Part shown: positions 1 through 64,000 of the stretch, in pieces | Layout of the letters: each line of letters starts with the position of its first letter | Numbering within the stretch: position 1 is the stretch's first letter | Assembly: GCA_963969595.1 (NCBI GenBank) | Contig: OZ018416.1 | Span: 19,484,065-19,548,064, forward strand | Source: Neckera pumila | Taxonomy: Eukaryota > Streptophyta > Bryopsida > Hypnales > Neckeraceae | Direction: 5' to 3' | Length of the DNA: 64,000 bases | Made by a program: the position numbers and the translations under genes | Notes under the pieces: model-generated | Databases searched by the model: none | The model's input: the letters and a program-made list of their open reading frames with translations, nothing else | What the model was told of the DNA's origin: nothing

Positions 1-388
1 CTTTGAAATGTTTTTTTTTTTTTCACACTCAGAAATCGGATTTTAGAACAGTGCAGTATGCTTAGAGATTGTTCAAGTGCCTAATACAGGAAACGCAATT
101 TAGAATTGCTCTTTTTATGTGGTCTACCAGCAGGTATTTGGGTAATGGGAATACGTCACAACACTTTATTGGAAACTAACGTTGTGTCCTGTGCAAGTCT
201 GTTAAAATTAGCTAGTGGGAATTATTAAACTATTCTTTATTGGTGAATCTTTACCAGCTGTGCTAGTCTGTCAATCCTCTTTAATGTTCTTTAGTACTCT
301 TAATTGCTGTTTTAAATTTTAGAAATTTTTAAATATATGGAAATGCGCAAAATTTACCAACATCTGGGTGTTTCTTTTTCACCTGCAG

Positions 389-3300
389 GAAAGAAAGCAC
401 CCCCTGAAGGAACCTACCTCTTTTTTTGAACATTTTGTAGTGGTGGGCCTGAGACCTCATTCTGATGTTCGAGCTGTAGAGGTTGCTTATGCTAAGAGAA
501 AGTCACGGCAACGGGATGCAGAAAAAGCAGGCTCAGACTCTGTCAGCCACAAAGCCACTACACTTGAACCTGAGGTTGTAGCAACTATGACCTGCTGCAA
601 GCATATTTTTCATGTCTTCCTGCAATTGGGAGGAGTTTAGGGCGGAGGAGAATTATCCAATTTAAAATTAAACTGGTTGCCGGCATTAGCACTTTCACCT
701 AGTTGGCAATGGAGGTGAGAAGCCAATCGAAATCTTTGTGGTGTGCTCATTTAGTTGTGGTGCATTTCTTTCAGGTCTTGTTCAAGTATCCGCTCAGCAA
801 AAGGCTTCCTATGAAGAGCAGTGAGCTGCCTCACTTTTGCTTTCCATCAGGAGTTGAGGTGCGTGCCTTGCTGCATTTGAAAACTTATAGCTCTTATCTT
901 TCCTTTGGCTCGTGTGATCGGAGTAGACTTATAGTGGACGCGAAACTTAGATGGTGGATAGTGACTTTTATTGCTTTTCTAATATCTTGAATTTTTTGAC
1001 TACTGGTATTTGTCAATTAGGCAGAGGGTTGAAGATTACTAGATCAAGAAGCTCGGTTAATTACCTGATAATTTTGATTAAATGCAGGCTCGAGTTATGG
1101 AGCGCACTCCATCCATGAGCGAACTGAATGAAATTATGTATGGTCAGGTAATTGTTAATTTCATAGGAAAGAAGTTGCTGATAAATTGAAGTCGTACTTC
1201 TCAGAAAATGCACGGTCTCCAACGGAAGTGGGTCCAAAGTTTTCAAATGCCTGTACCGTCGTCCCTATCTTGTCCTCGAGCGGATCTTGACAAATGTTAG
1301 TTTTAGGATCATCCAGGAGATTCCTGACGGTTCTTAATATAGTCATACTGGCCACTTGACATGTAGTTATTCAACTGAGATTGTAGTTATCTAATTTTCG
1401 GACGCTGTTCTGTTACTGTTTCAGAGCCATCAGAATCGAGAGGATCATTCATTCGTTTTCCTTCTCAGGGTTCGTGATGCTCCATCGTCGTCCTTCTCTT
1501 TCTGAAATTAGTACTCATTTTGCCGAGGTTGTCATTTTGGTGATAATTGCTTAGCCTCAATCTCGTCTCAAATCTTGGTTATAATAAAATCTGAATGTTT
1601 CTTGTGATCCTATAATCAAATCTGAGATTCTTGTTCTTGTGTCTGATTTTGATTTTCTCTGACGTCTCTCAGGTCGCAGACAATGCAACTCTGTATGGAG
1701 TGTGTGTTTTTGTTGCTGAAATGGTGCAAAGGGCCCCAGCCTTCTTCTCTATGAGCACAGAATTATCCCCACGGCGAACCCCTCGTGGGCGCTTCTTAAT
1801 ATCTGCCCCTCGTTGTTACTGTTTTCTCACAAGACTGCCTTACTTCGATCTTCATTTTGAAGTTTTGAACAGGTGGGTTGTTCTTGCTTTGGGGCATTTT
1901 AATTAGGTCATGCGAGGGTCTGCTTGCTCAAGGAAAAATAGATGAAATGCCTCGAAATCCTTGAAGTTTCTGCTTTTGTGGGTGTCTGTCTGTATATTGG
2001 CAGACAAATTATGGAGGAGTCTTACCAAAGGTAACAAATTAGCTTGACATGAAACTAATCTATGTATATATTTTTGGTCTTTCATCGGTCAACAGCATAA
2101 TTGCACAGGAGCGATTGGATCGCATCACTGAGTGCGTTAAGGAGATGAGTCTTGTAGAACAAATGCCAGCCACGGTAAAAGTCAGCAGTAAAAATCACGC
2201 TCGGCAAGATATTCCTTCTCCTGATGACCCCGATGGATGGATGGAGAGCGCTATTCCTGTACACAGTGTTCTGGGAGCGACGGCTGCTGCGGCTGGGCTT
2301 ATATCTGAGAGTGAGATGAATTCATTTGCTTCCAGAGGTTCAGGCTATATGTCTCCGGACACAGCATCAGAATGTTTTTCTCCACAACCATTTTCTCCAC
2401 AAACAGAGTCTCAAGAGGGTCGGCATGTATCTGATGCTGATAATGGAGCGCCAGACCCTGGCTCAGATTTGGATAATGGATCCAGAGGAGGCATGGAGGT
2501 ATTTTCCTGTTTTGTTGTTATTTTATTCATTCGAGTTGGTCTATCCCCGGGAGGGTTTTCTTTCGAGTCTTGTAATACTGGCGGAAAATAATGCAATTTT
2601 TCGTCTTCTAGGTCCATCCGGAAGAGATCATAGAAGAAACAGCCAAGCTCTCAAATGGCGATTTGAAAACTCCGCCTTCAAATGGAAGAATCGAAAGAGC
2701 TGAGGATATGGGGTCCAGCTCGAGTTTGGGCACTGGGCAACTCCAGCCTAGCAGTAGAGGGCATGAGCGGGTTGACAGCTCTGAATCTCTGTATAGGTAC
2801 TTGCATGCTATGGTCTCTGAAAGTTCATCAGCAAGGAACAAAAATGTGGATTAACGCCGGAGCTTCTATTCTAATTTTTGGCATATCTGAGTGGAAACAA
2901 GCTGTTGGAATATATTTAAAAATGTGCGCTGAATTATTTTGCATTTCTTTTTACGGAGAATCTGAAAACTTCATGATCGTTTATTTCACAGGAAACAAAG
3001 AAGATGAGACTAATAAAAAATTTCGTATGTCTCTATCAGCGGGGGTTTTAATGTTGACTCACTTCGGAGCAACGACTCTGATGAGGAATGTGACGATGAG
3101 ACCTCCCCTTCTGGGCAGGAACATGATTACGGGGCTGAAGCAGTCCTTCGCTGGGCTGAGGTTCGTGAATATTTTACCTCTTCTTGTGTCACACGTGAAA
3201 CTTGTTTGATTCTTAATGGATAAGTGAATACGCAAATACTGCATCACTGCTGGTAGGCCTGTGATTGCGATTCAAATGATTTCAGTACTTCTTTCGTTTA

Positions 3301-6300
3301 AAGAAATCAAACAACAGAACCCTGAGGAACTTTTTCCTCAATGACATGCAGGGATTATTAGAACCTTTTTGGATTGAGCAAGCTCTGATTGGACCTTCTG
3401 CGTTTGTGAATTAGGCTAATAATAATGATGCGCTACGGGTGGTGGTTGCTTATCATCGGCTCCGGATTCCTATGCCCGGGGATTCAACGCATTTTCAGCC
3501 GTTAGAACACGTGACACCAATAACGTTCACTAGAAGCAAGGCGGTTCCTAGCTTAGGGAATGGAGTGGTGGACTCGGAGTCTTTAAAAACCAATGTGGAG
3601 GTTGCCGAGGTCGTAATTTCACTCATTTAACTTTCAATGTGATGTACAGTTTTACATTCTTTATTTCGTTTTATTACTTCAGCGGCATGTTTGAGTGTGA
3701 TCTTATTTACGGTACATCTGTGCCTCAAATGAAGTGTAATGTCGTTAATGCCGATCTTGTTGGCTTCAGGCTCGAGCAGCTGCAATGTCTGCAGAAGAGT
3801 GTGAAGCAATAGCTGTATGGTCAGTGGCTACAATTTGCAGAGTACTTTCCCTCCAGAATGTAAGAGACGCTATGCACCTTCATGACGTTATTTATCTTCG
3901 CCTGCAATTCATTGGCAGTGCAAGGATTTTGGGAAGTCGGAGTTGTATTGTTAATTTGGTTGTTTATGCGGCAGGTGCTGTCGATGTTTGCGTGTACTTT
4001 ATTGGAGAAGCAGATGGTGGTCATTTGCCCTAATCTGGTTAGTACTGCTCTTTACCTGTCTGTTTTTTTGTGTGGACCAATCAACTCTTTCCGATTCTCG
4101 TAACTGGCTCAGTTGTAGTAGCATAGGAATTGTATCTGACCTTATATTGCACCTGTACGGTGGCAATGAAACTTTTGTGCAGCATATTCTGGCAAAGTTC
4201 TTTACTCGTGCAAGTGCTTTAGAAGAAATTTATACACCCGTGAATGTTTTTGATTCCATTATTAGAAGGTAAAACTAATGCAGCACCTCTTTGCGTTCAC
4301 TTTCATGGCAGGGTTTTTTGTCAGCGGTGGTTCTGGCAATGAAGCCCATGATTCGACCATATCAATGGCAATGTCTTCTTCTTCCTGTGAGTAATTTGGA
4401 ATCTCACTTACCAACTGCTGGTAGTGCATGTAGACTGCGTTATATGACTTGTAACTTCGAGTATTCTTGGTCAATTATATACCTATCAAAGGCAATCACT
4501 GACAGGTCATCTTCCAACCAGAGACGTCACTGATAGTCTTTTTCTTTTTCTTGTTAGAAGATGGTGCTTTATTAACCTTAAAGCCCCTGTGTAACTGACA
4601 AGGTTATCATAGGGTGAGGAAGGACAATGGGAACTTGTGTTTACTTTGTAACCTTTTTTTCGCTGTTTGCAAATTTGAAAGTCTTGGTGTACACAATCTA
4701 ATTGAGTGTTGTTTTGATCAGATTCTTCCTAATCAGATGTTGGACTTTCTGGAGGCACCGGTGCCTTTCATTGTGAGGACACTACCTTATATTTGTATTT
4801 CAGTATCTTAATATGAAGACAATTTAACAACCGGGTGTTAATTGCATGGCATATTTTCGAGACGCTTCTGCAGTAGTTTTGTGTTTTTTTTTCTATTTTT
4901 TACGATTGTAATAGGAACAATGTGGGCATGGAAATGAAAGCTGCTTGACTGATCTGATTTGAGTGTAACAGACTCAGATTCACTTTCGAGAAAATGTCCA
5001 GTGCTTATGACACATGTTCTTGCTTGGTGCAGGTTGGTGTACAGCACAAAACCTCGGAAGTTCAAACGAAGGCGTCGCATTTAGTCCGGGTTAATGTGTT
5101 GAAAGATAAGGTAACTCTCAGTAACCACTTGGAACTATTGTGAACTTATTTTGGTAGACATAATGGAATTTATTATCTACGATAATTCTGAGTGGTTGTG
5201 GTGTTTCTGAATTATAATCACGGTTTTTGCAGATTACAATGCCTTCAATTCCTGCACTTCCTGATTACAGTAGACTTCTGTCTGAGCTGGAACCATTCCA
5301 CTCACAGTTAGCAGCAGAGAATGTCTCAGCTAGAAGACATCCAGTTCATCACACCAGTGAAGCGCAGGTGTGTTTATATTGATTATTGATGTTCGTCTGT
5401 TGAACTGTTCCTTTTCCTGCTGTGACTTCTCCACTAAGGTAAATGCACCCATAGTCGATCATGACCCATAACCAACCTGTAGGGGGCACTATTTCCAACC
5501 ACGGCTGAAAAGCTTGGAATGTGTTTCTTCAAGGTTGGGACTAATAAGGGTTTGACACGTCCCAAAGTAATGAGGAAGAAAAATAGGAAAGTGAGCGGAA
5601 AAGCAGTTTTTGAGACGATCGGAATTTGATGACTTAGAGATTGACTTACCAGTCCAGACAGCTTTTTGACTCCCAAATTTCATAGTAACTTCAATTTTGG
5701 GAATAAAATTACGAAAATTTGGGAATCCCCATATTTCTTATCTTTCTACATAGGAAAAATTTCCTGCGCCTTAAACTGCTCACCATTTACTGCGAAATCC
5801 CTTAAGTGATCAGGTATGGGTACATTCACCTTAAAATTTGACTGGTTTAAATTTGCAATTCAATTTAGAGTGCTCATGTCGGATAGCTGTTTGCAGGCCG
5901 GTGCAGTGGAGGGCTTCCTACAAGTATTACGACATTACTGTGCGGAAACATTGTGTAAAGACTTGCGGTCTCACACCATAACCAATGTGCAATCTAATAA
6001 TGATAAGGTAAATAGTCTTTCAGATGAGGCTCTTGCTCATTACACGCAATTTGGTTAAGGATATTGTACACGGTACTGCTTAACTTCTCTTACTCTTGAG
6101 CCTCCGGCACGACTGAGCAAAAATTTTCTCAAATTTATTGTTCAAGTACTCTGCTTTGAAACCATTTGGGGTTTTGGCGAGCAGTGTGTTAAAGACTGGG
6201 ATCCTATGCTTGTGCTCTCTTTTAAATTTCATATCTCTTGATGTGGACAGGTGTCACTGCTGCTCAAGGATAGCTTCATTGATTCGTTTTCTTCACGTGA

Positions 6301-6537
6301 GCAAGCTTTTATTAAGGTATTTTGAATTGGATTCCGCAAATTAGTATTTTACGGGACCGCTAGCAGGTTTTACGTGGGTATATTAGTGTTTTGAAACGTA
6401 GTTTTTAACTCCTCTGTTATTCCTATCTTGCTATGCCTTCATTGACAAGCTCTGTGATCTGGTTGCAGCATTTTGCAGATACTCAATTATTTTCTGTATA
6501 CACAGATGCCATACTTTCAAGCTACCAAAATAGTTGA
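389..6537 (+). CDS. DENN (uDENN-cDENN-dDENN) domain protein, 3' 18 exons, 5' end outside window
   Basis: DENN proteins are usually guanine-nucleotide exchange factors for Rab GTPases in membrane traffic. Eighteen exons join in one open frame with GT-AG junctions: 389-574, 775-858, 1088-1147, 1425-1469, 1673-1872, 2096-2498, 2612-2796, 3040-3160, 3415-3609, 3770-3859, 3975-4037, 4312-4386, 4722-4772, 5033-5110, 5233-5367, 5897-6007, 6251-6316, 6469-6537 (stop TGA). This gives 738 residues. The uDENN part carries EPTSFFEHFVVVGLRPH, VLFKYPLSKR and FCFPSGVE, then ADNATLYGVC and SAPRCYCFLTRLPYF. The cDENN part carries AVWSVATICRVLSLQN, LLEKQMVVICPNL and PMIRPYQWQ. The dDENN tail ends near KDSFIDSF and DTQLFSVYTD. 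The pattern matches the plant AEX-3/DENN family (Arabidopsis At5g35560 type, recalled, not searched). The exon at 389 starts in phase 0, so the N-terminal exons lie upstream of the window. No break is seen. Confidence 0.93.
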
Positions 6538-7245
6538 GACTTTGTACACCAGCGTTTCATCATTCTCGCGCCTGACACCGGGTAATTACTACCCCAGAAT
6601 GGCATAGGCTGTTTCCTTTTTACCTACGTATGTACCTTTACTTAGCGAGCCTCAAATTGAGTGGCAAACTGCACCGGCTTAGAGGGTGTGAGGAATTAAT
6701 TAATCTGGAGAGTTTAAAATTTGAGGATGGACAGCCCCGTCATATATTCACACCCTGAGAAATGTTATGAGACATTCTAGAGAAAAGATCTGAAGGTGTT
6801 GTGGACGACGACGTGCTGTTGTAGATAGAATGGAATGAGTGCAGTTGGATGGAGACTTCGGTACCTTGGTGTACAAGTCTCCTATCTTGCCTTTGATTAT
6901 AAGCTTAAGCAATCTGATTGTAACAAGTAGCTAACTTATGCGACAAAAGGCTGTGTTCCTACTAATTTTCATTTGAAAACTACTGTACCTGCATTGATGG
7001 TAATGTATTGAATACAAACTTCATGCCTAAATTGAATTACTTGATACGATTTTTTACTTTATGTTGCTTTTACTTTATGTGACTTTTACTTTAGATTAGA
7101 TATATAAAAGAGAAATAGAGACATAAATGTAACATCCTTCATAACTTCCTCGGTGGTAATATCTTTTCATCTGGACACTTAATATTTTCTATATTTAAGG
7201 TCACAATTTCAACTCGGTTTCTTGAGTTCACTTTAAATTTTCAAT
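6538..7245. other. Intergenic: DENN 3' UTR and upstream region of the CW-MBD gene
   Basis: No open frame of note. The first ~450 bases after the DENN stop are of mixed composition and probably include its 3' UTR. Around 7051-7095 a short direct repeat, close to TTTTACTTTATGT, occurs three times. It lies about 150-190 bases upstream of the next ATG. No convincing TATA box could be fixed. Confidence 0.5.
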
Positions 7246-7755
7246 ATGGCTAACCAGTGTAGGGTAGTTACTGTGAAAACTTATGCTATGCAATGCGATC
7301 AATGCGATAAATGGAGGATTTTACCATCAAAAAAGTTGTATGATTTGATGGAAAAACAAGTATTTGTGTGTGACAAGGCTAAAAAGTGGGGAAAACATAT
7401 CACTTGCCTTGATGTTGAAGATTTTGATGATGAAGAAAATATTCTCAATACACAACCTATAGTATTGCGGCCGGCTTATCCTTTCCCTCCTATAGGATTT
7501 TCCAAAAGCATTGTCATTCGAGGTAATAAGTCATCAAGATTTGCCGATATTTATTACAAATCATTCTATGGAACAACTTTACGATCTAAGAATGACGTTG
7601 ATAAATACTTTCGAACTTGTCGAAAATTTCGTGATCTAAGAGTTGATAAAGATAGTTTTTGTTTTGAAATACCTGAAGGATTCACTAAAAGTGATAATTC
7701 AACACCATTTAGTATCTATAAGTTAGATTTGGCTCATACATTCCACAAGATTTGA
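7246..7755 (+). CDS. CW-type zinc finger plus methyl-CpG-binding domain protein (MBD1/2/4/12-like)
   Basis: A single 169-residue open frame from a true ATG. Residues 13-54 form a CW zinc finger with ligands C17, C20, C42 and C54 and the core CDQCDKWRILP. The family's first Trp is absent: Y13 and M15 sit there. Residues ~75-145 match the MBD fold: FPPIGF, IRGNKSSRFADIYY and GTTLRSKNDVDKYF, then FCFEIPEGF. The same CW-MBD order occurs in Arabidopsis MBD1, 2, 4 and 12, whose group is thought to bind chromatin rather than read methyl-CpG strongly. Those genes have introns as I recall; this copy has none, so it may be a retrocopy or a rapidly evolving paralogue. It is flanked by transposons and is AT-rich like them. 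The frame is intact, but expression is unknown. Confidence 0.82.
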   Translation: MANQCRVVTVKTYAMQCDQCDKWRILPSKKLYDLMEKQVFVCDKAKKWGKHITCLDVEDFDDEENILNTQPIVLRPAYPFPPIGFSKSIVIRGNKSSRFADIYYKSFYGTTLRSKNDVDKYFRTCRKFRDLRVDKDSFCFEIPEGFTKSDNSTPFSIYKLDLAHTFHKI

Positions 7756-8000
7756 AGAATGTCAAGAGAAAGAAGTCAAGAAATATATTATCTTTAGATT
7801 TTAATGAATAATTATAGTGTTGGCAAACGTGCATGTGCAAGTTGAACATCATATTTAGCATCTATAATTTTGATGCGGCTTATACATTCCACAAGATTTG
7901 AAGAATGTCAAGAGATAGAAGTTGAGGAACATTAATTATTTTGATTATATTGAGTATTTATAGTGCTGGCAAATATGAAGTGTGGTTATATAAAATTTTA
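7708..8000 (+). repeat. Tandem duplication of the 3' end of the CW-MBD gene
   Basis: Two copies about 147 bases apart share TTTAG-ATCTATAA and ACATTCCACAAGATTTGAAG. The first copy contains the last ~15 codons and the stop of the CW-MBD gene, and the second lies wholly downstream. A third shorter echo, GCATGTGCAAGTTGAACAT, recurs near 7830 and 8033. Confidence 0.7.
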
Positions 8001-8389
8001 GAAAGTTGAATTGTAATTAAGATTAAAGCTTGCATGTGCAAGTTGAACATTATGTTTGTTTCTTGGTTAATGCAAAATGTAAGATACATTATAAAATCTA
8101 CTCATTGAGTATTCTTAATAGAATCTTGAAGTATACAATCTATTTAAAATTGCATTTGAAAAATAATTCATAGGTTTCCATAAACGTCAAATACCAAAAT
8201 CAATACAAATATATAGATTTGTACTCATCTATTCTTATACCAGCTATTCTTTGTACAAAAATCAAGCAACAAAATAATGGTTACATGTGTCATTAAAATG
8301 TTATAAGTTTGATATTCTTTTTATTATATAATCCTTTAGTAAATCAACTCTATATTTGTGTTATTTAAAAAAATGTATTATTAATTTAA

Positions 8390-9250
8390 CCCCTAAAGGA
8401 CCAAGGTGATTTTTTTTTGCATATCCAACCGTAAGATCTTATACTTGACTAGTATATGAATACGAGGAAGAAATTTCAGAAATTTTGACCATGTAGATTG
8501 TAAAATCTATGCATTTAAAGTGAAGAAAATAAGGTTTCTTTGCACCTTGCTTGACTAGATTTTCTGGCTTTGAATCTTTTTAGTTCAAATTTTTTGCACT
8601 ACTGATTTTCATTTTCCACTTATTTATGTTAAATAGTTGAACTAAGAATCTACTAAAAAAATTAGGAAAACAACAACTTAATTTTCACTCATTAAAAAAT
8701 TGATAAATAGAAGTGGGTTCAAGATTGAAGAAAAAACTAAATTGTTAGTAGCTTGTAGATGGTATTGAATCACAATAATTAATTCCAATGGTGGGATTGT
8801 TCTAGCAAGAAAATCTAACCTTATCTAACAAATTTTTTTGAAATAATTTAAAATTGCATTCAAGAATGAATTCTACAAGTTATTTTTTCAAGAAGATGTT
8901 TAGATTGCCCGAAAAAATAAGGTTTTCCATAACTTTCTCATTATTGAATAAAATTGAATGAAACAAAGCTTTGCATGTAGACAAAAATTGAATCTTTGTA
9001 AAAGAAAATTGAAAAAAAATTATTTAGACTTTTTGTGATTTTTTTTGTGTTGCCCGTTGAATTTCATTTTTGCTTAATGTGCCATAACTTTTGCTCTCAA
9101 GCATCAATTAAAATGAAAATTATATACTCACAAAGTTCTTGCAAAAATACACAACCTCAAAAAATCCCAAAAAATATCACTAAAAATTGAGATAGTAGGA
9201 ACCTGCCTGGATCCAAGTTGTCCCCAGGGGGACACATGATCCTTTAGGGG
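8390..9250. mobile_element. TTAA-target element, 861 bp, non-autonomous (piggyBac-like ends)
   Basis: TTAA at 8386-8389 and 9251-9254 flanks inverted ends CCCCTAAAGGA...TCCTTTAGGGG. There is no coding capacity. The interior is AT-rich, and its sequence is echoed at 59316-60170 and in parts of 46371-47411, so it is a repeat family. A TTAA target and CCC/GGG ends are piggyBac hallmarks. The superfamily is inferred from the ends only. Confidence 0.8.
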
Positions 9251-9254
9251 TTAA

Positions 9255-10190
9255 AACAAAGAAAAAGAAGAGATTTTACTATTGAAGTCAATACAAATAC
9301 AAAACTACAAACTTATGTAATAATAAAATAGATGAAGAAGGAACAAACAAATTATCCTCTAAAGATTTGATATATTCTAAACTTCACAAGTTGCCTTGAG
9401 ATACTTTTACTCAAAGCAAGGGAAAAATGTTCAAATTTTTTTATTCTTCAGTAAATCCTATCCTAGGATCTTCTAGCCAAAGTAATTTGATGCTTCCCTA
9501 TTAGTAGAAGCAATTCCAACGACAAAAAATCTCCTCCATCTCATGAAATTACTACAACATTCTTACACTCACACCCTTCCACAAACTCATAGTACACCTT
9601 CATGGGGAGTATAGTCCTCCTTAGAAGTGCGCCAAATTGCAAACAATGGTTTGCACTAACCATCACTGCTAGTCCAATGATGCTCGAAATCTGAAATCCC
9701 TCAAAAAACAAGTTTTTTGTACTATCCATTCTAGCAGCAATCCTTGTGTTCATGCATAGTAATGTATAGGCCAATGGCCGAGGAGGAGGGTGTTTTGGGA
9801 AATAACGGGTCGATGAGGAGGATGGAGCCCAACAAGGAGGCATGTTATTTCCCAAAACGCCCGACAATGAGGAGCCATTGCCCAACGTAAATCACGAACA
9901 AAAGGATGAGAAATCGAGGATGAGAAATCAAAGTTGGATGAGTAATGCGTAATGCCCGATTACGCAAGAAAACCCGTGCAATTAGGCATTACGCCTTAGA
10001 ACCCTCATCGCAAATGTACGGAGAAATTCCTATGAGTGGTTTACGATGTCTATTGAACTCACTCTAGTGCATCACCTTGGAGTACCCTACCTTAGTTTTT
10101 TGCAATATAGATGAAATCCAGAGTCACTTTAGTCCAAATTCAATTTAGAGAGGCGATAATTCAGCCTGTAGGATGCTCAAGGATATATTT
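9255..10190. other. Intergenic with a small inverted repeat, no supported gene
   Basis: Nothing coding is supported. A ~19-bp inverted repeat (GTTTTGGGAAATAAC near 9792 and its complement ending near 9857) encloses a GGAGGATGG-rich loop. A second pair, GCGTAATGCC / GGCATTACGC, lies near 9949 and 9983. They may be eroded MITE ends. Confidence 0.45.
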
Positions 10191-10450
10191 GTTCATTGAG
10201 TACATCCTCCCAAAATTTTAGAATGAACCCTCCCACCAATTACAAGAGCAATGTACCTAAACTTCAAAAATTAGTTTTTTCAAGCCCTTTCAAAGGTGAA
10301 GAATTTCAAGAATTTTAAAAAGAAATATGTGTATCCCATAACTTGTGTATTTTAGTCAAAAGGTTTGAAAATATGTTGAAATTTTATAAAAAAAATATTT
10401 ACAAAAAAAAAAATTATATTCATTTAAAAAAAATAAGAAGGTGGAAGGTG
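10190..10450. mobile_element. Left half of a TTAA-family relic split by the 21-kb element
   Basis: The stretch aligns with ~46500-46780 inside the element at 46371-47411. Shared stretches include CCTAAACTTCAAAA, TAGCCCTTT-AAAGG-like runs and a common AGAAGGT end. The alignment resumes on the far side of the 21-kb block at 31504. The outer left end of the relic is too eroded to place. Confidence 0.7.
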
Positions 10451-10479
10451 AACACAGAATTAGACATTCTTGCACTTGG
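10451..10479 (+). repeat. Left terminal inverted repeat of the 21-kb element
   Basis: 29 bp beginning AACACAGAATTAGACATT and ending GCACTTGG. A second TTGCACTTGG follows at 10491-10500, a possible subterminal transposase site. Confidence 0.75.
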
Positions 10480-10811
10480 GGGGTGCAACATTGCACTTGG
10501 CTAGTACGGCATCTAAAATGGACAGTCTCAAATGTTGAGGGGGGGGGAGGGATTATTGAAAACATCATTTGCTCTTACTAGGAGAAATTGCTTGGTGAAA
10601 AGTTGTCAAACACTCCATTTTTTATAATTATTTCATGAAAACCTTTCACACTTTTCACTCCACACTACTTTGAAGACATATTACTCTGCACTTCACACTC
10701 AAGTACTTCTACATACCTACAACTACAAGGTCAAAGAGCACTGCATAATATCATTCTTCACTAATATATATTCAAATCCATCTGCAGACGTACGTCATCT
10801 AGGTTCTCCAT

Positions 10812-13800
10812 CTACATTGCCATGTATTCCAGAAGATGCGCTTTAGCCTCTGGTGGAATGATCACTGTCTCCTCTGTTTGCACGCCATACACTGTAATCT
10901 TGGAACCTATAACAAGACCACTTCTCCTTTGACAAGGGACATCCGTCCATGAATATATAGCGGCTTTCTTCTCAGTCCAGCCCAACATCTCACCAGACGA
11001 TTCCCATGTTGACTCCATATAGTTTGTGTACCTTACTCGGTTACTACCTGCTTCATCATGTGCTCCAGGTCTCATAGTAGGCCAATACCACAGGACCTTC
11101 ATCTTCGAGGCCCACGTCGCTTGACCAAATTCTAGCACCTTCCCTAAAAAAAAAGGTACTCCTCCTCTTACTTCTGCTAGTTCTACGGTAAGGGCTACAT
11201 ATTGCCCTACAACAACGTCATTCTCTGGATTGAATGGAGGAAACGGATCTTCCTCTATATCTTGTCGTAGCTCTGGTATAACTTCATTCCTTCTACTTCG
11301 AATCCTCCCCCCAGTCACTTTTCGTGATGTTGCTTGTGCAGGTCTATCTCTGCGGGGTCCGAAATATCCCCTCCTCTCAGGATTTGGCATTGTCGCCATA
11401 ATTCTGTCAACTATTGTACTCTCCGTTTTATTTCCATCCTCATCAACAATTGCACTTGGAATTGTACCTCCTTCCACGTCAGGAACAATTCCATTTTCCC
11501 TGTTTTGGTTCAAGACATCGCTAGGCCAAAATGGTAAATCACGGATGCCTTCTCTATTTCGTTGTGGAAATTCCTCCAAATACTCCTTGAATTGTTCTAT
11601 TTCGTCCACCACTTCTATGATCCTGATCGGGTTGAAGCCTCTCTCTATCATCTTCTTCTTGTATGCAATGAACTCATCCAATGCTTTCAATTCCCTTTGA
11701 TCAGCTGCAAATACCTCCACGAGGTCCGGTTTCTCTGCTACGCTCGGTAGTGAGTTCAAACACAAATGCCCTCTCATTGGGCCCCACTCATCTGTGCAAA
11801 AATGCTTGTGTTGCACACGGACCAATCCATTTTCTACGTAAAACCTCATATGGTGCGGAAATGTGATGCCCGTCAGTGATTCCCCTCCTCGTAGTAAATG
11901 AGGTGTGATAAATGCCTTCCAATCGCAAATGTGCTCAAGCTTGCGAGCACTTACAAAAACCTCTGTGTACAACGTTCCCTTCTCCACTAGTTGCAACATC
12001 TCTGTCAAAGTGTCTATGTCTCTCCTCTTCAATACATTTGAAATCACACTGAATCTCTGATCAATGTCCTCATGTGTGTGGCCCACTATCAAAAAACAAA
12101 GATGCACTTCCTTGAAAAAACCAAGACCAACTAGTGCAGCACACATGGCAAACATATAGGCATTCTTGTTCTCCCTCGTGGTATTATCCGCTTGAATCCT
12201 CAACGTTGGTGGCAATGACCCCTTCCTTCGTTTCACGTCGCATATGACGTTCATCACCGATGTTACAACTTGATTGCTATCATGTTTGTGGTGAGCATCT
12301 ATCCACACGTCTGCATACAAGCCGATACCATGTACAAGTACACCACATAAATGAGTCTTCACAAATCGAGATTCGATGTTCTTCACAGTCTGCCTCATCT
12401 TCGATATCATGGTCGTGTTCTGATCCATACCGTCCACAATCAAACACATGAAAAAGTCCGGAGTGATCATCGCGGACCTCTTGAATAACCAATAATCTCG
12501 CCTCTTTTCCATTTGATATCGAATGTGTAGCACGTACAGCTCTTTTATCTTCATCTTCGCGACTGCATTCGTGGTGGATTCCATCCCACACTTATACTCA
12601 CAACAATGATAGCACTTTGAAAACCGAGAGAATGGTGGGATTTGCACATGCGGAAATTCCTTCTGCCAGAGTCGACGAAACGAAGTCATCGACCACTCCG
12701 ACCCGTCTACTAGTTTCTTCACTTCTTTGTTCACATATTGAAAAACGTCCAACTTGCTCATATTCATTGGCAACAGAATCAGTGGTAGCACCGCATTGTC
12801 CATTTTCCTGCGAATTGAACGATGGGGTTGTTGACATCCTACTTCGTTGAAAAAGATGTTGAGGCTTTCTCTAGCTGCTGACATTTTTGCACTTTCCCTC
12901 TGCTGGCATCTGTTTCCATGAATAGCTGCCACTCTGCCATATACAGCATGTGCTGTCTTCAATTGCTTCAAACGCCTCTAAGAATAACCCAACGCCGCGG
13001 CGTAGCATGCATTGCACACAACTATGCCATCTAGTTTTGTCACGTACTTGTCTCTCATTGGACCCTCCGTGTGAGTGTAAAAGGCATTAAGCATTTGCAT
13101 TATCCAAGTCGCGCGTGCTTCGTACTTCTGCCCCCAGGCCATATATCGTTGGTCCAATACATATTTTGCGTCTACATCACGCAAACAATTACGTTTACAT
13201 GCTCCTCTCTCCTTCACACACATAACACTGTCAAGAGTAACTTTCTGACTAGCAGACTCCCCCCTCTCCCTCGGACTTCTCACCCTCGCCCTTTGATTTG
13301 CCATTGAATACCTCCTCCTCGAAGCATGCTTAGGCAGTCCTTCACTTCTTGTGAAATCCGCAGTGTTGCCTTCAGAGGATTGTGTCAGAGGAGAACTTCC
13401 TTCACCTGTGCTTCCTCCACCTTGACTTGGTGGCGTGAAATCGGATGTGCTTGGATTGTCATCCACATCATGAAAATCAAAAACCGGTGCAGAAATTGGA
13501 GGAAAACAAAAATTCTGCCCCTCCCTTGCATTTTGTTGTCGTTCTCACCTCGAAGGGAAGTGCATGACGAACTGAAGCACGACGCCAACGTATAACTTTA
13601 CCTACACAATCTCCTATAGTTTTTCCTACCAACTCCCCAACCCATTCTGTTTCCTGTACAGCACGTGTTATAAGAACCGCAATTTCAAAAGGACGTAATT
13701 TCATGTAGTGAAGTTCATCACCGCATGCAAAATTGGTATCCAGCACGCCAACTCCGACAATACGTCCTTCATCCCCAAGAAATTGGACCATGCCATTCGT

Positions 13801-13962
13801 AGACTGCGGTTCTCCATCCACAGGTGCACGATCTTCTTGTTCAAAAAGTCTTCCCCGTACCACACGCGCCAATCTTTCTCCTACGCTTCTTCGCTCTGTT
13901 GCAACCACCGTGGTGCCCACTGCATTGAAAACTACTGGACTTTCAAATGCTTCTTCCGCCAT
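10812..13962 (-). pseudogene. DUF7869-type, DDE transposase-like protein gene, lightly broken
   Basis: ATG at 13962 (MAEEAFESP). Frame 13962-13549 (138 codons) continues in another frame from 13514. A 34-nt GT-AG segment (13548-13515) would join them in phase but is too short for a normal plant intron, so a small indel is equally likely. One in-frame TAG at 12980-12978 separates ...AALGYS from RRLKQLK; otherwise it is open to a TAG at 10812 (about 1,038 residues). In the last ~719 residues, a Cys cluster CYHCCEYKC precedes LIVDGMDQ (D180, D183), ADNTTRENKN (D262) and VGHTHEDIDQRF (residues 296-307). These read as an RNase H-like acidic triad, typical of DUF7869 proteins. Residues ~584-632 (VGQYVALTVEL, FFLGKVLEF, VLWYWPT) resemble an SH3/BAH-like module. 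The N-terminal part weakly recalls the DUF8039 beta domain. The likely role is transposition of the surrounding element. Confidence 0.75.
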
Positions 13963-16900
13963 TTTCTTCTGTCACTACTACATTACAATTAAGTATTTTT
14001 TTTAGCAATATGAAAGTATTTCAATATCTTACCAAACTAGTACTTCAATGCAATTCCATTCAAAAAATAATTTTGAGAAGAAAGCTTCCCAAGCTTGCAA
14101 AAAAATCCTAAGTAACATAAACACCAAAAAACCATTAATTTCATTCTTATTTCCTCCATTCCTTTGTTTTGACTAATATGTGTGTGCCACTCATTTAGTC
14201 AATACTGTATTGAAAATCACAGCATCTTGTACTTACAACTTCTAATGCACTATGAAACCTATTGATAATAACAAAGTGCACAGTAATTTTACTTCAGCTT
14301 CCAAAACAAAAACATTGTGAACACGTACAAGTAAACAAATAGCATAATCCATAAATCATTCTCATGAAAACTTTCAGATTACTAATTCTCTTGTACAACG
14401 CAAAGATAATAATATTCTTCCATTTTCATTAACATGCTTCACCATATTTCTACATAGACAACAAGCTCTCCTTCTTCCTATAAAGTGATGTACATAAAAT
14501 TAAAAACAAGAAGTCCACACATCTTAATCGATAATTTGTAAATGCCTAATGTCTTCTTCAAGAATTTCAAAGCCGTATCACAATTACCAAAAAAGCATAA
14601 TCATGTTCATGTTTTTAGTCAATTGTTTCAAAATCGTTACACTATAGATTTTATATTGATACGTTCAAGAACAAGTATTACTTTTCAAAAAAAAATTCCA
14701 CTCAATACTGATTTTTCTCCCTACTAATTATACTAGATAGCAATACACTGTTAAATTCAAAGTCATCTTTTCTATCCACGTCTTTTTCATTGACGTTGAA
14801 TGCAAACTTTAACATCTTTGAAACCAAAAGAGCTTCAATTCTTAGAATTGCAAAACCTCAATAATGGCACACACATTTCTATCACTTCCACGGATTTACT
14901 TATACTATTCTATATATGCATTACCTACGCCACTTTCCCGTACATGCACAAATTTTTTGTATCATCTTGTAGAATTTCTAGAAGGTAACAAACTTAAATT
15001 CCTTCACTTCTTTACACTTTAGATTCCACGTGCAATACAAAAGGCAAAAACAATTTAAATGTATTAGCTAAGCAACTACTTCTGATACGTGTTCAACTAC
15101 AAAATCTGAAATTCCTATTAAGAAACAAGAAAAAAATTGATTCAAAAAGACCTTGCTCTTCCTCTACCAAAAAAGTGCCCTCTTTTATGATCAATAACAC
15201 TCGAACTGCCTACTTTGGAAGACCATTAAAAATAATTAAAAAAAATTCTTTATCATGTTCATTGTTCAGTGTCCTATATAATTTATTCCACATAAAAGGA
15301 ATTGACATCATATGCTCTTCTCTACATTCAACAAATAGATTTGTTATTATAGAAGATAATTTAAAAATCCAATTTCCCATACATTTTTTCCTAATTATCC
15401 AACAACCACATTTAGAAATTCATGGGAATATAACCTGTGCAAAGTAGTTCTACTTAAAATTAAATTACATTCATGTTCTTTGTTAAACGACTTTTTTTAT
15501 GTATCCAAAACAATTCATATAAAAATTTCTTCTCTTGAGTATAAGATGTACTTCACTACATTTGTAATAATCTACTTTAGACATTAATTTAGTATTTCCA
15601 GTTTGGCACTCTACTTCAATGACATCCTCATCCTTGATTCCATATTCTTACCACCTTCCAAAAAATTAGCATACTCATATACATTGGTATAGACGCAATC
15701 TTCTTCAAGTGAAAATGAACTTCTGGAATGAGCTTTTCAATGTATTTACAACATTTGAGGTAATTCATGTCAACCCCAACCCCTAGTAACTTTTATGTGC
15801 AGAACCCTTCAATACTGCGGGAGGGGTCCTATTCTTGAAAAAAAAATTTCTTCTCTTGTTATAATTTCAAACTGGAATGGTTTTCTTTTATGGTACAATG
15901 TGGACTGGTTTTTTAATTCTAAATGTTGATGAACTATACGTACAGTCTCAAAATTTGTTTACATTAAATCAATCTTCATTTCTACTCTTCTTAAAATAAT
16001 TGAATATTAGTTCTACAAATAGAATAGTAATAACTGGTTAATTATTTTGTAGAAATGAAAATTTGATATTACTGTTGCCACTAGTGACATTGTTCTAGCA
16101 TTGTCAGACAAAGACGTGCAACTTGGCATTTGCAGAAACTTTTGAGAATTCTTTTCAAACATTAATTCAACTTCTTCTTGTTCTCCAATACCACATTAAA
16201 TCCTAAAAAATAAGGTTGTCTACAACACTTCTATCATTAATTCAAATAGAATGAATCAATTCTTCCCATGACCACTACAACACTTTAGTTAATTTGAAAA
16301 AATAATTTGAATGTTTTTGTTTATAATCCACTAATCCAGCAGTTTGCGACAAACTTCATTTACAACTTTCATTAGAGTACCATTGTATTCAGGCACAATA
16401 CATCTGAAAATGGTAGTTAAGGAAACCAATTACAATTTTCAACCTCTAGAAATATTTACATCGCCAGTCCATCACCAGTCCATACCCAAACCATTTGGTC
16501 TACTTCAAGAAGATTCAAAACATAAGACTCTGTAATATAGATGTTCATACCAAAAGTTCTTATATTGATTGTGGAAACCGTTGATTGCCTCCCATCCACC
16601 TCTATGAATTAATGGAATTGCTACTTCTTATAAGGTTAGAAAATTAGGTATTCAAATAGAACAAACTATCCTTTCAACAATTTGAAAGGATAGTTTACTT
16701 GAAAGCTTCAAATTCAAGTACCAAACAAACCTAAACTTCACCACAATTCAAATACTTGTCGATTTTGTAGAACAATTATATTACTTTGCAAACATGTTCT
16801 ATATGAACAATCACTGTGCTCTAAAAGCACTCATTTATCTTCCGTGGACCAAAGATGCTCTTTGTGGAAACATTACAGTTCAAAGGAAATCACAATAAAT

Positions 16901-18600
16901 GGACTCCTAGTATTCTCTGCCAATGTTATGAAAAGGTGTTGATTATGTTTGAATAAACAAATTTTTTATTTTAAAGATTACCAACTACATAATGCTATAA
17001 TATTTTTTGAGTCAAATCAAAAACTTCATGCATTAATTTCATCCCATCAACACAAAAAAGAAAAGGTGTAGTCAAGTTTACAAATTTCTACATAAGTGGT
17101 AAGCCTTGCATCATTCCATTTTGATCAATCAGAGGAATGTAATGAGTTGTTTAAATGTACGCTTATTTCTGGATAACCTACTATAAAAATCTTCCTCAAG
17201 TCCTTCATTTAATTTCATTATCAATGTTTATGCTAAAAAGTAAGATCATGGAATGTACGTTTTGCAATACATCATTACAACCGCTGGAATTGACATTTAT
17301 TTCTATATATTTTACAATTGTAAGTACTATTAACTTTTAATTCAACAAACCAAGGCATTCATAGAACACTTTGAATTTCCTGTGACAGAGACTTCATGGT
17401 AGGCAACTTTCAACCCTAAAGTCCCATTGGACCAACAAGGGCCACAACGCAATCTTCGATAGGCTCCTAATTGTTCAGGTGTTGTTGTCATTTTTAGAAA
17501 CTTTTGGGGAAGTGGTCTAAATACATAAGGTTCTTGGAAATAAAATGTATATCTCAGTTCATGCTTGGGGCAAAAGTTCTAGTGCAATAAGCCAAAAATG
17601 GAGGTCAAGGGGTAGCATACAAAAGCATAACAACAAATTGAATATCATTTTTTTCCTTCATTTTTTTACCTACACTATTAATTCAATCTTTAAGCATGTA
17701 AAATTTTAATTTCAAAAGTTGTAGTGCAAAAAATTTCCACAAAATGCAATCAAAGTCATTTGAAATTGCAAGACAATAATCCTAGAACTGTTTTTCCATA
17801 CTTTGAATGCTAATCTCTTCTAAATGGTACAGTCAAACTTCATGAAAATTTTTATCACATGATCTCAAGTAAGTGTATCACAAGATCCTATCTTTAGATC
17901 CTTAAAAGATTTATTTATCTACATATACAACAAAAATGGCAGTTTCATGTGCTTTTCGGGAGGAATATCGCTTTAGGACTTTAGTGATCAGAGTGACTTG
18001 GTTCAAAAGGCGACCTCTAATACAGAGGCACATTTTTTTTTCTTCAATGTACCAGTAGTGTACATTGCAATAGGGGGGCGTTTTTGAAAATCATTGTGTT
18101 TTAATTTCTAGAAATCATAAATAATTCCTCAAACGTCCCAAAAATAAGAAATGAGTAGGGTTAGATGCCAATTCCATTATTCTTCCCATCGGAATTTATT
18201 TGTTTTTTGTTTTCAAAACTTCTATATAGGTACTAGAAAAGGCAATGTCCAAGCGTTTTTGATGGAACATAGTCATGAAACTTTAGGTGTTAAAGCAACC
18301 ACTGCATTTAAACTTCAAAAATTTGTAACTAATTCGACGAACATCCAAAAAATATAAAACGACTTGGGTTAGATGCCAATTCAATTATTCTTCCTACAAG
18401 AATTCACGAAAAATTGTTTCAAACATTTTAGTTTACCCCTACATGCATCTCTTAAAGCAACCTTGTATTAGCTGATTGCCTACATTAGTGTGTATCTTGT
18501 GAAGGAATACAGTATTCCTAAGACCACTTACAAGCGCTGGGAAGATCAGCCCTACAAGATGAAAATTGGGCGACCTCCAACGGAATCCCATCATTGACAG
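13963..18600. other. AT-rich interior of the 21-kb element, no gene seen
   Basis: About 4.6 kb upstream of the left gene. Short open frames here lack any recognisable motif. The stretch probably holds that gene's promoter and 5' UTR or noncoding filler. A short inverted pair (AACTATCCTTTC... near 16670 and its complement near 16690) forms a small hairpin. Confidence 0.5.
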
Positions 18601-19035
18601 AAAATCGCAACCCTAATCTACCGGTGATCTATCTTCGGCGCCGTAGTTTCACAGTTGGCTTACGAGTCGGCGTTGGAAATGAAGAAGTCGGCGTCGCAGT
18701 TGTTGGATGCAGCCCTCGCCGAAGAAGTTTGATTCAGGGATGCGGGTTGAGAGCGGGATTTAGGTAGTATGATTTGGAAACGATTTGAGTAATTTGAGCG
18801 ATTTAGAAACGCAGACATTTGAGAGGCCCTCAGTTTCACAGCGGAACACAAACGGCGCCAAGTTTCGAGAGAGACTCTTACGTCGACCTAGGATGTGCCT
18901 CATCTGCGAGCTGTGCGCCTGATCCAGGTAAGCAATTCATACTTGTTTTTACATTTGTTTCCTAGTTCTTGGACGACTAGGTCTAGATTTCCTACTGTGC
19001 GTTATTGCGCTTTGCTGCGTGTTGCTGCACGTTGG

Positions 19036-19101
19036 AGTGAACAGTATTTGTTGTTGAACCCTCCGCACATGGGGAGGGTTCAACAACAGATATTGTTCAC
19101 T
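19036..19101. repeat. 66-nt hairpin with 29-bp arms
   Basis: Arms 19036-19064 and 19073-19101 match at 27 of 29 positions around an 8-nt loop (outer end AGTGAACAGT, inner end TTGAACCCTCC). A second small palindrome, TTGTTCAC/GTGAACAA, overlaps its right end. It could be a tiny foldback element or a small-RNA hairpin. Confidence 0.7.
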
Positions 19102-19599
19102 GGTGAACAATCTCAAATTCCCGTTACAACCGGCCTCCTCAAAAAGTCAACCAGCCAGCACAACATGTTTTACACAGGTAGCCACGTAGCCAATACAACG
19201 GAGAAAGTCTTTTTTTTTTATCTTACCTTTCTTGCAAGATTCCGCATTTCTAGCTCAATGATGAGGCTAACGCGCTCCCGGTCCCACGAGGTTCTTGAAC
19301 TTGGCCGTCCGCTCCTGCTTAGCTTGGCCTCCGCTACGCACCCGCTCTTGCACTTTGTTCCTCCTTGCTTGCTGTGCCCACATTTGCTAGAGAATTCCAA
19401 GCTTGTTGCCTGCCGCTGCCGCTACTTGTTGTCTGCCGCTGCTTGCCAGAGAGTACGAGAGGACATAATTTCTGAATGGTGGAAACAATTTGAAGTTTGT
19501 GTTTTCCAATGCACACGTAGGAAGATCAGAGTTTGGCGCAACGTTCGAGCAAAGTTTGAGCAGAGTTTGCCCCATGCAGGCGAGCAGGAGCAGCAGGCA

Positions 19600-19700
19600 A
19601 CTGGTCCCTCGTTCGCTCCAGTGCGCAGCGCAGCTTCCTCGTTTGCTCCAGTTCGCAGCGCAGCTTCTTCGTTCACTCTAGTGCGCAGCGCAACTTCCTC
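19600..19700 (+). repeat. ~30-bp minisatellite, three units
   Basis: Three diverged copies of a unit containing TCGTTCGCTCCAGTGCGCAG and ending GCAGCTTCC. In one frame it encodes a ten-residue repeat. Confidence 0.7.
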
Positions 19701-20399
19701 GGCACCGCACCACCTTACGTGGGAAGGGGCTCCTCGCATATACTCGCATATACTTTCAAAACTAGCACACAAGGTCTATACGCGGGAACGGAGCTCCGTT
19801 CTCCTCCCACCACACACGTTCCAGTCACTCACTGCACAGCCACCAAGCAATAGCAGCAACAACACAGCCACCAAGCAACAGCAACAGCGCGAGGGCTTGC
19901 AAATGCTGGCAAACGCAGTCAGTCCGTGAAGGGATTGGTGCCACTTGTGTACGTTTTTCTGGGGGTAGGGTCAACGCATTTTTTCTAACCTTCTTTGATT
20001 TTTCTTGCACTGTTCTGGATGCCCTAGAAACAACAGTAACAAGAAATTCGGGGCGCAGTCACTGTAGCTGGTAGGCACAGTCCTTGCCATAGTCGTCGAT
20101 ATTGCCAGTTCGGGGATTTGTCTATGCATCTGTACCCTGCGAATCTCCAGTAAGTGATTGTTAGGTTACCATCACTTTGCATCTCCCCATGTGCGTGGAT
20201 TCCACATATTGCCTATGTGCAACGGAACTGAAGTGCATGACTGCCGTGATTGTTGGTTAGATCTCTCTTTCTGTGGACTAGAATTCAAAATACTTCTCTA
20301 CGTGATTACAGGTAGAGAAATTGGAAGTTCCGTTTGGCCTGCATTTCGAAATGGCACTATGAATAAGGAGTAGGTTTTTCTGATGAATTTTATGGCTGG

Positions 20400-23300
20400 G
20401 CTTTTCCTAGGGTGTTTTTCTTGCTCAAGGGATAACTCTATTGATTGAGTTTGTAGTTACTTGGAGAAATGTCGGCCACGGGAGTATGTTTGAGTTTCAT
20501 TTTACGTAGTTATATCGGTTACAAGTCGTATAATTTTGCATCCTAACTGTTGGTGTGGCGAGACCCAGACTCAGGAAGGTGTGGTTGTGGTAATGCTTGA
20601 GAAAAATATGGCAAGGAATTCCAAATGTTTTATCATAATCTTAGATTTGTACCTTCATATGTTTGGTTCTAATTGTGTGCTTAAAAGCTGGCTCCAGATA
20701 CAGCTGTTAGGATCACGTTGATGGCATGCATGCACTCGATTCAGTGGACGATTGATTTTAGTTCAATGAACTTCAAAAATTCAGTAAAAACACACATAAA
20801 TTTCAACAACTTACCAAATAACTTGATTGCACAAAGTTATGGTGGATTGTTGAGAATTCACAGTGAGTCCACGGTACTGCTTTTAGGTAGCTGTTGAAAG
20901 CCTGTCCACTGTACTCTCGCAGTAAAATAAATCCTGGAACCCTAAGTGACGGAGCAAGAGTCAGAGCAGCTATTGTAGGTTAACTAAAGAGTTTATGTGC
21001 AAGGGAATCGTGTGCTGTACCAGGAGTCAAGCTAGCTTTGGTAGGTTGGCAAGTGAATTCACTTTAAATTGCACTGTTCAGCAATTTAGCATGTTTGAAC
21101 ATGGTTTTCACTACTACAAGGCTAAAAGCTTAATATAAAGAACTTACATGTGTAATGTTGGATTATGCTTACGGAAGAGTTTATGATAAAATTATTATTT
21201 TGGGTATTAAGAACAATTTAGGTAGACAAAAGTTTTTATGATCTCTTGGTTTTTATAGTTTGAAAAACAATTTGTGGGGTCTCACTACTAGTCAAAATAG
21301 GATTCTAGATTCTCTTAGAATGCAGTTGTTGGACACCGTGTGAATAAACTACAAATTTCCAAAGTGTAGGAGTAGATGTACCTAAAAGCAATCATATAAT
21401 TGTATGAACACTGGAAATACATTTTTGGTTAATATATCCATTGTGTAATTTTTTAGATTTAGTAACATTACTGAATATAAAAGAATAGCACAAAACTTTG
21501 TTATTGCTTCTCTATTTCTTCTTTGCTATAATTGTCTGGTTTTTAATTTACTTCATATTAAAACGTTGGAAGAATTGAGAACCGGATCTGAATCTTAGAT
21601 TTGAAAATAAAATCCAATACATTTTTTTTTTAAATAGTCATTGTGGAACATTATGAGATCTTGATTGACTGTGAACACTGATAATCCATTACATAAATTT
21701 AGTAATAGTGAACTTTCCTTTTTATTGTGTTTTCAATTTATACATTAAGTAGCTCAGGATAATTCAAGTCTATGCTAATAACAACAATGATTGATTGAGA
21801 TTTCAATGTAATTTCATCTTCTCGATATGATTTTTTAAAGTATACCAACGAGGATAACCCATTTTGTCGCCATCATGTCTTATAAAAGAAAGATGCTTGT
21901 TTCCATTCACTAATTCCCTCTCCATTGTAGATGCAATGCATGCTTAAAGACTAGCGTATGAGAATTTCTACATGAAATTGTTTTTGAAAGTATGGTGCTT
22001 TTCAATTGCATTTGCGCTCAGGTCTTCACCCTCTTAGCCGTATTTTTATATTTTGTAGAAGTACTGTTTCATACATTATTTTTTAGAAAGGGCACTTTTC
22101 TTGGAAGGGATTTCTACAAGTACGACAATTATGAAACTCTAACCATTTCATGTGGCAAATGACTTCATTACTTGCAAATGACACAATCATGAATATGTTA
22201 AAAGATCTTCAAGTATGAAGCATGAACAACATTATTGACATTTTTCTTTCATGTTCCAGGTTTTTCCAGATGAATACATATGACAAAGGGGTTTGTAATC
22301 AAGTAGGAGAAAGTGGGTGATTTTAGGCTACAAGCTACAATATAAATTGCATCAGATATTTGTCCTTCATTCTGGTATTCTGTTGGGCAATGTTTCAATG
22401 GATGATTATTCCTTAGGAATTTTAAGTGCAGTCCTGAAAAGGAGTAAGCAAATTTTTTAATCAAGGGACATTAGGAATCTCATTGTTACAGACGTGTGGA
22501 TATGTAATTTTGATCTTTATTTTTCCTATCATACTTCATTGTAGGTTCTTTTGCTATAGTTGAATTATATTGTACAATAGAAATTTCAGAAACTCTATTA
22601 GATGGCATACAATTCAAGAAGATAGCATTGGAAGAAGACTATTAGAAGTGTTATTTGAATTCTCTTTCATTGAAAAACTCTTAAACCAAAATGTTCATAT
22701 ATTTTTTATTGAAATTCCAATTTTAATGGCATTATCAAAAAATTATTTGGTTTTAGGGAGTACCTCTCTAATATACATTTTTATTTTCCAAATTTGAAGA
22801 TTAAAGGCCAGCAAAGAATATAAGGAATAGGTAGAGATTCCTATTCAGAAAGAAGAAGAACTCATGATAATTTTATAAAAATGTGGAACCTTGACAATAT
22901 TTATGTTCTATGCTGAAATATGTATATTTTACGTAAAAATGACGAACGCATCAAATTTTGTTTGCGTTCAACCCTTCACAAGTTAAATTGTTATCCTATT
23001 ACTTTTAAGAAGTTTCTCTTTATATATTTGAAATGAAAAAGCGTTGTCTTTTTGGAAGGCAACTATACAAGTAGGGCAATAATGAGATTCACACACTTTT
23101 ATGTGGCAAAAGACCTCATCACTAGCATAATCGACGTTCATGACACTTATTTTTTATGTCTTGGTATCTTTAGAGGAAAATACATGTTCTAGGTCAACAA
23201 CGTAGACAAGGAGCTTCGTAATCGTTTTGGAGAAGTGGGTACTTCTAGACATCAAGCCCTACATAACTTGCATCAGGTAATTGTCTTGAACTTTTGTACT

Positions 23301-26300
23301 CTCCTGGCAATATAAAAACTATTCTTATTCCTAAGCAAATTTAAGTTTTGTTTTGAAAAGGAAAAAGCCAAATTTTTTATCAAAACACATTAGGAACATT
23401 AATTAAAATTTTGAGTGGATATATTTTTTGAGCTTCATTTTTCCTATCATATGTAAATGTAGTTTCTTTTTATACAATTGAAGTAGATTATTTCAAGAAA
23501 TTTCAAGAACTAGGATGGCATACAATTCAAAACTATAATAGTTGAAGAAGACTATTAGAAGTCTTCTTCAATTTTGTAATGATAATCTCCTCAATCAAAA
23601 TGTGAAGGTACCTATTGTTTGTATTCCAACCATTTTGGCCTTCTTAGGATTTTTTTTTGGTTTTCGATAAAGTTTTTCTATATACTTTTTCTTTTTTAAT
23701 TTTGATGAGTAAAGGCCGATGATGAATGTATGAGATAGGTAGAATTTTCTATTCCAACAAAACAAAAATAATTATAATTATTTTTAAAATGTAGAACCTT
23801 CTATTATTTATGTTTGAAATGGAACTAAGTATATTTTATCTAAAAATGACGAATAGATCTAATTTTGTTGTTGATTTCAGTTAGAATTTAAATTTAACCT
23901 GAAAAAGTTCTTGTTCGTGGCTTTCTTGTTTTGAAATATCCTTGTCTTGTAATGCAATTTTAGCACGAAATATCTGTAGACCCTGCAATATTAGTTTGAA
24001 ATTTGAACTTAAAACTAGAAGAGTTTTTTTGTGGAGTAGTTTACAAAATTTCAACTACAAACATTGTAAGGAAGAAGTGCTCTATGAGCAAGAACATTTG
24101 CTATTGGTTTGAAAAGAAGTTATTATGTAGCAATAGTTTTCGGATTAAAAAAAAAGGTAAATCAATGTAACGTAGAAATTGAAATTGAAAAATAGAAAAT
24201 AGAACTTTGAGAATTGTTCTATCAAACACTTAATTAGGCTATTGAAAAGTTTGAAAGAAATTGTATGATCTTGTTCATAAGTTCATTGTGTGCATTGTAT
24301 AATGAAGAATATATTTTGGTGACCGCAAAAGAAGAGGGTCAATGTATTTGTCATTGCATGGTAATACAAATGACTTGATTGAAAGCATCTTACGTAGACT
24401 AAAATGGTGTACATGAGTTCTTCAATCATATAAATGGATTTTTTTTTAAATTTCTTTCTATGTTGTCTTCAAGCAACCTTCACTACGACTTCTGTAGTTC
24501 ATACTTTAATTGCAAAGGTTATGTTTGGATCTTTGAAACTATATTCTTGGAAGTAGTTTATTTTTCTATTTCAAAAAGAACACTTCAAAAAATATACAGA
24601 AATAACATAGTGCTTGAATGTATTGAAATTTTCTTTGATTTTAGAATAGGCATTTGATAAAATGGAAGATCACACGTAGTTTAATGAATTGAATAATTGG
24701 AAAGTGATTTCTATTAAAGGATTCAAGTATGGAAGAAGTACCTTCATGAATAATTGATCTTAATTGTCTATGCACGCGAAGATGATGGTTTTATGTTCAT
24801 GTGCATAGAAAAAAGACTTGAAGCAAGTATTCTACATCAAAGAGCAATGACATAAAACTAATAGTAAAAAAATTTATAAACATAGCAATTTGTTGAATAT
24901 GCTACATGTACAATTAATTCAGCACCTCAATTTTGCTTCAAAGGATTGTTGTAAGGCTAGCTTGCTTGACTTATAACTTTGAATTTTGTCATTCTCATAG
25001 TGCTAGCCCCATTCTATGTAATTTGTGATCCCTCCTTTGAACTTGGAGTGATATCTATTTTTTTAGAAGGATGTGCCTGCCAGGGTTAGCATAGTGAACG
25101 CGGTAATATTCAATAAAGGTAAGTCACTCTTTAGAATAAATTCTTGCCTAACGATTTAAAAGATACAATCAACAAATGAAAGGAATGTTGAAGATGTTGA
25201 TAGTACGTTTGGTTGTGGCATATATTTGAAGGAAGGCATAACATGCATAGCACATGAATTTGTAGTGAATTGGTGCTGCATAGTCTATCAACCTGCACGA
25301 TTCTCTACACAGTGAAGACCAACAACGACATCCACATCAGGTATTTTTCTCTACCTATGAGAAGGTCAAGTAGCATTACATTTCTCTGAGAAGGGATCTT
25401 CTTCATGCTTATGTCATTATCGTTTTTTTGAGCTTGTTGTTTATTTTTTCAATATATGTAGATGCCCGTGCAAAGTATGAATTCAATAATTCATGTCTTC
25501 AGTTATTATTGGATGATTATTTAGATAGAATTTTAGGATTCAATGGATTATAGGATGAAAGCATTATTAATATGACTTTGAAGATTATGACAAAGAAAAG
25601 AAGGCAAAATTAAATTTCTTAAATTTATTAATCATAGCCATGTATGGTAAATACTGAAGTTAAAATATCCATCGAAAGTTAAGAGTTCAGGATTTTGGAT
25701 AATGTATTGTAATAGTTGAAGAAAAAGGACTATTTAGGATTTTTTCAAACTATGCCATGAAGCAGGTAATCAGTACCCTTTCAGGAGTTTGAAATATTTT
25801 GAGTGTAGACAACTTTTTGTTGTACAACTTCTTTGTGATTTTGCATGAATTTGAATTCACAATTTCAGTACGTCAAAGTGTTTGTTTTACATACATGTTC
25901 AACTAAAAGAAATTTTTTAATGAACATTATATTTCTCATAACCAACAAGGAAGTTTATAAATTTTTTTGAGAATTCAGAGAATAGAAACACTTGCAATCT
26001 TCTGCACATCACAGTAGTGAAGTGTTTGTATTGTAGAGATTGCGTTGAAGTGAAAAGTAACTGTATCAATGTATAACATATAGATTTTGATGAACCTCCT
26101 ATGTCGAGGGCATGAAGAGCAAATTAAATTTTTGAGTCCATGGTTCTTCAGTGCATTACTAAAATGGCGTCATGCAAGTAGTTGATAGGATTGGGAATTT
26201 GAAATCCTTCGTAGCTGGCAAATAGCAAGTACATAGAAAAGTGCTCATTATTAAGTTTTTAAAATAATTTATGCAAAAAATGGTAGAGGAACTCCCAATA

Positions 26301-27210
26301 TTCAGACCATTATGACATTGTCTATAGGAACTGTATGATGCAGTTCCTTGTAGTCAATATGTGCACACGAGGTGCTAATACATGAGTTTCTAATAGAAAA
26401 GTATCATTGATTTTTTAATAGTTTATTTGAATTGCATAGTATTCAGTTTGATTTTGTTTTTTTGATTAAGAAATTTTTAAAAGAATTCCCAATATAATAT
26501 TTGTCATGTACTTGAAAATTATGTTTTGCCATGAACAACGTAGAGGACAATACAAACAAGTAGGGTATTGATTTTTCATGTCGTTTGATCGGTTCTGAAA
26601 ACGACATTGCATTGTAGGTCTATAGCTTTCTGGAATCTCTCATGTATATATTATAAAATTAGTTTTGTAATAGAATTTTAATATCTTGAAGCTCGATAAA
26701 AGTGTTTTGAAAAAAGAAATAGAACTTCAACTTTGAAACATTAAATGATATGATTTTGTGTGGATGTCCACAAGATAGTGAATGAAGATAATAGTGAGGG
26801 CATATATGTTATATTATTTACAAGTGACAAGTAATAGGCTTTTTATATGTCAAATGTAGAGGACGTTCAATTTTCAAAATGTAGTATGAGCTCTAAAGCG
26901 GCTTCATTATATTTTGTATTAAGAATAGAACAAATGTTGTTGGAAAACAATTCAGTTTATATACATGTGATTCAATAGTGGATGGAAAGAAGGTTAGTAG
27001 ATATTTGGTATCCAATAGATCTTCCATGAACACATTTAAAAAAATTGGGATCTTGGTGTCTTTGTTGATCAAATTTGAACTTCACAACAGTGCTAGCATA
27101 GTTTTCACATGACCTGTATTTATGAACATGTCTTCAAGTTCTTATTATGTATTTTAAAACTTTCAAGAATGTCTATGAATGTAAAGCTATTCTTGAACTC
27201 TGAATTTCAG
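20400..27210. other. AT-rich interior of the 21-kb element upstream of the right gene
   Basis: No gene is supported. Part of 21050-21350 matches 41283-41430 in reverse orientation, so a small dispersed repeat is embedded here. Two diverged direct copies of ~0.9 kb follow at ~22080-22980 and ~23030-23890. The rest shows nothing beyond AT-rich sequence. Confidence 0.5.
22080..23890 (+). repeat. Diverged tandem duplication, two ~0.9-kb copies
   Basis: Ordered matches include GTGGCAAA-GAC-TCAT, ATGGCATACAATTCAA, GAAGAAGACTATTAGAAGT and AAAAATGACGAA, each repeated ~900-950 bases apart. The copies differ throughout by substitutions and small indels, so the duplication is old. Confidence 0.7.
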
Positions 27211-27216
27211 GGCATC

Positions 27217-30200
27217 ATGGCACCGAAGATGAATTAAAAGTGGTTGGAGCACGGATGGTGGATTGTAGCAGACGATAGTGAGAGATCCTCTTTGTGGATC
27301 ACTGATTTTCCAGTTGACGATCAACGTTACTGGTCTGCAGTGGGGACCTCACATGGAGTCATTGAAGGCCTCACGGGCACCGCTGACGGAGGATTGACGG
27401 TGTCAATGACCACTACGGAAACAATTCTGGAGAAGTACAAACTCCAGAAGATATCCATGATGGCCCCTGCTCCACCAGAGCTCCTTTTATGTCTCACTCC
27501 CATGCGGAGCTTGAAAGCCGTGGCTCTGCATTGGAAGATAATGCCTCATGAATGGCAAGTGAAACAAGAGGGAGCAATTCAAAAATTCATGAAGATGGCC
27601 CCTGAACAAGTACGCGAATTACGTCATCAATACCTGGAGATTCGTAGACTTGAAGAAGTACGAAGGACGAATCCAAATGTTCCTCAAGAGTAGCGTGCAC
27701 CTTAGAGATGCAGAAGACTCAAATTAAATATATCGAAACCTTGTTGCGCCAGTTAATCCAAATTGGGTTTCATTGGAGGAAAGAAGTCGCAAGCAAGCTG
27801 CTGTTGAAGCGGGATTAGAAACCAATACAGATGAGCAGGGTGTTTCTAGTACACCGAGGGCACATCGTCAGCATCTCCAATCGGCAACCACTGATGTTGG
27901 CGTTCAATCTACCGGTGATGACGAAACTAAAAGGCAAGAAGAGGTATTGAACCAAAGGAGCGAACCAATGATGCCAGCATTTGAGCCTCTGGATATTGAG
28001 GAGAAACAGTTTCAATGGGACAGGGCTGCAGCTCAAATTCCTATACCAAGTGAACCACCGATTTTACCTCATTTTCCAAGCGAAGGTAACAAGGGAGCTC
28101 CAACTACAGTCACGGAAGCGGGTTCTGGATCAAGACAACCAAGAATTCGCTTAGGAGGAATATTGTATAGATCACATGTTGTAGTAGCCAATGTGGATGT
28201 TGGAAGAATTGCCGATCGTGCACGATAGGCTGCTGATATGGGACGAGGTGCTGGTAGGGGACAGAGTGATGGTGGAGGACAAAGAGCTGATGCAGAACGT
28301 GGTGTTGGTGGAGGACGTGGAGCTGGTACAGGACGTGGTGCTGGTGCAGGACGTGGTGCTAGTAGAGGACAAGGTGCTGATAGAGGACGTGGTGGGAATG
28401 TGTTGCAACATGAATCTGCAGTGGAAGACATCTTAGAAGACCAAAGAAGGCATCGCACTCGTCCAACGGATGCTATAGAAGAGCAAGGCGCTAGGAAGCG
28501 AACACCAGCACAAATACGTCGTCAAAGAGCAGCCTTGCAAAGCCGCCCTCCACAAGGAAATGATGGCAAAAATGTTGTTATTGATAATGATTCCTCTGAG
28601 AGTGAACCGGAGCAAGAGCCTAGAAGAGTATTGCCGAAGAGTATTACGAAAGCACCTGTGGTTTTTCCTACTGATATCGAGTACAGAGCAGGATATTTAT
28701 GGGGACAAAGTCTGATTTTTGATGCAAGGATCGATAGCATCTGCGATGTGGCTAACGTAGAGACAAACCACAGGGTACTCATGGATTGGCGTGTGAATGA
28801 AATGTACGAGCGCCTCAAGGGATCCGAAGCTGATGGAGTTAGTGCGATTACCCTTCGTCTCATTGCATATCGCTATGACAGTAGCAATGACGAGGGCGAG
28901 ACGGAGGTGATAGAGTGGCCGTTTAGCCAAGAAGGTGCTGCACGTGAATTTGAAGCCGTGTATTTGAAACATTGCCGGGCGGATTCATCCTTCTCGAGCA
29001 GCACATTGCAGAAAAGGTGGCTGGAGAGCAATATTATATGGGAGCCAGTAGATGGCCAACATGTTGTTGGTGCTTGTAAACGAGCCCAACGGGAAAAGGA
29101 AGAGGGACACTTATCCAATGAGGAGTATCATGCGCAATTTGTGAGACGAAAAGCGAAGTTTGTAGTGTACAACAATCCTCAGTTTTATATAGAAGTGTCG
29201 GTGAAAATAAATGCGAAGGAATTTGATCGGAAGTTCTTCACCACGCATTACGAGAATCTCATCAAACTGCACGATATATGGAAAGCATGTGGAAGTCCAA
29301 GTGTTGCTACTCAGGCTGACGATGCACACAGAGCGAAAGCATTGACAATGGCAGCGAGTGCGTTACATCTAAGTCAGAACTTATCAAAGCATGTATCATG
29401 GAGGGAGTTGTCGAGGAAGATGGTGGACTACACACGCCATGCTTGGCATGAAGACGAGGAGTCCTATAAGGCTATCGTGCCGGTGTGCAAAGATTATGAG
29501 GATGGAAAATTATTTTTCAGCAAGAAAGCGGAAGATAAATGGAAGAAGACGGCTAGAGATCAGAATCTTGATGTCACAGTGGATAGAAATCTGAAGCGCA
29601 AGAGGATGGAGAAGACCTGGTGGAGGCCCTTAAACAGCATCTCTACGGAAAACTATGTACGTATGGTCCAAGAGATGGTTGCAAAGGATGTAGTGAATGG
29701 AAAGCGCGCTTCGCAGCAGTATTATTTCAATGATGCTGCTTCCGCAAACCCCTCCAAAGGTACAATAGCGTATGTGGTGGATACTTTACAACGGAAAGAT
29801 GCGATCAGAAACCAAATTTGTTTTTTTATAGTAGAAGCAGGGGATGAAAATCCATCGTCTATGGATGATTTCTTCTCCATTGACACAAGCAAGTATGGAG
29901 ATTCGAGAGGAAGGCAGTTCATCTTGATGGGGAGGACATTGGATAATGACACAAAGACCTCGTGGTGTTTTCCTGTAGTGACAACGGTTCGAATGCTAAA
30001 TAATTTAGAGAATGTCGTCCCAGCTTTCGTTAGGCAACACTTTGTGGATATCCGAGCGGGTCGCAAAGGTTATGCGGGATATGGTCGAGATGTCAAGGAT
30101 GTATCAAATGCTCATTGGAACTGGCAAGTTGCAATCTCTGTAGTGCAACACGAAGAACATAAAGCCTCATTTCACGTGAGATGTAGAGAAAGGTTCTTTG

Positions 30201-31291
30201 ATGACGAATACATTGAATTTGGCAAATCATATTTATGGATTTTTGATTGTAGACGTGGAGGTTCGCAAGGGGAGGACATCCTATGGTCGAACGAGGATTA
30301 CAGCAAGGTTGTGCAACAACTGAAGAACTGGATGTCTTGCATTTTCCGTTGGAATGCCGTGTTTCTGTTTCCGCCAGGTGTATCAATTGATGAAGCGATG
30401 GAGTTGAGGATGGCATTGTCAGAGGGTTGCCACATGCTGCAAGGTTCTTGGATATTTCAAACAGAAATAGTGTCTTCATACGTGAATGATTTGCGTCATG
30501 GTGAGCAACGACGCCGCGGTGTACAACCTGTTGGTGGCATTGTCATCATCATGAATTATCCGAAGGAGAGTGGGTTCATGGAAAACCTTCCTAGCAGTAC
30601 GGAGGACTTACATGTTATATTTCAAGATTCTTGGAGTACAGAAGTGATGCCTCGAGCACAAGATAAATTTGAGAGGACACCAACGGAGTTGAAGAGATTG
30701 GTACAAATGTATCTGCCGCGGAATTGGGGGTTGGTAACATTAGGCATCACAATGGCAGTGCCAGGGATTTTGGAGACAGGATATGTGGGCAATGATGTTA
30801 TCATTATGGAAGGTGTGTCCATCAAAACGCAATTCGTGTACAACAGATTGCAATCAATATACGGGGAGAAGTTGATGATGGTGAACAATGTGAGTATGGC
30901 CGCCGAATGCAGACCTTCACAGATGTTGACTACAGAAGAGAATTTGCCTGGTTCCAGGGTTTCTGAAACAGATGGAGGTGTGCCACGTGGTAGAGTTGAA
31001 AGACTACCGCGATCATCCAGGGACTCCTTCGATGAAGAAGAGAGATTTCAAGTGACTAGACAGGGAAGGCAGAAAGGGAAAGCTATAGTAGTTGACTCGA
31101 GAGCCTCATCGACAAACGAAGAAGACAATGATGCCGAGCGGACACAGTCTGACAGATTACCAAGTGCTGGGCGAAGTTTAGGTTCTCGTCGTATTCACCA
31201 TGGCGCTTGCAACAGGTGTTGTCAGTCCCTCTCATTGGAGACGAAAAATGAATACATAAGACCAAAAGAAATGATTGATAGGAAGAAATAA
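27217..31291 (+). pseudogene. Unrecognised RGG-rich transposon protein with ParB-like DGQH motif, lightly broken
   Basis: ATG at 27217 follows a TTTCAG acceptor. The frame (MAPKMN, in-frame TAA at 27235, KWLEHGWW...) runs to 27693, shifts between 27690 and 27770, then stays open to 31291 except for one TAG at 28226. The last segment from ATG 28238 has 1,017 residues. Order in that segment: Gly/Arg repeats (1-53); a basic and acidic linker; WEPVDGQHVVGACKRAQ with D272-H275, followed by KFVVYNNPQFY and VKIN (322-325), resembling the ParB/sulfiredoxin DGQHR pattern; FDCRRGGSQGEDILW (D670) and TLGITMAVPG (G836), placed where a beta-class DNA methyltransferase would have motif IV and motif I but lacking DPPY and a proper glycine loop. 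The methyltransferase reading is tentative. If right, the enzyme site is dead. Probably an accessory transposition or DNA-binding protein. Confidence 0.6.
28238..28396 (+). repeat. 18-bp-based minisatellite encoding Arg-Gly repeats
   Basis: Units close to GGACGTGGTGCTGGTACA occur about eight times. They encode GRGAGxGRGA-type RGG/RG repeats, a nucleic-acid-binding low-complexity tract at the start of the right gene's long segment. Confidence 0.85.
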
Positions 31292-31474
31292 AATGTATTG
31301 GACTTGTATTTCTCTAGGAAGAACTAAAATGGCATCCTCATAGAGAGTTTGCATTCAAAGTGATACTATTGCACGATGAAATCAAAAAATAGATCTCTTG
31401 AAAATCTGGGGGGTACTCAAGTTTTTGATAATACATTTTGTGTGAATAGTTTTGCATACAATCATTGCACTTGG

Positions 31475-31503
31475 CCAAGTGCAAAAATGTCTAATTTTGT
31501 GTT
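31475..31503 (-). repeat. Right terminal inverted repeat of the 21-kb element
   Basis: Complement of the left end with two mismatches. The inner side extends into the palindrome TTGCACTTGGCCAAGTGCAA at 31465-31484, which doubles the subterminal motif. Confidence 0.75.
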
Positions 31504-31940
31504 GGTGGTGCTTGGTGAGAGAAATGACTAAATTGCTAATAACTTTGACAAAAGATTGAAAATTTCCAATCTTAATCATAAGAACGTGCTAGTAAGCGTT
31601 AGATATTTTAAGTTCTTGTTTGGAATTTTAAAATTTTAAAATTTGAATTCACAAAGAAAATTGATTTGATTTTTAATTAGTTTTGTTGCCTTCTAGGAAG
31701 AACTCCTTGTAACTTTCAATCTCATTATTTCAAATAGAATAGAATTTGAAGGATTTTAAGTAACACTACAACCACTCAAAATTATCATAGATAGTGTTTC
31801 TGAGAGTCAAGACCTCAGAGTCTGTCAAATTGGGTGCCTAATGTGATGATTTTGAAAATTTCATTATTTTTATAGCCAACCTCACAATCTACCTTGCATG
31901 AAGGATTTTTTTGTTTGGATATTGAACTTTGAAATCCAAG
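31504..31940. mobile_element. Right half of the TTAA-family relic split by the 21-kb element
   Basis: Aligns ungapped over its first 38 bases with the element at 46371-47411 (shared ACTAA-TTGCTAATA), and more loosely for several hundred bases. The right end cannot be placed. Confidence 0.65.
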
Positions 31941-34299
31941 TTTATTTTGCCCTTGTACAAAAGATAGATCAATTCAAGAAAAAGTCATTGGGCTATTATA
32001 GGATCCAAGTTCCTTAACTTACATTCTTATAATTTTATTTGTAAATGATGGCCTAGATTTGCTATTTGCTACTAAAATGACAAGAAAAAGTCATTGGTAG
32101 GTATTGCTGCATTTTTCAATTTGCATTCATTCACTACTTTGATACTCTAGCATTCCTTATCACCTTTGTCGTCACTACTTTCCTTTAGACCGTCACCTTA
32201 GCAAAATTACTTTCTCCCAATGATGGATAGAAGTAGCCACTTCATCGAAAGCTCATCGAAAGTTCATATGTCGTGGTGTCGCCCCTGCTTAGAAAAAGCT
32301 AATTCACTAAAAAAAACGTTGGTTTCAACTAGATTGCAAGTCGATCCACGGCCACCAGCAACATCCACTCGAATCCATTCTCAGCAATCCAATGCTTTGC
32401 TGATTTGTCCTTCTCCTCCATGCTGCTTCCAACCTTCTCTACAGCATTCTTGAACAATGTTTTTTTTTCTAGCAATTTTGGTGCTGAAATTGCACCAAAT
32501 TTCATGGCCTGACACCATGCCTATAGAAAAATGGTTCGGAGTACTAAAAAGGTGAAAAATCGCCAAAAAACTTCCAAAAAAAAAGATTGTAGATCTTGGA
32601 TAAAACTACCAGATTGTAGATGAAAATTGAATTATTGATATGTGATATGTTCTAATATGATATATATATATATATATATAGATGAATGTTGAAATTTGGA
32701 ACACCATAAATGAGGCTGTTTGTTTGTTTGTTTGTTTGTTTGTTTGTTTGTTTGTTTGTTTGTTTGTTTGTTTGTTTGTTTGTTTGTTTGTTTGTTTGTT
32801 TGTTTGTTTGTTTGTTTGTTTGTTTGTTTGTTTGTTTGTTTGTTTGTTTGTTTGTTTGTTTGTTTGTTTGTTTGTTTGTTTGTTTGTTTGTTTGTTTGTA
32901 CAACTTCATGACCATGCGTCCCCCGGCCACGTGTTTGGTACCGTCGGAAAGCTCTCGCCGAGGAGGGGTGCACCGGCTTGTTTTTGTGGCGTTTGGAGCG
33001 GTGGTGCAAAAGTTATTGAATTTCAAAGTATTTATTGATTAAAAAATTAGAAAATTACTTTTACTTTGATTTTGGTGGCGTTCTTGGTACTAGGAGTGGA
33101 ACCGGGAGTAGATGAAAATTGGGCCAACGGCACAGGGTCACACTAGTAACATTCAATATCACCACTTTGGCACTTCATTAAAAAATGAAAAACAAACCGT
33201 GTGCCAGTTCTTGAAAATGTTGGAGGAGGGATTCGATCAAGGCGTGCACGTCTTTGTTGTTCGGTCGCTGCCTTTGGTCCATTTGTTGTTGCTGAATTCG
33301 AACCAGTCGCAGGTCTCGGATGGCTGTGATTTTGTCGCTGGGGAGCGAGGCTTAGGCCGGACAACGTCATTTTGGCTTTCAACATCGATCTTGATTCTTG
33401 AAGGTTGCATGGGATCTCTCGCTTGCTTGATGCCTTGAAGCTAACCTTGATGACAATTCTAGCCTAAGTTGCGTTGCTTGCGCTAGCTGATCTATTCAAT
33501 TCCACAAAAGCTAAGGTTGATTGCAGCTCCTAAGGTGCGCGCGTGGTATCGATGTGAATTCGACAAAACTAAGCTTAATCAGCGCTTTCTAAGCTGCTTG
33601 ACAGGTCTGTGCTCTGAATTCTACAAGGTGAGCTTCATTACACACCTATGTTGCCCTCTCCTCTGTCTTGAAGCGCTTGAAGTCGGTCACCGATCCTCGA
33701 TCTCCTACCAAAATTGCTTGCAGTCTTGCAATCAAAACCCTTGGTTGTTTCACTGCTATATATTTCCACGGAGTTTATGGAATTTCAAGGGATCAATTGA
33801 GGTAAGGTAGACCAGCCTAATTCGGACTAGAAAAACATCCAAATCTGACAAGTAAATTTTCTGACAAAATCACTGCATGAATGTCAACACGGGTAACACA
33901 TCGACCCTTTCTTGGTGGAAACATAGAAAGGCGGTTTGGTTTTGAGTTGTTCATAAGATGTCTGCAAATGCCTGTTTGGTTACCGTCGGAGAGTATTGTG
34001 AAATGTTCGTAACTCCACACTTTGGATGGTACACAATACACACTGGTATTGTAAATATCTGTAATTTTAATTTTAGTTCTTCTTCACACAAATGTAAGAA
34101 GATTGGCAATGCAAAGTCATGAACCATCATCGTGTGAGTGAATTCATGAACAAAGTAAAAAAGTCTGCACACTGACTGCAGACAGACTGCCAGTTAGAGT
34201 TACGACCGGTCCTCCAGCATGGGGCGATGGCAGCTGAACTGGAAAATTTCTTCAGCTGACTGGTGTCCTGGCAGGAGTATCCAGGACGAATAGACTCTA
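31940..34299. other. Intergenic, no supported gene
   Basis: Apart from the TGTT tract, nothing is recognisable. A GC-richer block at ~32900-33550 holds short open frames without motifs. It may be a degenerate repeat or gene fragment that I do not recognise. Confidence 0.45.
32717..32899 (+). repeat. (TGTT)n microsatellite, about 46 copies
   Basis: 183 bases of an almost uninterrupted tetranucleotide. All long open frames across it are artefacts of a repeat that is stop-free in several frames. A short (TA)n run lies just upstream at ~32658-32680. Confidence 0.97.
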
Positions 34300-34639
34300 A
34301 GACCATCTGCAATGCTGCCACGGTACATGGCCCAGTATCGGTATAGCTAACTCTTGAATGCTAGACAATTAGAATTTGAAAATTGTCTTATTGGAAGCGC
34401 AATGGAAAGAACATGGAGAAGGAACAAAAAAATTTCAAACTTGACATTGGACAAGTACTTCAAAAGCAAGGTACAAATCTGAAATTATAGAGGTCTTAGC
34501 AAATCACGGTTTTGTTCCTTCTCCAAGTTCTTTCAGATACGCTTCTAATCAGACAATTTTCAAATTCTAATTGTTTAGCATTCAAAAGTTAGCTATACCA
34601 ATACTGGGCCATATACCGTGACTGCATTGCAGATGGTCT
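34300..34639. mobile_element. 340-bp foldback MITE, Mutator-like target duplication
   Basis: Long inverted arms begin AGACCATCTGCAATGC and continue for more than 100 bases (including ACAATTAGAATTTGAAAATT). Flanks ATAGACTCTA and AACGACTCTA match at 8 of 10 positions, fitting the 9-11 bp duplications of Mutator-like elements. No coding capacity. Confidence 0.75.
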
Positions 34640-35235
34640 AACGACTCTATAGGTACCTCCAAATTTGCTCGCGGTAATCCTCAGTCCTAAGTCACCACTC
34701 CAAAATTTGCCTCCTCAGTATGAATAAATTAATTGCTAACTTGTCACCGGTTTGTAATTAGAATTTCAAATTGATATTGGAAGGGCATCCAAAAGCTCCT
34801 TGAATAGATGCCAAATAATTTAAAATTGGACATTGGTCAACCAAAATATGTCTCACCAAATGCTAGTGAAGAGACAATAATTATACAGATGTAGGCAAAT
34901 TATACTTAGCAAAGCACGCTGGACTCCAAATCTACAAAGAAAAATCGTAGCCCAGTTGTATGGCAACAATACCACTTCACTAGTAAAATTGTGGTTTGTA
35001 TAGTGCCCTTGTGAAGACCCATCACTTCATAACATTATGAACTAATGATGGAGGGGCCTTTTTACTCCTTAGAAAACGGGAGCCCCTAGCTTTGTAATTT
35101 AACAACCCGTTTATGACTCTTTGCAACTATGAAAGTAAATATATTCCTAGAAATCTAGGGAAGGATTATCCGAATTTCCAAGGGGAATGGTTTAGACTGG
35201 TTAACAAAGTTATGGTGATCAAATGAGGTCTTACA

Positions 35236-36460
35236 TTACAAAAAATTGGAGGCCTCAAGTGGGCCGCTCTAGAGCAGCTAAACGGACCCCACAATAACAT
35301 TTAAATTAGATAAAGGACTGTTTTTTCCCTATAGTCGTTCACCTTGCACTACGACGTCAGATGTGTCAGTGGTTCAATATCCAAGTACAAGGCATTAAAT
35401 AATCAGGGTTCAGGTATTGTAATGCATCTTAACCTTGATTATTGCATTCCTTATACTCTAACCAAATTTTGGGAAAAAAATCAAATGTCAAAATTAGTCC
35501 AATAACATCTACTATCAAGATCTTTTTTAATGGCAATGTGGTAGTCATTATTCATTGACAATTGGTGAAAATGAAGGATAAAGAGGTTGTTTATACAAAA
35601 AAATCAATTGTCCATGGTGAAATTTCAAAGAATATGGGATATTTTGAAGAGAGATTACTCATTGTTCAAATTCAAGAATTGTGTTAAAAGTCAAATTTTA
35701 GACCTCACTTAGGCATAGTAGAATAATTTTTTTCAAAGGTGTTTGACCTAAAAGAATGTAGAGAATCAATCCAGTTTTCATCTCCAAAAATCTGTTTGAG
35801 GTTTAGAGCTTCCAATAAAAAGTTATGGACAAATTTCTAAAAGGGTATTTAAATGTCAAAGAAAATTTCGCTCCCAAACCCTTTTAGAATTTTGTCCATA
35901 ACTTTTTATTGAAGGCTCTAAACTTCAAACGGATTTTTGGTGATGAAAACTGGATTGATTCTCTACATTCTTTTAGGTCAAACACCTTTGAAAAAAATTA
36001 TTCTACTATGCCTAAATGTTGTTTGAAATTCAACTCTTAACACAATTTTTGCTTTTTACTTAATTATGAGTGGTTGTGCTCTTATTGGTTCTAATTTATA
36101 TATCCCACATGGATTGATGTACCTACTACTATCCCACTTGTATAAATGTCTTCCCTTCTCAACTTCAAATTCACTAAACTATTTGGCTTATAAAGCTAGA
36201 GTGAAATCACTAGTGTTTCTAATTTGTTTTGACAATTTGCATCAAAATCCACTTCATTTTAGTTAATTTGATTGATTTTGATTAATTACCCAGTTAATCA
36301 GACCTATACTACACTCACATTAGTGAGTCCTAGCATCCTTCCCAAAATTCACACACTTTGACTACTCACTGTGGCTACTTGCCTACTTTCAAGTAATAGA
36401 TTGGTTGGATCACTTTGGAGCGGCCCTCTAGAGGCTTGCAATTTTCTGTAATGAAGATGT
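35236..36460. mobile_element. 1.2-kb inverted-repeat element with long palindromic core
   Basis: Ends near 35240 (CATTACAAAAAATTGGAGGC, then GGGCCGCTCTAGAG) and 36455 are inverted copies over ~38 bp. Inside, ~35660-36045 folds back on itself: TTTGTCCATAACTTTTTATT and GATTCTCTACATTCTTTTAG both recur inverted. A related, partly matching copy lies at 60180-60955. Non-autonomous. Confidence 0.7.
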
Positions 36461-36765
36461 AGGTCCACAATTTTGCAATCTACTTGTGTCAATAAGAGTC
36501 AAGTTCAGCAGTGCATTTTTCAGTTTTCTATTTTTTTTGGAGGGAGTTGATGCAGTAGCTGTGTGTGATGTTATGTAGCCAATGCAATGCCAGAGTTAAG
36601 TGTGATTATTATATCAATTTTTTGGAGAGAGTTACAACAAGAAGTTTATCTTTACTTTTGTTGCTTTCCAAATTGCTTTTTGAGAGCTCAATTGTCCTTT
36701 CAAGCTCCACCAATGAGTAGTTCTCTACTCTTTTACCCCACGTCTCTAATGTACTCAATATGCAT

Positions 36766-36906
36766 TAGTAAAAAATCAGACCTTTGGAGGGTTGTTCCAC
36801 GGACCCCTTTAGTACCCTAAAATTTTGTTTTTCAGGTCTAAAAAGTTATTTTTTTCCCTATTTCCACACAGCTAAAACTGCTGTAACAGTGGCGCAAGAA
36901 CCCATA

Positions 36907-36995
<89 letters not shown>

Positions 36996-37165
36996 TTAAA
37001 TAAATAAATAAATAAATTTGCGAAGTCTGATTGCTTTAGCAAGCAGTCATATACTCTAACTACTCACCGGAGGTACTTTTCCAGGTTGACAGGCCAAGCT
37101 TGAAATAGCTTGGCATGTCAACTTGGAGCAGCCCTCTAGAGAGTTGATTTTTTTTTCTAATGATT
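36766..37165. mobile_element. ~400-bp element with ATTAG-type inverted ends
   Basis: The left end ATTAGTAAAAAATCAG...GGAGGGTTG is inverted at the right as CAGCCCTCTAGAG...TTTTCTAAT. It contains the (TA)n tract and a short (TAAA)n run. It is related by its ends to 37781-39894. Confidence 0.65.
36911..36993 (+). repeat. (TA)n microsatellite, ~83 bp
   Basis: A pure TA run followed by a short TAAA repeat at ~36999-37017. Confidence 0.97.
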
Positions 37166-37780
37166 ACCGGATGTGGAATGCAACTGTGCACTCTCATTGA
37201 TGGGAGTTTTTACAATTGTCAAACTTTTCAAAATGTGTTACAAAAACATTATCACATAAGTAGAATCCAAGCTCGATGAAGAGATGGGAGGGCCTTTTAA
37301 GATGTAGAGCTGAAACATTATCTTACATAAGACGTACTTTTTTTTCCTAAACCATGTCTGTAGTGTGGGAGATTTGGAAGTCCAGACTTGCCATAGACCA
37401 TGCTGGACCCCTTTCCAGTGAAAGAGTGGAGATGCTCTTGTAACACATGCCCTTCCCTACACTTTGCTTTAGTATGAAGCTCGCTCAAGGTGACTTTTGT
37501 AATTGACAAATGCTTGTAGATTTTGATTTGACATAGGGCTTTCCAATCTCAAGTTCAATGCACTTTGTGAAAATGACAACCATTAATATTGAAGTGCATA
37601 GTCTTTCTAATGTTGGAACATATTTCAAATGCAGATTACAAATGTTTAAATGCTTGTTGAAGTCTCTATATAAGAATCTCCATCCACAATCTACAACATC
37701 CAAGAGATAAAGTGAAGAATAAAGTCAAGCAATGTCCAATGTGTACAAACAAGACTAGAATATAAAAGAAGAAAATCCAA

Positions 37781-39894
37781 CCATTAGAGAAGAAATCAGC
37801 CCTTCGGAGGGCTGCTCCACGGATCCCTTTAGTACCCTGAAATTTAGTTTTAAGGGGCAAAAAAAATTAGATTTCCCCCTATTTCCACGCAGCTAAAACT
37901 TCTGTGACAATGGCAGAGGAACCTAGAGTTTTTGAATAAAACTCTCTCTCTCTCTCCCTCTTTCTCTCTCAAGTCTAGGTCACACAATGAAAAACTCCAA
38001 AACATTTGGTCTACCAAAGAGTGAATGGATCCCAAAAAGTTTTTCCCTAGAAAAATTCACAGGGCCATTTAAAACTACTCGAAAGCTTGGAAAAAAGTTT
38101 CCAGCAGAAACTACCCTTGTCACTAAGACACAAACATCGTATACCCTCACACTCACACACAAAATGTGCAGACCAGGAAGCAATATACCCTGTAATCGAG
38201 CCATGATTTCCTACAGGTTCAGGATAACACACGGACATGTCTGCGAATCCGGGTATCAACAAATATTTCTAGATGCGAGCCACATGGCCAGCAACTACTG
38301 CGCAGCACATTACTATCAGCCTGTAACGGCCAGAATCATGATGCATGCAGGGTACTCCAAGGAGGTCCTTCCCTGACTAGCTCACTTTCAGCAGTACGAG
38401 GATTCTATGTGGCTTCTGCTTTTTTCTTGGAGCGTAGTACTGGAGCTTGAGCGGTACTGCAGCGTCTCCTAATTCAAGATTCCATTGTGTGATGCGGCTT
38501 GGGGAAGGAAAATAATTTTTCTACTCCATGGACGTCGAGATGACCAGCCAGGTTCTACCTCGTGGTACCAAGGTCGGGAGTGGTACATGTAGATGGATTG
38601 TGTGACTAGTCGGTTTTTCTTTGAAATCGATTCTCTAACTCATTGCTTACACGCTTGTTTGTGTGACCAAATCTTAGACAAGAATAACAACTCGGAGCCC
38701 GTTGAAGACACCTTGCATACGACGAGAAACTAACTTACTGTTTGTTTTTGTTGCCATGGGTGCAGGTGAGGTGGCACTCCTCTAGATTTGATCACATTTC
38801 GATATGTGCAAGATCACCCTCGTTTGAATTCATGTTTCTGCTCCTAATTTCCATATACTAGGACTCAGATTCATAGGCATGACAAACACTTAATGGATCA
38901 ACTGATGACCAAAAAATTTGTTTAGAATTGGTAACTCGGTGGTGCTCTGTCGATCTTGCTGAACAATGTATTACAATACGAACAGGGTTTTTGGTAATCC
39001 TTGGTTTTTAGTAACTTAACTGATCATTTCCATATCAGTGATGTATGAGTGTACAGGTAATCGAAGATATAGAAACATACATCGTCATTGTATGAAAAAA
39101 GATGTGCCTTCCCGCCTTCTTGAACTTGCATTGTCTTGAGCCAAACAGCATGAAAGAGTAGTAAAAAATCTGTTGAGATCAACAATGTAATGTATAAGCA
39201 CATATTTAACTTGAAGTGTGAGAAAGTACCCAGTATTGGGGTGACTTGAAAATAACTTTCTCTCTCTCTCTCTTTTTTTCTCTCTCTCTTTTTCTCTCTC
39301 TCTTTTTCTTTCTCTCTCTTTCTCTCTCTCTCTCTCTTAAAAAAAAAAAATCTACGAAATCTACCTATTCTTGTGAGTAGTCATACATTGGAGAAATTTC
39401 AATCCTTCGGACGGTCGTTCAAAGTTGGCATGCCATGCTATTTCTTGCATGGCCTGTCAACTTCGAAAAGAGCTCTTGGTGAGCAGTCAGAGTTTATGAC
39501 TGCTTGCCGGAGTAGTTAGATTTTGTAGAATTTTTTACTTTTACTTTTTTTAATTTAAAATTTAAACTTTTTTTTTTAAGATTTAAAAAGAAAAGAAAAA
39601 GTTAATGATTTTTTATTTAGAATTTTGGGTGCCTGCGCCATTGTCGCTGCAGTTTCAGCTGGGCAAAAATAGGGGAAAAACAAATTTTTGAGCAAAGAAA
39701 AAAGTAAATTTTAGGGTATCTCGAAGGGCCATAGAAGGCTGTAGGGTAGCCCTCCAAAGGCTTGAAATTTTCTCTAATGACACTCTAACTGCTCACCAAG
39801 AGCACTTTTCCAAGTTGATAGGCCATGCTTGAAATAGCATGGCATGTCAATTTAAAACGGCCCTCCCAAAGACTGATTTTTTCTCTAATACAAG
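37781..39894. mobile_element. ~2.1-kb element with ATTAGAGAA inverted ends and possible captured sequence
   Basis: The left end ATTAGAGAAGAAATCAG and the right end (complement of ATTAGAGAAAAAATCAG) match over ~33 bp. The right copy of the segmental duplication lacks it (48590-48640 reads straight through), so it is a real insertion. It contains CT-rich tracts (37940-37970, 39258-39339), an internal partial copy of its own end near 39620-39780 and a 129-codon open frame. Confidence 0.72.
37987..38376 (+). CDS. Hypothetical 129-aa open frame inside a transposon
   Basis: Opens at ATG 37987 (MKNSKTFGLPKSEW) and ends at 38376. No domain is recognised. Base composition is less AT-rich than the surrounding element, which suggests captured host sequence. 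No signal peptide or membrane segment is seen. It may be a chance frame. Confidence 0.25.
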   Translation: MKNSKTFGLPKSEWIPKSFSLEKFTGPFKTTRKLGKKFPAETTLVTKTQTSYTLTLTHKMCRPGSNIPCNRAMISYRFRITHGHVCESGYQQIFLDASHMASNYCAAHYYQPVTARIMMHAGYSKEVLP

Positions 39895-41502
39895 TGCTTG
39901 CAAAACAATCACTTGCCAAGAAGGCAAAGGACTAAGATTATTAACACTTAAAAGACCAACCTACCTGAGGAGCATAGCTTTAGGGCCAATGGTTAATTTC
40001 TTGCCAACACTTGAAGATGCAAAAACAAATGCCTCATATCAATCTACCCTAAATATAGAACATCATGCTTCAACTAAAAAAGAAACCAACACAATGCAAG
40101 TCTCCTCCATTCCTTGTGGTCTATTGGTAATCCACAATTCCTCTCCAAAGGCTCTACTTGCACTACTAAATTACAAAACATGCCTATCATCTACCAAGCA
40201 CAGGTGCTCACAGAAGGAGCAAACAAAGGCTCATGAAAAGTCCAAAGGTTGCAATAACCATTAGAAAAAATTTGAATCTTAGAAAGGGCCATTAACTTTT
40301 GATTTTTGGCACCCCTCACGGTGCAAATACAAGGAAAAAAAAAAAAAAAAAAAAATTTAAGAAAATTTAAAAAAATTTAAAAAAAAATTTCTTAAAATTT
40401 AAAAAAAAATTAATTTAAATACTGGATATGCTGATGTGGCACTGACGTGTGCTGATGTGGCACCAGTCGTGCCATGTCAGCAAGACCCGGATTTATTCTG
40501 TAACTGCTTCAGTTCTATGCAAATCTAGTGAGAACTCATGGCCCCCTGTTGGGCTCATTTTCTTTGTACTGATATAGCCTTCCATTGCTTTTCCTAGGGG
40601 GGACTATTCTCATCCATTTGAATTCTAATTATTGTGGTTCTTAAAACTACCTACACAATTGCAATGGTAATCTACACAAAATAGTGAAATTCAGTTGCCC
40701 TACACTAATTTCTCGACAGTTCACACTATAGAAATATTCACTGCCTTTGTACAATGATGCATTCAATTTAGAGCCATGTCTATGGCATAGATTTGTGCAC
40801 CAGTTCAAGGCCTGGTTCAGAGTGTGGGATGCGCCTCTATGTGGAACAGGCATTGATCTTTGAGGTAATTTATTTCAAGTAAGGCAACCTAATTGACAAG
40901 GCAACCTAATTTCACTCTTTTGTGTAGAAGAGACCCTCCCAATTGTGGAATAATGAATGAACCTTTTGCCATGTGTCTAACCACATTGTGGTGTTCCTTA
41001 TAGTTAGAAAAGCGTGACTTTTAATCCACATCTAGCCCCATTTCCATATTAAAAAAGTCAAAATACAACCCTTCACAATTTCCACTATTGACATTAGAAT
41101 GCTAAGAGGGCGTAACAGCAGAATTTCATCATTCTATCCAGAGTAAGGTAACTAGACCTAAAATCGCATAGTCCTTAAAAGCGCACAGCAGATATTCTTG
41201 CCTGGAATGTACTCTCACTATTCATATGACTCTATGATCGCTTTTAGGTGCACCTATTTTCAGCACTTTGAAAATTCATAGTTTATTCACATGGTCTCCA
41301 AAAAATTCATTCTAAAAGAATCTAGAATCCTGTTTTGACTACCAATGGGACCCCACAATTTATTTTTTCAATATAATAGTGAAAACCATGCTGAATTGCT
41401 TAATTGTGCGATTTAAGGTGCAATTACCTTAGTACATGCTGCATGTCCCGCCATGTGAGAGTGGATACCACCACTGCGTGGACACTCGTTTGCAAGTGAT
41501 TA

Positions 41503-41772
41503 AGGTAGACATCCCAAAAGCGCCACTGACCTTAAAGCGCCATCTATGCTGTGTGTACATCTCGAAATTCAATTTCTTACCAGAGCATAGATGGCGCTTT
41601 TAGAACCCAACTTCATTCCTTATTAACTTTTGCATATGGTATCCAAATGCCATGTTCTCTAGTGCGTTGAAACCTCCTTTCACTTGCCCACAAGAACTTA
41701 AGAAATTATCACCAGTTCAATAATAGAAAATAGGCTCAGTAGCAGAAAGTAGCGCTTTTGGGTTGCCTACCC
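41503..41772. mobile_element. 270-bp MITE with TA target, in the F-box exon relic
   Basis: Ends AGGTAGACATCCCAAAAGCG and, inverted, GGGTAGGCAACCCAAAAGCG are flanked by TA. A second internal inverted pair, AAAGCGCCATCTATGCT, lies inside. On both sides the relic of F-box exon 2 can still be read (GCAAGTGA on the left, ACCGCGG on the right). Confidence 0.65.
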
Positions 41773-42695
41773 TAGACCGCGGTGATAGTCGGGCTGTACG
41801 TATTCTTCTCCTTTTTCTTGCAATTCGAAAATGAGCACAAAGAAAAACCGGGCGCCCGGGTTTCAAAAAATGTCTGCTTTCTCGCCATATCTGGGCTGGA
41901 GCAAGCCGTTCTTAAAAATATCCATTCCTTGATACTACGAGTGGCATTCACTAACTCCCAGTAACGTCGATATCGTTAAATTGGCAATATTCCATTACTC
42001 TGGCGCGGTTCAGGCTGAGCGGCCTGAACCCAAAATCTATACCCGTCCTAAGTTAGTTTAACTGTAGCCTGAAATCAGACTTTTGTGTCACAAATTTCTG
42101 TTTTTTGGAATATCGCCAAGTGAACGAAATTCACGTTCAGTCCGTCATCAGTGCACTAGCCTTTCCAATTTCCAGTCTCCATAAATGAACAAGGAGTTAT
42201 ATATAATAATAGTACGCACGCAACTTAAAATTCCCAGAAGATTGTGACGATATATCGTCGATCAATTCCACATGGGACTCGTTACTCCACAGAACGGGCT
42301 CCAAAAAACATTTCCACAGCCAAATTTATTCATTTGATCATTGAAACAGCAAGCGATCGATCGATCAAGTCACACAATAATACAATTCAAACACAAGGAT
42401 CAGCGTGTAAGCCTAGCTCAGTATACAAGCGCTACATATAACCCTCGATCTTCAGAACAAGCTAGCTACTTGTTTAAATACTTGCGCATCCCATTCTAAT
42501 CTGTGATCAAACTCAAATCCCGAGCTCATCTTGAAGTAGTTTATACGGAATTATTCCACTAGCTGCGCTACTACATATCAGTCTCTCCTTCGATTCGATT
42601 CACTTCCCTCATTGGCCACCCAGATCTAATACTAACGATCGAATTCAGTAATACGCGCGCGGATTATTATATATGACTTCAAACTTTGCCGTTAA

Positions 42696-43163
42696 TTAGT
42701 TACGGCATAAGCCCCAATGACAAGACAAGTCCTCCGGGCACTGCCGTTTGCACCATCCACAGTTGTTCGTGTCATTCAACAAGTTTGCACAAACACCGCT
42801 ACAACAGACGCTTCCAAAGGGGCACAGGGTGTTACACGACCCGCACTTGTCCAGCCAAAGAGAGCCCACGTCCCAGCAGGCTTTGTTGCCGAAGCCGTCG
42901 GTGCAGCAAGTTGGTTTGTTGGCGAATGGGAGAATCGAACGGCAGTTGTAATTGGGAGCCGAGCCTGAGCCGCAGAGTTGCCAAAGGTTGAGAAGAAGCT
43001 TGCGTCCCATGGGAGTCTCCGAAAATCGACCTCCGGATTTCGCAACTGGGCCACCTTCAGTGCTTGAAGCTCCAGCAGCCATGGCCAGGAGCACCAGAGT
43101 CAATGGCAGCATGATGACCTTCGAGTTCATCATCGCACTAGAGCTCCAAAGTGCGGCAGCCAT
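42696..43163 (-). CDS. STIG1-like cysteine-rich secreted protein
   Basis: 155 residues from ATG 43163 (MAAALWSSSAMM). An alternative ATG at 43130 would make 144 residues and put the hydrophobic stretch VIMLPLTLVLLAMAAGASS at the N-terminus as a signal peptide, so the second start may be the functional one. The C-terminal ~90 residues carry the STIG1 cysteine pattern: TCCTDGFGNKACWDV, DKCGSCNTLCPFGSVCCSG, then GVCANLLNDTNNCGWCKRQC and CHWGLC. STIG1 proteins are secreted; some bind phospholipids and receptor kinases in pollen-pistil signalling or limit root and stigma exudates. Here the role is unknown. The gene has no intron and lies in a ~2.3-kb block that interrupts the F-box exon relic. Confidence 0.85.
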   Translation of the reverse strand: MAAALWSSSAMMNSKVIMLPLTLVLLAMAAGASSTEGGPVAKSGGRFSETPMGRKLLLNLWQLCGSGSAPNYNCRSILPFANKPTCCTDGFGNKACWDVGSLWLDKCGSCNTLCPFGSVCCSGVCANLLNDTNNCGWCKRQCPEDLSCHWGLCRN

Positions 43164-44471
43164 AGCTGAAAATCTTCGCGCAAGCTTGAAATTGGGATCC
43201 GATCCTTCACACTGACACCAAACGGCACTGATCAACGATCGACCTAGCTACAAATGGCAGATGAATTTGAATCAATTGACGAAGCCCCGAATTGCCACCG
43301 CCGTGGTGTATACGTACAGTACAGCAAGCTATGGCAAATATTGCAAAGAGCTTAATACCTACAGGTGCGTGCACGATCGAGAAGAAAATGGGTGCAATTG
43401 AGAAAGGACCTTACGTACAAAAGATTGCACGATAGAGTAGAATCGGTAACAAGATCAAGAGCCTTCATGAAACCACAACTCACAATGCAAGGGAGAGAGC
43501 TGCAACTCGGCGAATCTCTGGATAGATAGACTGTTGTTGGCCTACCTTTCGTACATCATGGGTCCTTTTGCTCCTGTGAAGGTGTGACAACTAGACTACT
43601 CTAAAGGTGAGGGTCGTCCCTTCTATTGGTGTGACAATATTTTTTATAAAACTTTCAAACCAGAGACGTCAATGTTACGAGGAAGATGATGTCGCATTGC
43701 GGATATCAATTGAAGAATTATATACCGATTCTTTTTTTGACCTTGCTTGACTTTCATTTTTTCATCCTATAATTTCTTCTAGTCGTTGGATGTCACATCT
43801 AGGCAGGTTAGGAGGAAGTCCACTTGATTAATGACAGTCAAAGTGTGATTGTGTAGTGCAATGAGAAGACCCTTTGATGCCCTTGCTAATGCGTAGGTGA
43901 AGAGAATTCTCGAGATCAATCTGAGATATGAGAGGAAATTCCTTCATATCTTTGAGAAGAACTATTGGTACGGTGTCCGGCCGTTTCATCCTTGACTCTT
44001 TGAAAAGTGTGCATAAAATAAAGAGAGTGTGCTTGAAAACCACTCCAACGCACTCAAGAAAGTGCAGGCCTTTCTAGTCTAGCGTAAATACTAGGATGTC
44101 TGCGGATAACGTCTCAGCTGCAATCCAGGCCGGTCTGGGATGCAGAGTCGTAGATCGATGTCGACCAGGTTGGTTGCGAATCGATCGGATGTCAGGTTGT
44201 TTGTACTCCGCATTCCCTGCAAGAAACAACAGCAACAAAGAGATGGAATCTTACATCAGGAACATGCTTTCGTGGAATCAAAAGAGTATTCCAATGAGAA
44301 AGCTTTTATCAGATCGACATACGCTGCGTTACCAACAACAATAACAACAACAGCAAAGAGCAAAGAGATGATTCTACATCACAAACATGCAGTGTTGGAA
44401 TCAAAAGAAACCAAGAGAGTTTCAATGAGAAATATCAGTAAAACTCTAGCCACTGTTCCAGGAACTATTAA

Positions 44472-45100
44472 TCCCTAAATGCAACTGGTGTTTGCAAAAC
44501 TTTGAAGTTAAATAAAACTGAATGAAGTTGCTATTTTTAATAGTTTCTATTTTTACAAAGTTCTTCTTGAAGTCTAATTTTAGCACCAAAAATCCGATCT
44601 TGAAAATAAATGATAGTGATTTTTCTATTCAAGTTTTTTTCCCAAGGGTACCCATTGCAATCTTGACTTCCCGTAGTTTTGAGAGCTCTTGGAAATGAGC
44701 CTCAAATACACTAGATCTTGGAGAAAAAATCACATTCAAAATTCATTTAAAAAAATTGTAGAGTAGATTTTAAAAAGCCATAAATTGATTGGGGTTATTC
44801 AAGTTAGGCCCTTTAACCTCATATTTTTTGGGTTACCAACTTTTTAGATTTGACTTGTTCAAAAAAGATTGAAAGATTTTTGGAACTTTAGCACCCTCAT
44901 AGTCAAACATTATAATTTTTCACTCCATAAGTGATATTAATGGTTGTGTTTTCTTTTCCTATGAGATCTCTAACATGTCTAGTTTGAATTTATACGGTTA
45001 CAATTCAAAAAAAATTGATACAACTTATTAAAATGTTGGCATTTTGTTCAATTTAGAGCAAATTCCAGGAAGCCCAAAGTAGGCCTTGGGCATTTAGGGG
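44472..45100. mobile_element. 629-bp TTAA-family element in the F-box relic
   Basis: Ends TCCCTAAATGC and, inverted, CCCCTAAATGC. Flanked by TTAA (44468-44471) and TTGA (45101-45104, presumably a mutated TTAA). The homologous site at ~51730 (CTATTAGATAAC) has no insert. Confidence 0.75.
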
Positions 45101-45176
45101 TTGATTAGATAGCATTAGAATATAACATCATTTACCAGGATCATTTCCTTCCTTTCTTGCAAATGTGGAGAAGATA

Positions 45177-45367
45177 TAGGCAATTTCATTAAAATGGCGG
45201 TAATCCAAATGCCACTTTGACGGTGTGCCATTTTCACCATCTTGAGCAGGTATAGATTTCAAAACAGCCATTTTGAACCATCTAGGACAAGCATAGATTT
45301 AGAACGGCCATTATGAACTATTTCACACCATTTTAAAAAAATATAGCCATTTTAATGAAATTGCCCA
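45177..45367. mobile_element. 191-bp MITE with 20-bp perfect inverted ends
   Basis: GGCAATTTCATTAAAATGGC at the left is perfectly inverted at the right; TA lies on each side. The homologous position near 51785-51795 lacks it. Probably Tc1/mariner-like by its TA flanks. Confidence 0.75.
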
Positions 45368-45504
45368 TAGATGAATTACGTTGCTCTGTGATGCCTAGAG
45401 CTCAATTCTTGAGAGGAGTAAATTTGTGAAGGACCATGAACCACCTAGATCCCAGGTGGACAAGCATGCTTCCATGGCAAAGGAAGCTTAAAGTGGGACT
45501 TTAA

Positions 45505-45726
45505 CCCATAAAGGATGCCGTGGCCATATTTTGGTCTATGAATGACACAGAATCCTTCTGTATAGGACAGGAGTGCAAATATTCATCCTTAGAATTTTGT
45601 GTAGAAAAAAGAGATTATAAACAGTAGTTTGACCTCCAGTGAGCACTTTTGGTTTTTGCAAAATAGATGATGTTAAACAATGCCAAAAGAAATGATTTCT
45701 ATGGTCACCAACCCAGTGTTCAAGGG
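45505..45726. mobile_element. 222-bp insertion with TTAA duplication
   Basis: TTAA at 45501-45504 and 45727-45730, element ends CCCATAAAGG...AAGGG. The homologous empty site at 51916-51919 has a single TTAA (GGGACTTTAAGAAG). The inverted ends are weak beyond CCC/GGG. Confidence 0.8.
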
Positions 45727-46370
45727 TTAAGAAGGTGCAATGTATTTCGAAGTCAAAAGTTGAGAGAGAGAAAAAAACAAAAAACAAAACCCTCTTAACA
45801 CTGCTATAATATTTAATGTAATGAAAGAGAATCACACCATGATTCATCCATGTGGTCACAATGACCATAGTCACTATACAGAGATTCTTGATATTAAGGT
45901 GGTACCACCCATACTCAATCACTTAACCAATTTCAAGACAGATGAGGAGTAGTGTGAAGTAGTGGAAATTTTTCTCATGTAGAGAGATAAAAAATATTGG
46001 GACTGTGAATTTTTTGAAATTTTATTGCTGAAATTGAAATTATTGTGAATTTTGGGAGCTAAAAAGTGTTCTGAATGCATAGCCAATGTCTAGAATAATC
46101 CAATTCTGCTCATAGCCAAACTACTTTCCTATTTACTACTTCCCATGCACTTTGGAACATGTGTCATGACCTTATTCATCCCAATCTTGAAAAGGAAAAA
46201 AATACAGATTTCAAGCTAGAGCACCCTGCCTGGCTTGAAATAGTACACCCTACATGTTGGGCATCGCTCCTTGGTCTAGAATGGGTGGTCTTACCTTATA
46301 CCCTAACCTCTTTAATGCGATTGCCTAGGTCCGACAATATATTTACGGGACATTCCAGTACGTTGTTTAA

Positions 46371-47411
46371 CCCGTAAAGGAAAAAACAATATGTTTAGAG
46401 GCCCAAAACTACTTCAAAATACGTGTCCCTAAAGCAAGGTCAAAATCTTCATCAATATTTCTATTTTAACAAATCCAACTGTAAAATCCTTTGGTCAACT
46501 TGTTCAAGTATATTGTCTAAAAATTTTAGTATAAATATCCTCACTCATTGCAAGTTCAATGTGCCTAAACTTCAAAATATAGGCTTTTCTAGCCCTTTTA
46601 AAGGGTGAAGTTTTAGGTACTTCATCATTTTTAGGTAAAAACACGTATGTCCTATAGCTTGTGCATTTCAATCAATATGTTGGATAATGGGTTGAAAACA
46701 TATGTAATAAAATTTTAACCAAAAATACTTTCATAATCATCTTCATGAAAAAATTTAATTAGAAGGTATTATGGAATGAAAGAAAAAACTAATTTGCTAA
46801 TACTAAACTTTTATAGGAAATTGAAAATTCTTAATCCCAATGGTGAGAATATTCTAGTAAACAATAACTATCATTTACTTTTATTTGAAAATTGAGAGCA
46901 AAAGACAACTTTATATATTTTTTCTACCTTCATTGCCCATAAAATAAAACTCATATATTAGAGGAGATTTCGGGGGTATAAAGGGCTGTGATTTCCCTTG
47001 TGTTCCCAGTATGTGAGAACTTTACTACAGCAGCTGGCTCACGTGGCACAATCACTGCCACGTCAAACAATAGTTTTTTATTAAAAAAAAAAATTTAATT
47101 TTTTTAATTTTTTAATTAATATTTTATTAATGAATAATTTGACAACATTACTACTCATTACGGAATTTTTACTTCATTATTTGGAATTGAATGGTTCAAA
47201 TGTTTTTGAATAGGTATCAATTTATACAACTCCAAAACAATAATTTATATTTTTTAGAATATATTTTTGCTACCCAATTTGACATTGAAAAAAAAAAAAC
47301 TTCTAACTTTTGCAATATTTATCGGAATGACATGAAACAAAAATTCACAAATGTAGATTATGATGAGTACGTAGCAAAAAGACCAAAGTGGGCTGCTTGG
47401 TCCTTTAGGAG
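46371..47411. mobile_element. 1,041-bp TTAA-family element with clear empty site
   Basis: TTAA at 46367-46370 and 47412-47415; ends CCCGTAAAGGA and, inverted, CTCCTAAAGGA. The paralogous site at 52123-52126 is one TTAA (ATTAATTAAGTCGAG). No transposase frame. Its interior is the unsplit relative of the sequences flanking the 21-kb element. Confidence 0.87.
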
Positions 47412-48055
47412 TTAAGTCAAGATCATCAACTTTTCTTTCTATTGTTAGTCATTTTTGTTGGAGTGGCTCCAAAAGTTCCGTTCAGGCTACCAATTTTGGT
47501 GAATTTAGCGTAATATTTTTGTTGTTTTTGTAGCTATAATATACATTTTTGGCGGGTTATTTAAGAAAAAAAACAAGAAAATTTCTCTAAAAAATGACTA
47601 CATAATCACAGTTTCATCTTTGAATTTCTTGTAGAATTATAGATAAAAGAAACCAAATATTTGATGAAATTTGGCAATGTTTAGCATAATAACCCCGTAA
47701 ATATATTTGACTATGTTTTCACCAAAAACGCTCCAAAACTGCCATTATCTAATACAAGTACCAAATTCTAGGAATTTTTGTTTTTTGGATACATGTAACT
47801 GTAGGATCTTGTAGTAAATTGGTTTGAAAAGATGTGGGGAAAATTTCAAAAACTTCCACCTTGTAGATTGCAAGATAATAGTGGTTAAATTGACAAAAAT
47901 CCTTCTTTAATCCCTGCAAAAAAACATGCATCTGCTCTTCACAAGGTCACATTTGTATGAAAAAATGTCCAAAATGGTGGTGAAAAAATTCAGATCATTT
48001 GGAATTGTACAATATATAGGAAACTTTTTACTAAAAAGACAATCTTTTTACTAAA

Positions 48056-48137
48056 ATTGTACTTAAAAACTTACTTAAAAGACGTTACTTAAAAGATGTG
48101 ATGTCTAGGACACTACTTAAAACACCCCTTTTTCTTG
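48056..48137. mobile_element. Right-end fragment of a CACTA-type MITE
   Basis: CTTAAAACACC...TTCTTGTAGTG resembles the right end of the element at 58844-59012. No matching left end was found. Confidence 0.5.
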
Positions 48138-48229
48138 TAGTGATGTTGACATAAAAATATGGATTTGTTGCAAGAAAAATTAGGGCTCGTCACCTAAAAC
48201 GCGAGTTTCTTATAATGAATAGATCTCCA

Positions 48230-51200
48230 AGCACTTTGCTTTAGCTAAAAACTCAGTTAGCTCTGCAAAGGTGACTTTAATTTGTAGTTGACAAATGCTT
48301 GTAAATTTAGGTTTTGATCTGACCTTCAACTTTCCAATCTCAAGTTCAATGCAATTTGTGAAACAAACCACCATAATGTTGAAGTGCATAATCTTTCTAA
48401 CGTTGGAACATGTTTTAAATGCAGATTACATATACTTAAATGCTTCTTGAAGTTGCTATAAGAATCTCCATCAACATTCTAGAGGTAAAGCAAAGAAGAA
48501 AGTCAAGCAATGTACAGTACAATGTGCATAAATAAGATGAATAAACAATAAACAATAGTTGTGAAGAATTTTTGATGCGCAACATGTTGATAGAATATGT
48601 AAGCCAAGAAAACAAAACCAATGGTTGCAAAACAATCATTTGCCAAGAAGGTGAAGGAGGCAATAATTTGAAGTGGAAGTTGCAACATTGTTAACCTTAA
48701 AGGACAAACCTATTTCAAGGGACATAGTTTTAGAATCAAATCTGAATTTCACATAGTTTTTGATTTTAAATGTCTTGCAACTTGACTAAGAAATAATGTT
48801 GTAATAAATTGCTCTAACAAATCTAGTTCTAATATTTATTATTTTTTTCTAAAAAATTTAAAATTGCAATTTTATTGACAAGTTGAAGGTAGCATCTTGA
48901 AAGCTTAAAATCTAGTGTTTGTGGAACTTTTTTTTTATCTTCTTTCCCTTAGTGTGAATTGAAGGAATACACCAAATTACACCATGATGTTTATCACTAT
49001 CATTTCTAATTATGCTAATATCACTATCATCTTTAATATAGAAAACTAATGAAGTTTGACCAACGGAAATATGGAATGTCCTTTAAATGGTTAATTTCTT
49101 ACCGACCATTGAAGATGCAAGAACAAATAGGCCACGCCAATCTATCCTAAACATGGAACATCATGCTTCAACAAACAAACAAACAAACGCAATACATGTC
49201 TCTTCCATTCCTTGTCGTCTATTGGTAATCCACAACTCTTCTCCAAAGGCTCTTCTTGCTAAACTACAAGTTGAAAACATGCCTATCTTCTATCAAGTAG
49301 GTACTCACAAAAGAAGCAAACAAGTGCTCATAAAAAGTCCAAAGGTTGCAAAAACATATAGCTTTCTATTGCTTTCCTAGGGGGGACTATTCTAGTCCAT
49401 TTGGATTTTAATTAATGTGGTTCTTAAAACTCCCTACACAGTTGCAATGGTAATCCAAAAGAGGCCCTCCAAATTGTGGAATAATGATTGAACCTTTTGT
49501 TACGTGTTTAAACCACATGGAGTTGTTCCTTGAAGTTATAACAGCATCACTTTCCAATCAAATATCAACTCCAATTCCACACTAAAAAGTTATAATACAA
49601 TCCTTCACAATTTCACTACATTAGAATGCAAGAGGGCCCAACAACAGGATCTCAATGTTATATCCACATATGATATGATAATTTGCTTGGCCCTTGAACA
49701 CCCAAATCTTTTTTTGTTTGTGCATATTTTTGCTTATATCTTTGCAAACATATCATTTATCCCTATTTCATCAAATTGGTCATAAAGAAATGCTCTTATT
49801 AGAAGATTCAACCATTATTATGGACAAATGAAAAGGTTTACATAATTGAACACCATAAGAACAAGATAATTGTAAGGCTTTGCACTAGGTAAACAACAAT
49901 ATTAATAACCATAAGACTTTGCACTAGATAAGCCACAATATTCATTTATTGAAAAATTTCACCACATTGTGCAATGTGAATGTGATTGCAAATAGGATTT
50001 GGAAAACAAGATTCAAAACCAAAGTTGATGCCATAGTCTATCTATAAGGATAAATCCAACAAAACATCACTTACAAGCATAGAATGCACTTTAGAATTCA
50101 ACTCAAAGGCATTGACCCTTGAGCACTCCAAGACCTCAAATTTGGCCTCCCAAAATTGAAAGATTGCCTTGATTGGCTATTATAGTCTTTGTCCCATTCC
50201 CTGTACCCTGGGCTTGGCTCCACTACCGAGCGATACAATCAACTTGTGTGGATCTCGTTTTGGGTGACAATTTGATTGGAATGAATTCAGAAGAGTCTGG
50301 ATTTTGATAAATACACTCAAGGGTTAAAGGTTTACAGAGACGAGAACAATACAATGCAATTTGACAACCCAAAAGACAAGTCTCAAATGACAAGAGCAGT
50401 ACAATGCAATTTGAGAACCCAAAAGACAAGTCTCAAATCATTGGTAGCAAGCTGGTCTTGGAGCACCAATGAGAAGACCAGAGCTTGGTGCGCATATGGG
50501 CCTCTCGCACCAAGCATTCTACTATTGAAGTGAATACAGCTCCCAATTCATATGCTGACAATAGTAAATCTCCAACACCAGACACGCTACGATCATATCT
50601 TTTGAACAAGCGATTTTGAAATCTCAGTTACTATACAAAAATGGATTCTGTGTCACCACTAAACCGCCAAAAGTGACCACCACACCTCAATTTACACATT
50701 ATGCCTGAAAAAGTCCTGAAGCCAAAGCATGCTCTTTGTTTGCCCTCCTTGCCCCTCAAGAGAGGGGGCGTCAGAGTGCAAGCTTCCTCAACTCCGAGCA
50801 GGGGTCTTTCTGGAACAAGACTCTACAACTCAAAATTTACCAAAATGGAAAGGAACAGTGAAACCTGACACTAGAAGTTGAGACCTCTTCACGGCGCCAC
50901 GCACAGATTGGGTTTAAAACTGAACTTGGTCTCAAAGATATCCTTCATATCAAAGAAATTCCCTTTAATCGGCTCTTCCCACACCCCTGCCGCACAATTG
51001 AACACCGCCACCCACATGTCATACGCGTAGGTCACCACATGAATCTTGTTTCCACTGGCTCCGCATCCATAAATGGCTCCCGTAGACCTCAGAAACGGCA
51101 CATTCGAGTACTCACTCACTTTCATCCACCCACTGGAGCATTTCAGCATGTAAATCCCAATGCTGGCCATGGGCATCCTGTCTGTGGCTTCGGAGCTTCC

Positions 51201-52400
51201 GCCCACCAAGTAGACGCCACCGGAGCAGGCCACAATGTATGGGTAGTTTAATCCCTCGGGGATGGGAATGATGCTGTCCCGCCAAGTGAGAGTGGACAAG
51301 TCTAAGGCCACCACTGCGTGGACACCGGTTCGCAAGTGACGGGTTAAGATGTAAAACTCACCGCGGCAGTAGGCGCCACTCCTTAAGAGGATGTCTGCTG
51401 ATAAAGTCTCAGCAGCAGTCCAGGTCTGGGATGCAGAGTCGTAGATGTCGACCAGGTTGGTTGTGAACCGGATGTCAGGTTGTTTGTATGCCGCGTTACC
51501 TGCAAGTACAACAGGCAACAAAGAGAGGATTCTACATCAGGAACATCAAGAATCTTCCCATGACAAGTATCAGTAAAGCCTCTATCAGGTTGTTCATACG
51601 CTGCGTTACCAACAACAGCAACAGCAGCAGCAAAGAGATGATTCTACATCACAAACATGCAGTGTTGGAATCAAATGAAATCAAGAGTGTTCCAATGACA
51701 ATATCAGTAAAACTCTAGGCTCTTTCAGCACTATTAGATAACATCAGAATATAACATTATTTACCAGGATCATTTCCAAATGTGGAGAAGAGGATTACGT
51801 TGCCCTGTGATGCCTAGAGCCCAATTCTTGAGAGGAACACATTTGTGATGGTCCCCATGAACCATCCCAGGTGGACAAGCATGCTTTGGTGGCAGAGCAA
51901 GCTCAGAGTGGGACTTTAAGAAGATAGAATGTATCGAGAAGTCAAAAGCCGAGAGAGAAAACAAAAAACAACCCTCTTAACACTACTATAGTATTCAATG
52001 TCTGAAAGAGAACCACCCCATGATTCATCCCTGCGGTCACAATGACCATACAGAGATTCTCGATATTACACCCTGACCTCTTTAATCCGAGAATATATTT
52101 ACGGGATATTCCAGTGTATTAATTAAGTCGAGATCATCAGCTTTTCTTTCGATTGTTTGTCATTTCCGCTAGGATGGCTCCAAAAGTGTGGTTCAGCCTA
52201 CCAATTTTGGCGAGTTTTAGCGTAATGATTTTGTTGTTTTCGTAGCTATAATAATACACGTTTTGGCGGGGGTTTTAAGAAAAAAACAGCAAAACTGCTT
52301 TAAAATGGCTGCATAATCACATTTTCATCCTTGAATTTCTTGTAGAATTATAGATAAAAACCAAAATATTAGATGAAATCTGGCAATGTTTAGCACCAAA
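48230..52400. repeat. Right copy of the segmental duplication
   Basis: Partner of 37420-47700 without most of its insertions. It contains exon 2 and the intron of the F-box/kelch gene. At 49680-50880 it holds the 3' flank of that gene with a ~50-bp tandem repeat at 50347-50446 (AACCCAAAAGACAAGTCTCA twice). Confidence 0.85.
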
Positions 52401-52980
52401 AGGAAGGCAGGTGGTCATATTAAAGAGGTCAGAGTGTACCTGCAAACAGGATTTTGTAGGAGCTTTTTTCTTCATCCACAATCATATGGCTGATGACCGG
52501 CGCTCTCGATCCGCCACTCACAGAAGCAATCTCCTTCCACCTGTTGATCATGGGATTACAAACGAGTATCCCTCTCCCATCCGAAGCCCCAAAGCAAAGC
52601 AATCCTCCATCAGCTGCCATCAAATTCCAGCCACAGTTTCTCTCCAACAATGGAAACTGCAAATCAGGTAAAGTAATCCATTTCCGGTTGACAAGGTCGT
52701 AGGAAGACCATGGCACCACTGGAGTGCCTCTCCCTATCCATCCCACTCGAGGGGTAAAAAATGGACCCCAGGAGACAGGCGATCTTGGGGACATCTCTTG
52801 GAACTGAGCACAGTGGATCAAACCATTCCATCTCTTGCAGACAGCGCGCATTCGGAAGACGTCGGGTAAGGGAAGCAAAGCAAGGGCACGTTCCAGAATG
52901 TCACTCGGCAGAGAACTCCATGGGGAAGAGTCCTCGTGCATCTCAAAATCACTGTCCAATTTGAGTGATTGGGGGGCCAT
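50889..52980 (-). CDS. F-box/kelch-repeat protein, two exons
   Basis: Likely substrate receptor of an SCF ubiquitin ligase. Exon 1 is 52980-52440 and exon 2 is 51499-50889. The junction (TTTGCAG|GTACAC donor, CTTGCAG|GTAACG acceptor, phase 1) restores the frame for 383 residues. ATG 52980 (MAPQSLKLDSDF) is the first in-frame methionine close to the F-box: WSSLPSDILERALALLPLPD, FRMRAVCKRWNGLI. The kelch/galactose-oxidase-like part follows: YDLVNRKWITLPDL, GGLLCFGA, CNPMINRWKEI, YDSASQTWT, GGVYLVGGSS and AVFNCAAGVW. Length and layout fit the plant F-box/kelch group that includes HWS and LCR; no orthologue is claimed. A 5' UTR intron is possible (donor CCAAG|GTGAGC near 53713, acceptor TTTCAG near 53036). 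The 940-bp intron was duplicated into 44.1-47.7 kb. Confidence 0.9.
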
Positions 52981-54680
52981 TGTTCCTGCATCCGGAGTCT
53001 CAGTGCCTAACCCTAAATCTGGCCCACAGTTGCATCTGAAATCACTGCACAATGCAAGCGAATTCGAAAACTGAAACTCAAAAGTACTTCTCGTATAAGA
53101 ACTAAATTAGTTTGGCAACTTCAGAGGAAGCCTTCTGTTACTAATTGTTGCCAATACAATGAGGACTTATTGTGTAACAGGTGCAGCAAATGAATTCAGA
53201 GAACTGAAACTGAAAAGCTTTCTCATATGAAACTAAATCATTTAGGCAACTTCAGACGAAGCCTTCTATTTCTAATTATTGTGCAAGCTCGAAGTTTTCT
53301 CCACATTCAACCCTCTCTGCAACTGCATGTCTTCCGTATATCCTCAGAACTCGTTACATTGTGTGCGCCTCTACTTGGCAACTTCCAAATGTAAAGGGAG
53401 CCCATTTGTTACCGCACGCAGTGTCATTAGAGAGGGTTCTTTGAAAACCCACAAAAGACTGACATGACCTATTTCAGCCACCCCAAAGTCCATTGCAACT
53501 TCAAGGTCGGTAACAGTTTCCAATGATAATGCACTCCATCTAATATACAAACAAGTAATCATGAATATCATAGAGGACTGTTTCAAGACTGTTCTTACTC
53601 TATTAGGTCATTGTTTCGTTACAAGATAAGCCGTCGTCCCTCGCGTATTTTCACAAGCAGGTGAATACTGTAGAAGTTAGGGTTTCGGCAGCTGGTTGCT
53701 CACCTTGGCTACATCCGAGGAGTTGCTTAATCCACAGCTACAGAACTGGGTTGTGACCTAGCAAGAAGAAGACACCTCCAAGCCGCCGCTCTCAATTCTG
53801 CAGCCACAACAACAACAACAACAACACTGCAAGCAGTGTCATTCTCTACCCCAAGCTAGAGATCACGAGCAACGCCCCACTTGTACTAAAAACAGGCAGG
53901 TGAAACATCCTCTGGAACAATTCCTGCATCTCATCATGAATGATGTTGTTCTGTCAGAACAACAAGCATGTTCATCATGAGACCATTGTCAGACACAAAT
54001 GCAAGCACATTCCTACGCGTGTTCCAAGCTAGGCCAGAATCATACTTACTAAATGCCTGCCATCACTGGAGCACCGCCATGGCTGGAAGCATTGGACAAC
54101 CATTTCGTATCCAGGCTTTGGAAAACCATATCTAACGCTACAAGCACTCAAATGACATGATTCAAAGTGGGTTACGTTCAGCTCTGGTTCGCCTATCTAA
54201 TAAGTTACCAAAAATACAATGAAAATGTTGGGATCCATTTCTCTCTGAGAAAAGTTGTGGGGTCGGAAGAGACAGAGGAACTGTCCGGTGTTGAGGATTG
54301 GTAATGGTTCTGCGGCTGAATGTAGCAGTGAGTCAAGATTAGCTAGGATTTGCAGAAGCTTTAAGCCGTGTGGCAGAAGCTAATCTTCTTCTTTTTGCTT
54401 TCTTCTTTCCAAGTGGGGCAGTCTGTCTGGCTATGGAACTTGGGTGTTTGCGATTTGGAGGCTTCTGTCAATGCAATCTCTGCGACAATGATGGAATTTA
54501 TGGAGGCGCTGGGGATTGCATTTATTTAGCAACATGGGACACTTGGCCTTCTGGGGACGCTTTTGTTCTTTTTTCTTTGGATTCTGGGATAAGGTAACAG
54601 CATCTAAGGTGGGAGCACCCATAACCAGTGATCCCAGAACTGCTACATGGAATTTAGTGCATCATGCTACCTAAGTTATT
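52981..54680. other. Upstream region of the F-box gene and intergenic DNA
   Basis: Contains the likely 5' leader of the F-box gene, with AAACCCTAA (minus strand) near 53688. A direct repeat, GGCAACTTCAGA-GAAGCCTTCT, occurs at ~53112 and ~53234. A (CAA)n run lies at 53810-53826. No further gene is supported; the small frame at 54370-54597 has no motif. Confidence 0.5.
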
Positions 54681-54681
54681 A

Positions 54682-54762
54682 CTCCCTCCGTTTGGAAATA
54701 GTGTATCCATTCTCTATAGTGATTGCACTAAGAATGGATGCATTATTTCCAAACGGAGGGAG
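54682..54762. mobile_element. 81-bp Stowaway MITE
   Basis: Classic CTCCCTCCGTTTGGAAATA end, inverted as TATTTCCAAACGGAGGGAG, with TA on both sides. The arms of ~32 bp are almost perfect around a ~17-nt loop. It sits between two direct repeats of TTTAGTGCA--ATGCTACCT (54653-54672 and 54768-54787). Confidence 0.93.
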
Positions 54763-54789
54763 TAGGATTTAGTGCAATATGCTACCTCA

Positions 54790-56170
54790 AAGACAAACGG
54801 GCATCAATTTTGGCTACCTTGAGAGTGAGTAGTATTAAAAAAAATTGAAAAGATAGGATTTTACAAGTTTTCAAGGATTATTGAAAGTACTATAATACAA
54901 AACTAAAGAAATAGATGCTAATTCCTACGTACATGAAGTTTCACATTGGCTACCAAATTCTATTATTTGTTGCAATATTGACTAAAATCTAATATTTTCA
55001 AGGATTTTTTCCAATATACTTTTAGCTCTTGAAAATTTTAAGTAGCAATGGAACAAAATTTAGCCACTTCTGTGAACGCTGCCCATAACCGTTCATTTAA
55101 GCCACGTGGAGCAGCCATTGAAGTCGGTGTAGAAAACAAATAGACAGAAAGGAAGGCAAATGGGAGAATGTAAGATAAAAAAAGAAAAACTCTCCTGATT
55201 CTAAAATATGTTTCAAAATTCTTGGTCAAAGTGCAAAAAGGAGAAGCACCCTAACTGACTAATGTTCAGTGGCCCCATTTCCAAGCACAAATCCAAAGGG
55301 CTACAAAACCATCTGGTGGTTGGAGTTTGTACATTTAATGGGCGCATTAGAGGGCAATCAAAGGGAACAGGTTTTGGAACATGGGGGGAAATGGGTGCTC
55401 CTACCTTAAGTTTAACCCTAGAACGTTCGAATGTGGCTTCTGAATGGAGGAAAAAAAGAAAAAACAAACTTGTTGGAACTTCTTTAAATCAGTAGGTCTG
55501 TAACAAGATCATTTGGGGATATTTATTTGCTTAAGAGGGTCACTTTTAGGTATAACCTTTGTTATGAGGACAAGTTCAAGACCGGTTTGACAAGATTACC
55601 TTATAGAAGTTTATTTGCTTATGGAGGGTCATTTTTAGTTATAACCTTTGTTATGAGGACAAGTCCGGAACCAATCCAATAAGATTACTTACATAGGTTT
55701 ATTTGCTCATAGAGGATCGACTTAGGGAGGTTCTACTATATTATCATCTAGTTTGGGGGTTGGAGGGGGTTGGGGGGGGTAGAGAAGATTCTCTTTGTTA
55801 TGATACACACAAAAAGGGGCTCATAACAACTTAATCTTTGGAGGACAAACTGGTGACCAAAGAAATCATCCATTTTGGTACCGTGTGAATGCTCAGTTTA
55901 AAAAAATCCAAAAGCTTGCATTGAAAGTCAAAGTACTATAGAAAACCTCCCTTTTTTATACAAAATTTTGAGGATGAATAGTTGCATTTCTATCATGTAT
56001 AGAGAGATATTTTGTCATTCATTGGCCAAAAAATGGTTGTGGGGTACTGGTGCTGTGTGTCGGATAAATGCCTTGTAAAGGGGTTCTATTTGCTTCTTCA
56101 CAAGGGATTGACTTCTAAGGTTAAAATTAAAAAAGATGGGCCTATGACCATAGGAGTCATATGAAACCAC
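54790..56170. other. Intergenic, no supported gene
   Basis: AT-rich with a short tandem similarity at ~55510-55740: ATTTGCTTA-GAGGGTCA-TTTTAG and GTTATGAGGACAAGT recur about 110 bases apart, with a partial third copy. Nothing coding is supported. Confidence 0.5.
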
Positions 56171-56175
56171 CTTAA

Positions 56176-56620
56176 CCCCTAAAAGTCCAAGGAATTTGGA
56201 CAAAATATACTTGTATTATAAAATATAAATTATAAAAAGATTTTTAGATTCTTTTCAAATGAATTTTGAAGACATAACTTCAATAATTCATCAAAAATAT
56301 AATTTCTATCTTTAGCACTTGATTTTTTTTGAATTGGTCAAAATTGTAGTTTCAATTGACTTGTGAAAAAATGCAAAAGATCTAGTACTGAGAATACCAA
56401 CACTTTCCCCATATAATAAGTTTTTCAATACTAAGCAAGTTCTAAACATTTTGTGCTATTTCTCTTATAATTTTTGTTTGACTATAGCAATCTTAGTTTT
56501 GAATACAAATATCGAAAGACGACCCAATCTCTTAAAAAAAATGAATTTGTTTTTTCCGACCAAAAATTTTGCCCAAATTTGGACAATGACCAAAAAATGG
56601 TTGCTTGAGCATTTAGGGGT
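56176..56620. mobile_element. 445-bp TTAA-family element
   Basis: TTAA at 56172-56175 and 56621-56624. Ends CCCCTAAAAGTCCAAG and, inverted, ACCCCTAAATGCTCAAG. Non-coding and AT-rich. Confidence 0.78.
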
Positions 56621-56673
56621 TTAATAGTTTACATGACTATTTACGATATAGGCACCTGTTTTCATCAATTTAA

Positions 56674-57060
56674 CCCCTAAAGGACAACCATCCATTGAAC
56701 GGACAACTGAAAATAAAAATACAACCATGAAGGTTGTCCCCGTCCCGTCCCGTCTGGACGTCAATCAGGCCAACAACACGTCAGGATCCAACCCCAGCGT
56801 CCGCCAGAATCTTTTTTTTTTTTTCAGACGGTCCTTCTATTGAGCAAGACGGTTGTTGACGGCAAGTCCGTTTAATTGAGATTTGGGATGTCCAGTCGAC
56901 GCACAAGTTGTCTAGATTGCCAACCGGTTTGTATAGGGAAAAAAAACTTTTTTTTTTGTTGGCATGAATCCTGATGTATCATAAAGTGCCTAGACTGACG
57001 CTAACGGACATCTTGACAAAAAAAGCCAGCGTCACCATGTGATAGACAACCCTGTTCTTT
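56674..57060. mobile_element. TTAA-family left end, right end not found
   Basis: TTAA at 56670-56673 followed by CCCCTAAAGGAC. An internal GGACAACC...GGTTGTCC pair follows within 80 bp. No matching right end could be located, so the element is truncated or very diverged. Confidence 0.45.
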
Positions 57061-57827
57061 CCACTCTTGATTAGCATTGCAGTTTTTTAACTTAATTTGC
57101 AATTGAATTGTGCGCATTTTTGTCCTCATTTGTGGTAGCATTGCTATTTAGTTGAATTACACAACATTTAGTAGCCTTCGAGAAGGCTGCCTTTTTCCAT
57201 GTTCCCATGTTCAATTTCCATCCGTCAATCTCTTCATTATTTTAAAGTATATATACTACAGCACTCCATTTTTTATTAACTCAGTGGTCCATCCATTCAA
57301 TAACCAGCATCCAAAATTACAAATCTCCATGAATGGCCTAACCTTGAAATAAAGAAAGCAAGTGGACTTTCCTCTGACATTCAAGAAAGTTCAGTATTCA
57401 CCACTTGTACAAAATTCCATCATCACATTTGAATACCTCCTTTAAAAGACTTTGGAGGACGCCACTTTACAACTTCGACAACTCTTTTAAAACTTTGGAC
57501 TAGTTGGCTATTGTGACCCACTTACCCGTCTAGTTTTTTGACAAGTCTACCACGTGTACATATAACTACTGATTTTACATGGAAAATACCACATCATTTC
57601 ATCCGCCGGATGAAATATGATGTGGTACATTCCACATTATTCTGTCCACCTAAAGGCAGTAGTGAAGATGGCTACTAAATATTATGTATGTGCATTCTTC
57701 TTCCTATTCTCATTTAGCATTGCAGTTTAATTGTACTCTAGTAAGGATTCTTTTCCTTATTCTTGTTTGACGTTGCAATTGGTTGTGTCCATTCTTATTT
57801 TGTTGGTAACTTTTTTGAACATCACCA

Positions 57828-58800
57828 TGCAAAGCGTTGCCAGGATATGGTATAGCAGATGGCGTAGGAGCCAATGTGCATATGGATTTTACATGCCATC
57901 TTCTTTTATTTCATTTGCGAGTTGTGATGCTAATAGAGTCTCCGCCAAAGAACCTTACAAGATTCAAAATCTTGGTGAAGCTCAATTAACACCTAATGTA
58001 GTTTGTATGCCCTTGGTTATTGATTTGATTGGTGTTGTTTTTCTAATTGTTTTACGAGAAATTTAGAATGACTAAGATGTGTCCTCCTGGAATGTACAAT
58101 GCACGAGAAGTGGCAGTGGACATCCAAATCCGTTGAGCTTATGGACCTTCTCAATGGAGAAAAGTTCATGTCCGCCCCAAACACTTCTTTGGAAGAGATC
58201 TCTCCATTTGTGCAAAGCCTACAGGCATGTACCAAGTTTGGCCTTTACAACCCAGTCAAAAACACTGAAAGGTGCGTTATACTCATCACTAATCAAAATT
58301 TAAATCCTATAAAAATCTCAACTAATCACATAACTAAGGTTGATATAGGTTGATCGGTTATATTTAATAATGCTGGCCTTTTATATCAGTTCGTTGACGC
58401 CAAATTGAAGAATCCACCCTCTACATACGGTGATGTTTATGAGGATTTTAGAGTTTAGGATTGAAGTCATTCTTTGGAACACGAGACTTGGTTCAAGTTG
58501 GTGAGAAGACAAAAATATTTGCCAATTTCCATTTATTCTTTGAATCTTGTAGGTACCAATTGTATGCAATGGTTTGCTACAAGGCAGCTGCCTTGCCGAA
58601 GCAACTTTAAGTTTTGACTTTGACCTATTTGTATTACCAAATTCAATATTACTTAATTCAAGTTAATATGTCACAACAAACATACTATAATGCTATATGT
58701 TCATCTTGCAGGTTGAATCCTACTTTGCTTGTCTTATTCAATAAGTTTCTCCAAGACTTTTTGCCTAGACTATAGGCGAGGTTTTTGTCATTCAAAAATT
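57828..58800 (+). pseudogene. Fragment of delta-1-pyrroline-5-carboxylate dehydrogenase (ALDH12 type)
   Basis: The parent enzyme oxidises P5C to glutamate in mitochondrial proline catabolism. Only the N-terminal exons are present. 57828-57976 gives MQSVARIWYSRW...FASCDANRVSAKEPYKIQNL. Next, ~58099-58272 gives HEKWQWTSKSVELMDLLNGE and FVQSLQACTKFGLYNPVKN. Then 58553-58618 gives YQLYAMVCYKAAALPK. From ~58713 comes VESYFACLIQ, a stop, then VSPRLFA. Intron positions are kept (donor AAAG|GTGCGT at 58273, acceptor TTGTAG before 58553), so this is not a processed copy. The acceptor before 58099 reads AA instead of AG, stops follow at 58616 and 58743, and the catalytic domain is missing. Nonfunctional gene fragment, possibly carried by a transposon. 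Confidence 0.78.
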
Positions 58801-58843
58801 TTTGGAGGTCTTCTTAGGGGATCAAGTAAAATGTGAGGCACTT

Positions 58844-59012
58844 CACTACAAGAGAATGGGGTGTTTTAAGTGAGTTTTAAAGTATAGTTCTAGACATAAG
58901 ATTTTAAGTAATGACCTTTAAGGCAATTTTCAACAAAATTTTACTAGAAATTAACTTTATGTTTAGGACTATACTTAAAATCTCACTTAAAACATCCAAT
59001 TCTCTTGTAGTG
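58844..59012. mobile_element. 169-bp CACTA MITE
   Basis: Starts CACTACAAGAGAATGGGGTG and ends ATTCTCTTGTAGTG, with extended inverted arms. CTT on both sides is the 3-bp duplication expected for En/Spm (CACTA) elements. It lies just 3' of the P5CDH fragment. Confidence 0.9.
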
Positions 59013-59315
59013 CTTCTTTGTGATCCCGTTTGTGGTCATCATATCCACAACATTGGAAGCCGTTGAAGATTTTAGGGCCATTTTTTTTTGGGTTTATATT
59101 TTAGGGGCTTTGGGGCATATCATATGTATTACCAATAATTTTAGCTTGAGCTTAATTTGAGACCGTGAAATTTATCCTTCATTTACGCTTTGGAACGTAT
59201 TTGCTTCTTGGACAGGTCATTCGCTGTTCAAGGTACCATTCAAAATGCTGGTTGTATGATACAATAAGTAGATCTAATTGTCTTTCACTTTTTTGTGGAT
59301 TCAAAGATACTTTAA

Positions 59316-60175
59316 CCCCTAAAGGCCCAAGCTTTTATTCTGCCAAAAAACACCCAAATCTGTCATTTTTATAGCAAAGAGTGAAAAAAATTGAAAAATG
59401 TTTTTTTTCACATCTAATTGTAGTGTCTTACACCTAACTAGTATGAGAATACATGGAAAAAATTTCAGAATTTTTGATCGTACAGATTGCAAGATATCTG
59501 CGTTTAAAGTGAAAAAAACAAATTTTTCAGCACATTGTGGGACTAGATTTTTTGACTTTGAAAATTTTTAACTTTTAATTTTTTTGCACTATAGAAATTT
59601 GAGCTTTAAATCTTTATAGTAGAAAATTGAGTTGAGAATCTAGGGGGAAAAAATCCAAAAAAATTTAATTTTCATTACTAAAAAATTTGTTAAATAGAAG
59701 TAGGTACAAGATAGAAGGAAAATCTAAAGTAATAATATCTTTTGTATGGAATTAAAAAGCACTAAACCCAATGGTAAGATTGTTCTAGAAAAAAAACTAA
59801 ACCTTCTATAACTTTTTTTATTTTAAATTGTTAAAATTGGATTAAAAAATGACTCCTACAATTTGTTTTTTTCAAAAAGATGCTCTGAGTGCCCAAAAAA
59901 CAAGATTGTCCATAACTTTTTCATAAAATAATCCAAATGAAATGAATAAAAGCTTTCCAGGTAGACAAAAATATAATCTATAAGAAAAAAAATGAAAAAA
60001 AAAAAAAAAAAAATTGCAAATTTTTTAATATTGCCCCCTCATCCCCATGTCCCTGTTTTGAGCTTATTGGGGCATAACTTTTTTTCCCGGGCACTAATTG
60101 AAAAAAAATTATATTATCACAAAACTTAGCATTTTTTCTATCTTTAGAAAAAAATTCAAAAAATCATGACAAAAA
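59316..60175. mobile_element. TTAA-family copy related to 8390-9250, right end lost
   Basis: TTAA at 59312-59315 then CCCCTAAAGGCCCAAG. The interior follows the element at 8390-9250 in order: AAATTTCAGAA, GTTTAAAGTGAA, CATAACTTTT. The right end is replaced near 60175 by another repeat. Confidence 0.65.
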
Positions 60176-60955
60176 TATCTAAATTGTCCATAACTTTTGA
60201 TTGGAGACTTGAAATAACAAATGGATTTTTGGTTATGAAACTTAGCTTGTTTATCTAGATTTTGTTAATCCAAAGTTTTTTCAAAAAAGTTCTTTTATTA
60301 TGCCTAAATGAGGCCCGAAATTTTGCTCTTAATACAATATTTTTTTTTCTCACATAACTATGAGTGGTGGAGCTCCTATTCATCCTAATTTACAAATCCC
60401 ACATGCATTGCTTGCCCTACTACAACCTCACTTGTATAAAGAGGTTCTTGTTTTCATCTCTAAACACACAAATTCAAAAGCCACTTAAATTGAATCAAGT
60501 GGATTGGACTGGATAATTGGCATGATTGGATAATTTCATTTTTAATTTTCAATATTGTTTTGGTCGCGTTGATCGGGTCAATTTTGACAGAAGTCTGTTG
60601 ATTTTCAACAGACTTCTGACAAAAATTGACCCGATCAATGCGACCAAAACAACAGAAAAACTGAATTTTCTACTAGTGATTTAAACATCTTGTTTAATAT
60701 TGGCCTTTTTCTTTTTTGAAATATGGACTTTATTCCAATAGTGAACCAAGAACAAACGATGGTCAGTCTGTGTTGGCTTTTTTTTTGTGGAAATTGGCGA
60801 CAAGCCTGCTCTTACTGACTAGTTTTGCAAAATTCACATCATCTGACTATGTACTTCTGACAATTTTCATAGGAGACCTACTTGCGTTTTAATAGACTGG
60901 ATTGTCACTCTGGAGCAACCCTCTAGAGGCCCCAAAATTCTTCTAATGTCATAGT
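60176..60955. mobile_element. Partial copy of the 35.2-36.5 kb inverted-repeat element
   Basis: GTCCATAACTTTTGATTGGA, TTATGCCTAAATG, TATGAGTGGT and CACTTGTATAAA match 35890-36160 in order. The right-end motif CCCTCTAGAGGC...TCTAATG matches 36425-36455. Confidence 0.6.
60557..60650. repeat. 94-nt near-perfect hairpin
   Basis: 45-46 nt arms (60557-60601 and 60605-60650) pair with one mismatch and one bulged base around a 3-nt loop. Outer end GTTTTGGTCGC, inner end AGAAGTCTGTTGA. It sits inside the partial repeat at 60176-60955 but is absent from the related copy at 36 kb. Confidence 0.85.
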
Positions 60956-61618
60956 GAGAGACTTTTTTGTAAATTTCTTTTTCTGAATGTTGATTGGAAC
61001 CATGGGGCACTGAGGTTTGCAATGTCTGCCAACTACAAGTCATGACTCGTGAGGTGAGCATTACAACAATTCTATTGCACAAATTCCATGCCATGCCACA
61101 TGATATTTGATCAGCTTATCTTGACGGAATGCACCAATATTTGGATCACCATTTTAGCAGCAATGTTATTTCTCATTTTATGTTTCAAGATTGTTAGTCT
61201 TAATTCTAGATCAAATTAATCCATGCCCATATGGAACCACCCAAATATAGCTCATAAGGCAATCATTGCACCCAGTATATAAATAGGATCTGAAATAAAA
61301 TCTCATGCTGGGCTGAAAAACAGGCTATGACCCCCACGTGGTAGCGGTAATGCAACCATCTTCTACAAGTTTTACTACAAATCTATGCTTGAGCCCATGC
61401 CACGGATCTGTTGTCGACAGAGTCTTCACAAGAAATTGTTTATTGTCTACTTTTTGCTCTAATTTTCATCCCTTTGCCATCCACCCGTCTAGTGAATGAC
61501 TGCTAAATGACTCCACGGCAAATTCAATTTCTGAATCCATTTTGGGGCTTATAGTCACTATTCATTTATTTAGGACTTGCAGTCATTGACTAAGTGATTA
61601 CATATCACCTCTTTTCTA

Positions 61619-62385
61619 CTAGTGGGTCAACATGTTTTGAACAAAAGGTCTGTAGTCAAAGACATTTACATCGTTGTTTGGCAGACCAAAGAAAACATGC
61701 CATATGTGCAGTCCTTGGTCCGCGATTGCTTCAAGTATGACAAATTTCTTTCCATCTTTATTACTATAATATCTCTGCTAGGCCATTGGGCAATTCTTCC
61801 ACTCATAGTGCATGCAATCAATGGAGGCAAACATGCTGGGCCAACCATGCTCTTCATTTATAGACAGTTGCTTCTCAAAATCTGCTTTTGTTGGTTGCCT
61901 CAAGTATTCAAGGCCAAACTCAACACGAACGGCTATACAAAATTTCTTTATTGCTTCCATAGCAATGGATTTAGCAATCCTGTAGTACTCATCAATGGCG
62001 TCTACAATGATCTCATATACAAGCATCCGAAGCCCAACTATGTATTTTTGAAGAAGGAACAACCCTAATTTTGCATTTGCATCACGTTTTTGCAAAATTT
62101 AACTCTCTTGAGCACAAATTCTCTCCATGATGGATAGAAATAACAGTCTCCCCATTCAAAGACGGCGTCAAAATTGCACAGGTCCATATACCAGAGTCTC
62201 CGAGAAGTAATTGACAAATAATTGATCATGTCCTTCGGTCCTCTATTCCTCTCACTCTTGAAATTTGCATGTCGTCTTGGCCTTGATCCTCCAATTGGAC
62301 TCTGTGGCTTAGGGCTAAAATCATAATGAACTTGATCCAAGAATCTACTGAAGATCATGTCCTCTTGTTCATCATCTTCACGCAT
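61619..62385 (-). pseudogene. PIF/Harbinger transposase fragment
   Basis: Reads GGSRPRRHANFKSERNRG, a frameshift near 62090, then LQKRDANAKLGLFLLQK, LRMLVYEIIVDAIDEYYRI and AIKKFCIAVRVEFGLEYLR. FASIDCMHYEWKNCPMA follows with the first catalytic Asp. An in-frame TAG at ~61775 comes next, then VILEAIADQGLHIWHVFFG and NNDVNVF with the expected second Asp. The sequence ends before the third catalytic residue. At least one frameshift, one stop and loss of the C-terminus make it inactive. Confidence 0.88.
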
Positions 62386-62549
62386 CTATTGTTGTTGGGA
62401 AGCTAATTTGGTTCTCCATGCCTCCATACTTGAGGACCAACACTTGCACTCTCTTGAACCCCAACAATTTCAGCTTCCACCACTCTTGATTGTTCTACAC
62501 AACTACGAGAACACATTGAGCCCAATAAAACAACAAAAGATGAGCTGAG

Positions 62550-64000
62550 CTCTTCTCACTTTGTGAACCAGGCACATAAAGATACATTGTTTAATTTTTA
62601 AAAGATAGAACAAGGACGACAAGGAATTTGAACAATAACCTTTGAATGACCGAGGTATTTTTGGAGGTACTACAAGTGTCCTAGAAATTGAATACAAAGC
62701 CAACGTTTTGATTAGTTGTATCATTCTTTTTGAATTGTAGTTGTGCCAATCTAAACTTTTCATATTAGAGATCACATGGGAGAAGAAAATAAAACAATAT
62801 GACTTAGGGATTAGACCCTTATGATGTTTGATCATAAGGGTGTTCAAATACTAGATGTAATTGACAATAAGGAATTCTAGTTTTCACACTCCAAAACAAA
62901 AAAACTAGTTTGCACAAATAGAGGAGGTCAAAAAGCATAACATGCAAAATTCCAATCAGTTGACAACTTATCAAAATATACTTGACAATTTTTTTAAATG
63001 AATTCCTAATGTGATTTGTCATAGTTGCTCTAGTTTAGATGAGGCTCATTTGAAAGAGCCTTGAACAATATGAAAAAAAAATGGATAAAGGACACCCTTA
63101 TAAAATATCTTCAATAGGATAATTGTGATCATAGTTTTCCGAAATTAGAATATATATGATGAAACTGGATTTTGAAAAGAATTTATTTTTAGAAAAAGAA
63201 GAACTCAAAATAATTATGTGGTAAGGTTAAATTCAACTTCAAAGTATTAGTGACTGCATAATATAACTTGTGCATGTAAAGATTACAATGTCTTTTCCTA
63301 AGGTTGTTAAAGGAATGAAGGTGATTTGAAGTATTCAAATCCTCTTTCCACAAGTTAGAACCACAAAATGGATTACAAAAGACATATGAGGTTCAAAGCC
63401 ATAGCCAATATAGCCCCAACCAATTGACAGCTTATGAAGATGTACTCTAGAATTTCTATATAAAAATTGCTAATGTGATTTTCTTCCTACTTGTACTATA
63501 TGTGAAGCTCATTTTAAGAGCCATGAATAAAAGCAAGTGAAGATTGGTAGTATACATCCTTGCAAGAAATTAGCAATACGGACATCATAATTTTTCTCTT
63601 CCACAATGCAAGTCTTTATGCTAAAATTGGATTTCCGAAAGAATTTTTCAAAATGATGAAATACTAGAATTAATAATGTGGTAAGGCTTAATTTAACTTG
63701 GAGACATTAGTGACAAGACGATTTCACTTATGGATTGAAAGATTACAATTGTTGATTATGAGAATGTTAAAACAATCAAAGTGATTCTAAGTCTACACTT
63801 CCACTTTGCACATGTCAAAATCAAAAAATTGAGAGTCACAAAAAATATATGTAGTTGGAAGGCATAATAAGCACAACCCCAAACAACTGATAACTTATCA
63901 AAACCTACTCTACAATTTATGTAAATGAATTTCAAATGTGATTTGTCCTCCTACGGGTAGTGTATTTGAGGTTCCTTCCTAACAGCCTTCAACACCAAGA
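62550..64000 (+). repeat. ~465-bp tandem repeat, three diverged units, continuing past the window
   Basis: The anchor CCAA-CA--TGA-AACTTAT occurs near 62950, 63417 and 63880, spaced 467 and 463 bases. Each is followed by TGTGATTT and a GAGGCTCATTT-like motif, then a GAGCC/CAGCC-like run. Units differ by many substitutions. Satellite-like, no coding sequence. Confidence 0.8.

Follow-up and report, generated by a model that had tools for sequence, protein, structure and literature searches.

The window analysed here is a stretch of 64,000 nucleotides of the moss Neckera pumila (assembly GCA_963969595.1, contig OZ018416.1, positions 19,484,065 to 19,548,064). At positions 10451-31503 of the window lies a DNA transposon of 21,053 bp with two long genes directed outward. 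An Rfam search of the window gave no match. The features of this copy are listed below.

10447..10450, no strand: GGTG, the 4-bp target-site duplication on the left side
10451..10479, plus strand: 29-bp inverted repeat AACACAGAATTAGACATTCTTGCACTTGG at the left terminus, an end type present in 289 places genome-wide
10470..10500, plus strand: TTGCACTTGG repeated directly at the left end, at 10470-10479 and again at 10491-10500
10812..13971, minus strand: gene A, encoding a putative transposase with DUF7869, of about 1070 aa in its intact form
12060..12434, minus strand: presumed nuclease centre with its conserved acids, putatively catalytic (44-row alignment)
12432-12434, 12186-12188, 12066-12068 and 12060-12062, minus strand: codons of the four conserved D residues (44-row alignment)
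14199..22131, no strand: intergenic region, whose sequence diverges from that of the other copies read
27238..31291, plus strand: gene B, encoding a conserved protein without a known family, part of the 3' end absent in this copy
31189..31243, plus strand: deletion junction, where this copy is about 0.76 kb shorter than others, from comparison of block spacing
31465..31484, no strand: TTGCACTTGGCCAAGTGCAA, a perfect 20-bp palindrome found at the right end only
31475..31503, minus strand: 29-bp inverted repeat at the right terminus, AACACAAAATTAGACATTTTTGCACTTGG in the inward direction, 27/29 (93%) complementary to the left repeat
31504..31507, no strand: GGTG, the 4-bp target-site duplication on the right side

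The preliminary description, made from the letters of the window, had reported inverted ends about 21 kb apart and two long interrupted frames pointing outward, and both observations were borne out. The termini of the element are AACA..TGTT and the duplication is situated directly outside the AA. With at most two mismatches, the end pattern occurs 289 times in the genome against none for the reversed pattern, and the inverted-end pattern is far above chance. Among 100 of the 289 ends listed, 34 adjacent pairs closer than 40 kb faced inward and none faced outward. The genome search for paired ends proposed earlier revealed a properly oriented right end 14-26 kb from 28 of 40 scored left ends, leaving 12 of 40 left and 12 of 40 right ends unpaired. 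End motifs were counted in 24 of 28 elements. At least two copies of TTGCACTTGG (one mismatch permitted) were found in 23 of the 24 left ends inspected, while the TTGCACTTGGCCAAGTGCAA palindrome was exact in 20 of 24 right ends, present with at most two mismatches in all 24, and found in none of 24 left ends. Two further subfamilies possess the same end type and 4-bp duplications.

Target sites were compared in 27 elements, that is, all 28 except C3:10.88, which has no right repeat. An exact 4-bp duplication was observed in 22 of them (mispaired controls gave a mean of 0.96 and a maximum of 4), five showed no exact duplication, and none of the 27 had a duplication of 5 bp or more. Empty-site relatives, sought as the preliminary description had proposed, were found for 8 of the 22 sites, and their site positions were checked. 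The target preference is CAC-NNNN-GTG; at positions 1-3 outside the duplication C, A and C were present in 24, 28 and 20 of 44 cases (p 3.5e-9, 6.4e-5 and 3.1e-6).

Analysis of other copies showed that the two genes occur together. A divergent DUF7869 gene was found 12-30 kb from 38 of 41 scored gene B matches, and two further pairs within 45 kb were arranged non-divergently; for this count the best 90 of 150 scored DUF7869 matches, out of 793 candidates, were used. Three copies are alignable over 20.9 kb at about 97%. The other copies read also differ among themselves in a hypervariable stretch of about 1 kb or more between the genes. At the deletion, the spacing between the flanking blocks is 53 bp in the window copy compared with 805-1400 bp in six copies; the missing 0.76 kb is present in all six other copies having both blocks (seven copies were compared). 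The absence of this segment partly accounts for the position at which the right-hand frame stops. The window copy looks dead, as both of its frames are broken and about 0.76 kb is absent near the right end.

Two readings of the locus could be set aside on this evidence. The genes might belong to two unrelated adjacent elements enclosed by a chance pair of ends, as their distance of 13 kb, taken from the window alone, would allow. The recurrent layout, the long copy alignments and the end pairing contradict this, and the reading is refuted; the claim that both genes belong to one large element is accordingly supported. The preliminary description had named copies with a single gene between such ends, or each gene having its own pair of ends, as evidence against one element. 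To the letter, such a copy exists, since a 14.0-kb copy carries a complete-length gene A with remnants of gene B, but it looks internally deleted. An 11.0-kb copy with remnants of both genes and a 9.2-kb copy with the tail of gene A only also look like internal deletions, and separate end pairs for each gene were not seen. A Mutator-like identity was suggested by an imperfect flank similarity of about 11 bp in the preliminary description. Mutator-like elements make duplications of 7-12 bp (PMC10741241, consulted in excerpt), whereas the duplication here is 4 bp (GGTG in the window copy), exact in most elements and never longer, and the left gene contains DUF7869 only; the duplication length leaves this identity practically no probability.

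Gene A of the window copy has an in-frame stop and a frame change. As predicted earlier, it contains DUF7869 (E 1.7e-51), the only domain detected in it by Pfam. The frame is open across 1070 aa in copy C10:22.71 and free of stops in 6 of 44 scored matches (from 758 first-look candidates). Measured from the left end, the domain lies at 1328-1346 bp in 22 of the 28 elements. The pN/pS ratio, with codons carrying stops or gaps skipped, was 0.37 for gene A (9 copies) and 0.53 for gene B (9 copies; 34 of 36 copy pairs used), below 1 in both. Residue conservation was analysed in an alignment of the window protein and 43 homologues chosen from 81. D505 (41/41 rows), D587 (41/42), D627 (41/44) and D629 (43/44) are highly conserved, and a glutamic acid encoded at 12069-12071 is less conserved than these. 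The conserved acids presumably form a D-D-D nuclease centre, in keeping with the DDE-like spacing noted earlier, and the DUF7869 protein is best read as a transposase with putative catalytic activity. Named DUF7869 relatives were found in oyster, mussel, amphioxus and sea urchin. The only description given for PF25273 (DUF7869) is domain of unknown function, and a search of one collection of papers found none using the name. Searches of solved structures revealed no relative of the gene A or gene B protein at E <0.3. The analysis covers one DUF7869 group of the genome; a second, abundant group in N. pumila lies outside it.

Gene B has about 1500 codons in copy C1:46.07. A frame change and also an in-frame stop interrupt it in the window copy; over the aligned part it is uninterrupted in 7 of 41 scored matches (from 273 first-look candidates). 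Protein family searches gave no match at E <=0.001. Isolated weaker matches, each confined to a single member or piece, were rejected as chance: DUF3106 (E 0.0013, under its cut-off), Beta_helix_2 (E 0.002), phrog_35330 of unknown function (E 0.0018), NF011983 (E 0.0091) and, in one member, CxC3, a KDZ-associated cysteine cluster (E 0.12, scoring 12.6 bits where the cut-off is 26.6). A prokaryotic or viral source was likewise set aside: the gene B protein P0084 had no match in the phage collection, and 34 viral contig stretches matching the alignment pattern of gene B contained no relative. The motif WEP(V/I)DGQ is present in 19 of 19 rows covering that stretch, and its form WEPVDGQH resembles, by eye, a ParB/DGQHR-type motif. 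At the place where, also by eye, we assume that a DPPY-type motif could lie, DCRR is found in 15 of 15 rows.

The superfamily was judged from published descriptions, and on that basis the element is likely, with some reserve, to be a member of Sola. Sola elements are described as having a DDD transposase, 4-bp duplications, inverted repeats of 11-1124 bp and ends which are said to vary widely; most are 2-9 kb, some exceed 15 kb, and they occur in a moss (PMC10741241, in excerpt). The 4-bp duplication (22/27 exact, none longer), the putative centre formed by D505, D587 and D627/D629 and the great length point in this direction, as does a giant Sola1 element known from the literature to carry a second gene; the 29-bp repeats (27/29 matching) also fall within the described range. 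That element, Sola1-1_Ec32 of the brown alga Ectocarpus, is 21.5 kb long and carries on the opposite strand an accessory gene for a protein of 1104 aa, reportedly with a ParB-like and an N4C/N6A methyltransferase part (PMC12477816, in excerpt). Both elements are about 21 kb and combine a transposase with an opposite-strand accessory gene. The likeness is one of description: gene B is longer and matches neither ParB nor methyltransferase models. The excerpted plant description (PMC10741241) mentions neither a second gene nor a target preference. The CMCT clade (EnSpm/Mirage/Chapaev/Transib/Plavaka) has 2-5 bp duplications, which would include 4 bp, mostly CA..TG termini, and the motifs C(2)C and H(3-4)H between the second D and the last E (PMC12730594, in excerpt). 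The AACA..TGTT ends differ from CA..TG, and among the 31 of 44 gene A sequences from which the segment could be cut, CxxC was found in none and H(3-4)H in one (P0055). KDZ elements resemble the Neckera element in giant size and accessory genes but have 7-8 bp duplications (excerpts of PMC12730594 and PMC12477816), and no KDZ domain was found here. The element may instead represent a two-gene cut-and-paste superfamily of its own, unrelated to Sola, with DUF7869, AACAC ends and 4-bp duplications as its defining features. The domain's lack of a described function or of mention in the papers searched, its named animal relatives, and the lack of a matching terminal motif in the excerpted published descriptions are consistent with this. 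The preliminary description recognised no superfamily that the ends would fit; the duplication, the putative D-D-D centre and the size fit Sola by description. These same features, the moss occurrence and the wide variation of Sola ends make a separate superfamily rather unlikely.

Gene B could have arisen from a ParB and DNA-methyltransferase fusion which, in this lineage, lost its methyltransferase signature and would bind the ends without methylating them. The layout of Sola1-1_Ec32 (PMC12477816, in excerpt) and the two invariant motifs favour this origin. The searches do not: among 13 gene B members no ParB or methyltransferase family was found at E <=10 (Pfam, NCBIfam, PHROGs, PADLOC), including PF01555, and no N4/N6 DNA methyltransferase domain was detected. 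In the genome, the ParB_N and N6_N4_Mtase models gave nothing above cut-off, and a ParB search of 48 virus records gave one weak match below it. A gene B profile was compared with 61 methyltransferase-type sequences (E. coli yhdJ, five phage proteins and frames from virus loci), four of which were verified in Pfam. The result was not significant (best E 0.092; E 0.71 at the expected place). For residues 540-800 the top score exceeded all 60 shuffles in a register contradicting the motif reading. Shuffles attained the expected register in 5 of 60 cases, and in 5 of 40 when the alignment was deeper. The origin is a lead unconfirmed by profile comparison, possible although we lean slightly against it.

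Taken with these alternatives, 10451-31503 is probably an inactive copy of a giant cut-and-paste transposon, most likely Sola-type, with gene A as transposase and gene B as accessory. The gene A protein would bind the 29-bp inverted ends, excise the element through its putative RNase H-like D-D-D centre and join it to a target whose strands are cut 4 bp apart, preferably at CAC-NNNN-GTG. Gene B would be a conserved accessory protein carried by the element, and our best guess is a DNA-binding partner which assembles or protects the ends, with the right-end palindrome TTGCACTTGGCCAAGTGCAA as a candidate site. Shorter copies (9-15 kb) may be mobilised in trans by intact ones. A broader and rather doubtful proposal is that DUF7869 is a transposase catalytic domain of plants and animals, acting here in a giant two-gene system whose gene B binds asymmetric ends (right palindrome, left direct repeats) and descends from a DNA-marking enzyme with its catalytic motif replaced by the invariant DCRR.

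For DUF7869, a domain without a described function, the analysis proposes one, and it adds a land-plant example to the giant transposons that carry a conserved partner gene. N. pumila possesses dozens of copies with defined ends, empty sites are available, and some frames are uninterrupted, which makes the role of gene B testable. The target preference is also defined, and CAC-NNNN-GTG was seen to echo the element's own AACAC ends.

The element (window 10451-31503) is a giant two-gene transposon, probably of Sola type. It measures 21,053 bp between a pair of 29-nt inverted ends in which 27 of 29 positions match, in agreement with the inverted ends 21 kb apart reported in the preliminary description. 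Its two genes and the frames flanking it are as follows.

Genes of the element and flanking frames (window coordinates)
10812-13971, minus strand: gene A, DUF7869 match, E 1.7e-51
27238-31291, plus strand: gene B, without a Pfam match at E <= 0.001
7237-7752: CW zinc finger frame, flanking the element
42699-43247: STIG1 frame, flanking the element
52432-53106: F-box frame, flanking the element

The genome was searched over 339.5 Mb in 18 contigs, with the window at G000:C9:19484065-19548064. That it belongs to a plant is shown by 49 hits to the light-harvesting protein family and by the STIG1 and F-box domains of the window. The left-end 200 bp gave 113 first-look candidates, the 40 scored ones being 94-100% identical, and the right-end 200 bp gave 132, with 40 scored at 90-100%. 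In the proposed search for paired copies, an oppositely oriented right end was found for 28 of the 40 scored left ends. These 28 paired-end elements span 13,952-26,217 bp, and 12 left and 12 right scored ends stayed unpaired. Genome-wide, the end pattern was found at 289 places (137 + 152) when up to 2 mismatches were allowed, and its reversed form at none. Among the 100 of these ends that were listed, adjacent pairs less than 40 kb apart were inward-facing in 34 cases and outward-facing in none, and fell into size classes of 9.1-11.7 kb (11), 14 kb (1) and 19.7-24.9 kb (22).

Flanking bases immediately beyond the ends were compared in 27 elements, namely the window copy and 26 of the other 27. 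Identical 4-bp flanks were present in 22 of the 27 (GGTG in the window copy), against a mean of 0.96 and a maximum of 4 of 27 in 200 trials with mispaired flanks. Duplications of 5 bp or more were found in none of the 27, and the earlier proposal of a ~11-bp flank duplication is thus replaced by one of 4 bp. The copies elsewhere in the genome without an exact duplication were C2:0.53 (one mismatch), C10:18.35, C6:23.74, C6:2.20 and C4:26.70. Outside the duplication, reading toward it from both sides, C (24/44), A (28/44) and C (20/44) were preferred over distal flanks (p = 3.5e-9, 6.4e-5 and 3.1e-6). Complete CAC stood on at least one side at 11 of 22 sites, and AC on both sides at one of 22.

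Empty sites, also proposed for search, were sought for the 22 exact-duplication sites by joining 60 + 60 bases with a single duplication copy retained; the queries were exact for 21 sites and incomplete for C1:14.30. Matches crossing the junction were recovered for 8 of 22 sites (C1:46.07, C1:33.99, C10:1.99, C9:6.08, C1:50.82, C4:17.42, C2:16.99 and C5:3.96). This number is a lower bound because only 40 of 5,593 and 40 of 11,106 candidates were scored for two queries. The relative of C5:3.96 has 98% identity over 120/120 bases with zero net gap. The matches for C1:33.99 and C4:17.42 span only part of the site, the C1:46.07 and C2:16.99 sites sit in repeated DNA with many relatives, and one C9:6.08 relative lies ~200 bp from that element itself.

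That both genes belong to one large element, as first supposed, is borne out by their pairing. A divergent DUF7869 partner lay 12.2-29.9 kb away for 38 of 41 scored gene B hits, compared with the best 90 DUF7869 hits, where chance would give ~0.6% per gene B hit. Two more neighbouring A-B pairs within 45 kb had another arrangement. Two of the three partnerless gene B hits fall within the paired-end elements C1:46.07 and C10:1.99. Blocks of both genes were found in 7 of 7 other full-size copies, one of them read to 1 kb short of its right end. The pN/pS values over 9 copies, 0.37 for gene A and 0.53 for gene B, both driven toward 1 by post-insertion decay, indicate that each protein is under constraint, that of gene B less strongly.

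The alignment of copy C2:3.49 with C1:46.07 and C1:5.30 runs over the full element (20.9 kb, ~97%); against the remaining copies the intergenic part of C2:3.49 includes a hypervariable stretch. Single-gene copies had been named as evidence against a shared element. The 14-kb copy C2:2.19, with gene A full length and most of gene B gone, is such a copy in the letter, but its gene B remnants look like the product of deletion. Two of the 11 short copies were read (9.2 and 11.0 kb); they retain the left 1.3 kb with the gene A tail plus the right end, between 4-bp duplications CATT and TACC. The 11.0-kb copy keeps a small remnant of gene B, and none was found in the 9.2-kb copy. Subfamilies C9:20.59 and C1:1.72 share the end type, with 4-bp duplications CTTT and CTTA, and a third, C4:26.67, showed the left end only within the stretch read. 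A ~0.9-kb direct repeat is present in two copies inside the element (22406-23869, 78-84% alike blockwise) and cross-matches other copies. The variable middle holds a 32-bp hairpin (19036-19101, arms 91% complementary), a stretch retained at 93% in the 14-kb copy.

For gene A, 81 homologous proteins were retrieved, the majority without a name; those with names belong to oyster, mussel, amphioxus and sea urchin. A frame change and one stop break the window gene, whereas C10:22.71 has an open frame of 1070 aa and 6 of 44 scored hits are free of stops. In the 44-row alignment, D505 (41/41), D587 (41/42), D627 (41/44) and D629 (43/44) are conserved, numbered as in the DUF7869 protein P0004, and E626 less so (37/44). 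Because of this conservation the acids are read as a putative D-D-D nuclease, in line with the DDE-like spacing noted before. By eye, the C-terminus (~10812-11300) resembles an SH3/BAH/Tudor-type chromatin-reading fold, for which Pfam gave no match. A second abundant DUF7869 group occurs genome-wide besides that paired with gene B (profile positions ~35-191, ~130-143 bits), with numerous long open frames.

In a plant review (PMC10741241), Sola elements are characterised by a DDD transposase, 4-bp duplications and variable ends, are mostly of 2-9 kb with some above 15 kb, and are reported from Physcomitrella. The layout found here closely resembles the published one as described. The word Sola is absent from a Physcomitrium transposon paper (PMC7466625) and fills one table row in a fern genome paper (PMC6890710). 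The name DUF7869 did not occur in the openly accessible literature searched, and no description of this element turned up there among the papers listed that deal with mosses, with Sola or ParB, or with giant transposons.

When 5.8 billion proteins were searched by profile and 7,988 candidates scored, at least 11 proteins related to gene B emerged, P0084 and P0085 of the query alignment included. The window copy is interrupted and lacks ~0.76 kb near its end, as judged against the 6 other copies that align at both flanking blocks and have 805-1400 bp between them. Comparison of gene B with ParB and methyltransferase models, and with a profile built from 61 methyltransferase-type sequences, gave no statistically significant match. 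The stretches WEPVDGQH and DCRR, picked out by eye, were compared with the ParB/DGQHR and DPPY motifs, respectively. An 18/54-bp repeat (28241-28394) codes for a Gly/Arg-rich tract.

The two ends are asymmetric. TTGCACTTGGCCAAGTGCAA was present (up to 2 mismatches) in 24 of 24 right ends examined, exactly in 20, but in none of the 24 left ends, of which 23 carry TTGCACTTGG as two or more direct copies when 1 mismatch is allowed. This asymmetry suggests that the ends are bound differently, and the gene B protein may be their binder. A perfect TGTT tetranucleotide array (32717-32899; 183 bp, 45.8 copies, 100% matches) sits 1.2 kb outside the element.
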